A stretch of 41,297 bases of DNA, taken from assembly GCA_024275575.1 (NCBI GenBank), contig JAJRYV010000104.1, forward strand, positions 1-41,297, in the 5' to 3' direction. Source of the DNA: a bacterium (GTDB lineage Bacteria > Zhuqueibacterota > Zhuqueibacteria > Zhuqueibacterales > Geothermadaptataceae). How positions within the stretch are numbered: the stretch's first letter is position 1; the number at the start of each line of letters is the position of its first letter. This document shows, piece by piece, positions 1-41,297 of the stretch. The notes beneath the pieces are model-generated. The model saw only the letters and a program-made list of their open reading frames with translations, was not told the DNA's origin and did no database searches. Made by a program: the position numbers and the translations under genes.

Positions 1-414
1 CCCCCAAATGATATTGCGTTCCAGAATATATTTGACTGAATTCCGGCAAACGTCTTTTGCGGATTTTTTATAAAGTCTGCTGTAGGTTTTATCAAAGATG
101 TCAAAAAGACGCCTGCGGCATTCTTCAACGTTATCCTGCAAGATATCAATCCCATAAATACTGGAAACAGCAAGTATTGCGTATCGCTCAAATTCCAACT
201 GGCTTTTTTTATACCGCTGTTCAACCACGCGCAATTTTCGTGCGAGTATCTCGGTGAGAAAATTGCCGGTGCCGCAAGCTGGCTCCAGAAAACGCGACTC
301 GATGCGTTCCGTTTCTTGCTTGACCAAATCAAGCATGGCGTCGACTTCCCGTTTGCGAGTATAGACTTCGCCATGGTTGGCAACACGATATTTTGAGACA
401 ACCTGTTTTTCCAT
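1..414 (-). CDS. DNA (adenine-N6) methyltransferase, N-terminal part, cut by window edge
   Basis: Reading the minus strand from an ATG at 412-414 gives 138 uninterrupted codons that run off the left edge. The protein begins MEKQVVSKYRVANHGEVYTR and carries FLEPACGTGNFL, a clear motif I (SAM binding) of the N6-adenine DNA methyltransferases found in restriction-modification systems, followed by a second conserved block around IYGIDILQDNVEECRRRL. The catalytic NPPY-type motif IV would lie beyond the edge, so activity and the presence of a fused nuclease (type IIG) or a separate restriction gene cannot be judged. It lies on the same strand as the DUF58-MoxR pair but is separated from it by 175 bp that contain a perfect palindrome, so it probably has its own promoter. 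The family call is secure; the subtype is not. Confidence 0.85.
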   Translation of the reverse strand, partial: MEKQVVSKYRVANHGEVYTRKREVDAMLDLVKQETERIESRFLEPACGTGNFLTEILARKLRVVEQRYKKSQLEFERYAILAVSSIYGIDILQDNVEECRRRLFDIFDKTYSRLYKKSAKDVCRNSVKYILERNIIWG

Positions 415-440
415 CAATCCTGAAATTTTAACAAAATGAG

Positions 441-466
441 AACTCACCTGTTTAAACAGGTGAGTT
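441..466. promoter_or_regulatory. Perfect 26-bp palindrome upstream of the methyltransferase gene
   Basis: The half-site AACTCACCTGTTT is followed directly by its exact reverse complement, giving a 26-bp palindrome with no spacer. It sits 27 bp upstream of the methyltransferase start and 123 bp downstream of the DUF58 stop. On the minus strand it is followed by only a weak T-rich run (TTCTCATTTTGTT), so an operator for a dimeric regulator fits at least as well as an intrinsic terminator for the moxR operon. Restriction-modification genes are often controlled by small C proteins or by the methylase itself, but no regulator gene is visible here. Confidence 0.5.
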
Positions 467-589
467 AAGCATAATTTATATAGAATTGTTGTAAATTGAT
501 GATTAAAAAAGGAAAACCTTTACAAACAAGTATTAATTTAAACCTGTTTCTATATACTGTCTTTTACATGCTGGTGCAAATAATCCAGC

Positions 590-1504
590 TCACCCCCCGA
601 TTCTGCCTCGTTTCTGCAAATAATTCATCAACGCGAAATCGAAGGGTTTATCGGTGGGCATGGGTACGTAATCGATATTGTGATCACGGCAGGTTTGTTT
701 GAGTGTGTTGATAAATTCCTGGAAAAGCTGTTGGTAGCTGCGTTTGATATGCACCGGCTGTGTGCGCAGTTTGTCGCCGGATTCGACATCGATAAATAAA
801 GAATCTTCGGTAAAATCGAAGTTTATTTCCTGCGCATCGATCATGTGAAAAAGTACGACCTCATGTTTGCGGTGGCGAAAATGTTTCAATCCCTGCACCA
901 CGGCATCGAGATTTTCATCGAAAAAATCGGAAAAAATGAGCACCAACGCCCGCCTTTTGATGCGCTCGGCAATAGTATCCAGCGTATCGGCGATGCGCGT
1001 GCCGGCGCCGGGCCTGGTTTTTTCGAGCGTTAATAAAATCTCCGGCAGATAGCTTGAAACGCTGCGCGCCGGCATCAGGCTGCGAATTTTTTCGTCAAAA
1101 GTGACGAGACCGACGGCGTCGCGCTGGCGGCGGATCATCAAATAGGCGAGTGCAGCAGCGAGATAGGTCGCATAATCGAATTTGCTGATGCCGCCGCTGG
1201 CATATCCCATGGAAGCGGAACAGTCCATCAGCAGGTAACATTTCAGATTGGTTTCTTCTTCAAACTGTTTGACATAAAAGCGATTGGTTTTGCCGTAAAC
1301 TTTCCAGTCCACGTGTTTGATTTCATCGCCGGGCATGTACTGCCGGTGCTCGGCGAATTCGACGCTAAAGCCGTGGTAAGGGCTTTTATGCAAACCGGCC
1401 ATAAAACCTTCGACCACCAGTTTGGCGCGCAAATCGAGTCCGGAAATTTGTGAAATGTACTGTGGATCGAGATACGGGCTTGTCGATTCCGCTTTTTGCG
1501 CCAT
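590..1504 (-). CDS. DUF58 family protein with degenerate von Willebrand A domain
   Basis: 304 residues. The N-terminal half carries the DUF58 signature: HRQYMPGDEIKHVDWKVYGK at about residues 53-72, then a block ending VKQFEEETNL. A VWA-like part follows with DCSASMG (DxSxS, the core of a MIDAS metal site) near residue 94 and ALVLIFSDFFDE near residue 187. There is no signal peptide or membrane segment, so it is cytoplasmic or peripheral. The MoxR ATPase gene ends 4 bp upstream, so the two are co-transcribed and probably translationally coupled. By analogy with other MoxR-DUF58 pairs they act together in assembling or activating a partner protein or complex. The usual downstream partners (BatA/BatB-type VWA proteins, transglutaminase) are absent; a methyltransferase gene follows instead. 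The substrate is unknown. Confidence 0.9.
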   Translation of the reverse strand: MAQKAESTSPYLDPQYISQISGLDLRAKLVVEGFMAGLHKSPYHGFSVEFAEHRQYMPGDEIKHVDWKVYGKTNRFYVKQFEEETNLKCYLLMDCSASMGYASGGISKFDYATYLAAALAYLMIRRQRDAVGLVTFDEKIRSLMPARSVSSYLPEILLTLEKTRPGAGTRIADTLDTIAERIKRRALVLIFSDFFDENLDAVVQGLKHFRHRKHEVVLFHMIDAQEINFDFTEDSLFIDVESGDKLRTQPVHIKRSYQQLFQEFINTLKQTCRDHNIDYVPMPTDKPFDFALMNYLQKRGRIGG

Positions 1505-1508
1505 TGGA

Positions 1509-2495
1509 TTATTTGCCTTCCAGCAAGCGGTTGATCAATTCAACGGTGCTGATGTTTTCCGCCTCTGCGGCAAAATTGGTCACGATGCGGTGTCGCAATA
1601 CGGGAATGGCGATGGCTTTGACGTCATCGATATTCGGGGTGGTGCGATTATCGAGCAGGGCGCGGGTTTTCGCCCCGAGAATGAGAAATTGTGAGGCGCG
1701 TGGCCCGGCGCCCCAGCGGGTGTACTGGCGGATAAAATCCGGGGAATCTTCTGTGGGACGGCTGTTGCGTACCAGTTTTACGGCAAATTCAACCACATTG
1801 TCGGCGACGGGCACGCGGCGAACAAGGTCTTGCAGGGCGATGATGCGTTCGGCGGTGAGAATTTTATCCAGCCCGGCCTTGTAATCGCTGGTGGTCGATT
1901 TGACGATCGTTTTTTCTTCTTCAAACGTGGGGTAATCGACCCAAAGATTAAACATGAAACGGTCGAGCTGCGCCTCTGGTAGCGGATAGGTGCCTTCCTG
2001 TTCGATGGGATTCTGCGTCGCGAGAACGAAAAACGGTTCGGCCAGCGTGTAGGTTTCGCCGGCAGCGGTTACCTCATGCTCCTGCATGGCCTGCAGCAAC
2101 GCTGCCTGGGTTTTCGGTGGTGTGCGGTTGATCTCGTCGGCGAGAACGATGTTGGCGAAAACCGGCCCGCGGAAAAATTTGAACTTCCTGCTGCCGTCAG
2201 CACGGTCATCTTCGATGATTTCGGTGCCGGTGATATCGGAGGGCATCAGGTCGGGCGTAAACTGAATGCGGTTAAATTTTAAATCGAGAACCTGCGCCAG
2301 GGTGCTGATGAGCAGTGTTTTTGCCAGCCCGGGAACACCGACGAGCAAGCAGTGCCCGCGCGAAAGCAGCGAGATCACCAGCTCATTGATGATTTTCTCC
2401 TGTCCGATGATGACCTTGCCGGTCTCCTGCAAAATATTTTTATACGCCATGCCCAATTCTTCAACTGCAGCAAGGTCCTGATGTAAACTCGCCAT
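1509..2495 (-). CDS. MoxR-type AAA+ ATPase
   Basis: 328 residues, normal for a MoxR ATPase. Walker A is GVPGLAKT at residues 53-60 and Walker B is VLADEINR at 117-124. The sensor-1 region follows as LATQNPIEQEGTYPLPEAQ, a hallmark of the MoxR branch. The C-terminal lid contains the conserved GAGPRASQ segment. The start is supported by an AGGAGG-like site five bases upstream on the minus strand. It is the first gene of a two-gene operon with the DUF58 protein. Known family members work as chaperone-like remodelling ATPases that help VWA-domain partners mature or insert metals. The specific client here cannot be read from the sequence. Confidence 0.94.
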   Translation of the reverse strand: MASLHQDLAAVEELGMAYKNILQETGKVIIGQEKIINELVISLLSRGHCLLVGVPGLAKTLLISTLAQVLDLKFNRIQFTPDLMPSDITGTEIIEDDRADGSRKFKFFRGPVFANIVLADEINRTPPKTQAALLQAMQEHEVTAAGETYTLAEPFFVLATQNPIEQEGTYPLPEAQLDRFMFNLWVDYPTFEEEKTIVKSTTSDYKAGLDKILTAERIIALQDLVRRVPVADNVVEFAVKLVRNSRPTEDSPDFIRQYTRWGAGPRASQFLILGAKTRALLDNRTTPNIDDVKAIAIPVLRHRIVTNFAAEAENISTVELINRLLEGK

Positions 2496-2541
2496 GCATC
2501 CTCCTGTGGCATCCTATCGAAGTTTTTAAATAATCGGTATC

Positions 2542-2588
2542 TGTTCAGCCTGTCGAAGCGGCAGCATTTCACTGGTACTGGCTGAACA
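2542..2588. repeat. Inverted repeat upstream of moxR
   Basis: TGTTCAGCC at 2542-2550 is matched by its reverse complement GGCTGAACA at 2580-2588, separated by 29 bp. It lies 47 bp upstream of the moxR start, in the probable promoter or leader of the MoxR-DUF58 operon. The left arm continues as TGTCGAAG, so it resembles a dispersed palindromic element more than a terminator. The role is unknown. Confidence 0.35.
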
Positions 2589-2780
2589 AGTTATCACATG
2601 CGGAATGTTCAATTTAAATAAAGTTATGCTGAGAGGCAAAGAATTTATTTTTTTAACTTATCAGACGTTTGGAGCCTCTGTTTAGCCACACCGCTTGGCG
2701 GGATTTACTTCCTGCTTGTCATTCGCAGAATCGCGTTATATTTTCCGTCGGGGATACCTCGGTGGGCGAGCACAAATTTG

Positions 2781-2798
2781 TCTCCCTTCAAAGGGAGA
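2781..2798. repeat. Perfect hairpin overlapping a second inverted repeat
   Basis: TCTCCCTT and AAGGGAGA form an 8-bp stem with a 2-base loop. The right arm can instead pair with the following TTTCTCCTTTGAAG (about 2808-2821), giving two mutually exclusive hairpins in about 45 bp. There is no gene close by on either strand, so this is more likely a dispersed intergenic palindrome than a working terminator. Confidence 0.4.
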
Positions 2799-2875
2799 TT
2801 TTGTAAATTTCTCCTTTGAAGCAGCGGTTTTTCAAGGCATATTTATTTGACCAATCAGGCATTTTAAAAGAGAAC

Positions 2876-3027
2876 GCGGACTAAACGGATCATAGGGATT
2901 GACACTGATTTATAAAAACTCAGACAATTCTTTGAACCTGCCTGAAAATCAATATGCACGAACCTCCATAATTGATTTTAGTTGACCTGAAGTATGGTTT
3001 AAAAACAGTTCTATCCGTTTCATCCGC
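2876..3027. repeat. Imperfect 15-bp inverted repeats enclosing about 120 bp
   Basis: GCGGACTAAACGGAT at 2876-2890 matches the reverse complement of ATCCGTTTCATCCGC at 3013-3027 in 13 of 15 positions. The enclosed DNA is A/T-rich and contains no ORF of note. The arrangement resembles a small non-autonomous or decayed repeat element. No target-site duplication was seen. Confidence 0.3.
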
Positions 3028-3257
3028 ATTTCCCAACTCTCAGGAATCGTGTAATGAAGCGTGGTTAAAAAATCGCAATAATGATTATACTCCAGGTTTA
3101 TTCGCTAATTGCACTCGTTAAACTATTATGTTTTTAGTTTAATTTGGATGAATTTTTCCGATGAGATATAAATGAAACAGTGTGATAATTGTTTTGAACA
3201 TACTGGTGAATAAGTTTTTCCAGTTGCATCATTCGAATAGAGGTAACAGGTTGCTGA

Positions 3258-4103
3258 ATGGAACAGCAGGCAAAGGATTATATCCCGGAAACCCGGGGTG
3301 ATTTATTGGCGGAAATTGTTGAGGTAACGCGCGATTTTTCCGCACCTCCGCTCATCCTCACGCGCATTCTTGAATTGACCAGCCGGCCCGATGTTGCCAT
3401 CGAAAAAATCGAGCTGGTATTGTCCAGCGATGCGGCGATGGCAGCAAAAGTTTTAAAACTGTCCAATTCGGCGTTTTACGGTCGTTCTCGCAATATCGCC
3501 AGCATCCGTGAAGCAATCGTTTTGTTGGGTATCCACGCTATACGCAGCCTCGTCGTCGCCTCAGGCACGCATAGCCTTTACAGCAGCGGGTCGGCGTTGC
3601 ATCGACTGAAGGACATGATGTGGGAACACAGCCTGGCCAGCGCTATTTTTTGCAAAATGCTGGCGCGACACCAGGGCAATTTCCCCCCGGAGGAAGCCTT
3701 TCTCGCGGGACTTTTACACGATATCGGCAAGCTGGTGGTGCTCGAGCGTTTTCCCGAAAAATATGCGGAAATATTGCAAAACACCGAGTTGACGACGCAT
3801 GAAGCGCTGCAGCGGGAAAAAGAGGTCTTTGGTTTCAGCCATGCGGAAGTGGGGGCAGCGCTGGTCAATCACTGGCTGCTGCCGGAAAATCTCGTCGAGG
3901 CCATCGGACGGCACCACCAATCTTGTGAGGTGGAACAATTGTTCGGCATGACGACGATTGCCGATGCGCTGGTTTCGCAGAAGGGTTACAACCTGATGCA
4001 GCCTGATCCGGAACATAAAGGTTTATCAGCAGCACTGGAATTGGAAGAACTTGCTCTGCGCTTTGATGAAGAGTTTACAGAACAGCGGCAGTTATTCACC
4101 TGA
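3258..4103 (+). CDS. HDOD domain protein
   Basis: 281 residues, essentially one HDOD (HD-related output) domain. The typical N-terminal block runs from FSAPPLILTRILEL through VLKLSNSAFYGRSRNI, then the HD-like region AGLLHDIGKLVV, with further histidines at WEHS, SHAEVG and GRHH. Although HDOD domains are regarded as output modules that often lack phosphohydrolase activity, the H, HD, H, HH and AD positions of an HD site all look present here. No sensor or receiver domain is attached. It is first in a row of three HDOD genes; the next begins 48 bp after this stop. Such proteins commonly act in cyclic-nucleotide or two-component signalling, but the partner here is not identifiable. Confidence 0.88.
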   Translation: MEQQAKDYIPETRGDLLAEIVEVTRDFSAPPLILTRILELTSRPDVAIEKIELVLSSDAAMAAKVLKLSNSAFYGRSRNIASIREAIVLLGIHAIRSLVVASGTHSLYSSGSALHRLKDMMWEHSLASAIFCKMLARHQGNFPPEEAFLAGLLHDIGKLVVLERFPEKYAEILQNTELTTHEALQREKEVFGFSHAEVGAALVNHWLLPENLVEAIGRHHQSCEVEQLFGMTTIADALVSQKGYNLMQPDPEHKGLSAALELEELALRFDEEFTEQRQLFT

Positions 4104-4151
4104 TATTTTTTGAAACGAATACCGGCCCACTGGCCGGAAATGGAGATAAGT

Positions 4152-5090
4152 ATGGATTTGCGGGTAAAAATCAAAACGATGGTCAATACGACACAGGACA
4201 TTCCAGCGATGCCGACGATCTGGCTTAAAATACGCGAGTTGACACAGCAGAAAAATGTCAGTGCATCTATCATTGCCGGCGAAATTTTAAAAGACCAGGG
4301 AACGACTACACGCCTGTTGAAAGTTGCCAATTCAGCGGCTTTTAACAGGTGTAACAAAAAAATTTCCACCGTGACCGAAGCTGTTGTACATTTGGGATTT
4401 AATGAAGTACGAAATGTCGTGATGGGTTATGCCGTCAGCAATATGTTGGTAAAACTGCAGCAAAACGAATATTTTGATTTCAAGGGCTATTGGGTGCATT
4501 CACTGGCCACTGCGGTGGCCTCGCGTATGATCGCAGAAACCGTGCGCTACACCAACACTGAAGAAGCTTTTGTCGCAGGTTTGCTGCATGATATCGGCAA
4601 ACTGGTGATCAGTCAATTGATGCCTGCTGAATATGGCCATGTTTTACAGCGTATTGCTGCGGGGAGTGAATGTTTGCATGCAGAAGACGGCATTCTGAAA
4701 GTCGACCACCAGGAGATCGGTCGGTGGGTGGCGGAACGCTGGCATTTTCCCGAAATTCTCATCTGTACAATTTCCCGGCATCACCGCGAGGAGTTGGCGG
4801 CAGAACAGCGAAGTCAATACAAATTGGTTGATATCGTCGCAGTAGCCGATCAGATGGCCAATATCATTTTCACCACTGGAAACAAAAACTGCAAGACCGA
4901 TGTGTGCGGGAGTCAGCAAACAGCATTTGACCTACTCGGTGTGAACAAGGGCAACTGGTCTTTTATTTTGCGCAATCTGGCGACAAGTGTCGGTGAAAAT
5001 ATTGAAGATTACAATTTAAGTCAGGCTGATATCGAATTATTTCTCGCCAATATTGCACAGGAGGAGGCGATGGAAATCGAAGGCGAGTAA
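4152..5090 (+). CDS. HDOD domain protein, paralogue 2
   Basis: 312 residues from ATG 4152. This start is preferred to an in-frame ATG 42 bp upstream because GGAG lies six bases before it and because MDLRVKIKTMV matches the start of the next paralogue. It has a single HDOD domain, with PAMPTIWLKIRELT at the N-terminus, LLKVANSAAFNRC, VAGLLHDIGKLVISQLMPAEY, and SRHHREEL near the C-terminal end of the domain. It is much closer to the third HDOD protein than to the first, indicating a recent tandem duplication. A short acidic tail ends the protein. It probably lies in one operon with its neighbours and likely acts in signalling; the target is unknown. Confidence 0.88.
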   Translation: MDLRVKIKTMVNTTQDIPAMPTIWLKIRELTQQKNVSASIIAGEILKDQGTTTRLLKVANSAAFNRCNKKISTVTEAVVHLGFNEVRNVVMGYAVSNMLVKLQQNEYFDFKGYWVHSLATAVASRMIAETVRYTNTEEAFVAGLLHDIGKLVISQLMPAEYGHVLQRIAAGSECLHAEDGILKVDHQEIGRWVAERWHFPEILICTISRHHREELAAEQRSQYKLVDIVAVADQMANIIFTTGNKNCKTDVCGSQQTAFDLLGVNKGNWSFILRNLATSVGENIEDYNLSQADIELFLANIAQEEAMEIEGE

Positions 5091-5142
5091 TCCGTTCAGC
5101 TCAATTTTTTATTCGAAGAATACAGTAGCGAAAAATGAAAGC

Positions 5143-6612
5143 ATGGATTTAAAAGTAAAAATAAGAACCATGGTGGAAACAACCAGCGATCTGCCGGCGA
5201 TGCCGCAAATCTGGTTGAAAATCCGCGAAATGACACAGCACCTGAATATTTCTGCGCCGAGTATTGCCAAAGAAATTTTAAAAGACCAGGGGATGACGAC
5301 GCGTATTTTAAAAATTGCAAATTCAGCGACTTATGCAGGCTATAACCAGAAGATCACGACGGTGACCAACGCCATCGTGCTGCTGGGTTTCAATGAGGTG
5401 CGCAATGTCGTCGTCGGTTATGCGGTTTATGAAATGCTTAAAAAACTGAAAAAAAACAAGCAGTTCAATTTTAAGGAATTCTGGCTGCACTCGCTCGCTG
5501 CGGCCGTGGCAGCGCGCATGCTCGCAGAAAATGTGCAGTATAAAAATATCGAGGAAGCTTTTGTCGCCGGCCTTTTGCACGATGTCGGTAAACTGGCCAT
5601 CAGTCAACTCATGCCGAAAGAATACGACAAAGTGTTGGTGCACAATCTGTGCAGTCAGGAAAATATCAATCGGGAGGAAGAAATCCTGCATGTGAATCAT
5701 CAAGAGATCGGCGAGTGGGTTGCCAAACGATGGCACTTCCCGGAAGTGCTCATTTTGGCCATCAGGAAGCACCACCGCAGCGAGCTGAATGGAAGGCAAA
5801 AAAGCCGCTATCGCATCATCGATATCGTTGCCGTAGCCAATGAAATGGCGCATCTCATCTTTTCGAAGGAGAGCGGTAACCGCAACAAGGCAGCGCTGGA
5901 TTGCCAAGCCAATGCGTTGTCCCTGTTGAGTATTTCCAAAGAACGCTGGTCCCATATCGTGCGCAATATGGCAGCCAATGTACGCAAGCAAATCCGGGAA
6001 TATAATCTCAACGAATCCGATATCGAGGCCCTGCTGCGAACGCTTGAAGATGACGAAACTGAAAATTTGCAAAACGAAAAACTGTACCAGGAAATGAATC
6101 AGGAATTACAGGAAAAAGTACAGGAACTCAGCGTGCTCAACAATTTTTCTACTGCCTTGCTCGAAGTGGAAAGCCTGGCTGAGGTGCAGAATTTATTGCT
6201 GGAAAATATTTTTCGCGGGGTTGCCTTCAGCCGAATTTTGCTTTTCACCCCCGTTAAAAAAAATCAATTGCAGCCCGTTGCCGGTTTTGGCGCCGATGCT
6301 GAAGACATTGTTGAAAACGCCAGTTTGAAAATTTCACAGGGCGGCGCCATCATCCGTTGTTTTACTGAACGCCAACTGGTCAACGTACTCAATGCCGGTT
6401 CGCCGCTTTTTAAAGATATGGTTTCGCAACAGGAGCTTAACCTGTTGCGTTGCCCGGCATTCGCCTGCATTCCCTTGTTTGTAAAAGATAAATCTCTCGG
6501 TGCCATTGTCGTCGATAACCATGTTTCCGCCGAACCGGTGCAGGATCAACGCCTGGATACGGTGGTTACTTTCTGCAATCAGGCTAGCCTGGTACTAAAA
6601 CGACTGGCATGA
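5143..6612 (+). CDS. HDOD-GAF domain protein, paralogue 3
   Basis: 489 residues from ATG 5143, chosen because MDLKVKIRTMVETT aligns with the start of the preceding paralogue; an upstream TTG that overlaps the previous gene is unlikely. Residues 1-300 are an HDOD domain (PAMPQIWLKIREMT, VAGLLHDVGKLAISQLMP, RKHHRSEL). A glutamate- and glutamine-rich coiled-coil linker follows at about 305-345 (ENLQNEKLYQEMNQELQEKV). The C-terminal 140 residues look like a GAF domain, with SVLNNFSTALLEVESLAEV at its start and FACIPLFVKDKSLGAIVVDN near its end. It therefore couples a small-molecule or redox sensor to the HDOD module that its two neighbours have alone, and is the likely input component of the trio. 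Confidence 0.87.
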   Translation: MDLKVKIRTMVETTSDLPAMPQIWLKIREMTQHLNISAPSIAKEILKDQGMTTRILKIANSATYAGYNQKITTVTNAIVLLGFNEVRNVVVGYAVYEMLKKLKKNKQFNFKEFWLHSLAAAVAARMLAENVQYKNIEEAFVAGLLHDVGKLAISQLMPKEYDKVLVHNLCSQENINREEEILHVNHQEIGEWVAKRWHFPEVLILAIRKHHRSELNGRQKSRYRIIDIVAVANEMAHLIFSKESGNRNKAALDCQANALSLLSISKERWSHIVRNMAANVRKQIREYNLNESDIEALLRTLEDDETENLQNEKLYQEMNQELQEKVQELSVLNNFSTALLEVESLAEVQNLLLENIFRGVAFSRILLFTPVKKNQLQPVAGFGADAEDIVENASLKISQGGAIIRCFTERQLVNVLNAGSPLFKDMVSQQELNLLRCPAFACIPLFVKDKSLGAIVVDNHVSAEPVQDQRLDTVVTFCNQASLVLKRLA

Positions 6613-6853
6613 GTATGAGCGTCGTAAATTTGAACTTTTCATTTACCTGCCTGAAGTTATAATCATCACTAAAATTCCGCAAAGCAGCAGCTTGCGCAAA
6701 GATTGCAAATTACAAATCGATATAGGAACAGCCGGCCGGTGAAATAATTTTTGCTTTCATGCAAATAAAATCTAAATTAGCGCCGCGTACTTTTTTTGAA
6801 TCAACTCCTGCTTCTGTTGATTATAATCGAGAAAGAAATTGCCCGATTCACAA

Positions 6854-7897
6854 ATGACAGCGCTTTTGCGCAGCGAACTGCCCGGTGTTCGATTCGATGA
6901 ACCTCTCGCCGGGTTTACCACGATCGGTATCGGCGGGCGGGCGGCATATCTCGTCGAAGCCGTCTCGTTGGAAACGCTCGAGCGAAGTCTGAAATTTTGC
7001 AGCAGTAACGGCCTGCCATACCGGGTTTTGGGCGGCGGCAGCAATGTCATCATTTCAGACGCCGGTTTCCCCGGTCTGGTGATCATCAACCGGGCGGATG
7101 GCTGGCGGGTTCTGGACGAAAAACCGCAAGAGCTGCCGCAGCGGCAAATTGCGGAACGGTTCTCTATCGCTGGGGATGCAAACACTGCCCCCGCAAGTCC
7201 GCAGTTTTCCGGCAAACTTGCTGAAGCGGTTCGGGTGCGTATCGAAAGCGGCGCTCGCATCATCCCTTTAATCAAAAAACTGCACGCTGCAGGCATTAGC
7301 GGCTTGCACTGGTTCTCCGGGATCCCAGCATCGATTGGTGGTGCACTATTTATGAATTTGCATGGCGGCAATGAATTTTTCGGCGATTATGTGCTGGCGG
7401 CACAAATATTTAACGGGCACAAATCCCGCTGGGAAAAAGCGGATTATTTTAGTTTCGATTATGATTGGACTGCATTGCATGAAACCGGTGAGGTGGTTTT
7501 ATGCGTCGATTTATGCCTCTTCCGCGGACAGGTTGAGGAAGCCAAAAAGCTGTCTGTCATTTGGGCGCGGCAAAAATCGCTACAGCCGCAGCGTTCGGCC
7601 GGCTGTGTTTTTCAGAATTTAACCCGTGCACAGCAGGATAAGCTGGCGCTACCCACATCCTCGGTTGGTTATGTGCTCGATAAATTGCTCAATTTAAAAG
7701 GCTTGCGTGTTGGTGGCGCGATGCTTTCAACAAAACATGCCGCCTTTATTGAAAATGCCGGCAACGCCAGTGCGCAGGATGTTTTCACACTCGCCAGGAC
7801 GATTCAAAAAAAAACACGGCAGGCGCTCGATCTTGAATTAAAACTGGAAATTGAATTCATAGGGAACTTTAAAGAAGAGTTATGTCAAAATTTATAA
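6854..7897 (+). CDS. murB: UDP-N-acetylenolpyruvoylglucosamine reductase (MurB)
   Basis: 347 residues. MurB reduces UDP-GlcNAc-enolpyruvate to UDP-MurNAc with NADPH in cytoplasmic peptidoglycan synthesis. Visible signatures are the FAD-binding region TTIGIGGRAAYLVE, VLGGGSNVIISD, GIPASIGGALFMN, and the C-terminal SAGCVFQNL, where the proton-donor position is Cys rather than the Ser of E. coli, a known variation. KGLRVGGAMLSTKHAAFIEN and LELKLEIEFIG complete the family pattern. The start is uncertain: ATG 6854 is used here, but a TTG at 6839 is in frame and neither has a well-placed ribosome-binding site. The end overlaps murA by 16 bp, so the pair is translationally coupled. Confidence 0.95.
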   Translation: MTALLRSELPGVRFDEPLAGFTTIGIGGRAAYLVEAVSLETLERSLKFCSSNGLPYRVLGGGSNVIISDAGFPGLVIINRADGWRVLDEKPQELPQRQIAERFSIAGDANTAPASPQFSGKLAEAVRVRIESGARIIPLIKKLHAAGISGLHWFSGIPASIGGALFMNLHGGNEFFGDYVLAAQIFNGHKSRWEKADYFSFDYDWTALHETGEVVLCVDLCLFRGQVEEAKKLSVIWARQKSLQPQRSAGCVFQNLTRAQQDKLALPTSSVGYVLDKLLNLKGLRVGGAMLSTKHAAFIENAGNASAQDVFTLARTIQKKTRQALDLELKLEIEFIGNFKEELCQNL

Positions 7898-9144
7898 TTC
7901 GCGGGGGAATCCCGTTGCACGGTGAAGTCACCGTCGCAGGAAATAAAAACGCCGCTTTACCGATCATTGCCGCAACCGTATTGACCGACGCTGCCTGCAC
8001 TCTGGAAAATATCCCCGACATCCGGGATGTCGATGCCATGCTGGATATCGCTAAAAATCTCGGGAAAACCGTAGAACGGACGGCGCCGAACACGGTGACC
8101 ATTTCCGGTACTGTCAAGTTATCGCATCCGGCGGATGAGCTTGCTCGGCGCCTGCGTGCTTCAATTTTGTTTATGGGTGCGTTGCTGGCAAAAACCGGTG
8201 AGGCATTTATCGCCCCTCCCGGCGGCTGTGTCATCGGTCGTCGCGGCCTCGAAAGCCATTTCACAGCGTTTGAAAAATTCGGTGCAAAAATCGAATTGCG
8301 CGAAAATGTCTACCATGTTTGCGGAAAAAACGATCAATCCGTCTCCGTATTTTTAACCGAACCTTCGGTGACCGCCACTGAAAACATTCTGCTCGTCGCT
8401 GCGATTTCGACGAAAAAAACGACGATCCGAAACGCTGCCTGTGAGCCCCATGTTTCCGATTTGGCGCGGGTGCTGGTAAAGATGGGTGCAACCATCGAAG
8501 GTATCGATACCAACCGGCTGATTATTCACGGCGTTGAAAAACCGGCAGGATTCCGGCATCGCATCGTGCCGGATTATATTGAAACCGGAACCTTTGCCAT
8601 CGCTGCCGCAACGACCAATGGCATTATTCGCATGCGCGACGTTCGCCGGGAGCAGATGTATTTAACCGACTATCATTTAGAAAAATTAGCAGTTAGTCTG
8701 AATTATAAAACAGATAGCGAACTCGAAGTTAAAAGAGCGGCAAGGCCGCCGGTGCTTTCCCGCAAGGTGCAGGTCGGGCCCTGGCCAGGCTTCCCCACCG
8801 ATCTGATGAGCCCGCTCATCGTCCTGGCAACACAGATTGCCGGAACCACACTCTGCCATGACTGGATGTTCGAATCGCGTATGTTTTTTGTTGATAAGCT
8901 CATTGTTATGGGCGCTGAAGTGACGCTTTGTGATCCGCACCGGGGTCTGGTTACCGGTGCGACGCCGTTGCGCGGGCAAAACCTCAGCAGCCCCGATATC
9001 CGGGCCGGTGTCGCACTGGTGATCGCAGCACTGGCGGCACGCGGTGAAAGCGTAATAGATCGTGCCGAACTGGTCGATCGGGGATATGAAAATATCGTCG
9101 GGCGACTGCAAAAACTCGGTGGCGATATCGAGCGGGTGGATTAA
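7882..9144 (+). CDS. murA: UDP-N-acetylglucosamine 1-carboxyvinyltransferase (MurA)
   Basis: 420 residues, the standard length. MurA transfers enolpyruvate from PEP to UDP-GlcNAc, the first committed step of peptidoglycan synthesis. The N-terminus has the conserved GNKNAALPIIAA. The catalytic loop PPGGCVIGRRG carries the reactive cysteine at residue 116, the residue attacked by fosfomycin, so the enzyme should be sensitive in principle. The C-terminus has DRGYENIVGRLQKLGG. It starts inside the 3' end of murB and is followed 17 bp later by rlmN. murB directly before murA places two consecutive-pathway enzymes in one transcript. Confidence 0.97.
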   Translation: MSKFIIRGGIPLHGEVTVAGNKNAALPIIAATVLTDAACTLENIPDIRDVDAMLDIAKNLGKTVERTAPNTVTISGTVKLSHPADELARRLRASILFMGALLAKTGEAFIAPPGGCVIGRRGLESHFTAFEKFGAKIELRENVYHVCGKNDQSVSVFLTEPSVTATENILLVAAISTKKTTIRNAACEPHVSDLARVLVKMGATIEGIDTNRLIIHGVEKPAGFRHRIVPDYIETGTFAIAAATTNGIIRMRDVRREQMYLTDYHLEKLAVSLNYKTDSELEVKRAARPPVLSRKVQVGPWPGFPTDLMSPLIVLATQIAGTTLCHDWMFESRMFFVDKLIVMGAEVTLCDPHRGLVTGATPLRGQNLSSPDIRAGVALVIAALAARGESVIDRAELVDRGYENIVGRLQKLGGDIERVD

Positions 9145-9161
9145 AATCAGGCGTAAAATAC

Positions 9162-10205
9162 ATGGAAAAAACGAGAATTAAAGACTTAGCTTTTGCAGAA
9201 CTGGAAAAACTGATCGTTTCTCTTGGTGAGAAAAAATTCCGGGCACGGCAAATTTATCAATGGCTGTATGTGCATAATGTTCGTACTTTCGGTGAGATGA
9301 AAAATCTTTCAAAATCAATGCGGGAAAAGTTGCATGAATTTTGTGAGCTAAATTTACTTACGCATGAAAATACCAAAATTTCTCCGGACGGCGCGACGAA
9401 AAAATTTTTACTGCGCCTGCATGATGGCTACCATATCGAATCAGTGCTGATGCATTCGCAACATGGCCGTACTTTATGCGTTTCAACGCAGGTCGGCTGT
9501 CCGGTAAATTGCCGTTTTTGTGCAACCGGGCTCATGGGTTTGCATCGAAACCTCACTGCCGGTGAAATCATCGAGCAGGTGTTGCTGGTGGAGAATTTGG
9601 CAGGAGAAAATGTAACCAACATCGTCGTGATGGGCATGGGAGAGCCCTTTTTGAATTATGATAATTTGATGCAGGCGCTGGATATTCTCACAGATGACGA
9701 CGGCAAGAATATGGCGCGACGGCATATCGTCGTTTCTACCAGCGGTATCCTGCCGCAGATCGAACGATTTATCACTGAAAATCGCCGTTACCGCCTGGCA
9801 ATTTCCCTCAATGCACCAACGGACAGGCAACGACAACAAATCATGCCATTAAACAGAAAGTGGCCGCTGCAGAAATTGCTCGCAGCGGCACGGAAATACA
9901 CGGAATCGAACCGCAACCGCATCACTTTTGAATATGTTTTGCTGCGGGGCATCAACGATAGCGTTGATGATGCACAGAAATTACGCACACTGCTGCAGGG
10001 TATCGATTGTAAACTGAATCTCATCCCGTTTAACACGATCTACAGCATTTATCAGCGCCCGGAGAAAGAGGCGATCATGGCATTTTATTCGGTTTTTGAA
10101 GGTGTTCGTTTTCCGGTAACCATCCGCTGGAGCAAGGGGGCTGATATTGACGCAGCCTGTGGGCAACTCGTGACTCGTGAGGGGGGAAAACCCGTTGTGC
10201 AATGA
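9162..10205 (+). CDS. rlmN: Dual-specificity 23S rRNA/tRNA adenine C2-methyltransferase (RlmN)
   Basis: 347 residues, a radical SAM enzyme. RlmN methylates C2 of A2503 in 23S rRNA (and A37 of some tRNAs in E. coli). The iron-sulfur cluster motif is C113-x3-C117-x2-C120 within TQVGCPVNCRFCATG. The second catalytic cysteine lies in DIDAACGQL at C333, a position that distinguishes the RlmN/Cfr family. Also visible are VVMGMGEPFLNYDN and VVSTSGILP. It is the last gene of the murB-murA-rlmN run and converges on the TPR gene, with 60 bp between the stops. Confidence 0.97.
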   Translation: MEKTRIKDLAFAELEKLIVSLGEKKFRARQIYQWLYVHNVRTFGEMKNLSKSMREKLHEFCELNLLTHENTKISPDGATKKFLLRLHDGYHIESVLMHSQHGRTLCVSTQVGCPVNCRFCATGLMGLHRNLTAGEIIEQVLLVENLAGENVTNIVVMGMGEPFLNYDNLMQALDILTDDDGKNMARRHIVVSTSGILPQIERFITENRRYRLAISLNAPTDRQRQQIMPLNRKWPLQKLLAAARKYTESNRNRITFEYVLLRGINDSVDDAQKLRTLLQGIDCKLNLIPFNTIYSIYQRPEKEAIMAFYSVFEGVRFPVTIRWSKGADIDAACGQLVTREGGKPVVQ

Positions 10206-10265
10206 GAAAAAAAAACGGCAAGATTGGCAGGGTGCAAAAAGATGGGCGATAAGCAGAATCCTGCC

Positions 10266-11285
10266 TCAAGACGCTTGCTTTTCAGCTTTTTTCAAAAATT
10301 CACGGGCGCGTTTTTTGATGGGTTTCGCGCGTTTTTTCAGGTAGGGAGAAATTTTCATCTCCAGCGCATGGCGTGCCGATCGGATCGCTTGCGAAAAATC
10401 TCCAAGATTGAAATAAATTTCAGCAAGCGAGGTGTGGCACTGCATTTCATTAAAACCGGATTTTACGTTTTCATTGTGATAAGTCGCTAAAATCTTTTTG
10501 TAACAATGCAGCGCCTGCTGCCACTTTTCCTGTTTCAGGTTGATTTTTGCCTGCCCCCATAAAAAAAAGCGGCTGCCGGGATGCTCACTTACAGCCAAAT
10601 TAATGAGTTTCTCAGCCTCGGCAAAATGATCTTCTTTCACCAAAATCCAGAATAAACCGTTGATGGCGGCAGGCCGGGTGAACTTGCCGGCACGAATCGC
10701 CTGGCGAATCATTTTTTTTCCCTGCTCCCGTTCATCTGCGACAAACGGCAACCACTTTAAATATTTACTGAGCTGGCTGCGATAGTATTTGTAGGTGCCG
10801 ATGCCGAGGTAAATATCGTAATTTGTCGAATCCAGTTTGAGCGCTTTTTGCAGGGCGTTGATACTGCTCCAGCCATCTTTGAAGGCGTGAAAAAGCTGAT
10901 TGTTGCGGCCGCGCACCATAGCCTCATATCCGATGGCCCCACCGAGAAAAAAGAGTGGCCAGGAATTTTCCGGATAAGTTTTGATGTCAGCACGACTGAG
11001 CGCAATGGCTTTTTGCGTCAGACTGAAAAAAACCTCAATATCAGTGTAATCCTCATAATCCATCATGCGTGATTGCAGCGTTGCGGCATGAAAAAAGTAA
11101 CCAACCGGACTTTGCGGGTTTTCCTTTTTTAGTGAATCGCAACGACTGATCGCTTTCTCATAGCGTTGAAATATGGTATCTGAAATGATGTTTTGAATCG
11201 TAGTGATTTGTCGCTGTGCCAGATAGTTTCCAGCGAAGAGAAACGATTGCAGTGACAGGAAAACTATCAGGATGGTTTTTGTCAT
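10266..11285 (-). CDS. Exported tetratricopeptide-repeat protein
   Basis: 339 residues. The N-terminus MTKTILIVFLSLQSFLFAG is a good signal peptide without an obvious lipobox cysteine. The rest is helical with TPR-like repeats, clearest at NSWPLFFLGGAIGYEAM, YDIYLGIGTYKYYRSQ, FFLWGQAKINLKQEKWQQAL and TSLAEIYFNLGDFSQAIRSA. The C-terminus is strongly basic (KKRAKPIKKRAREFLKKAEK). It probably acts as a periplasmic or membrane-associated scaffold. No enzymatic motif is visible. It lies downstream of upp on the same strand, with 78 bp between them. Function not recognised. Confidence 0.8.
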   Translation of the reverse strand: MTKTILIVFLSLQSFLFAGNYLAQRQITTIQNIISDTIFQRYEKAISRCDSLKKENPQSPVGYFFHAATLQSRMMDYEDYTDIEVFFSLTQKAIALSRADIKTYPENSWPLFFLGGAIGYEAMVRGRNNQLFHAFKDGWSSINALQKALKLDSTNYDIYLGIGTYKYYRSQLSKYLKWLPFVADEREQGKKMIRQAIRAGKFTRPAAINGLFWILVKEDHFAEAEKLINLAVSEHPGSRFFLWGQAKINLKQEKWQQALHCYKKILATYHNENVKSGFNEMQCHTSLAEIYFNLGDFSQAIRSARHALEMKISPYLKKRAKPIKKRAREFLKKAEKQAS

Positions 11286-11363
11286 AAGTTTATTCGAAAT
11301 TAAGCCGTATTGAAGTCCAATAAAATGGTGGTATCACATCAATTGAAATATTCATGCAGTGGA

Positions 11364-11993
11364 TTAATACGTCCCATATTGCCGGTCTCCCGCATCACCG
11401 AGCCCGGGCAAAATGTAACCGAGATCATTGAGCTCGCGGTCGACAGCAGCGGTATAAATAGGAATTTGCGGGTATTTTTCATGTACAGCCGCGATGCCCT
11501 CCGGCGCTGCGACAATCGTTGCGACACGCAGGTTTGCCAGCGAGGTTAAGGCCGCCAGAACATCGAGGGCAGCTATGAGGCTGCCACCGGTTGCGAGCAT
11601 GGGGTCAGCTAAGATCATATATCCGTTTGCTAAATCGGACGGCATTTTGCAATAATACTTCACTGGTTTTAAAGTTTCTTTATCTCTGTAAATACCGATG
11701 TGCCCGATTCTGGCATCCGGCAGGTACCTTGTTAAACCTTCAGCAAGACCAAGTGCAGCCCGTAAAATGGCGATCACAGTAACTGAATATTCCATAACCG
11801 CAACAGTCGCCGGTTCGAGAGGTGTTTCGACTGTAATTTCACTGGTCGGCAAATCGCGGGCGATTTCGATGGAAAGAAGTTCACCACACTCAATAAGCGC
11901 ACGACGGAAATGCGCGGTATCGGTGTTTTTATCGCGCAAGACAGCCAGTCTTTCCTGCAAGAAGGGGTGGTTAAAGGTACGGATGTTTTTCAT
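11364..11993 (-). CDS. upp: Uracil phosphoribosyltransferase
   Basis: 209 residues from ATG 11993; a longer reading from 12032 would add 13 residues not expected in the family, whose usual length is about 208. The enzyme makes UMP from uracil and PRPP in pyrimidine salvage. The PRPP-binding loop is ILADPMLATGGSLIAAL and the conserved C-terminal end is PGLGDAGDRQYG, which binds uracil. The N-terminal block IRTFNHPFLQERLAVLRDKNT is also typical. It is transcribed divergently from the strong promoter at 12101. Confidence 0.95.
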   Translation of the reverse strand: MKNIRTFNHPFLQERLAVLRDKNTDTAHFRRALIECGELLSIEIARDLPTSEITVETPLEPATVAVMEYSVTVIAILRAALGLAEGLTRYLPDARIGHIGIYRDKETLKPVKYYCKMPSDLANGYMILADPMLATGGSLIAALDVLAALTSLANLRVATIVAAPEGIAAVHEKYPQIPIYTAAVDRELNDLGYILPGLGDAGDRQYGTY

Positions 11994-12100
11994 CTCTATC
12001 AGGCTCCGGAAAGTTTGGTGAGAATATAGCATTCAATCGTAAACATGCAAGGTCAAATCCCGGATAAAAGTCAGGTGAAAACAGCTTTTTTGAAAATTTA

Positions 12101-12129
12101 TTGACAAATAGCCTGAAAATCACTATACT
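12101..12129 (+). promoter_or_regulatory. Consensus sigma-70 type promoter
   Basis: A -35 box TTGACA (12101-12106, 6 of 6) and a -10 box TATACT (12124-12129, 5 of 6) are spaced by exactly 17 bp. Transcription would begin near 12136 and run rightward, away from upp. The next gene in that direction starts 820 bp later, so either the M23 peptidase has a very long leader or a separate RNA is made here. Confidence 0.65.
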
Positions 12130-12135
12130 AATCTC

Positions 12136-12300
12136 CAGGTTCTTAAAGAAGGCAAGAAAAGCATCTTGCTTGGAGGGAGGGCCTATAAATCACAGTTTTC
12201 ATAATTCATACCCACCTCGTTCGATTATGAAAATCGTGGTTTATCATTGAGAGGAAATCGGAAGGGTTGCAGGCTGCAAATTACATCTCGCCATTCACAT
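12136..12300 (+). ncRNA. Candidate structured small RNA or long leader
   Basis: Directly downstream of the consensus promoter are three hairpins. The first is GCAAGA/TCTTGC (12152-12169, 6-base loop). The second is a long stem pairing 12185-12205 with 12224-12244: 21 pairs with two G-U wobbles and one A-C mismatch, closing an 18-base loop that contains CCCACCTCG. The third is TTGCA/TGCAA near 12268-12280. The loop sequence ACCTC is complementary to a GAGGT-like Shine-Dalgarno, as in some antisense RNAs. No match to 6S, tmRNA, RNase P or SRP RNA was recognised, and no clear intrinsic terminator follows. The boundaries are guesses. Confidence 0.3.
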
Positions 12301-12956
12301 CGAGTTTTAGTTGAGAGAAAGAGCTAAATACCGGAAAGAGTTTGTTCTCAATTCTGAAATACACGCAATGTGAACACTGCACCGCAAACCCTTCGTCCTG
12401 CATATCGGATTTCCTGAATCGTTGACTTTAATTCTCCTTCCAGCAGAAAAGCAAAAAGATATTGCTCTGATTATAACCATTTTTGAAGCCTGCAAATGGA
12501 CTCGCCCGATTTGAAATGTATTTTTTTGGAACATTTGTAACAGGTGCGTTTATTGCAGTTGATGACTTCGCAATTATGATCGAAAAAAATGAAACAAAGA
12601 TGTTATTTATAATTCGAAGTTGTGTCCTGCCTAAAGATGTTCAATTTGATGCCGTTTTCTAATACCGATTAAAATGACGGCTCAATTACGAAGTCGTAAG
12701 TGTTTCTTTATGGAAAGCATGATTATTTTGATGGCGAAACATATTTTTAAATGTATTTTATTGACTTTATTAGAATTAGATTGTATTATTTATTTCCAGC
12801 ACGATTTTTGTTGAGAATTATCTAAAATTTGAGCGCACCGTTTGCTTTTATATATAGCAGATTTTATATTGGGGTGAAATCTGTAATCTTTGCTGTTGAC
12901 GAATGGAAAACCAGGTGTCATGATTACTGTATTAGTTTATGGAAGGAGGAGGGATA

Positions 12957-13877
12957 ATGCGCGATAAACGGATCAAAGTGATCTATTTTTCGCTGCAGGG
13001 ATCGGAGAGTAAAGAGTTCATCCTATCATGGAAGTTGATATTAGGATCGTTCTTTTTGCTTTTTGCGATCATCCTGTTACTCGTGGGTTCATCTATTTCT
13101 GCATTTACAGATTATTATCACAATTTTCGCATTGAAACCTTGTCAAAGACAAACGCTGGATTGCGCACGCAATTACATGAGCTTGGCAAAATGGCCAACG
13201 AATTGCAAACACGCGTCCATAAGTTTGAACGTGAAAATGATGACCTGGGCATTTTTGCCGATCAACCGCTAATGGATTCCGACATACGTCAGGTCGGGGT
13301 TGGGGGTAGTGATGCTGACCGTACAGAAGATTCCCTGCTGCCGCATGACCTGCAGCGTGTTACCAATGAATATCGCTCAATGCTGGAAACGACCAGTAGA
13401 AAACTCGGTCTGGTTGAATCTGAAAAAAGTGTTCTCCTTTCCGCTATTGAAGAACGCCAGATCAAGCTGGATCACCAACCTTCCATTTATCCGGTCACAG
13501 GTAGAATCACCGACCCTTTCGGCTACCGCATCGACCCATTCACCAAAAGTAAAAGACACCACAAAGGCATCGATATCGCCCAGCGGCTGGGAACACCTGT
13601 TAAAGCAACGGCTGCAGGAACTGTTGTTCTTGCAAAAAAGAAATACAAGAAAAATAGTGGTTTTGGGCGTGTGGTCAAAATTGACCATGGAAACGGGTTT
13701 ATCACGATTTTTGGCCATCTTGATGAAATATATGTCAAACCGGGGCAAAAAATTGAACGCCATGAAATCATTGGAACCGTTGGCAGTACTGGCCGCTCCA
13801 CCGGGCCGCACCTACATTATGAAGTCAAAAAAGGTGGCGTACAGTTAAACCCCAACGATTATATTATTGCTGAATAA
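12957..13877 (+). CDS. Membrane-anchored M23 family (LytM-type) peptidase
   Basis: 306 residues from ATG 12957, placed just after a strong GGAAGGAGGAGGG site; an ATG 18 bp earlier overlaps that site and is unlikely. A single N-terminal transmembrane segment lies at about 22-45 (FFLLFAIILLLVGSSISAF), followed by a coiled coil (about 55-90) and a C-terminal M23 domain. Zinc ligands are visible in HHKGIDIA (His and Asp) and in GPHLHYEV (HxH). It should sit in the inner membrane with its catalytic domain in the periplasm, cutting peptidoglycan cross-links or activating amidases. All metal ligands appear present, so it is probably active. A good terminator follows. Confidence 0.92.
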   Translation: MRDKRIKVIYFSLQGSESKEFILSWKLILGSFFLLFAIILLLVGSSISAFTDYYHNFRIETLSKTNAGLRTQLHELGKMANELQTRVHKFERENDDLGIFADQPLMDSDIRQVGVGGSDADRTEDSLLPHDLQRVTNEYRSMLETTSRKLGLVESEKSVLLSAIEERQIKLDHQPSIYPVTGRITDPFGYRIDPFTKSKRHHKGIDIAQRLGTPVKATAAGTVVLAKKKYKKNSGFGRVVKIDHGNGFITIFGHLDEIYVKPGQKIERHEIIGTVGSTGRSTGPHLHYEVKKGGVQLNPNDYIIAE

Positions 13878-13889
13878 ATTGGTTTTCTG

Positions 13890-13920
13890 ATAAAGGCGGT
13901 TAATAGCCGCCTTTATTTTA
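13890..13920 (+). terminator. Intrinsic terminator after the M23 peptidase
   Basis: ATAAAGGCGG and CCGCCTTTAT form a perfect 10-bp stem with a 7-base loop, followed by TTTA. It lies 13 bp after the stop codon. Confidence 0.8.
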
Positions 13921-13986
13921 GCGGGATCAAGTCTCTCCACCATCGCACTTCTATAAGAATCATTTTTCAACCCGGGGTAATAAATA

Positions 13987-16467
13987 ATGCGCTTGACGAG
14001 CGTCACTGTTTTGTCACTTTTCTCTTGTGTGGCTTATTCTCATGCACAAATTAGAATCAGTGAAGTCATGTTCGATCCTGCCGCTTCCGAGTCAACAGAT
14101 GAATTTATCGAGTTGGTCAATATGAGTCCGGCGAAACCTTTCGATCTGGCGCATATTCATCTCGGCGATCAAAGATCTCAGGACAGCATCGCATTTAACG
14201 GCGCAAGTTCGTTGCTTGCACCCGGGCAATATGCCGTGATATTTGACAGTGATTATGACATCAGCAGGGGAACATACGCAGCTATTATCCCTACTGATGC
14301 ACGAATATTACACGTGGTAGATAAAACCCTGGGTTCAGCCGGCCTGTCGAACAGCACTGCAGAAAGCATTCTTCTCATCCACACAAATGGAGACACGCTT
14401 GATTTTTACACTTATACGCTCGGCAACCAACCCGGTTATTCGGATGAATGTATCGATCTCTCGGTGAATTCGAACGAGAATAACTGGGGTAATTCCACGG
14501 CCTTCAACGGTACGCCGGGAGGTGAAAACAGCCTGGCTTTAAAAAAATACAGGGTACAACTAACGCTGGGATTGATAGCGTCCATTGGGGAGATTGTTCG
14601 CATGGCTGAACCGTGTGAGTTGCAAATCGGTGTGGCAAATTCCGGGAGCCATGATTTACAAAATTTACAACTATCGATAAGCATTGATGACACACTATTC
14701 CTGCTGCAGGAATCGATCGAAATTCTCAAAGCTGGTGAAACGATTTTAATCAACTATCCGTGGGTGCCGGCATTGGCTGGAAGCAGCCGTGTAAACGCCC
14801 AAATTTCCTCTCCGGATTACGCTATGCAGGAAAACTGGTTTTTATGGATAGAATGGCCGGAACACAGCCTTGTTCTTAATGAAATTATGTTTTCACCGAC
14901 AGCAGGCGAACCTGAATGGCTGGAAGTTTTTAACCCAAGCCAGTTTCAAATTGAAATAGGAGGCATGAAAGTTCGTGATGCATCCGGCAGACAGGGACTG
15001 ATGCAGAGTGATAAACCGATTATTATGTATCCACAATCCTATGCAGTTTTTACGGGAGATTTGCTCGTTCGCACCCTGTACTCGCTTGGCCCCGAAGCCA
15101 ATATCGTCCAACTCAAAGGGTTCCCATCTCTCAACAACAGCGGTGAAACAATCGCCCTGCTCGGTAAAAGCAGCGCAATAATCGATTCCATCGTGATTAG
15201 TCGCCCGGCAAAGGCCGGTGTCTCACTGGAACGGTTTTCTGCTGATTCCGCCAGCCTTGATTCGACAAACTGGCTTTATTGTGTGGCGGATGCCGGAGCA
15301 ACACCCACGCAAATCAATTCACTCTCTCCTGTTGAATTTGATCTGGCAATCGATACTGCGAACATTAATTGGCAACCTCGTTTTCCTTCCCGCAACATGC
15401 CGATTGTCATCGAAATCCCTATTTTTAATGCCGGTAAAAAAAATACTACACTTAGAAAATGGCAACTGACCGATCGGATCGATGACTTTCTTTATGCCAT
15501 TGGCGAAGAGCAAAAAGAGCTACAACCAGCAGAACGACTGAGAATAAAAGTTGACTACACCCCGCTTGTTTCCGGAGAAAATCAGTTTAAAGTTCAGGCA
15601 TTTTCTACGGGTGACTTAAAGCCTGAAAACAATATGTGTACATTTTCCATTTACGTTTCATTTTTATGGGGCGATGTGGTTTTTAACGAAATTATGGCAA
15701 CACCAGTTGAAGGCCGGGCGGAATGGGTAGAACTCATCAATACGACTGAACAGGAAATCGATTTGCAAGGCTGGTCTTTTTCCGACCTGACGACCACCGG
15801 TATTTTGCATTTCGATAATTCTTCGACATTACTACAACCCCACGATTATTTTATCATCAGCCAGAATCGGCCCTGGCCGGAGAGGTCACCACAGGCGATC
15901 GTCTATCCTGATAAGTGGCCTGCCCTGAATAACGACGGAGACACGATCGTTTTAATGGACAGAAACGGCTCGACGATTGATAGCCTGGGTTATTCACTTA
16001 AAAGTGATGTTACGAAAGGGGTTTCACTCGAGAATATGAACCCGTTTCTTTCTCCGCCGGCGTCGGGTGGCTGGTCTTTTTGTGTTGCTGATGCGGGATC
16101 AACACCCGGAGCGCGCAACAGTTTATATATTGATAAATTGCCGAAAACAGGGCAATTGGAATTGTCACCCAACCCATTTTCGCCTGATGGTGATGGTTTT
16201 GAAGATCATGTTTTGATCGAATACGATTTACCGATGCAAACCTCGAATGTTAATCTTGTCGTTTTTGATTTACGCGGCCGCAAGGTGCGAACATTGCTCA
16301 ATAATGCAAATTCCGGCTCGCATCGGTCGGTTTTTTGGGATGGCCGAGATGATGCCAGCCAACTTTTGGATGTTGGTATTTATATCGTTTACATACAGGC
16401 ACTTAATGCATCCCAAGGGAAGCTGAAAAGGATTAAAAAAACCGTAATCCTTGCAAAAAGGCTATAA
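13987..16467 (+). CDS. Secreted lamin-tail domain protein with FlgD-like C-terminal domain
   Basis: 826 residues with a signal peptide (about 1-20, ending SHAQ). Three lamin-tail (LTD) domains are visible from their openings: RISEVMFDPAASESTDEFIE, LNEIMFSPTAGEPEWLEVFN and FNEIMATPVEGRAEWVELIN. Between them are Ig-like or CARDB-like beta segments (for example GSHDLQNLQLSISIDDTLFL). The C-terminal 100 residues form a FlgD-like Ig/sorting domain, starting LSPNPFSPDGDGFEDH with VFDLRGRKVRTLL and a GIYIVYI end, as in surface proteins of Bacteroidetes and related phyla. It is likely exported and cell-surface attached or secreted. The substrate or role is unknown. It stands alone between a terminator and the rho leader. 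Confidence 0.87.
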   Translation: MRLTSVTVLSLFSCVAYSHAQIRISEVMFDPAASESTDEFIELVNMSPAKPFDLAHIHLGDQRSQDSIAFNGASSLLAPGQYAVIFDSDYDISRGTYAAIIPTDARILHVVDKTLGSAGLSNSTAESILLIHTNGDTLDFYTYTLGNQPGYSDECIDLSVNSNENNWGNSTAFNGTPGGENSLALKKYRVQLTLGLIASIGEIVRMAEPCELQIGVANSGSHDLQNLQLSISIDDTLFLLQESIEILKAGETILINYPWVPALAGSSRVNAQISSPDYAMQENWFLWIEWPEHSLVLNEIMFSPTAGEPEWLEVFNPSQFQIEIGGMKVRDASGRQGLMQSDKPIIMYPQSYAVFTGDLLVRTLYSLGPEANIVQLKGFPSLNNSGETIALLGKSSAIIDSIVISRPAKAGVSLERFSADSASLDSTNWLYCVADAGATPTQINSLSPVEFDLAIDTANINWQPRFPSRNMPIVIEIPIFNAGKKNTTLRKWQLTDRIDDFLYAIGEEQKELQPAERLRIKVDYTPLVSGENQFKVQAFSTGDLKPENNMCTFSIYVSFLWGDVVFNEIMATPVEGRAEWVELINTTEQEIDLQGWSFSDLTTTGILHFDNSSTLLQPHDYFIISQNRPWPERSPQAIVYPDKWPALNNDGDTIVLMDRNGSTIDSLGYSLKSDVTKGVSLENMNPFLSPPASGGWSFCVADAGSTPGARNSLYIDKLPKTGQLELSPNPFSPDGDGFEDHVLIEYDLPMQTSNVNLVVFDLRGRKVRTLLNNANSGSHRSVFWDGRDDASQLLDVGIYIVYIQALNASQGKLKRIKKTVILAKRL

Positions 16468-16495
16468 TTAGGGCGCTGTTTGATGCTTAAATGAC

Positions 16496-16524
16496 TTGAC
16501 AATGCCAAAGAATATTTTTATCTT
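16496..16524 (+). promoter_or_regulatory. Candidate promoter for rho
   Basis: TTGACA (16496-16501, 6 of 6), a 17-bp spacer and TATCTT (16519-16524, 4 of 6). It would give a rho transcript with a leader of about 460 bases. Confidence 0.45.
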
Positions 16525-16777
16525 CGACGGTCAATTATTACCGCAGAATCAAGTCCCGCATTCAGACAATCCTTGATTCCTCAAATTCTTCATTCAAACT
16601 AAAATTGCTCATTTTTAAAATAGAAGAATTGTTTTAAGTAGGATCAATATTTAAAACTCTATAGGCTTGTTTAAAAAATGTGACTGGATTTTGTGTGTCA
16701 GGGTTTCAATTTTCTCACGCTCAAAAAAAAACAATCCAACTATCCTGGCAAGCATAGTGTCGAGTTTTACAGAATTG

Positions 16778-16804
16778 CCAATGCGTTGGGACGCATTTGG
16801 TTTT
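16778..16804 (+). terminator. Terminator-like hairpin in the rho leader
   Basis: CCAATGCGT and ACGCATTTGG pair over seven uninterrupted base pairs (AATGCGT/ACGCATT), extended by CC/GG across a bulge, around a TGGG loop, and are followed by TTTT and an A/T tract. It lies between the candidate promoter and the rho start, so it could attenuate rho or end an independent short RNA. Confidence 0.4.
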
Positions 16805-16990
16805 AAATAATAATATGTGTGCAAGCGGACTGATGAAATATCTGCTTTATTTTGATTAAGAAGGCCATACTCTCCGAGAAAACTTCCTTATAAAATATCT
16901 TAAATTCTGTTTCCATCGGCAAACTTATCTTACGTGCAATCAAATACTATTTATGAATTAAAACGATTTACACTGGTGAAAGGAATTTTT

Positions 16991-18238
16991 ATGGAAATCG
17001 CTGAACTCAAGTCTCTTAAGATCGCTGAACTCTCCAAGCTTGCGCAGGACCTGCATGTGCCTGGCGCGACAGGATTGAAAAAGCAGGACTTGATTTTTAA
17101 AATTCTGGAGGAACAAACCAAAAAAGAAGGCCTCATCTTCGCAGACGGCGTTCTTGAGGTTTTGCCTGATGGATACGGATTTTTGCGCAGCCCGGATTAT
17201 AACTACTTGCCCGGACCTGACGATATTTACGTTTCTCCCAGCCAGATTAAGCGATTTGGTCTGCGCACAGGTGATACGGTTTCCGGCCAGATCCGGCCAC
17301 CAAAAGAAAACGAACGTTTCTTCGCCCTGCTGAAAGTCGAAGCGGTCAATTGGGAGAACCCGGAATCCGCTAAAGGCAAGATATTGTTCGATAATCTCAC
17401 ACCTTTATATCCCGATAAACGCATTAAACTCGAGACCAAACCATCGGACTATTCCACCCGAATTATGGACATGCTTACACCGCTTGGTATGGGACAACGC
17501 GGGTTGATCGTTGCACAACCCAAAACCGGGAAAACCACATTGCTGCAAAATATCGCCAATAGCATCACCAAAAACCATCCGGATGTCAAACTCATCGTGC
17601 TGCTCATCGATGAAAGACCGGAAGAAGTCACCGATATGCAGCGATCCGTCGATGCTGAAGTCGTGAGCTCGACTTTTGACGAACCACCGGAACGGCATGT
17701 ACAGGTTGCTGATATGGTTTTGGAAAAATCGAAGAGACTGGTGGAGTTTGGACAAAATGTGATCGTATTACTCGACAGTATCACCCGATTGGCACGTGCG
17801 CATAACGCCGTCGTAGCGCACAGCGGCAAAATTCTCACCGGCGGCCTCGATGCCACAGCGCTTGAGCGCCCAAAACGTTTTTTTGGTGCCGCACGAAATG
17901 TCGAAGAAGGAGGCAGTCTTACGGTGATCGCGACAGCTTTGATCGATACCGGTTCGAGGATGGACGACGTCATCTTTGAAGAATTTAAAGGCACCGGAAA
18001 TATGGAGCTCGTACTCGATCGCAGGCTGGCAGACCGTCGCATGTTTCCAGCGATTGATCTCAACCGTTCCGGCACGCGAAAGGAAGAGTTATTGCTGGAA
18101 GAATTCGAATTGAACCGAATATGGGTTTTGCGAAAATTGCTCTCCAACCTCTCCTCGATTGAAGCAATGGAGTTCATTCACTCGCGTATCCGGGGAACGA
18201 AAAATAACCGTGATTTTCTCGAATCGATGAATGGATAA
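16991..18238 (+). CDS. rho: Transcription termination factor Rho
   Basis: 415 residues from ATG 16991, seven bases after AAAGGAA; a reading from 16934 would add 19 residues atypical of the family. Rho is a hexameric RNA-dependent ATPase that ends transcription. The order is a Rho N-terminal helical domain (1-45), a cold-shock RNA-binding fold ([20 protein letters not shown]), and the RecA-like motor. Walker A is PKTGKT at 177-182. Later motifs include [27 protein letters not shown], the Q-loop region [20 protein letters not shown], and [17 protein letters not shown]. It has no N-terminal insertion. rpmE follows 108 bp downstream, a common arrangement. Confidence 0.97.
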
Positions 18239-18346
18239 TAAAAGTTTTACTTGCTTTTTCATCTGTAAAATTTATATATTTGTAGGTTTTATTGAAATTT
18301 TCCATTTAGTATTAATAAAAGTAGCGTCTCAAGGGAGGCAAAAAAA

Positions 18347-18607
18347 TTGAAAAAGGCAATTCACCCAGACTATAACTACATCGTTTATAAAGATGTCGCT
18401 GCAGATTTTGCTTTTTTAACACGGTCGACCCAGGTTAGTGATAAAACCATCAAATGGGAAGACGGCAATGAATATCCACTTGTTGAAGTGGATATTTCCA
18501 GTGCATCACATCCATTTTTTACCGGTAAACAACGCCTGGTTGATACTGCCGGTCGTGTTGAAAAATACCTGAAAAAATATGGCAAAAAATTGCCGGAAGA
18601 AAAATAA
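18347..18607 (+). CDS. rpmE: 50S ribosomal protein L31, type B
   Basis: 86 residues with a TTG start, supported by AAGGGAGG eight bases upstream. [28 protein letters not shown] and the central [20 protein letters not shown] are diagnostic of the type B form (bL31B). No CxxC zinc-binding cysteines are present, so this is the zinc-independent version, which in other bacteria can replace the zinc-containing L31 when zinc is scarce. No Zur-type operator was recognised upstream. A weak promoter (TTGCTT, 18 bp, TATATT, 18251-18280) may serve it. A strong terminator follows. Confidence 0.95.
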
Positions 18608-18623
18608 GAAAACAGTGATCCAT

Positions 18624-18659
18624 AACGGGATATAGCCGCATATATTCCGTTTTGTTTTC
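18624..18659 (+). terminator. Intrinsic terminator after rpmE
   Basis: AACGGGATATA pairs with TATATTCCGTT (one G-U pair) around a 6-base loop GCCGCA, followed by the T-rich TTGTTTT. It lies 16 bp beyond the rpmE stop. Confidence 0.75.
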
Positions 18660-18856
18660 TCACAATCCAATTTGGACCAAATGGTCTGATTATCGTTGCG
18701 CTGAATATCGTCTTGGCGCAATGAATAAGCCTGAAAAAGCAAAACTTCTTTCCTTGAAAACTGACTCTCATAATCCAATCCGTTTCATAAGTTGTATGCC
18801 GGGCCGGAATATTTCTGCAGGTGTACTATCTTTAGTTTTAAAGAATACAGCGATTT

Positions 18857-19930
18857 ATGATGCTCGATAAATTTAAAAAGCACGAAGAGCGCTTCAAAGA
18901 ATTAACCAATATGCTCTCGGATATGGAGGTGCTCTCCAATCCCGGAAAGCTGAAGGAAATCGCAAAAGAACATAGCGATCTCGAAGCGATCATGCGGGTT
19001 TATCATCAATATCAGGAAACGCTGGCTGCCATCGCCGACGCCACATCGATCATCGAAGAGAATGAAGACCCTGAACTGGCCGAAATGGCGCAGATGGAAA
19101 TTGAAGAACAGCAACAAAATCTGCCTGCACTTGAGGATAAACTGAAATTATTTCTCGTGCCGAAAGACCCGAACGACAGCAAAAATGCCATGGTTGAAAT
19201 CCGTGCCGGCACCGGCGGAGATGAAGCGGGTTTGTTTACAGGCGATATCTTTCGCATGTATTCGCGTTACGCTGAGCGCAAAGGCTGGAAGGTCGATGTT
19301 CTCAGCTCAAATCCACAGGGTATTGGCGGTTTTAAAGAAATCATCACCTTGATTCAGGGAAAAGGCGTTTACGGCCGGATAAAATTTGAAGGCGGTGTGC
19401 ATCGCGTGCAACGGGTGCCGCAAACCGAGCAGAGCGGCCGTATCCACACCAGCGCGGTGACCGTTGCGGTTTTGCCAGAAGCAGAAGAAGTCGACTTTGC
19501 CATCGACCCGAAAGATTTAAAAATCGATGTGTACCGCAGCAGCGGGCCTGGCGGACAAAGCGTCAATACAACTGATTCCGCTGTGCGTATCACCCACATC
19601 CCGACCGGCGTTATCGTCACGTGTCAGGATGAAAAAAGTCAACACAAAAACAAAGCCAAAGCTTTGCGCGTTCTGCGCTCCCGTCTGCTCGATGCGAAGA
19701 TGGAAGAGGAAAATGAAAAAATGACGGCCAATCGCCGGAAGATGGTGAGTACCGGCGACCGCAGCGCCAAAATTCGTACGTATAATTTCCCCCAGGGCCG
19801 GATGACCGACCACCGCATCAATCTCACGCTTTATCGGCTTAATGAGATCATGGACGGTGATCTTGACGAACTCATCAAAAAACTCGCGACCGCAGAAAAA
19901 AACTTTCAAATGCAGGAATCCGGGTCGTAA
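18857..19930 (+). CDS. prfA: Peptide chain release factor 1
   Basis: 357 residues. RF1 ends translation at UAA and UAG. The codon-reading PxT motif is PQT at 188-190, the RF1 form (RF2 has SPF), and the catalytic GGQ is at 232-234 in SGPGGQSVNTTDSAVRITH. The N-terminal coiled-coil domain is intact. Its presence matters for the amber codon in csx10 downstream: a normal RF1 should read UAG as a stop in this cell. Two ATG codons stand side by side at the start. prmC follows after 2 bp. Confidence 0.97.
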   Translation: MMLDKFKKHEERFKELTNMLSDMEVLSNPGKLKEIAKEHSDLEAIMRVYHQYQETLAAIADATSIIEENEDPELAEMAQMEIEEQQQNLPALEDKLKLFLVPKDPNDSKNAMVEIRAGTGGDEAGLFTGDIFRMYSRYAERKGWKVDVLSSNPQGIGGFKEIITLIQGKGVYGRIKFEGGVHRVQRVPQTEQSGRIHTSAVTVAVLPEAEEVDFAIDPKDLKIDVYRSSGPGGQSVNTTDSAVRITHIPTGVIVTCQDEKSQHKNKAKALRVLRSRLLDAKMEEENEKMTANRRKMVSTGDRSAKIRTYNFPQGRMTDHRINLTLYRLNEIMDGDLDELIKKLATAEKNFQMQESGS

Positions 19931-19932
19931 GT

Positions 19933-20808
19933 ATGCCGGAAAAAGAGAAGTGCTGGACAGTTATTAAACTGCTCGAATGGTCGAGCCGCTTCCTTGAGGA
20001 GCGCAGTGTTGAAAACTCACGCCTGTGCATTGAACTACTTTTATGCGATGTGCTCAAATTTGACCGGGTGCAACTCTATTTGCATTTTGACCGGCCGCTC
20101 TCACCGGAGGAACTGGCTGATTTTAAAGCCATGCTTTTACGGCGAGCAAACCGTGAGCCTTTGCAGTATATTCTGGGCATGGCAGCGTTCTTTTCGCTCG
20201 ATTTCTTTGTTGATAAAAACGTGCTGATTCCCCGGCCCGAAACCGAACTTTTAGTTGAAAAAGTTCTGCACATTTACAAAGATTCGGCACGGGAGATTCG
20301 CCTCCTCGATATCGGCACGGGCAGTGGAAATATCGCCATCTCGCTGGCAAAGAATAATCCGTATTTTCATATCACTGCTATCGATATTTCAGCAGCAGCT
20401 ATTAAATTAGCGCAGAAAAATGCAGAATTTCACCAGGTTGCCGATCGTATTAAATTCTGCGAATCAGATGTTTGCGATCCATCGATTTTTGATTATCTCG
20501 GCAAACCATTTGACATAATTGTATCCAATCCTCCGTATATTGCCAACGTGGAAAAGCCGGGGTTGGAACCCGAAGTGGTTAACTTTGAACCGGCGATAGC
20601 CCTCTTTAATGATGATGCCTGCCATTTTTATAAAATCATTGCTCCGTTGGCACGAAAAGTCGGCAAAAAAGGCGGTTGGCTCATATGCGAAATCGGCAGT
20701 GAATTGGGAGTGATTGTACATGATATATTTTCCCGGGTTCCATTGCAGGAGATCGAGATATTACCGGATTTGGCTGCACGAGAACGGATCATTTGTGCGC
20801 GAATTTGA
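19933..20808 (+). CDS. prmC: Release factor glutamine methyltransferase (PrmC)
   Basis: 291 residues. PrmC methylates the glutamine of the GGQ motif in release factors, so it modifies the product of the adjoining gene. The N-terminal helical substrate-recognition domain carries LQYILGMAAFFSLDFFVDKN and IPRPETELLVE. The SAM-binding motif I is LLDIGTGSGNIAISLA. The catalytic NPPY is at 199-202. The prfA stop and this start are only 2 bp apart, so the genes are coupled. Confidence 0.96.
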   Translation: MPEKEKCWTVIKLLEWSSRFLEERSVENSRLCIELLLCDVLKFDRVQLYLHFDRPLSPEELADFKAMLLRRANREPLQYILGMAAFFSLDFFVDKNVLIPRPETELLVEKVLHIYKDSAREIRLLDIGTGSGNIAISLAKNNPYFHITAIDISAAAIKLAQKNAEFHQVADRIKFCESDVCDPSIFDYLGKPFDIIVSNPPYIANVEKPGLEPEVVNFEPAIALFNDDACHFYKIIAPLARKVGKKGGWLICEIGSELGVIVHDIFSRVPLQEIEILPDLAARERIICARI

Positions 20809-20915
20809 ATGCCGGCAAAGTTTCATTTCAACCGTATTCAAATTAAAGAAACAGGTAAAAAAATATTATTTTACAAAATACCACAGGAAAGACTTTAAAA
20901 ACCAGGAGGTTTGAT

Positions 20916-23150
20916 ATGAGCTCGACTCCGGGCCTGGATATCGACGGTTTGATCGAAACTGCAACAAATGGCATCCAATCTTACTTGGATAAAGCCCTGC
21001 GTGACGGGAAAATAACCGAGAGCCAATATAGCGACGCCAAAAAAAAATCAATCGACAATTTGTCCCAATGGCTAAAAGACCCGAACATCGATGACCTCTC
21101 ACCCCATCTGAAACCCGGGCTTGTTGCAGCTATTTCTGCCGGGAAATGGGAACAATTGGTCAATGCCTTCCGTAAAAAGATGTCTTTTGGCACCGGCGGC
21201 ATCCGCGGCCTCATGGCTGATGACCGCGAGTCGATCGTCCGCTTGCAAGAAGATGGACTGGATGTACCCATCATCAAAGGCCCGAACACATTGAATGACG
21301 TCGTCTTGCTGCTTACCTCAGCGGGCGTGGCAAAGTTTGGTGTGAATAAAGGCTTCAATAAAATTGTTATCGGTTATGATAGCCGCACACGCGGTGCTGA
21401 TTTTGCTCGCCGCATCACCGAACTCTTTTTGCAATATAGTTACACCGTCTATCTTTTCGATGAGCCCTGCCCCTACCCTGAAGTGACGTACGCAATTCCG
21501 TACTTGAAAGCAGATATGGGCATATTGCTTTCCGCGAGTCATAACGATTATCGCTATAATGGGTATAAACTCTCCTGTGGTAATGGCTCTCAATTTGACC
21601 CAAAAGAACGCACTGAAATGTATAATGATTACATTTTGCATGCGACGACCGATGACATCAAGCTCTGTAAATTGCAAGATGCTGCTCCCGGCAAGCTCAT
21701 TTTCCTCGGCGGCAGCGAAAAAATCGAAGGTGTAGAGTATTTTGGTTGCAAAATCATTGACATTCACAAAGAACATTGCGATCATATAAAGTCCTTCCTT
21801 TTGCGCGATAACAAATCAACAACTGGGGAATCGCTCAAAATCGGATTTTGTGCATTCCATGGTGCGGGAAGAAAAGCTGTGCCGCGCCTGTTAAAGGAGA
21901 CAGGATTTGATTATGTTAACATGATCACCCGCAACGGGCTGGGCGAACTCAACGGGCTTTTCCCGTCGTTTAACAGCAAACCCGGCGAAGAACAACAACC
22001 TGACCCCGGTGATCCACGTGCGGCAAAAATTGCCGTCGAAACTTTCCAGGAAGAATTTCCCGGCGAATGGAAAAAACTCGATATTCTGCTCGGCACCGAC
22101 CCTGATGCCGACCGCTGCGGCACCGTCGTCAAAGTGCCGGAAAATCAACGATTTCTCTATAACGGGCGCGATTATATGCTCATGCCTGCGGACGATATGT
22201 GGGCGCTGCTGGTCTGGTTTCGTCTCAAATTTGACAAATCCATCAATCCACAGGAAGCTTTTATTGTTCTTTCTCACACCACCTCCGATAGTATGGCGCG
22301 CGTCGCGATAAAAAACGGACTTGGTGTGGTGAAAACGTGGGTTGGGTTCGCCGCCCTTTCGGCTGGTGTGCGCGACGCCTGGGATCACTGCTTAACGCAA
22401 GGCCTCGTCGAAGGCAAGCAAAATGCGAATGACGAATTGTGCCATCATTATCTTTACGAGACCGGGAACATGGCCGGGAAACGCACTTACAACCTGGCAG
22501 CGATGGAACAGAGCAATGGATTTTCAATTTTGGGTCTGCCACCGGCCGATGCATTTTCACTTGGTGAAAAAGGTCACGTGCGTGACAAAGACGGTACCTT
22601 CGCCTCAATTCTCATCGCAGAGGTGGCGAAATATGCCAAAGAAAATAACACGACGATATACGAACTCATCGATAATGAGATTTACCTCGACCCGGATATC
22701 GGTTATTTTGTGAACTATTACGAGCCGGACCCGCTCGATGGTGAATATCCCGGGATCGAGGGTGACCGGCTAAAAATCTCCATTTTGAAAAAAGCCCTCA
22801 AGTTGAATCAGCAGGGCAATGCCGGCGGCCTCAGTTTTCAGGGACAAGCAGTGAAATCTTCGATGATTTATCGCACCGGCAAGTATGACCATGTCTATCC
22901 ACCGACGGATGATTTTAAATTCCCCGACGAGGGCATCCGTTTTTATTTTGATGATGAAAAAACGAATCATCTGACAATCAGGCCTTCCGGCACGACAAAC
23001 TCGCTGCGCTTTCATGTACAGTTGCATTGTTTTAGCGAAAAAGGCCATCTAATCAACAAGAAAAAGGAATTACGAACCAGCGCGCGAAAAATTGTCGACG
23101 AAGTGCGTGAAATCATTGGCGCACCGCGCAACAGTGAAATAGATTATTAG
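20916..23150 (+). CDS. Phosphohexomutase (phosphoglucomutase/phosphomannomutase family), long form
   Basis: 744 residues, longer than the usual 450-600 because of an N-terminal extension of about 85 residues (1-85) and insertions later. A strong AGGAGG lies ahead of the ATG. Motifs are FGTGGIRG near residue 90; the phosphoserine loop SASHND at 206-211 with catalytic Ser208 (the last residue is Asp where Pro is usual); YNGYK, the metal-binding GTDPDADR at 393-400, and the phosphate-binding RPSGTTNSLRFH near the C-terminus. It interconverts hexose 1- and 6-phosphates. It feeds glycogen, cell-wall or polysaccharide precursors; which sugar cannot be read from sequence. It is monocistronic, ending in a terminator. 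Confidence 0.92.
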   Translation: MSSTPGLDIDGLIETATNGIQSYLDKALRDGKITESQYSDAKKKSIDNLSQWLKDPNIDDLSPHLKPGLVAAISAGKWEQLVNAFRKKMSFGTGGIRGLMADDRESIVRLQEDGLDVPIIKGPNTLNDVVLLLTSAGVAKFGVNKGFNKIVIGYDSRTRGADFARRITELFLQYSYTVYLFDEPCPYPEVTYAIPYLKADMGILLSASHNDYRYNGYKLSCGNGSQFDPKERTEMYNDYILHATTDDIKLCKLQDAAPGKLIFLGGSEKIEGVEYFGCKIIDIHKEHCDHIKSFLLRDNKSTTGESLKIGFCAFHGAGRKAVPRLLKETGFDYVNMITRNGLGELNGLFPSFNSKPGEEQQPDPGDPRAAKIAVETFQEEFPGEWKKLDILLGTDPDADRCGTVVKVPENQRFLYNGRDYMLMPADDMWALLVWFRLKFDKSINPQEAFIVLSHTTSDSMARVAIKNGLGVVKTWVGFAALSAGVRDAWDHCLTQGLVEGKQNANDELCHHYLYETGNMAGKRTYNLAAMEQSNGFSILGLPPADAFSLGEKGHVRDKDGTFASILIAEVAKYAKENNTTIYELIDNEIYLDPDIGYFVNYYEPDPLDGEYPGIEGDRLKISILKKALKLNQQGNAGGLSFQGQAVKSSMIYRTGKYDHVYPPTDDFKFPDEGIRFYFDDEKTNHLTIRPSGTTNSLRFHVQLHCFSEKGHLINKKKELRTSARKIVDEVREIIGAPRNSEIDY

Positions 23151-23159
23151 AAAAATGAG

Positions 23160-23190
23160 GCCGGCAACCGTGTTGGCTGCCGGCTTTTGC
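23160..23190 (+). terminator. Intrinsic terminator after the phosphohexomutase
   Basis: GCCGGCAACC pairs with GGCTGCCGGC (one A-C mismatch) around a 5-base loop, followed by TTTT. It lies 9 bp beyond the stop. Confidence 0.8.
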
Positions 23191-23449
23191 AAAAGTACTT
23201 ATCCCGAAATTTTCTCTTCCGAGCAAGCGGTTCTTGCCCGATATGGTACGTTCTTGCAACGGGTGAATTTAACTCCCATCAAGTTCTTCTGAGTGTCGAG
23301 CTCAGCTTTATTCTCATTTTTTGTTTCAGCCTGATATCTTTTCCGACAGGTCGTTGTATTGTGTTATCCGCATCATGGAATTGATCCTATTTCAGGCGTT
23401 GACTCCACCGGTAGCAATCTCGCGTGGATTGCTGGTTTTAAAAAATAAT

Positions 23450-25675
23450 ATGCACAGAAAATTTACATTTTATAAAAAAAATATCGTCAAGATATTAGAG
23501 GCCCAACCACACCGTTTTTTTAAACCCAAAGAACTGGTGCGGTTTTTAAAGATTCCAGCGGCAGATTCTGCCGAAGTCCGTTCAGCCCTGCGTCGGTTGG
23601 TCGATGAAAATCTGATCTCAAAACACAAAGCGAACCGATACCGGGCTTTAAAACCAAGCTCTGTTCTCACTGGTAAAATTGAAGTAAAAACACAAGGCTT
23701 CGCTTTTCTTCTCATGCCTGAAGGTGAGGAAGATATTTTCATCGGCCCAGCGAATTTAGGGCTGGCTCTTGATGGCGACCAAGTGAAAGTTCAGCTTTTT
23801 GCCGCCGCCAAAGAGAAACGCCGTGAAGGGCGGGTCATCGAAGTTATCGAACGGCAGCGGCGCTACATCGTCGGCCTTTTAAAGAAAGGTAAACACTTTT
23901 ATTACCTCGTTCCTGATGATAGCAGAATTTTTCGTGATATTTACGTTCATGAAAGCGATCTAAACGGGGCAAAAGACGGACAAAAAGTCGCTGTTGAAAT
24001 CGATCATTGGGAAGATGAGTGGATGAATCCCGAAGGGCATGTGGCGCATGTTCTCGGTTATCCCGGTGAGGTGGGCGTCGATGTTCTGTCGGTGGTTACG
24101 GCATTTAATCTGCCGATGTCCTTCCCTGAAAAAGTGGAGAAGGAAGCCGCAAAAAAAAGTGCGGAAATCCCGCAGCACATCATCGCCACACGATTGGATT
24201 TGCGCGAAACGATGTGTTTTACCATCGATCCGCCGGATGCCAAAGATTTTGACGACGCTGTTTCACTGCAGCGGCTGGATTCGGGAAACTGGCAACTCGG
24301 TGTGCATATTGCTGATGTCTCTTTTTATGTGAAGCAGGATGACGCCATCGATAAAGAGGCGTTGCAACGCGGGACTTCGGTGTATCTTGTCGACCGGGTC
24401 ATTCCCATGCTGCCGGAACGTTTGAGCAATACGTTATGCAGCCTGCAACCGCAAAAAGATCGCCTTGCTTTTAGTTGCCTCATGGAAGTGAGTCCATCCG
24501 GCGAAGTGGTTTCATATAACATCGCGGAAACGGTAATCCGCAGCAAGCGCCGTTTCAGTTATCAGGAAGTACAGGATTTTTGGAATAAAAAAAATGAGCT
24601 CGCAGCGCAATTCGTCCAGCCTTTAAATGATATGCTCGCCCTGTCGCGAAGATTGCGGCGCAACCGGTTTCGCAAGGGCAGCCTGCGATTTGAAACGCCG
24701 GAAGCCAAAGTTATTCTCGATGAAAAGGGCAAACCGCTGGAGATCGTGCGACGTGAATCTCTCGCCAGCATGCAGATGATCGAAGAATTCATGTTGCTGG
24801 CGAATCAGACGGTGACGGAATATGTTGAATCGTTAAAAACTGAAAATGGCATCGCGCCGTTTCTTTACCGCAACCATGATAAACCGGACAGTCGCAAGAT
24901 GGGTGATTTTATCGAGTTTCTTAATGCAACCGGAGTCGAGCATAAATTGAACGGCCGCATCAGCAGCAAAAAACTCAGCCGGTTTATGAATTCCATTGCC
25001 GGTTCATCCAATGAAGCAGTCATCCAAAATATTCTATTACGTTCATTGATGAAAGCGCGCTACGAAATGATAAATATCGGGCATTTTGGCCTGGCATTTA
25101 AACGCTATACCCATTTTACCTCGCCCATCCGTCGGTACCCGGATCTGCTAGTGCACAGAATGCTGAAAATGTATTTACACTACGGCTGGCAGGAAAAGAA
25201 GCGGGAATCGTTGACAAAGCGCCTGGAGGATGGTTGTGAAAAAGCCAATGCATGCGAGCTGGTGGCGCTGGAAGCAGAGCGCGCTTCCATAAAGATGAAA
25301 AAAGTGGAATTTATGCAGGCACATCTTGGAGAAGATTTTGACGGTATCATCTCCGGAGTGGTTCATTTTGGCCTGTTTGTCGAATTGCCCGATTTTCTTG
25401 TCGAAGGGCTTGTCCATATTTCCGATTTGCACGATGATATTTATGAATATGATGAAAAAACTTACACATTACACGGCACGACGACCGGAGCAATTTTTCG
25501 ACTCGGCGATAATATTCGTGTTAAAGTTGTCCGCGCTGATCCCCATGAGGCTGTAATAGACTTATTGTTGGTCGCAGATGAAAAAAAAGCGCACCTAACT
25601 GAAGATAAAACAAACAAAAAACGCAAAAAAAATTATAATAAACGCACAAAAAGTAAATCGAAAAAGAAAGGATAA
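23450..25675 (+). CDS. rnr: Ribonuclease R
   Basis: 741 residues from ATG 23450; a longer reading from 23321 adds 43 residues that do not look like the family. RNase R is a processive 3'-5' exoribonuclease for structured RNA. In order: an N-terminal winged-helix (FKPKELVRFLKI), a cold-shock domain (GFAFLLMPEGEEDIFIG), the RNB catalytic domain with IDPPDAKDFDDAVSL, whose aspartates hold magnesium, plus HFTSPIRRYPDLLVHR, and a C-terminal S1 domain (GIISGVVHFGLFVELPDFLV). It ends in a lysine-rich tail (NKKRKKNYNKRTKSKSKKKG), typical of the family. A small basic ORF starts 7 bp later. Confidence 0.95.
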   Translation: MHRKFTFYKKNIVKILEAQPHRFFKPKELVRFLKIPAADSAEVRSALRRLVDENLISKHKANRYRALKPSSVLTGKIEVKTQGFAFLLMPEGEEDIFIGPANLGLALDGDQVKVQLFAAAKEKRREGRVIEVIERQRRYIVGLLKKGKHFYYLVPDDSRIFRDIYVHESDLNGAKDGQKVAVEIDHWEDEWMNPEGHVAHVLGYPGEVGVDVLSVVTAFNLPMSFPEKVEKEAAKKSAEIPQHIIATRLDLRETMCFTIDPPDAKDFDDAVSLQRLDSGNWQLGVHIADVSFYVKQDDAIDKEALQRGTSVYLVDRVIPMLPERLSNTLCSLQPQKDRLAFSCLMEVSPSGEVVSYNIAETVIRSKRRFSYQEVQDFWNKKNELAAQFVQPLNDMLALSRRLRRNRFRKGSLRFETPEAKVILDEKGKPLEIVRRESLASMQMIEEFMLLANQTVTEYVESLKTENGIAPFLYRNHDKPDSRKMGDFIEFLNATGVEHKLNGRISSKKLSRFMNSIAGSSNEAVIQNILLRSLMKARYEMINIGHFGLAFKRYTHFTSPIRRYPDLLVHRMLKMYLHYGWQEKKRESLTKRLEDGCEKANACELVALEAERASIKMKKVEFMQAHLGEDFDGIISGVVHFGLFVELPDFLVEGLVHISDLHDDIYEYDEKTYTLHGTTTGAIFRLGDNIRVKVVRADPHEAVIDLLLVADEKKAHLTEDKTNKKRKKNYNKRTKSKSKKKG

Positions 25676-25682
25676 TTCTATC

Positions 25683-25994
25683 TTGCGAGACCAAAAATCA
25701 AAAGGGAAAAGCCAGGGCCGGCGCGAACAAAATCGACAACGCGCAGTGGATGCATTGGCAGTAACTGCGACACCTTCCGTTAACGCCACGGCAGTTCATG
25801 GCGGCGGCCGGCGTCAATTAACCCGTGCTGATGATGAACGTGTTTTTTACACCACATTACGACAGGCAGCGGCCAACAAGAACGGTAAAGGTAGTGGTCG
25901 CAGTAAAAATGCCAAAGGAGGAAATAACCGGAGACGGACGACGCCAAACGGGGCGACAGCCAACCGAAAGAATACCCGTGGCAACCGGTCGTAG
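25683..25994 (+). CDS. Small basic hypothetical protein
   Basis: 103 residues from a TTG start 7 bp after the rnr stop. AAAGGA lies inside the end of rnr, about 11 bases ahead, so translational coupling is possible. The product is low-complexity and rich in Arg, Asn, Gly, Thr and Ala, with a basic C-terminal half (NNRRRTTPNGATANRKNTRG). Only the middle (QLTRADDERVFYTTLRQAAA) looks folded. It may be an RNA-binding accessory of RNase R, or a chance ORF; no family was recognised. An overlapping ORF in another frame (25825-26097) is less convincing. Confidence 0.4.
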   Translation: MRDQKSKGKSQGRREQNRQRAVDALAVTATPSVNATAVHGGGRRQLTRADDERVFYTTLRQAAANKNGKGSGRSKNAKGGNNRRRTTPNGATANRKNTRGNRS

Positions 25995-26329
25995 TTTTTT
26001 TGAATTGAATTTTTACCCTTTACACAGCGCGAACACACCTCAGCAATGCAATTTTATCTTTTTAAAATTTATCTCTTTTTTTCTGTCCCGGTTTTAATTT
26101 GAAACAGAATTAAATTCGTCCGAACAAAGAATGGAATAGAGCCGCCGGGTTGTTTTATACCTGAGGCTAAACAAATCGGATCGGGACTCCCAGGGATTAT
26201 TCGGCCTGAAAACATGCTGGTGCAACATGAGCCATCGCTGTTTTGCAGAAACCAAAGTCTGTTTGCACAACTCAGTCACAAATGAATTGATTCCACCACC
26301 TTAAACTACTGGACCCAAAATTTCTGTCG
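25995..26329. other. Intergenic region without recognisable features
   Basis: About 335 bp. It begins with T-rich DNA (several runs of five to eight T between 25994 and 26090), which could end the rnr transcript, though no clear stem precedes any run. The remainder may be the decayed 5' part of the pseudogene that follows, but I could not read any protein similarity in it. Confidence 0.35.
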
Positions 26330-26839
26330 ATGAAAAAGAGAGGAAATGGCCTTGCTTCTTTTTACAATCCCTTTCAGAATTCACCAACAAAATTCAACCG
26401 TTTTCTTCACAGAATAAAGCCTTTAGCGCAGTCGGTTGATCCATTATTTGTGGATGCATCGGTTGAAACAGGCGGTGATTATTATTACAAAGTAACAGCT
26501 ACGGATTTTTCCGGCAATGAAACAGACCCATCGGCGGAAGTGAATCTGGCGATCACTGCTGTTTCCGGGAGCAATGAAATCCCGACCGAATACACATTAT
26601 TGCCCCTTCAACCCGGAGACTGCGATCTCCTTCAGCCTGCCGAAAACCGGGCCGTGTTTTTAAAACTCAACCAGGAAGTTATTGAGCAAGCAAAACTGTA
26701 TGCCAAACAGAAAAATGGTCGGCTATACGGCGCCTTTAGTTATTGTCAATGTTTATTACATCCTGCAAAAATTAAAATCAAATCAATACTATTAAGCGAA
26801 GCACCAAAAAATGGATTTTATTATTACACGCAATATTAA
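26330..26839 (+). pseudogene. Remnant of a T9SS-type secreted protein (Fn3-like end plus sorting domain), frameshifted
   Basis: The open frame encodes a fibronectin-III-like segment (VDASVETGGDYYYKVTATDF, then SGNETDPSAEV) followed by EIPTEYTLL, the usual lead-in to a C-terminal sorting domain. The expected continuation is in another frame: bases 26604-26651 read PFNPETAISFSLPKTG, the canonical opening of these domains. After about 26650 similarity resumes in the original frame (AVFLKLNQEV). At least two indels, and loss of the few residues expected before PFNP, therefore broke the gene. The 5' part, signal peptide and catalytic domains are missing. The downstream frame ends with low-similarity sequence. 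It is a decayed relative of secreted proteins from this lineage. Confidence 0.75.
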
Positions 26840-26921
26840 AGATTATACTCATTCGACTATTACAGTTTATACTCCATCCCAATACCTGGCTCAAATTAAT
26901 TTTAAAGAAGCTAATTTTTAA

Positions 26922-28313
26922 TTATTTCTGTTTCCCCTGCATCTTCGCCACGAACTGCGGCATCATCTCGAGAGAAATTTTTTCCGCGGCGGCTTTAAAG
27001 GCGTTGAGTCCCGCTTTGTCAAAGGAATTGAGGTCGAATCCTTTGGCGCCGTTGAGTGAATTTTTATAGACTTCTTCACCGCTGCGCATGTCGGTCGCTG
27101 ACAGGTTGAGATCGACGTAGGAAACCGAGATACCGTGCGAACGCCCGCCCCGCCGTGATTGTGCATCGACTTTGATCATCACTTCGGCTTTGGACAGATT
27201 GTCGGTTAAAGAAAAACCGTTTTGCAGCAGACTGTTTTTGATCGCCGGCTCGATCTGCGGCAAACTGATCTGCCGTCCAAAATTCTGTTCGCTCACTTCG
27301 ATATAGGCCGTCAAACCGCTGACTGCGAGCACGATATTGGCGCTGGGGAACGGCATGTTGAGAATCGTCTGCCGCATGATCTTGCCGACGCTATCCTGCT
27401 GTACAAATGCTCCGGCATCGACTTCAGCTTTGATGAGTTGCAGCTTATCCTGTGCCGTCACCTTAGTGACACGGCAGCGGGCGATACCGCCGGCATCGGA
27501 GCGGCCTTTGGCGATGAGTTGTCCGGCGCCTTTGATAAAAGCAAACTTGAGCGCCAGATGATGCACTGGAATCTGCGAACCGCTGTCGCTATTATATACT
27601 GGCTTGACAATGTACGGTCGGCGGATGGTCTGCCCCATTTTAACCTTTTGTGTCCCGGCCGGAGGTATCAGTTCGAGACGGCTGATCAAATCCTGAATCG
27701 CCAGGGTAATGGTTTCGCGCAGATAGATTTTATCCCCTTTGTAAAGCGTCTCCAGCGGATCGGCGGGATAGGCCTGCAAAGGTTGCAAAGCGCGGCAAAA
27801 GAAAGTGAGGGCGCTGCTGTAATCTCTTTCCGCCATTTTGGTCATCGCAGTGCCATACAAATTTAAAGCAATGCGTTTCGCTTTGTCGATTTTTTTCTGC
27901 TGAATTTCCGCCCACAGGCCTTTGGACAAACGATAATAGGCCCAATAGTAATTTTTATCTTCCCATGTGTCAACCAGTTCATAACCTTCGATGGCTGTTT
28001 TCGTCTGGGCACGCACGATTGATTTTACCTCATCTTCCACCATGCCGGCGCGTTCGCTCACCTGGTTGATAAAATCGCCGGTTATTTTTACCTCAATCTC
28101 CGAAACCAGATCATTGAGCGCCTGACTTTTGGCCGTTGCAATATGATCCTGCCGGCCGGCCTGTTTTTCCACAGCAGCAATACCGATATAAAAGAGCCGC
28201 GATACCGGTCGCTTTTTTACCCAGTCGGGTTTCTTTTTGCCACCAAAACTTGTGCTTGCGCAGCTTAGCAGAGCGATAGTGAAAATGCCGACGATCAATA
28301 GGGATTTTTTCAT
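26922..28313 (-). CDS. LPP20-family lipoprotein, large
   Basis: 463 residues with a lipoprotein signal peptide (MKKSLLIVGIFTIALLSCAS, lipobox LLSC, lipidated Cys18). Mature residues 30-150 resemble the LPP20/FlgP-type fold: PDWVKKRP, FYIGIAAVEKQAG, then a helix with AKSQALNDLVSEIEVKI and the strand NYYWAYYRLSK. The middle has a helical TPR-like stretch (YSSALTFFCRALQPLQ), and the C-terminal third resembles a second envelope domain (NGFSLTDNLSKAEVMIKVDA). It is divergently transcribed from the CsgG-like gene and shares its LPP20 theme with two small lipoproteins in that cluster. Probably anchored in the outer membrane; function unknown. Confidence 0.82.
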   Translation of the reverse strand: MKKSLLIVGIFTIALLSCASTSFGGKKKPDWVKKRPVSRLFYIGIAAVEKQAGRQDHIATAKSQALNDLVSEIEVKITGDFINQVSERAGMVEDEVKSIVRAQTKTAIEGYELVDTWEDKNYYWAYYRLSKGLWAEIQQKKIDKAKRIALNLYGTAMTKMAERDYSSALTFFCRALQPLQAYPADPLETLYKGDKIYLRETITLAIQDLISRLELIPPAGTQKVKMGQTIRRPYIVKPVYNSDSGSQIPVHHLALKFAFIKGAGQLIAKGRSDAGGIARCRVTKVTAQDKLQLIKAEVDAGAFVQQDSVGKIMRQTILNMPFPSANIVLAVSGLTAYIEVSEQNFGRQISLPQIEPAIKNSLLQNGFSLTDNLSKAEVMIKVDAQSRRGGRSHGISVSYVDLNLSATDMRSGEEVYKNSLNGAKGFDLNSFDKAGLNAFKAAAEKISLEMMPQFVAKMQGKQK

Positions 28314-28863
28314 TGCACCCCTCCGTTATTATTTTTGTCAATTGCGTCATTTACTGTAATTAAAGAGCGCTATTTTGACTGAAAATGCAATAAATATTTT
28401 CAAATATGCATACAGATAACAGGGTTTCTGCAGCACTTCCCCCCGGGGACTTACCGCCCATTTAGTTCACAGGCAACAACTCCGGATGAATGGAAAATAA
28501 AATTTATAAATGCTGTTTTCCGGTGGCTATCTCATAACAACATAGTGCCAAGGGCCGAATCAATAAAACTTTTCATAAATGATGACCTCGACACAAGTGC
28601 TATACGATGTAATGCTTCCGCTTTAATTTTCATTATGTAAAAGAGTGTGCACGCCGCTATTAGACCAGATAATTCTTGCTATTTAGAATATTACAGCTAT
28701 TTTTATGTAGTTACGTCGCAGCACCTTAGGAAAGAACATTTTTTTGCTGAATTCATCAATTTTACCAGACTGAAATTTGAATTATAAAATTTTTCTGCGG
28801 TAAAAACAGGAAACGGGTATAAGAGTTTTCTTAATGATCATGTTGGTTTATGTGGAGGAAATT
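28314..28863. other. Divergent intergenic region of the envelope cluster
   Basis: About 550 bp of A/T-rich DNA between the divergent LPP20-like and CsgG-like genes. It should hold promoters for both; a candidate for the rightward one is listed separately. No RNA gene, repeat or ORF worth naming was seen. Confidence 0.4.
28761..28788 (+). promoter_or_regulatory. Candidate promoter for the CsgG-like operon
   Basis: TTTACC (28761-28766) and TATAAA (28783-28788) are spaced by 16 bp, ending 75 bp before the chosen start of the CsgG-like gene. The -10 box is good and the -35 box moderate. Confidence 0.35.
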
Positions 28864-30069
28864 ATGCTTCGTTTGCCTCAGCGCCTGGCGCTGGCATTAT
28901 TAGTCGGTCTATTCTTTTTTTCGATAAATGATTCTCTCATTGCACAAAGCAAGTGGCATCAGTCGTATGCAGCGGGATTAAAAGCGATAAAAAATCAGGA
29001 ATGGCGTACGGCAATTCGCCACTTCTCCGCGGCGCTGGATAAAAAGAATAAAGATAAAGACAAAACCCGGGCTTATGGCGCGGTGTTCATTTCTTATCAT
29101 CCCAACCGGGAAATGGGCATTGCCTATTATCATCTCGGAGACTACGTGCGCGCGAGAGAATATTTACAGCGCGCACAACGGCAGGCACGTTCCCCCCGCG
29201 GCCGCAGTTTTCTCAATAAAGTTCAGAAGATGAACCCCAATTCACGGCCTTTGCCGCCGCCGGTTTATGATCCCCCGCCACAAAAACCCGTCATAGAATA
29301 TCAGCCCGGGACGACATACGAGAAACCGGATTATTCCAGCAAAATATCCCCGCCGGCAAAGCCCGATGCTGCCGAGGAGATCAATGTCGGAGAAAGGCTC
29401 AGCGTCGCTATTTTGCCTTTCGATACAAAAGGTGTTGGTGATGAGTTCGGCGATATCGACATGCTAGATAAACTGACGACGGCTTTCGTCAATTTGAATC
29501 GGTTCAAAGTCGTCGAACGGGCACAACTGGAACGCATCCTTTCCGAACAAAAACTCGGTCTTTCCGGTATTGTCGATGTTTCCACAGCGGTGAAAATCGG
29601 TGCTGCCGTCGGCGTGGAAACCGTCGTCTGCGGCAGTATCGTGCGCTCGCGAAATTCAGTGAGCATCGACGCCCGGCTGGTGGATACCGAATCGGCGGAA
29701 ATCATTTCAGCACAGGATGCTTTTGCGACAAAAATCAGCCTCGTCGCTTTAAGTGAAATGATCCAGAATGTCGCCACAAAAATCAAACGCGATGTGCCGG
29801 TTGTCAGCGGTATCGTGGTGAATCTGCAGAATAACCGACTCACACTCGACCTGGGGAAAAGCAAAGGCGCACAAAAAGGGATGAAATGTTATGTTTTCCG
29901 CGAGGGCGATTCCATCATCCATCCCAAAACAAAAGAAGTCATCGGCAAAGTTTTCGAACAAATTTGTGAAGTACAACTCGTTGAAGTTTTTGACGGTTAT
30001 TCCATTGCCAAAATCACGCAATCAAAGAATGGTGTTCCACAGGTACTCGACCGGGTGATCACAAAATAA
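28864..30069 (+). CDS. CsgG/HfaB-like outer-membrane assembly protein with TPR-like N-terminus
   Basis: 401 residues from ATG 28864, with GGAGG six bases upstream; an earlier ATG at 28834 is unlikely. The signal peptide (about 1-28) ends LIAQ. Residues 30-120 form TPR-like helices (EWRTAIRHFSAALDKKNKDK, HLGDYVRAREYLQRA). A proline-rich linker follows (PLPPPVYDPPPQKP). Residues 170-300 match the CsgG fold: LSVAILPFDTKGV, LVDT, and the typical run VVERAQLERILSEQKLGLSG then GAAVGVETVVCGSI. It lacks a visible lipobox, unlike classic CsgG. In other systems CsgG forms a secretion pore for amyloid subunits or helps assemble surface structures. No curlin-like subunit is encoded nearby. Confidence 0.88.
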   Translation: MLRLPQRLALALLVGLFFFSINDSLIAQSKWHQSYAAGLKAIKNQEWRTAIRHFSAALDKKNKDKDKTRAYGAVFISYHPNREMGIAYYHLGDYVRAREYLQRAQRQARSPRGRSFLNKVQKMNPNSRPLPPPVYDPPPQKPVIEYQPGTTYEKPDYSSKISPPAKPDAAEEINVGERLSVAILPFDTKGVGDEFGDIDMLDKLTTAFVNLNRFKVVERAQLERILSEQKLGLSGIVDVSTAVKIGAAVGVETVVCGSIVRSRNSVSIDARLVDTESAEIISAQDAFATKISLVALSEMIQNVATKIKRDVPVVSGIVVNLQNNRLTLDLGKSKGAQKGMKCYVFREGDSIIHPKTKEVIGKVFEQICEVQLVEVFDGYSIAKITQSKNGVPQVLDRVITK

Positions 30070-30150
30070 AGCTTAATCTAATCCTGTCAGGCTTGCTGAA
30101 AAAAAATGCAAACACTCATATACTTTTCAATCTAAATATCGGAGGAAGGA

Positions 30151-30762
30151 ATGAAATTGAGACAATCGCTCATTCTAATCGCTATTCTATTTTTGTCAAC
30201 AGCGCAAATTTCTGCCCAGGGGAGAAAAAGCCAGTGGGAACTTTTCGGCGGTGCAGCTTTTCCGCTCTCACCACAGGAATTTAAAGACTGGTACAAAGTG
30301 GGCGGTAGTATTCACGGCCAGTATGTCGCATTTCCCTCGCCAACAGTGGGAATCACTTTCGGCATGGCGGTTGAAGGTTTTGCCGTCGATGAGGACGCCT
30401 TCCTCGATGATTTCGGTATCACCAGTTCTGACGCTTCTATTGACGCAGAATTGTCGATAACCGAGCTGGGAATCGGCATCCGGCCATATCTGACCTCTGC
30501 AGAGGCCAGTTCCCAGATATTTCTTTTCGGCATGGGAACTTATAATGTACTCAATGCAAAAGCGACAGTTAAAGACGTTTTTAGCGGGTATTCAAGCACA
30601 AGTGAAGCTGAAGAAAAGGCCTGGGGCCTCGCAGCCGGCGCCGGCATGGAAATTCCGGCCGGAGACCGCTTTAACATTATTCTGCAGGGCCTGGTTCGTT
30701 TCATTTTCACCGAAGAAGAAAACACTAACTTCGTCGGTGTTACAGCCGGTCTCGCTTTTTAA
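30151..30762 (+). CDS. Small outer-membrane beta-barrel-like protein
   Basis: 203 residues starting just after GGAGGAAGG. The signal peptide (about 1-24) ends ISAQG. The mature part shows alternating amphipathic strands: ITFGMAVEGFAV, LSITELGIGIRPYLTS, IFLFGMGTYNVLNAK, WGLAAGAGMEIPAG. It ends GVTAGLAF with a terminal Phe, the pattern recognised by the BAM machinery. It is probably an eight-stranded barrel of the OmpA/OprF-like type. It lies 81 bp after the CsgG-like gene and ends at a strong terminator, so these two genes form their own unit. Function unknown. Confidence 0.8.
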   Translation: MKLRQSLILIAILFLSTAQISAQGRKSQWELFGGAAFPLSPQEFKDWYKVGGSIHGQYVAFPSPTVGITFGMAVEGFAVDEDAFLDDFGITSSDASIDAELSITELGIGIRPYLTSAEASSQIFLFGMGTYNVLNAKATVKDVFSGYSSTSEAEEKAWGLAAGAGMEIPAGDRFNIILQGLVRFIFTEEENTNFVGVTAGLAF

Positions 30763-30793
30763 TTCATAATTCGTATAGCTTTTAACAAGTTTG

Positions 30794-30832
30794 TTTTCCC
30801 GGGCTCCGGGCCCGGGAAAATTTTGTTTTTTT
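30794..30832 (+). terminator. Strong intrinsic terminator
   Basis: TTTTCCCGGGC and GCCCGGGAAAA form a perfect 11-bp stem around a 5-base loop, followed by TTTTGTTTTTTT. It lies 31 bp after the barrel gene and separates it from the next gene. Confidence 0.9.
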
Positions 30833-30874
30833 CTTCCATGTCGGCCATTTCCGGAAACTAAAATGGGGCGCCAT

Positions 30875-32341
30875 ATGAAATTAATCAAGCTATTAACAGG
30901 AAAATTTCTACTCGGTATTTTTGCTATTTTATGCATGCAAACCGCTGTCGATGCACAGGAAAAATTTGATAACTGGCTGAAAAAAGAACAGCAGAAACTG
31001 CAGGATTACAAAGACGAGCGCGATCGGCAATTCGGTCGCTTTCTCGAGCGCGAATGGCGTCAGATGCAACTGATGCGCGGTATCAAAATCGACAAAACCC
31101 CCAAACCAGTCACCACACCGGTTGCTGAGAAAAAACAACCGGAACCTACCCCTGCAAAAACACCGCCGCCCATCAAAGTCATCGAAAGCAAACCACCTGC
31201 GCCGGTCATCGAGCCCAAACCTGTTTTGCCTGATATTCCCGATCGTGTGCGCACTGTAAAATTTCACTATTTTAACACCCCCGTCGCGTTTCCTCATCCG
31301 GAAAAATTTAAACTCAACAAGCGTGGGAGATACGACAAACAGGATATCGCCAGCTTCTGGCAGACGATGAGCAAAAGCGATTATGAACCTTATGTGACGA
31401 CGGCAAAACAATACAAAGATCGTCTTGCGCTCAATGACTGGGCCTACTGCGTTTTTTTGAAGAAACTGGCAGGGCAGATTTTCCCCCGCTCACAGGCGCA
31501 ACAAAAGCTTTTCATCTGGTTTATTCTTATCAAGTCCGGTTATGACGCCAGGGTTGGTTACAGCAACGAGATCCATATTCTTTTGCCCTCGGTGGGCACC
31601 ATTTTTTCCGTACCCTATTTCACCATCGAAAACAGGCGTTATTATGTCGTGCCGTTCGATGAAATCCCACAACGACCCATGGCGCTCACCACTTACGACG
31701 GCCGCTACCCCGGCGCTGATAAAGCAATCGACCTGCGCCTGAACAGCTTGCCCAAACTGCAATTTTCCGACAGGATCAGGAAACTAAAATTTGAATATGG
31801 CGGCCAGGCCTGGGCGCTCAATATACATTTTAACGATAATCTTATCGATTTTCTGCGTTATTACCCACAGACAGAGCTCGAAATTTATTTCAATGCACAG
31901 GCATCTTTAAGCGTACAACAAGCAATGCTGCAAAACCTGCGGCCGGTGGTTCAGGGCAAATCTGAAACTGAAGCGGTGAATATCCTGCTGCGATTCGTAC
32001 AAACAGCTTTTGCTTACAAAACGGATCAGGATCAATTTGACCGGGAAAAATATTTCTTCCCCATCGAAACGGTCAATTATCCTTTTTCTGATTGTGAAGA
32101 CCGGGCGATTTTATTTGCATTCCTCGTCCGAAATCTGTTAAAATTACAGGTTGTCGCGCTGGATTATCCCGGACATGTAGCGACAGCCGTGCATTTCACG
32201 GAAAAAGCCGATGGCGCCTATGTTGTCTATGGCGGGAAAAAATATACCATTTGCGACCCCACCTATGTCAATGCGTTGCTTGGCCGGACATTGCCGAAAT
32301 TAAAAAATGTTCAACCCAAAATTTTGAAAATCAATTCTTAG
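30875..32341 (+). CDS. Exported transglutaminase-like cysteine protein
   Basis: 488 residues from ATG 30875, where a signal peptide begins (MKLIKLLTGKFLLGIFAILC, cleavage near VDAQ); longer readings from 30863 or 30791 run into the terminator. After a charged coiled-coil start (WLKKEQQKLQDYKDERDRQF) comes a Pro/Lys-rich linker (about 75-120), then a domain of unknown type. The C-terminal transglutaminase-like domain has a full candidate triad: Cys407 in SDCEDRA, His434 in PGHVATAV and Asp461 in ICDPTY. It may cross-link, cleave or modify surface proteins in the periplasm. The same fold accompanies other envelope assembly systems. It is followed by two small lipoproteins. Confidence 0.85.
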   Translation: MKLIKLLTGKFLLGIFAILCMQTAVDAQEKFDNWLKKEQQKLQDYKDERDRQFGRFLEREWRQMQLMRGIKIDKTPKPVTTPVAEKKQPEPTPAKTPPPIKVIESKPPAPVIEPKPVLPDIPDRVRTVKFHYFNTPVAFPHPEKFKLNKRGRYDKQDIASFWQTMSKSDYEPYVTTAKQYKDRLALNDWAYCVFLKKLAGQIFPRSQAQQKLFIWFILIKSGYDARVGYSNEIHILLPSVGTIFSVPYFTIENRRYYVVPFDEIPQRPMALTTYDGRYPGADKAIDLRLNSLPKLQFSDRIRKLKFEYGGQAWALNIHFNDNLIDFLRYYPQTELEIYFNAQASLSVQQAMLQNLRPVVQGKSETEAVNILLRFVQTAFAYKTDQDQFDREKYFFPIETVNYPFSDCEDRAILFAFLVRNLLKLQVVALDYPGHVATAVHFTEKADGAYVVYGGKKYTICDPTYVNALLGRTLPKLKNVQPKILKINS

Positions 32342-32385
32342 ATGAATACAATCCGTTATCCTATAACTTAGCTTTGGAGAAAATT

Positions 32386-32955
32386 ATGCGTCGTTTTTAC
32401 TCATTCGTTCTTATCGCTATCGTTGCGTCTTTCATGATCGGTTGCGGTGGCCCGAAAGCCATGACCGATGTCGGTGGTGAAGTGCCGGACTGGTTTCTGG
32501 AATCAAAATCAGACCCCAATTATCTTTTGGCAACCAACACGGCCGTCTCCCGCGATATGCAAATGGCCATCGACAAAGCCACGACCGGTGCCCGTGCCGA
32601 AATCGGCCGCCAGGCAGAAGTGAAGATTTCCGGCCTGCAAAAACGCTTCGACGAAGAAGTTGGTGTGAATGATGATGCTGAATTACTGCAGATGTTTACC
32701 CAGGCCAGCAAAACAGTTGTTTCAACCTCTCTCAGCGGCAGTCGCATCGCTAAAAAATCCATCAAAAAAGATGGCCAGTTCTGGCGCGCTTATGTATTGG
32801 TTGAGTACCCCATCGGCGCAGCAAACCAAGCTTTGATGGAACAGCTCAAAAACAACAAACGACTGTACACCCGTTTTCGCGCTTCGGAAACTTTCAAAGA
32901 GCTGGAAAACGAAGTGAAAAACTTTGAAAACTGGAAAAAAGACCAGTCCAATTAA
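32386..32955 (+). CDS. Small LPP20-like lipoprotein
   Basis: 189 residues from ATG 32386, with GGAG upstream; a reading from 32251 overlaps the previous gene and hides the signal. The lipoprotein signal peptide ends FMIGCGG, with lipidation at Cys. The mature protein has the LPP20 pattern seen in its neighbours: VPDWFLES, YLLATNTAVSRDMQMAIDKA, a helix GARAEIGRQAEVKISGLQKR, then FWRAYVLVEYPIGAANQAL. The C-terminal 25 residues are a charged helix. It lies 44 bp after the transglutaminase-like gene, so they probably share a transcript. Confidence 0.87.
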   Translation: MRRFYSFVLIAIVASFMIGCGGPKAMTDVGGEVPDWFLESKSDPNYLLATNTAVSRDMQMAIDKATTGARAEIGRQAEVKISGLQKRFDEEVGVNDDAELLQMFTQASKTVVSTSLSGSRIAKKSIKKDGQFWRAYVLVEYPIGAANQALMEQLKNNKRLYTRFRASETFKELENEVKNFENWKKDQSN

Positions 32956-33018
32956 CCTGCTTCCGGGGTCATTGATGCAAACCCGGGGTTTATAATCACA
33001 AAGGTTTTGGGAATCACA

Positions 33019-33807
33019 ATGTCTTTAAAATTTGAGATAAAAACCCCGGGCGTGCCGGATAAAACACCGTTTCCAGCCAGTTTCATCGGCCTGATTTTAA
33101 GCGCCATTCTGTTTTTTTCAGGTTGCTCATCGGTCGCACAGATCTATCCTGAATGGTTTTTAAACCCGGTAAAACTCGAAGTTCCCCATGCAGTTACGGG
33201 TTATGCGGAACCGGCGTTTTATGCAGATTCCGCCATAACCCAGGCTTTTTACAACGCCTGTGAAAATTTTGCCAAAGAGACCACCTGTGAATACAGCGGC
33301 GGCCAGTTTTATTGGGCCACGGAGATCGGCGTCTACTGGATCGGCAACGATGTACGGGAAACGTTCGACTCCAGCGCGACTGAAACAGCAAAATCACTGC
33401 TGGCGCCGGCAGATACCTTTATTACCGATAACTTGGTCATGGTTCTGGCGACCTCCGAAATACCCGCTGATGCCCCATCGCTATTTGCACTTCATAATAC
33501 CAAAAAACAATCCCCGCCCGGCTGGATTAAAGAACTGCCGCAAAAGACAGATTTTATTTATGCTACAGGTATGGCGCCACTTTATTTTCATGAAAAAAGC
33601 AGTTGGCTGCAAGCCGAACAGCGGGCGCGACGCAATCTCGCGCGAACGATTTTTTTATCCGTGGGCGCAGTCGGGAAATCCGCTGCCGAGGGCCAGGATA
33701 AACGCGTTGAAGAAATGGGGCTGACGAGCGTCAATTCGCAAGTGGTCGCCCGCTGGTTCGATGCGAAAGATAAGGTTTGCCATGTACTGGTGAAGATGGG
33801 GAAGTAA
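33019..33807 (+). CDS. LPP20-like lipoprotein, degenerate double form
   Basis: 262 residues from ATG 33019 (a TTG 12 bp earlier is possible; no clear ribosome-binding site). It has a long N-terminal region, then a hydrophobic segment with a lipobox (LILSAILFFSGCSS). PEWFLNPV and AVTGYAEPAF open a first LPP20-like unit, and GWIKELPQ with FIYATGMAPL opens a second, followed by the helix AEQRARRNLARTIFLSVGAV. It is therefore probably two LPP20-like domains in tandem. It is the last gene before the CRISPR-Cas operon; there is no clear terminator after it. Likely outer-membrane anchored; function unknown. Confidence 0.8.
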   Translation: MSLKFEIKTPGVPDKTPFPASFIGLILSAILFFSGCSSVAQIYPEWFLNPVKLEVPHAVTGYAEPAFYADSAITQAFYNACENFAKETTCEYSGGQFYWATEIGVYWIGNDVRETFDSSATETAKSLLAPADTFITDNLVMVLATSEIPADAPSLFALHNTKKQSPPGWIKELPQKTDFIYATGMAPLYFHEKSSWLQAEQRARRNLARTIFLSVGAVGKSAAEGQDKRVEEMGLTSVNSQVVARWFDAKDKVCHVLVKMGK

Positions 33808-33835
33808 GTCGGATTTAGCTTTAGCCTTTATTATT

Positions 33836-33913
33836 CTCGCGGAGACACAGTAGCGTAGAGAAAAATAGTAACATATTTAAAAACAAAATTCTGCATCTCA
33901 GCGTCTCGGCGAG
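33836..33913. repeat. Imperfect inverted-repeat element between the envelope cluster and the CRISPR-Cas operon
   Basis: CTCGCGGAGACACAG (33836-33850) is closely similar to the reverse complement of CTCAGCGTCTCGGCGAG (33897-33913), with the arms about 46 bp apart. The GGAGAC/GTCTC cores suggest a dispersed palindromic element. The remaining spacer up to the CARF gene is A/T-rich and shows no clear promoter. Confidence 0.35.
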
Positions 33914-34086
33914 GTGATTTTCATAAATAAATTAAATTTCCAACTATAATTTCGAAAAAAAGCAATGAAATCAATTGTTTATCAAATCTTTTTAAAAAAT
34001 ATGTGAACTATGCAGGTTAGCGTTTTTCTGGGGATGATAGCCGTTTAGATAATAAACTCATGTTTTAAAAAAACCGAAAAAAAACT

Positions 34087-35316
34087 GTGAACTTATTCCC
34101 TGACCACCACAAATGCGATCATCTGTTTCTGCTAGTGGGCGAAAACCCGCTGCCGCTCTACGTCGCCGCATTGTTGCTGATGGATGACGGCGGTACAATT
34201 TATCTGCTGCACTCCGATGGCGCGAACAAGACGCTCAGTACCAAGCCGTTTGCAGACTTGCTGGTGCGATCACTCAGTGTCGAGCGTCCTGACACAGAAT
34301 TTATTTATTATGGCTTGAATGAAGGCAACAGTCTGCGTATCAGAGCCGAGATGAAAACAATCCTGTCCGAGTTGAATCTGTCTCGCATGGATAGAATCGG
34401 CCTCAATTACACCGGCGGCACCAAGCCCATGGCCATCCACAGCCATGACGTGCTGGCCGAACACTTCCCGAATGCCGTTTTCAGTTACCTCGACGCCCAC
34501 AGGCTGGCGATGCAATTCGAAGGCGAAAGCAATCCGATCGATGTGGCGCGCGCACGCGAGATCAGCCTGAAAGAGCTGGCGCGATTGCATGGATACCGTG
34601 TCGATAAAATCAACCAAACACCGCGCCACGAAAAGTTTGCAAGAGCCTTGGCGGAAGTCCATAATACCGACGGCGGAATAAGGCAATGGCAGAAATGGTA
34701 TACTTCTCTGTCCAACTCGGGTGGAGCTCATCCGCAACTCCCCGACATCAAAGATTACCCTGCTCTGCGACCAATCATCACGGCATTCAACCAGGTCGGA
34801 AATGGGGAGATCGCGACTGAAAAAATCGCACAAGAGCTCGACTTCAAAAAAATCACGAGCGCAAGCAAATGGTTCATCAGTGAATGGCTCGAGGATTTGG
34901 CGTTAGCCGCCATCATTGAAAATGCGCAGGAATTCAACATCGAACATTATGCAAGCAGTCTGGAACCAATACCGCAAAGAGCGCCACAGGGAACGAAGCC
35001 GGCTAAATTCGAGCTCGATGCCGTTGCCATGCTCGGCTATCAATTGTTTGTGTTTTCTTGCATTGTCAGCCGTCCGGGAAAAGGTGAAGGTAGCGAGGTC
35101 AAAAAGCATCTCATGGAAGCCCTGGTGCGCGCTAGGCAGTTGGGTGGAGATGAAGCACGCGCTGCTGTGGTAGGCACCAGCAAGTTTCCTGAAAAAATAC
35201 AAGCTGAAGTTGAGAGAGATTGGCAAATCCGGGGAAAGGTAAGAGTGTTCGGGCGTGACGATCTTCTCAATCTGCCTGATGCTTTTCGCCAGTGGTTTGC
35301 GCAATCGAATCGATAA
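34087..35316 (+). CDS. CARF-DUF1887 effector of type III CRISPR (Can2/Card1-like)
   Basis: 409 residues with a GTG start; an in-frame ATG at 34060 is followed by a stop. The N-terminal 170 residues are a CARF domain, the sensor of cyclic oligoadenylate made by Cas10; NYTGGTK at 107-113 is its ligand-binding motif. A middle helical region leads to a C-terminal DUF1887 (PD-(D/E)xK-like) nuclease domain starting ELDAVAML (Asp311), with LGGDEARAAVVG near residue 359. Known Can2/Card1 enzymes use D-x(n)-(E/S)xK to cut DNA and RNA on ligand binding. Here the second part reads SCI at 324-326, so the catalytic Lys is not at its usual place. It is first in the operon, 10 bp before cas10. Confidence 0.85.
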   Translation: MNLFPDHHKCDHLFLLVGENPLPLYVAALLLMDDGGTIYLLHSDGANKTLSTKPFADLLVRSLSVERPDTEFIYYGLNEGNSLRIRAEMKTILSELNLSRMDRIGLNYTGGTKPMAIHSHDVLAEHFPNAVFSYLDAHRLAMQFEGESNPIDVARAREISLKELARLHGYRVDKINQTPRHEKFARALAEVHNTDGGIRQWQKWYTSLSNSGGAHPQLPDIKDYPALRPIITAFNQVGNGEIATEKIAQELDFKKITSASKWFISEWLEDLALAAIIENAQEFNIEHYASSLEPIPQRAPQGTKPAKFELDAVAMLGYQLFVFSCIVSRPGKGEGSEVKKHLMEALVRARQLGGDEARAAVVGTSKFPEKIQAEVERDWQIRGKVRVFGRDDLLNLPDAFRQWFAQSNR

Positions 35317-35326
35317 GGAGAATACC

Positions 35327-37012
35327 ATGCCACAATACACACTCGTTTTACTTGAAGTCACGGGCATTCAGGATTACGTTTTCAAGAGCAATAACCTGTA
35401 TCAGAATATCGGCGCCTCGGAGCTTGTGGAAATAGTTACGGATGAATGGCTGGTTGAATCTCTTGTAAACGAATCCCTGCAAAGCAACGTGACCTGGGAT
35501 GAGGATGATGGATTGAAGTATGATTCGAAAAAGCGCCTGCCGGATTCCGAGCTGGACATCGAGCTGGTTTATCGCGGCGGCGGTGTAGCTATGTTTCTCT
35601 TTGTCGAGAAAGAAAAGGCGATGGATTTCATGAAAAGACTCACGCGCAAGACCCTTGAGGAAGCGCCCGGCCTGCAACCCGTGGCCATTTATGAACCATT
35701 CGATTGGGAAAAGGATTCCCTGGCTGAGAAGCACCGAGAGCTTCGCGGCAAGCTCGCTGCCCGCAAGCTCGATCGCAGCCATTCCGCACCATTGGCGGGA
35801 CTCGGCGTGACCGCTAAGTGCGTGTTTACCGGCATGCCGGCAGTGGGATGGGATGACGATCCTGAGCTGGTCGGGCATGATGCTGCCAAGCGCAAAGAAC
35901 ACCTGGAGGGTCCACCGCAACGCATCTCCGCCGAGGTCGCAAAAAAATTAAAACACGCGCACTGCGCCAGGGAGAGACTGGCGAAGATCACTCCTATGGT
36001 CGATGAGCAAGGATTCGAGTTTGCGGCCAATTTCAATGACTTTGGCGAAAAAGGCACCTCGAGCTACATTGCCGTGATTCATGCGGATGGCAATGCCATG
36101 GGCGAGAGATTCAACAAGATCGGCGAAAAATTTCACGAAGCTAAAAAGAACGGTGATTACATTCAAAAATTGCGCGAGTTTTCGCTCTCAATTGAAGACA
36201 ACGCCAAAGAAGCGCTTAAAGAAACGATCAGCTACTTGCTCTATCACTGGCCGGAATATGAGGAAAAAGTCGGCGTTTCTGCCAAACGCAATTCCGGCAA
36301 CAGGAAGCTGCTGCCCTTCCGACCGATCGTGTTCGGCGGCGATGACGTGACGTTTGTAAGCGAAGGCAGACTGGGATTGGTGTTGGCGGCAAAGTACCTG
36401 CAAGCGCTTTCAACGACGAAGCTCAGTGACAATGGAAAACCATTGTACGCGCGCGCTGGCGTTGCAGTGGTCAAATCGCACTATCCCTTCTCTCGCGCCT
36501 ACGATTTGGCAGATAAATTGGCTGCAGAAGCAAAAAAGAAAATCGTCGATCGGACACAAACGAACGAAGAAAATACCTTTATGATGGATTGGCATTTCTC
36601 GACAACTGGCGTCGAAGCTGGATTGCAAGAGATACGAAATCGCGAATATATGAGTGAAAACGGAAAATCGCTCTTGATGCGGCCGGTGCGGGTTGCGGAA
36701 ATCGCCGGAAGAACGACTATCTGGCAAACCTGGCAGATATTTTCCAACCTGGTGAGCGCATTTCAAAACAGCGATGACTGGTCAGGCAGGAGAAACAAGG
36801 TCAAAGCCCTGCGTGATGCGTTGCGACAAGGGCAAGAAGCGGTCAGACTTTTTCTCAGAAATTTTGGCCTTGACAATCTTCCCGAAATTCCCGGATTGGA
36901 AAACATGGCGACAACCGGCTGGCAGGGCGATGACTGCGGCTACTTCGATGCTATCGAAGCGCTCGATTTTGTCATCGCTTTCAACGAAAACAAGAACGGT
37001 GGGAAATCATGA
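35327..37012 (+). CDS. cas10: Cas10 large subunit, type III-D, without HD nuclease domain
   Basis: 561 residues from ATG 35327, with AAGGAG six bases upstream. The protein begins directly with a Cas10 N-terminal segment (LLEVTGIQDYVFKSNNLYQN, then GASELVE), without any HD domain before it. The first palm domain follows near residue 245 (AVIHADGNAMGERF). The catalytic GGDD of the cyclase is intact at 337-340 (PIVFGGDDVTFV). A zinc finger is not evident. By family knowledge the palm makes cyclic oligoadenylates from ATP when target RNA is bound. HD-less Cas10 is a trait of subtype III-D, so single-stranded DNA cutting is not expected from this subunit. Its stop overlaps the cas7 start. Confidence 0.93.
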   Translation: MPQYTLVLLEVTGIQDYVFKSNNLYQNIGASELVEIVTDEWLVESLVNESLQSNVTWDEDDGLKYDSKKRLPDSELDIELVYRGGGVAMFLFVEKEKAMDFMKRLTRKTLEEAPGLQPVAIYEPFDWEKDSLAEKHRELRGKLAARKLDRSHSAPLAGLGVTAKCVFTGMPAVGWDDDPELVGHDAAKRKEHLEGPPQRISAEVAKKLKHAHCARERLAKITPMVDEQGFEFAANFNDFGEKGTSSYIAVIHADGNAMGERFNKIGEKFHEAKKNGDYIQKLREFSLSIEDNAKEALKETISYLLYHWPEYEEKVGVSAKRNSGNRKLLPFRPIVFGGDDVTFVSEGRLGLVLAAKYLQALSTTKLSDNGKPLYARAGVAVVKSHYPFSRAYDLADKLAAEAKKKIVDRTQTNEENTFMMDWHFSTTGVEAGLQEIRNREYMSENGKSLLMRPVRVAEIAGRTTIWQTWQIFSNLVSAFQNSDDWSGRRNKVKALRDALRQGQEAVRLFLRNFGLDNLPEIPGLENMATTGWQGDDCGYFDAIEALDFVIAFNENKNGGKS

Positions 37013-37701
37013 ACACACTTTGGTTGACATTGACGCTACGCAGCGATTCCACTTTCGGCCGCGGCGATGGCGTGGTTGGCGTGGTGGATAGCGAGGTGCA
37101 GCATGATGAATATGGCTTGCCCTATCTGAGCGGCAAAACTCTGAAAGGACTGCTTTGCGCCGAATGCGCCGAGGTACTCTACGCGCTCAAAGAAGCGAAG
37201 TGCGCCGATCTCTCGGACTGGGAAGACAGCGCGCGTTGGCTTTTCGGTGAATCGGGCAATCGAATCGAGAACATCGGCAATATGCACGTTGGCGACGCCC
37301 GGCTGCCGGAAGATTTGCGCCTCACGGTGATGGATGAGGTTCATTTAGAGCACGTGTCGAAACAGCAAATGCTCGATACGCTGACAACGATTCGGCGGCA
37401 AAGCGCCATCGACGAGGCCACCGGCGCGCCGAAAAAGGAAGCGCTGCGCGCCACCCGTGTTATTCTCCGCGAGACTGTTTTCGAAGCCAGGTTGGACTTC
37501 ATGCAGCAGCCGCAACCTCGTGAACTGGCGTTGCTCGCCGCTTGCGTGAAGGTATTTCGTCGCGCCGGAACCGAGCGCCACCGAGGCAGGGGGCGCTTGC
37601 ACGCTGAACTTTACGACAAGTCCCCTTTTGTGCATACCGAAGAAGTCGCAGCAACAACGGACAATTATTATAGTGATTTTCGAGAGGCGGTGCTATCATG
37701 A
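37009..37701 (+). CDS. Cas7-family RAMP protein (Csm3-like)
   Basis: 230 residues, a single RAMP domain. It overlaps both neighbours in ATGA, so it is translationally coupled. The N-terminal strand LWLTLTLRSDSTFGRG leads to VGVVDSEVQHDEYGLPYLSG and KTLKGLL, the usual Csm3 motif pair. Asp27 lies where Csm3 has its RNA-cutting aspartate. Near the end, ERHRGRGRLHAEL is the glycine-rich loop typical of RAMPs. It would bind crRNA along the backbone and cut target RNA. In fused III-D variants this Cas7 is joined to Cas5; here it is separate. It could be annotated as csm3. Confidence 0.9.
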   Translation: MNTLWLTLTLRSDSTFGRGDGVVGVVDSEVQHDEYGLPYLSGKTLKGLLCAECAEVLYALKEAKCADLSDWEDSARWLFGESGNRIENIGNMHVGDARLPEDLRLTVMDEVHLEHVSKQQMLDTLTTIRRQSAIDEATGAPKKEALRATRVILRETVFEARLDFMQQPQPRELALLAACVKVFRRAGTERHRGRGRLHAELYDKSPFVHTEEVAATTDNYYSDFREAVLS

Positions 37702-38357
37702 AAGCATTGACATTTTTACTCAGTCTTCAAGAGCCGGTGCTTGCGACGCAGCCGCATAGCGGCGAAGCCAACAGCAAAACCGGCTTTCCTTTCATCCCCG
37801 GCAGCATGATTCGCGGCGCATTGATTCGCAAGTGCCTTCCTGGCAACCCCGATGCATTGCTCGACGATGCATTCCGGCGCCGGTTTTTCGAAGATGGCGT
37901 TTATTTTCTCCATGCCTATCCTGCTCATCGCAAATCGGGCGCACGCATGTTGCCGCAGCCGTTTTCCTGGTTTGTCGAAAAGGATCAGGTTGATGTTCCG
38001 GCTGATGAAATGGATGCTATCTGCGATTTCGCTTTGAAGGTTAGCGACGATCCGGAGCAACCCAGGGCGCCGAAATACGAATTTTGCCACGTCGAGGATG
38101 GTGTTGTGCATCTTGAAAAGGCCAGTTTCAAAGTGACCGTGCATAATGCCAGCGATGACCGCAACAAGCGCGGCAAGGGCAAAAGCCAGGTGTTTCGCTA
38201 CGAAGCATTAGCTGCGGGACAGGACTTCGCCGGCGCGATCGTGGCGGAAGATGAAGCGATTTTGCGCGATCTAAAGCCGCTTCTCGAACAGGGCACGATG
38301 TTTCTGGGCGGTGCACATACCGGCGGCTATGGCAGAGTACTTGTCTCGAATGTGTAG
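37698..38357 (+). CDS. csx10: Csx10 (Cas5-like), N-terminal part, ending at an in-frame amber codon
   Basis: 219 residues from an ATG overlapping the cas7 stop. It opens LTFLLSLQEPVLATQPHSGE with FPFIPGSMIRGALIRK, the Csx10 N-terminal RAMP signature, and ends with the glycine-rich loop GGAHTGGYGRVLVSNV followed by TAG at 38355-38357. The next ORF continues in the same frame at the very next codon and carries the C-terminal part of Csx10. The TAG therefore splits what looks like one gene. Csx10 is the Cas5-family subunit of III-D complexes, expected to hold the 5' tag of the crRNA next to Cas10. See the companion entry for readthrough versus mutation. Confidence 0.86.
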   Translation: MKALTFLLSLQEPVLATQPHSGEANSKTGFPFIPGSMIRGALIRKCLPGNPDALLDDAFRRRFFEDGVYFLHAYPAHRKSGARMLPQPFSWFVEKDQVDVPADEMDAICDFALKVSDDPEQPRAPKYEFCHVEDGVVHLEKASFKVTVHNASDDRNKRGKGKSQVFRYEALAAGQDFAGAIVAEDEAILRDLKPLLEQGTMFLGGAHTGGYGRVLVSNV

Positions 38358-39269
38358 TTGAAAGCTAATTGGCAGGAGTATTCCGAGGAAGAACCTTACG
38401 TTGATGATGAGACAGAGGAAGAAATCGTCACCGTCACGCTGCTCAGCGACGCCATCGTGCGCGACGAAAACGGAAATATGTTATTGGATACAGCGAAGGC
38501 TCTTGGTATCGAGCGGCCAGTTGGAGATGATATGTATCGAGCTTACGCGAAAACGCGCCTGATCGGCGGCTTCAATCGCAAATGGGGTCTGCCGCTGCCG
38601 CAATGCTGGACCCTGGCTGCAGGCAGTGTTTTGCGCTGTCCGGCAGATAAAGTAGATCGTGAAAAATTGAACGGCTATGTGGAGCACGGCGTCGGCGAGC
38701 GGCGCAACGAGGGCCTCGGACGCATTGCGGTGAACTGGCAAACCTTGCCAAAGCTTGAGCGAACCGAAGCGAAAAAATCCCCCAAAAAACCTGGTATTGT
38801 GCTCTCGGCAAAAAGCAGTGAGATGGCGGAAAACATGGCGAAACGGCTGCTGCGCAATCAGCTCGAAAGCGAGTTGGTCGCGCTTCTCGATGCCGCGAAG
38901 ACACAATTGCAATCTCCACTACCCTCCTCCGCACAGTTCTCCCGCGTGCGCGTCGCTGCCCGCTATGCCCATCTCACCGGCCAAATTGAAATAATATCAA
39001 AACACATGGATTTAATCAAAGAACATGGCGCCAAAGAAGACTGGCAGCACGCCGAATTCGAGGGCGAGTCGTTTTTCGATTGGGTGAAAGAAATGTGCGA
39101 ATTGAGCAGCTTTGAAAAGAAATTTCTGCAAAAGAAAAGTCTGCCGAAGATTGCCGGTAAGACAGCACAAACCGATAATGAATTGCGCACAACGTATCTC
39201 GCGCGCTATATCGATGGCGTCATGAAGCTCGGCGTCAAGCAGAACCAGGCCAATAGAGGAGAGCGATGA
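38358..39269 (+). CDS. csx10: Csx10 C-terminal part with helical (Cas11-like?) tail, after in-frame amber codon
   Basis: 303 residues directly after the TAG, in the same frame as the first part. The first codon is TTG with no Shine-Dalgarno, so independent initiation looks weak. Its first 145 residues hold the second half of Csx10: VTVTLLSDAIVRDENGNMLL, TRLIGGFNRKWGLPLPQC, LAAGSVLRC and GVGERRNEGLGRIAVNW. From about residue 165 to the end the protein is highly helical and charged (MAENMAKRLLRNQLESELVA), resembling a small-subunit (Cas11) type segment; that is inference. It overlaps the double-Cas7 gene by ATGA. Alternatives are a nonsense mutation, programmed readthrough, or a genuinely split subunit. 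No missing or frameshifted residues are visible apart from the stop. Confidence 0.82.
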   Translation: MKANWQEYSEEEPYVDDETEEEIVTVTLLSDAIVRDENGNMLLDTAKALGIERPVGDDMYRAYAKTRLIGGFNRKWGLPLPQCWTLAAGSVLRCPADKVDREKLNGYVEHGVGERRNEGLGRIAVNWQTLPKLERTEAKKSPKKPGIVLSAKSSEMAENMAKRLLRNQLESELVALLDAAKTQLQSPLPSSAQFSRVRVAARYAHLTGQIEIISKHMDLIKEHGAKEDWQHAEFEGESFFDWVKEMCELSSFEKKFLQKKSLPKIAGKTAQTDNELRTTYLARYIDGVMKLGVKQNQANRGER

Positions 39270-40753
39270 TGCAAGCACAATGGCAAAACAGCCGCAAGGT
39301 GTCAGAGCGAATTTTCATCCAGGGCGAGCTGGTTTTGGAGACTCCGGCCAATTTCGGCAACGGCGACACCGATAGCTTGACCGATATTCCGATCCTGTTC
39401 GATACCCTTGATGATAAAAAGCCTCTGCTCTCCGGCACCTCGATTGCCGGCGCGCTGCGCAATTACCTGCGCCAACTCGAAGCCGGATATGGCGCGAAAG
39501 AAGGCCGGGACGGCGCACTTATGGCGGAAAGATTGTTCGGCTATCTGGACGAGGATAAAAAGAACGATCGCACCGACAGCATTTTGAGCTGGCTGATGGT
39601 CGATGATGCCCTGGGCGAATTGCCTGGTGACAAAAATGCCATCGAGCTGCGGGATGGCGTGGCCATCGATCCGAAAACGAGAACAGCGAAACTGGATAAA
39701 AACAAAAAGGGACAAAAATTCGATCTCGAGCTTCTGGCTGCTGGTACGAGGTTTCGGCTGCACTTCGAGTTCTGGCTCAACGAGAACAATCGATCGTACC
39801 TGGAAGCGCTGGCGCTGGCGCTCAAAGGCTTTGAAGAAGGCACTATCGGCCTCGGCCTGCGGAAGAACAGGGGCTATGGCCGGTGCAAGGTGGCCGGCTG
39901 GCAGATTCAGCGCTATCGCATGGACGATAAAAACGGCATCTTGAACTGGCTCTCACATCAGGAGCCGGAACAGGATGTGTTCCAGTCGGATATCATGCGC
40001 CTGCTCGACGTTTCGTCTGATCAGACACACCAGGGCGAGAAATTCGTTTTGGATGCACAATTCAAGCTCGACAGCTCGCTGCTGATTCGCTCCGGCACCG
40101 GCAATCCCGCAGGCACGGATTTCGTGCATCTGCGCTCCCTGCGCATAGATAGCGATGATGACCCGCAGTTTGCAATGAAGCCGGTTCTCTCCGGCACGAG
40201 CCTCGCCGGCGTGATCCGCCATCGCGCCCAACGCATCGCGCTGACCATGATCGAAAACGAAAAAGCCGCAGATGCTCTTGTGAACGGGATGTTCGGTTTC
40301 ACCGATAAGAAAAAATCGCAAGGCAGCCGCGTCGCCATTCGTGAAACCGAAATCAAAAACGGCGTCGACGATCTCATTCAAACCCGCATCAAGATCGACC
40401 GTTTTACCGGCGGCGCTTATCCCAACGCGCTGTTCAGCGAACAGCCGGTATTCGGCAAATCCAAAACCGATACGTGCGTCCACCTGCACCTCGAGCTGCG
40501 CAAGACCCCGGCTGCCAGGTACTTCGAGGCCGAAGTCGGCTTGCTGCTGCTCGTGCTCAAAGATTTGTGGACCGGCGATCTGCCGGTCGGCGGAGAGAGC
40601 AGCGTCGGGCGTGGCAGATTGTTCGGTGTCAATGCCAAAATGTACCTCGGCGACAAAATGTGGGAAATCATTCAAAAGGAAAGCGGGCTCGAATTCAAAG
40701 GCAAGCACGATGACTTACAGAAACGATTTGTCAACGCATTTCTGGAGATATAG
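39266..40753 (+). CDS. Tandem double Cas7 RAMP protein (Cas7-2x-like)
   Basis: 495 residues comprising two Csm3-like units in one chain. Unit 1 (about 10-220) has TDIPILFD, PLLSGTSIAGALRNYLRQ and the glycine-rich GLRKNRGYGRCKV. Unit 2 (about 255-475) has GTDFVHLRS, PVLSGTSLAGVIRHRAQ and GGESSVGRGRLFG. Asp40 and Asp285 are in the positions of the Csm3 RNA-cutting aspartate, so both units may be active. Sequence between units resembles a linker (HQEPEQDVFQSDIMRLLDVS). A GGAG lies a few bases before the start. Together with the single Cas7 the complex would have at least three Cas7 units per copy of each protein. Tandem Cas7 in one chain is known from the fused III-D variant. Confidence 0.9.
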   Translation: MMQAQWQNSRKVSERIFIQGELVLETPANFGNGDTDSLTDIPILFDTLDDKKPLLSGTSIAGALRNYLRQLEAGYGAKEGRDGALMAERLFGYLDEDKKNDRTDSILSWLMVDDALGELPGDKNAIELRDGVAIDPKTRTAKLDKNKKGQKFDLELLAAGTRFRLHFEFWLNENNRSYLEALALALKGFEEGTIGLGLRKNRGYGRCKVAGWQIQRYRMDDKNGILNWLSHQEPEQDVFQSDIMRLLDVSSDQTHQGEKFVLDAQFKLDSSLLIRSGTGNPAGTDFVHLRSLRIDSDDDPQFAMKPVLSGTSLAGVIRHRAQRIALTMIENEKAADALVNGMFGFTDKKKSQGSRVAIRETEIKNGVDDLIQTRIKIDRFTGGAYPNALFSEQPVFGKSKTDTCVHLHLELRKTPAARYFEAEVGLLLLVLKDLWTGDLPVGGESSVGRGRLFGVNAKMYLGDKMWEIIQKESGLEFKGKHDDLQKRFVNAFLEI

Positions 40754-40755
40754 CC

Positions 40756-41297
40756 ATGAGCGATCCATGTCAAAAAGTAACGATCAATCCAGCAACCGAT
40801 GAAGAATTAAAAGCCTGGCTGGCTGAAAAAGCGCAGGAATACAAACTGCCGTTTCTGCTCGCCCATGCCGATGACGGCGTGATCTGGGGAAGGTTTGGCG
40901 GAAGCGTCGGCCTCGCCATCTCCGGCGAGGTTTTCGATGAGGTCGCAGTGGCGCTGCGCCCGCTCACCTTGCAGCAGGCTCGGCTCTTCGGCCCTGAAGG
41001 AGAAATGCTGATCTGGCGCAACGGTGCAGAATTTTCCGCACGCGTGCTCGCCGATGGAGAGCAGGAGGCTGAAAACACATTTCAGGAAAGGCACTGGCTC
41101 TGGGGCGAGGGCGTGGAATCGAAAAACGGTTCCACTTTGATGCATGAAGGCCGTGAAGGCCTGCGTCACGCCCCGCCGGTCGAAAATGCCAAAGGCGCGC
41201 GCATCGGCCTGCTGGTGCGGCACTATATCGAATATGACGAATATGGCCTGGCTTATATCGCCGGCAGCAGGTTGGTGAATCTCGAAACCAATTGGGA
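40756..41297 (+). CDS. csx19: Csx19 family protein of type III-D CRISPR, cut by window edge
   Basis: ATG 40756 opens 180 codons that run off the right edge without a stop. The sequence has features I associate with Csx19 (the all1473-like family): LLAHADDGVIWGRFG near residue 35, LQQARLFGPEGEMLIWRNG near residue 75, HWLWGEG near 114, and LLVRHYIEYDEYGLAYIAGS before SRLVNLETNW. Csx19 is a III-D-specific subunit that, in the structurally known fused III-D complex, belongs to the effector particle; its exact role is not settled. It starts 2 bp after the double-Cas7 stop. A typical Csx19 is about 150-200 residues, so most of the gene is inside the window. Confidence 0.8.
   Translation, partial: MSDPCQKVTINPATDEELKAWLAEKAQEYKLPFLLAHADDGVIWGRFGGSVGLAISGEVFDEVAVALRPLTLQQARLFGPEGEMLIWRNGAEFSARVLADGEQEAENTFQERHWLWGEGVESKNGSTLMHEGREGLRHAPPVENAKGARIGLLVRHYIEYDEYGLAYIAGSRLVNLETNW

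What the first reader, a model, noticed from the sequence alone, without database searches (positions are those of the whole stretch)
26922..33807. Envelope cluster of CsgG-like, LPP20-like, barrel and transglutaminase-like proteins
Six neighbouring genes all encode exported proteins: three LPP20-type lipoproteins, a CsgG-like protein with TPR and proline-rich parts, a small barrel, and a cysteine protein with a full catalytic triad. CsgG-like proteins with LPP20 partners build surface structures in other bacteria (curli, flagellar outer rings). Here there is no curlin, flagellar or S-layer gene, so the structure served is unknown.
Basis: partly seen in the sequence, partly recalled or inferred. 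Interest (0 to 1): 0.5.

Follow-up and report, generated by a model that had tools for sequence, protein, structure and literature searches.

The report
LapG-like protease envelope gene cassette
In an uncultured bacterium, six neighbouring genes for exported proteins form a real, partly conserved cassette whose enzyme looks like a known surface-releasing protease, but it does not look like a curli or flagellar structure.

Summary
The six genes are real and all six products have an N-terminal export-type signal. The genome is taken to be a Calditrichota from the one named relative found. That sister genome has all six genes in the same order. Of 63 genomes of the class, 9 have the cysteine enzyme, 9 the small LPP20 lipoprotein LppB and 7 LppC; the same 7 have all three. 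Enzyme and LppB lie within about 3.5 kb in 7 of 7. The CsgG-like gene has an outer-membrane-barrel gene next downstream in 22 of 22 loci.

The "surface structure" reading is not supported. The CsgG-like protein lacks two insertions that a full-length CsgG of the same genome has, the module does not track flagella, and no CsgF was found here.

The enzyme core is LapG-like in a modelled fold (Z 9.3), with an invariant Cys-His-Asp triad and LapG's Asp-Cys-Glu motif, but fails the LapG profile cut-off.

Best reading: a periplasmic LapG-like cysteine protease held at the outer membrane by LPP20-type proteins, here coupled to an LpoB/FlgT-like TPR protein and a barrel. In two relatives a caspase replaces the CsgG-like domain. 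Substrate unknown.

The parts
26922..28313 (-). LppA: exported protein with N-terminal LPP20 domain (residues 29-129); lipobox LLSC; divergent from the rest
   Evidence: Pfam LPP20 3e-9, 37.6 bits over cut-off 25.9. Orthologues in the fetched loci of G001 (77%) and G033 (38%); not searched genome-wide. Lipobox not conserved in G033.
28834..30069 (+). CsgG-TPR protein: signal peptide, TPR N-terminus, proline-rich linker, compact CsgG/LpoB-like domain (about residues 186-333), FlgT_C-like tail; likely start at 28864
   Evidence: Pfam CsgG 5.2e-13 but profile positions 42-99 of 210 only, FlgO 1.4e-5, FlgT_C 15.9 bits under cut-off 27. Lacks two CsgG insertions. LpoB Z 7.6 on a low-confidence model.
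30151..30762 (+). Small outer-membrane beta-barrel (203 aa, C-terminal Phe), partner of the CsgG-TPR gene
   Evidence: OMP_b-brl 2.7e-5, under cut-off. Same-kind barrel next downstream of CsgG-TPR in 13 of 22 loci, a FadL-like barrel in the other 9.
30791..32341 (+). LapG-like/transglutaminase-fold cysteine enzyme (likely start 30875): coiled helix, proline-rich stretch, middle region, catalytic core 371-516 with C435, H462, D489 and D434/E436 beside the Cys
   Evidence: Invariant residues. Core fold, LapG Z 9.3 over 112 residues. NCBIfam LapG 16.4 bits, far under cut-off 320. 9 of 82 genomes of the phylum.
32386..32955 (+). LppB: LPP20-type lipoprotein, the only one of the set with a conserved lipobox
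   Evidence: LPP20 22.2 bits, under cut-off 25.9; relative in G008 28.6 bits. Lipobox in 8 of 8. 9 of 63 genomes.
33007..33807 (+). LppC: periplasmic protein with a divergent LPP20-like second half
   Evidence: No Pfam match. hhalign to LppB profile: probability 74%, E 2.7e-5. 7 of 63 genomes, the same 7 that have both enzyme and LppB. Lipobox after the hydrophobic core in 1 of 6.

Best explanation
The conserved core is an envelope proteolysis module made of LppB, LppC and a LapG-like cysteine enzyme. Proposed working: the enzyme is exported to the periplasm and held near the outer membrane by LppB (a lipoprotein) and LppC. It binds calcium through the Asp and Glu beside its catalytic Cys and hydrolyses an envelope or surface protein. 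In this genus the module is joined in one likely operon with a TPR protein bearing an LpoB/FlgT-M-type domain, plus an outer-membrane barrel. The TPR protein is proposed to dock on the barrel and act as adaptor or regulator, not as a secretion pore. Shown computationally: co-conservation, adjacency, triad and Asp-Cys-Glu motif, a LapG-like core in a model, absence of two CsgG insertions. Inferred: export route, complex formation, calcium use, protease rather than cross-linker, and the substrate.
For: (1) Enzyme, LppB and LppC occur together in 7 of 63 genomes (single counts 9, 9, 7), in four taxonomic families. Enzyme and LppB lie within about 3.5 kb in 7 of 7, enzyme and LppC in 6 of 7, and all three in one locus in 5 of 7 (hypergeometric 2e-6 and 7e-8, not corrected for relatedness). 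(2) Triad C435/H462/D489 and D434/E436 invariant in 10 of 10 core rows; in DvhG, a LapG-type protease, D316/E318 beside C317 bind calcium and are needed for activity (passages of PMC13090378). (3) The modelled core (pLDDT 73-78 at 441-490) aligns best with LapG entries, Z 9.3, 9.1 and 8.9 over 112-114 residues, tied with TglA at 9.3 (the first is a chain of a LapD-ortholog complex entry that I take to be LapG). (4) CsgG-TPR lacks two internal insertions (21 and 27 columns) that the full-length CsgG of this genome has; the first falls where that protein aligns with solved E. coli CsgG. (5) 22 of 22 CsgG-TPR loci have a barrel gene next downstream. (6) In G019 and G028 the same TPR N-terminus (33% identity, E 2e-25 and 1e-23), barrel, LppB, LppC and enzyme occur, with a caspase domain in place of the CsgG-like one.
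Against: No sequence-level match to any solved structure (0 hits at E up to 10 with the whole-family and core profiles). NCBIfam LapG score 16.4 against a cut-off of 320. The structure model is poor overall (mean pLDDT 45, two-sequence alignment), and plain Foldseek gave no significant hit (best E 0.08, menin). No giant adhesin gene lies in the cluster. No LapD domain was found in 63 genomes, but the control rang nowhere, so that is inconclusive. The enzyme occurs without LppB in G029 and G039, and LppB without it in G037 and G008 (some on short contigs). In G049 LppB and LppC stand beside two different copies of the enzyme, and in G018 LppC is on another contig, at its end. G033 carries CsgG-TPR, barrel and LppA on a different contig from the trio. 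LppB and LppA profiles do not recognise each other. Barrel, CsgG-TPR and LppA are not needed for the trio.
Confidence: 0.45

Rival explanations
1. A peptidoglycan-synthesis regulator: the LpoB-like domain and LPP20 lipoproteins reach through the wall to activate a synthase, and the cysteine enzyme edits wall-linked protein or peptide.
For: CsgG-TPR domain matches LpoB best in the fold comparison (Z 7.6, 108 residues). In G018 and G049 enzyme and an LppB relative sit in one gene row with an LpoB-family gene (Pfam LpoB E 1e-42 and 3e-42). In the sister genome two FhaA-type FHA genes, a penicillin-binding transpeptidase, a RodA/FtsW and a PP2C gene follow LppC. H. pylori has an LpoB homologue (HP1457) and Lpp20 (HP1456), neighbours by gene number (passages of PMC11394524 and PMC11756786).
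Against: The FHA-type gene is found in 4 of the 7 trio genomes and is near the trio only in G001; in G019 and G028 it is on other contigs, and in G000 on a contig that ends inside it. The CsgG-TPR model has low confidence (mean pLDDT 42). No known wall enzyme lies in the window's operon.
Confidence: 0.25
2. A transamidating (cross-linking) enzyme that stitches outer-membrane or surface proteins together, rather than a protease.
For: Transglutaminase fold. The BTLCP domain is thought able to do either reaction (passage of PMC4241560). S. pyogenes TglA ties with LapG in the fold comparison (Z 9.3).
Against: The Asp-Cys-Glu motif matches the LapG/DvhG calcium site, and the LapG-type enzymes described in the passages read are proteases (PMC13090378).
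Confidence: 0.15
3. An outer-membrane ring or secretion machine of the curli or flagellar FlgO/FlgP/FlgT kind.
For: FlgP, Lpp20 and FlgT share a fold, and FlgP and FlgT form rings (passages of PMC12222027). CsgG-TPR is over the CsgG and FlgO cut-offs and matches FlgT_C weakly.
Against: Two CsgG insertions missing. FlgI in 2 of the 7 trio genomes against 22 of 63 overall. CsgF in 2 of 63 genomes and not in this one. No subunit gene recognised nearby.
Confidence: 0.1
4. Unrelated envelope genes that are neighbours by chance.
For: The trio is patchy (7 of 63 genomes) and LppA was seen in only three of the fetched genomes (not searched genome-wide).
Against: Adjacency in 7 of 7, 6 of 7 and 22 of 22 cases. 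Domain swap with retained partners.
Confidence: 0.03

Closest known systems
LapG / DvhG (bacterial transglutaminase-like cysteine proteases, BTLCP)
   Same: Modelled core fold, Cys-His-Asp order, Asp-Cys-Glu motif, signal peptide.
   Different: About 315 residues between signal peptide and core (coil, proline-rich stretch, middle region). Far below the LapG profile cut-off. Encoded with LPP20-type proteins; no adhesin gene recognised beside it.
HvyA of Caulobacter (BTLCP that blocks capsulation)
   Same: Periplasmic BTLCP-type domain with a Cys-His-Asp triad (passages of PMC4241560).
   Different: HvyA lies in a capsule export locus; here the partners are LPP20, barrel and CsgG/LpoB-type proteins.
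LpoB / FlgT-M / FlgO / GNA1162 fold group
   Same: Short domain and modelled fold of the CsgG-TPR protein.
   Different: Carries a TPR N-terminus and is paired with an outer-membrane barrel gene; no lipobox.
CsgG curli secretion channel
   Same: First part of the CsgG profile (positions 42-99 of 210) matches.
   Different: Lacks two insertions of a full-length CsgG, and a lipobox.
H. pylori HP1454-HP1457 (Lpp20 and an LpoB homologue)
   Same: LPP20-type and LpoB-type proteins encoded close together, as in G018 and G049.
   Different: No transglutaminase-like enzyme or barrel is mentioned in the passages read.

Membership tests
LapG / BTLCP cysteine protease | Transglutaminase-like catalytic core | tested here: met
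   VIA-align: LapG rows 9.3, 9.1, 8.9 over 112-114 residues of 371-516, on a model of low overall confidence; plain Foldseek not significant.
LapG / BTLCP cysteine protease | Cys-His-Asp triad | tested here: met
   C435, H462, D489 invariant in 9 of 9 full rows and 10 of 10 core rows.
LapG / BTLCP cysteine protease | Asp and Glu flanking the Cys (calcium site, DvhG D316/E318 in PMC13090378) | tested here: met
   D434 and E436 invariant in 10 of 10; calcium binding itself not testable.
LapG / BTLCP cysteine protease | Score over the family's curated cut-off | tested here: not met
   NCBIfam LapG 16.4 bits against 320; no Pfam family over cut-off for the four enzymes tested.
LapG / BTLCP cysteine protease | LapD receptor in the genome | tested here: inconclusive
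   0 of 63 genomes, but the control genomes did not ring either.
CsgG/HfaB secretion channel | Two membrane-inserted hairpin insertions | tested here: not met
   Six CsgG-TPR rows lack two blocks of 21 and 27 columns present in L001 of the same genome. That these are the pore hairpins is recalled; only the first is mapped to solved CsgG.
CsgG/HfaB secretion channel | Lipoprotein | tested here: not met
   No lipobox in 8 of 8 sequences scanned.
CsgG/HfaB secretion channel | CsgF partner | tested here: not met
   CsgF in G001 and G036 only of 63 genomes, not in G000; E. coli control rang.
LpoB/FlgO/FlgT-M domain | Compact fold without pore insertions | tested here: inconclusive
   LpoB Z 7.6, GNA1162 7.4, FlgT 5.8 on a model with mean pLDDT 42, all under Z 8; Pfam FlgO over its cut-off (25.4 vs 22.6), LpoB under it (17.5 vs 22.3).
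LPP20 lipoprotein (PF02169) | Profile over cut-off, LppA | tested here: met
   37.6 vs 25.9 bits.
LPP20 lipoprotein (PF02169) | Profile over cut-off, LppB | tested here: not met
   22.2 vs 25.9 bits; the G008 relative reaches 28.6, the G018 relative 19.9.
LPP20 lipoprotein (PF02169) | Profile over cut-off, LppC | tested here: not met
   No match for four LppC proteins; weak hhalign link to LppB.
Flagellar FlgO/FlgP/FlgT ring | Occurs with flagella | tested here: not met
   FlgI in 2 of the 7 genomes with the complete trio, 22 of 63 in the class.
Peptidoglycan synthase activator | Binds and activates a PBP | not testable with these tools
   Needs biochemistry.

The most novel reading that the evidence does not exclude
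A modular periplasmic device in Calditrichota: one outer-membrane platform (TPR protein + barrel + LPP20-type proteins) carries a LapG-like protease and, by domain exchange, either an LpoB/FlgT-like regulator or a second cysteine protease of the caspase family, in two genomes beside a Ser/Thr kinase with an FGE-sulfatase-like tail. It would be a trans-envelope proteolytic signalling system with swappable outputs.
Probability: 0.2. Interest if true: 0.7.

Novelty: new variant of a known kind. Interest (0 to 1): 0.45.

Why it matters
LapG-type proteases known from the papers seen control adhesin release, and the related HvyA controls capsule. A LapG-like enzyme tied by conservation to LPP20-type proteins, and in some relatives to LpoB-type or caspase-type partners, would be a different way to place a protease at the outer membrane, in a phylum with few cultured members (recalled). 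It also gives a concrete role to test for LPP20-type proteins outside flagella.

Tried and rejected
Curli or flagellar structure: tested by FlgI and CsgF over 63 genomes and by the missing insertions; not supported. Defence system: none of the six proteins matches PADLOC at E up to 0.01; but the caspase and the kinase of the G019 version do match PADLOC models (caspase 8e-13; kinase models down to 5e-49), so a defence link of that version is not excluded. The type III CRISPR genes next door look like a separate island, and CRISPR genes do not follow the cluster in the sister genome. LapD test: nothing rang, controls included, so no conclusion. Peptidoglycan link through the FHA/PBP/RodA genes: near the trio in one genome only; the matching gene in this genome lies at the end of another contig, so linkage cannot be decided. 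Solved-structure sequence searches for the enzyme, LppA, LppB and LppC gave nothing convincing; CsgG-TPR gave TPR proteins and weak LpoB (E 0.26). Plain Foldseek on the enzyme model gave no significant match; the LapG result comes from the VIA second look. The CsgG-TPR model is poor; CsgG was absent from its match list, which proves nothing. A tree of the enzyme splits the two copies from taxonomic family f6 with full support, so transfer or old paralogy is likely; three of six inner branches are weak. Literature: no paper holds both 'LPP20' and 'CsgG'; the listings showed none describing this combination; only open-licence PMC papers are covered. Rows dropped before counts: G010's contig-start fragment of CsgG-TPR and G014's second piece are not in the 22; L029-L036 and weaker rows are other CsgG- or TPR-domain matches and were not counted. 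In one search the window (barrel) and L022 (FadL-like barrel) are the query sources themselves, and in L025 the barrel is cut by the contig end.

Papers: passages only of PMC4359373, PMC4241560, PMC11756786, PMC13090378, PMC12222027, PMC12096838 and PMC11394524; all others only in search listings.
Full report
WHAT IS THERE. The window is contig C82 (41,297 bases) of a 4.96 Mb genome in 144 contigs. The one named relative that the scan returned is Calditrichaeota bacterium CLD2 14 (locus L069); its contig has the same length as genome G001's matching contig, so I treat the two as one and take the window to be Calditrichota. I call them LppA (26922-28313, minus), CsgG-TPR (28834-30069), barrel (30151-30762), enzyme (30791-32341), LppB (ORF 32251-32955, likely start 32386) and LppC (33007-33807). 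The five plus-strand genes lie end to end with gaps of 44-112 bases if the later starts are used, so one operon is likely; LppA is divergent. All six have a hydrophobic N-terminal core.

CONSERVATION. In G001 all six genes occur in the same order. Its flank beyond LppA holds a gene of which the window keeps only a fragment, and its downstream flank differs. In the class (63 genomes) LppB is found in 9, the enzyme in 9 and LppC in 7. The seven genomes with LppC (G000, G001, G018, G019, G028, G033, G049) are exactly those with both other proteins. Enzyme and LppB are within about 3.5 kb in 7 of 7. Enzyme and LppC are within that distance in 6 of 7; in G018 LppC lies at the end of another contig. 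All three stand in one locus in 5 of 7, because in G049 LppB and LppC are beside two different enzyme copies. Exceptions: enzyme without LppB in G029 and G039, LppB without enzyme in G037 and G008. In the phylum the enzyme is in 9 of 82 genomes. Hypergeometric values are 2e-6 (LppB with enzyme) and 7e-8 (LppC with enzyme), not corrected for relatedness.

THE CsgG-TPR/BARREL PAIR. Of 60 genomes searched, 22 hold the strong CsgG-TPR match, the window's included. In 22 of 22 of these loci a barrel gene follows next downstream on the same strand: the small barrel in 13, a FadL-like barrel in 9, one of these cut by a contig end. Of two FadL-like barrels tested, one is over Pfam's FadL cut-off and one under it. 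This pair also occurs without the trio.

NOT A CsgG PORE. Three CsgG-TPR proteins tested match only positions about 40-100 of the 210-position CsgG profile, whereas another CsgG of the same genome (L001) matches 8-207. Aligned together, six CsgG-TPR rows lack two internal blocks of 21 and 27 columns that L001 has. The first block falls where L001 aligns with solved E. coli CsgG. That these blocks carry the pore hairpins is recalled knowledge. A low-confidence model (mean pLDDT 42) resembles LpoB (Z 7.6), GNA1162 (7.4) and FlgT (5.8).

THE ENZYME. Cys435, His462 and Asp489 are invariant in 9 of 9 aligned rows, and so are Asp434 and Glu436 beside the Cys in 10 of 10 core rows. The modelled core has pLDDT 73-78 at 441-490 although the whole model is poor (mean 45). 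In the VIA second look LapG rows score Z 9.3, 9.1 and 8.9, tied with S. pyogenes TglA at 9.3; the next row is 7.7. Plain Foldseek found nothing significant. Family profiles do not accept it: NCBIfam LapG 16.4 bits against 320, Pfam DUF553 14.2 against 20.5. In DvhG the matching Asp and Glu are the calcium site and are needed for activity (passages of PMC13090378). So it works like LapG in anatomy but is not filed as a LapG.

NEIGHBOURS IN RELATIVES. In G019 and G028 the row is: DUF4384-type protein, TPR-caspase, barrel, LppB, LppC, Ser/Thr kinase with an FGE-sulfatase tail, enzyme. Pfam confirms caspase and kinase in both and DUF4384 in G019; in G028 that gene was found by similarity, 74% identity. 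The TPR part is 33% identical to that of CsgG-TPR. In G008 and G037 an LppB relative also lies by a caspase gene. In G018 and G049 the enzyme and an LppB relative (31-33% identity) follow an LpoB-family protein, a further lipoprotein-like protein (TPR models under cut-off) and an LPP20 protein. In G033 LppB, LppC and the enzyme are on one contig, LppB next to an M48-type peptidase gene, and CsgG-TPR, barrel and LppA on another. The output domain thus changes while LppB and, mostly, the enzyme stay.

LINKS TO FLAGELLA AND CURLI. FlgI is in 22 of 63 genomes and in 2 of the 7 trio genomes. This genome has a FlgI match (reported with one in-frame TAA), so the organism may have flagella, but the module does not follow them. 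CsgF is in 2 of 63, one of them the sister genome, and not found here.

READING. The best-supported explanation is a LapG-like periplasmic protease module tied to LPP20-type proteins and here joined to an LpoB/FlgT-like TPR adaptor and a barrel (confidence 0.45). A peptidoglycan-regulator reading is the main rival (0.25). Substrate, calcium use and complex formation are inferred.

Noticed in passing
26330-26839: A 169-aa frame whose residues 30-95 match residues 928-993 of a 1,075-aa protein at the same side of LppA in the sister genome (67% identity): the window seems to hold only a remnant of that gene.
   Followed up: partly
34087-41297: Type III CRISPR genes (CARF-PDDEXK nuclease of the Csx1 kind, Cas10) begin about 280 bases after LppC, in sequence of higher G+C; they are not next to the cluster in the sister genome. 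Only the first two of these genes were tested.
   Followed up: partly
L071 (G000 contig C115 end) and L069:14943-20516: In the sister genome LppC is followed by two FhaA-type FHA genes, a penicillin-binding transpeptidase, a RodA/FtsW and a PP2C gene (Pfam); in this genome the matching contig ends inside the first FHA gene, so the CRISPR island may have been inserted between them.
   Followed up: partly
L060:7906-10284 and L061:7464-9719: Ser/Thr kinase with a C-terminal FGE-sulfatase-like domain encoded between LppC and the enzyme.
   Followed up: no
L076:6363-8273: Caspase-domain protein with an N-terminal half that looks like an outer-membrane barrel by eye; Pfam names only the caspase part over cut-off.
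   Followed up: no
L001:1411-2337: This genome also has a CsgG-family protein matching nearly the full profile (136 bits), on another contig; no CsgF was found in the genome.
   Followed up: partly

Follow-up and report, generated by a model that had tools for sequence, protein, structure and literature searches.

When an amber codon interrupts the frame of csx10 in a type III-D CRISPR operon, is the product a novel split or recoded protein, or has the gene recently been broken? The question arises in the window, by which we mean the whole 41,297-nucleotide stretch of DNA analyzed here. Its operon encodes a CARF nuclease, Cas10, Cas7, Csx10, a double Cas7 and Csx19, in an order shared with cyanobacterial plasmid loci and with loci from other members of its genus and taxonomic order (Table 1). 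Type III-D membership is indicated by csx10 (Cas5_IIId), cas10, the cas7 genes and csx19, all of which are present, with csx10 interrupted. The csx10 gene occupies a single frame from an ATG at 37698 to a TGA at 39267-39269, and its translation gives 219 residues, the TAG and a further 303 residues, with no change of frame and no other stop.

Table 1. Features of the type III-D operon and of its interrupted csx10, with positions in the window.
Feature	Position	Strand	Basis
CARF-PD-DExK nuclease (Card1/Csx1-like), first gene of the operon	34087..35316	+	profile matches
cas10, type III-D type, GGDD motif kept	35327..37012	+	profile matches, sequence
cas7 (Cas7_IIId)	37009..37701	+	profile matches
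csx10 N-terminal part, first RAMP/RRM-like Cas5 subdomain, 219 aa, ends at the TAG	37698..38357	+	profile matches, predicted structure
In-frame TAG in csx10, codon 220, boundary of the two Cas5 subdomains	38355..38357	+	translation, homologue alignment, predicted structure
csx10 C-terminal part, second Cas5 subdomain and Cas11-like helical domain fused to it, TTG 38358 as first possible start	38358..39269	+	profiles, predicted structure
Double cas7 fusion (cas7-2x type), ordinary TAG at its end	39266..40753	+	profile matches, translation
csx19 (TIGR03984), truncated by the contig end	40756..41297	+	profile matches

The two halves of csx10 match the same families. In a profile search with the Csx10 model TIGR02674 they aligned colinearly to positions 1-242 and 278-396. 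With the PADLOC model PDLC02090 (Cas5_IIId, 499 positions), residues 1-219 aligned to positions 1-212 (183 bits) and residues 221-523 to positions 218-497 (205 bits). When the TAG was read through, a single PDLC02090 match of 404 bits, slightly above the sum of the halves, extended over residues 1-516 and model positions 1-496. A full-length Cas5_IIId match in one chain is obtained only in this way; as encoded, csx10 is two ORFs. The read-through protein scores 101 bits with TIGR02674, below the cut-off of 177, as do the intact proteins of a genome of the same genus (G001, 155 bits) and of a member of the Anaerolineae (L063, 136 bits). The halves represent successive stretches of a single family, not a chance pairing of neighboring genes. 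The single frame, the colinear matches and the read-through score together confirm the claim of the first-pass annotation that an in-frame TAG splits csx10 of a III-D operon, and the interruption is a real observation.

We then located the stop within the protein. In the structure predicted for the read-through Csx10 (mean pLDDT 89), residues 213-222 form a strand and are followed by a linker; the second Cas5 subdomain then starts with a strand at 242-248, and the C-terminal part is helical from residue 371. In the Synechocystis III-Dv Cas7-Cas5-Cas11 chain (8s9t_A), the family profile spans residues 320-777, which comprise the Cas5 and Cas11 parts. This chain is also the best fold match of the read-through protein, and the window Csx10 is therefore a Cas5-Cas11 fusion. 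According to the prediction, the TAG cuts the first Cas5 subdomain off from the rest two residues short of the end of its strand. By chance, about 9% of the one-step routes to a stop would be expected at the subdomain boundary.

An alignment query found 153 relatives, and 80 of them were kept and fetched from species-representative genomes. Both halves of csx10 lie in one ORF in all 80 and the gene is split in none. Because tblastn matches can cross a single in-frame stop, interrupted homologues should not have been missed by this route. Four csx10 copies on cyanobacterial plasmids are likewise unbroken. The three closest relatives that carry a csx10 of full length, G001 from the same genus and G010 and G013 from the same order, also have it whole. 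Scanning genomes with the C-terminal half alone gave no relative, and a scan of IMG/VR likewise yielded none. Four homologues (L063, L070, L071 and L081) align across the stop without a gap, with one codon opposite the TAG, which agrees with the earlier statement that there is no indel at the junction. Just downstream of the TAG the sequence keeps W225 and E227, two residues that hardly vary across the family. The stop is absent from these nearly 90 relatives, which have a sense codon or an unbroken ORF at this point, and the frame is otherwise colinear with intact homologues. The situation that would have spoken against one divided gene, homologues in which the halves are unrelated proteins from separate genes, was not seen among the 80. 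Two candidate interruptions proved to be something else: the 'RAMP (x2)' of the cyanobacterial plasmid loci is a 4-base overlap of a whole csx10 with the upstream cas7, and a TAA thought to lie within the csx10 of G001 is its terminal stop.

These results make it probable that the TAG arose recently, by a nonsense point mutation confined to this lineage. Favoring this reading are the absence of the stop from the 80 homologues, the four plasmid copies and the three nearest relatives, and the continuation of the frame without an indel and with conserved linker residues. Translation would halt after residue 219, leaving a fragment with the first of the two RRM-like Cas5 subdomains, while the second subdomain and the Cas11-like domain would not be produced in useful amounts. 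Published type III structures show Cas5 at the base of the complex, where it contacts the crRNA guide tightly (PMC9945777). As Cas5 grips the 5' handle of the crRNA at this base, the III-D effector would be expected not to assemble when the second subdomain and the Cas11 part are missing. We infer both that csx10 function is lost and that the called T-A-G is real.

A functional protein could nevertheless be made from two chains, with termination at the TAG, re-initiation at the adjoining TTG and assembly of the Cas5 subdomains from separate polypeptides, possibly limiting the amount of complex. The stop falls where the last strand of the first subdomain ends, ahead of the linker to the second, a possible start codon follows it directly, and the C-terminal half is undamaged; the position and the start codon count against a nonsense mutation. 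The III-Dv effector, moreover, already joins modular domains by long linkers (PMC11026444). Against two chains stand the lack of any split among the 80 homologues and the start itself. TTG is a weak start codon, and we found no Shine-Dalgarno pairing for TTG 38358 with a generic anti-Shine-Dalgarno sequence, unlike the starts of cas10, cas7, csx10, cas7-2x and csx19, which pair at -5.4 to -6.9 kcal/mol with the same sequence. The CARF nuclease gene that opens the operon, taken at a GTG, also lacks such pairing. Re-initiation can occur without a Shine-Dalgarno sequence, though it would be weak from TTG. With no ribosome-binding site at the in-frame TTG, little of the C-terminal part would be made. 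A literature search found no split Cas5 in type III-D. We consider a natural split, one of the options raised by the first-pass annotation, unlikely, given that none of the 80 homologues is divided and that a ribosome-binding site is lacking for the second ORF.

An internal in-frame ATG at 38532 has Shine-Dalgarno-like pairing (-6.4 kcal/mol) and could yield a C-terminal product of 245 residues that contains the Cas11-like domain. Cas11 is made by internal translation in other CRISPR types. The methionine at this position looks unconserved in an eight-sequence alignment. As a rescue of a split Cas5 this start was rejected, since its product would lack the strand with which the second subdomain opens.

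We also examined whether UAG is read as sense. The genome encodes RF1 (18860-19918 in the window), and among the 41 tRNA genes found none has a CUA anticodon, so that the suppressor tRNA proposed as worth seeking did not turn up. The sole match to PylRS was below the cut-off, and 13 of 14 control genomes have a similar one. In a sample of 400 kb plus the window, TAG terminates 46 of 288 genes (16%), and when seven TAG-ended genes of the sample were read through in frame, no Pfam domain crossed the TAG. In-frame ORF pairs in the sample were mostly ordinary neighbors sharing a frame, and their count was not used as evidence. Decoding of amber as an amino acid throughout the genome, by a suppressor tRNA or as pyrrolysine, has nothing in its favor beyond the interrupted csx10 itself and is extremely unlikely. 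The first-pass annotation had reached the same view from RF1 and from TAG as an ordinary stop elsewhere, such as at the end of the double cas7, and the tRNA and stop codon counts strengthen it. The same three observations (no UAG-reading tRNA found, RF1 present, TAG an ordinary stop) favor the nonsense mutation.

Regulated or leaky readthrough at the single csx10 stop would yield some full-length protein. The frame remains open, the linker residues right after the TAG are kept, and near-cognate tRNAs are present as in any genome. The base following the TAG, however, is U. A U in the +4 position lowers readthrough in E. coli and yeast, and readthrough of UAG-U is low in yeast (PMC5289835); the earlier hint that a T after the TAG favors readthrough thus points the opposite way. 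With this context, no suppressor tRNA among the 41 and the stop in no homologue, readthrough is very unlikely.

The TAG could also be technical in origin, a wrong consensus base or a strain mixture, with the natural csx10 intact in most or all cells. A single base would suffice and csx10 otherwise looks undamaged. The assembly is fragmented (144 contigs); the window contig stops within csx19 and lacks the TIGR03986 gene that would be expected on it, a gene not found elsewhere in the assembly either. Consensus base errors are, however, rare in short-read assemblies, and the operon in the window has no other lesion, all genes but csx10 being open. An error of this kind is accordingly improbable.

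The open state of the remaining operon would follow from the proposed youth of the event. Without constraint, about two more disabling lesions would be expected per 1% divergence, at one indel per ten substitutions. As there are no further lesions, neutral divergence since the stop would be at most about 1.5%. Of the columns conserved in at least 90% of the sequences, 37 of 40 are kept after the stop and 31 of 35 before it, compared with a homologue average of 95% in both parts. An undamaged C-terminal half fits either a young stop or, as judged from sequence, a gene that may still be under selection; the 37 of 40 columns would be equally explained by a functional split and to that extent count against the nonsense mutation.

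A second cas10 of the III-D type is encoded in the same genome, on the minus strand at the start of contig C28 (L165:105-1460). It has TAA, TAA and TGA stops in one otherwise continuous frame, lacks a segment relative to its homologues and has SGDN in place of GGDD. By its sequence this cas10 is a decayed gene at a contig edge, with decay far advanced, which makes a continuing loss of III-D genes in this genome plausible.

In the csx10 tree the window sequence falls in a set of 11, mostly from Chloroflexota (support 100/98), apart from the csx10 of its own genus. The G+C content of the III-D operon (34087-41297) is 53% versus 46% in the remaining window. Together these suggest that the operon was acquired horizontally. 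The genome has a separate type I system that looks whole: at the start of contig C31 (L166:1-9400), a type I-like cas operon with cas1, cas2, a cas3-like gene and others adjoins a CRISPR array of at least 15 identical 30-base repeats (GTTTCAATCCCACGCTGATTCAATTCAAAC). Contig C21 (L167, whole, 7697 bases) encodes an apparent reverse transcriptase-Cas1 fusion of 784 codons with RAMP genes, and the end of contig C23 (L168:9863-15554) a Cmr2-type cas10 with adjoining RAMP genes. The cas genes of C21 and C23 are possibly parts of one type III-B locus.

Of the four options left by the first-pass annotation, the recent nonsense mutation fits best, readthrough and a natural split are disfavored, and an assembly error keeps the low probability given above. 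A novel split or recoded protein is unlikely, and an ordinary recent nonsense mutation breaking the system is most likely. The locus would then be one more CRISPR effector operon being lost, of interest chiefly to annotators, who should mark csx10 as interrupted and not as a new two-gene Csx10. If a functional split were true, a type III Cas5 could be built from two chains, with a bearing on the evolution of the fused III-Dv and III-E effectors.

Among the closest known systems, the cyanobacterial III-D locus of Anabaena cylindrica plasmid pANACY.01 (NC_019772.1, L016) has the gene order of the window with TIGR03986 downstream; its csx10 is uninterrupted at 548 codons, whereas that of the window is broken at codon 220 and the contig ends before TIGR03986. 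The closest sequences, at about 40-43% identity, are the csx10 of Anaerolineae in the Chloroflexota (L063, L064 and L067), with L063 colinear across the stop without a gap, but these have a sense codon opposite the TAG. Like the window csx10, the decayed cas10 of L165 is a III-D-like effector gene with in-frame stops in one frame, though it has several stops, a missing segment and SGDN where csx10 has one TAG. In the Synechocystis type III-Dv Cas7-Cas5-Cas11 protein (PDB 8s9t), the Cas5 and Cas11 parts match the window Csx10 by profile and fold. That protein is one unbroken chain headed by a fused Cas7, while the window has a stand-alone cas7 gene and an interrupted Cas5.
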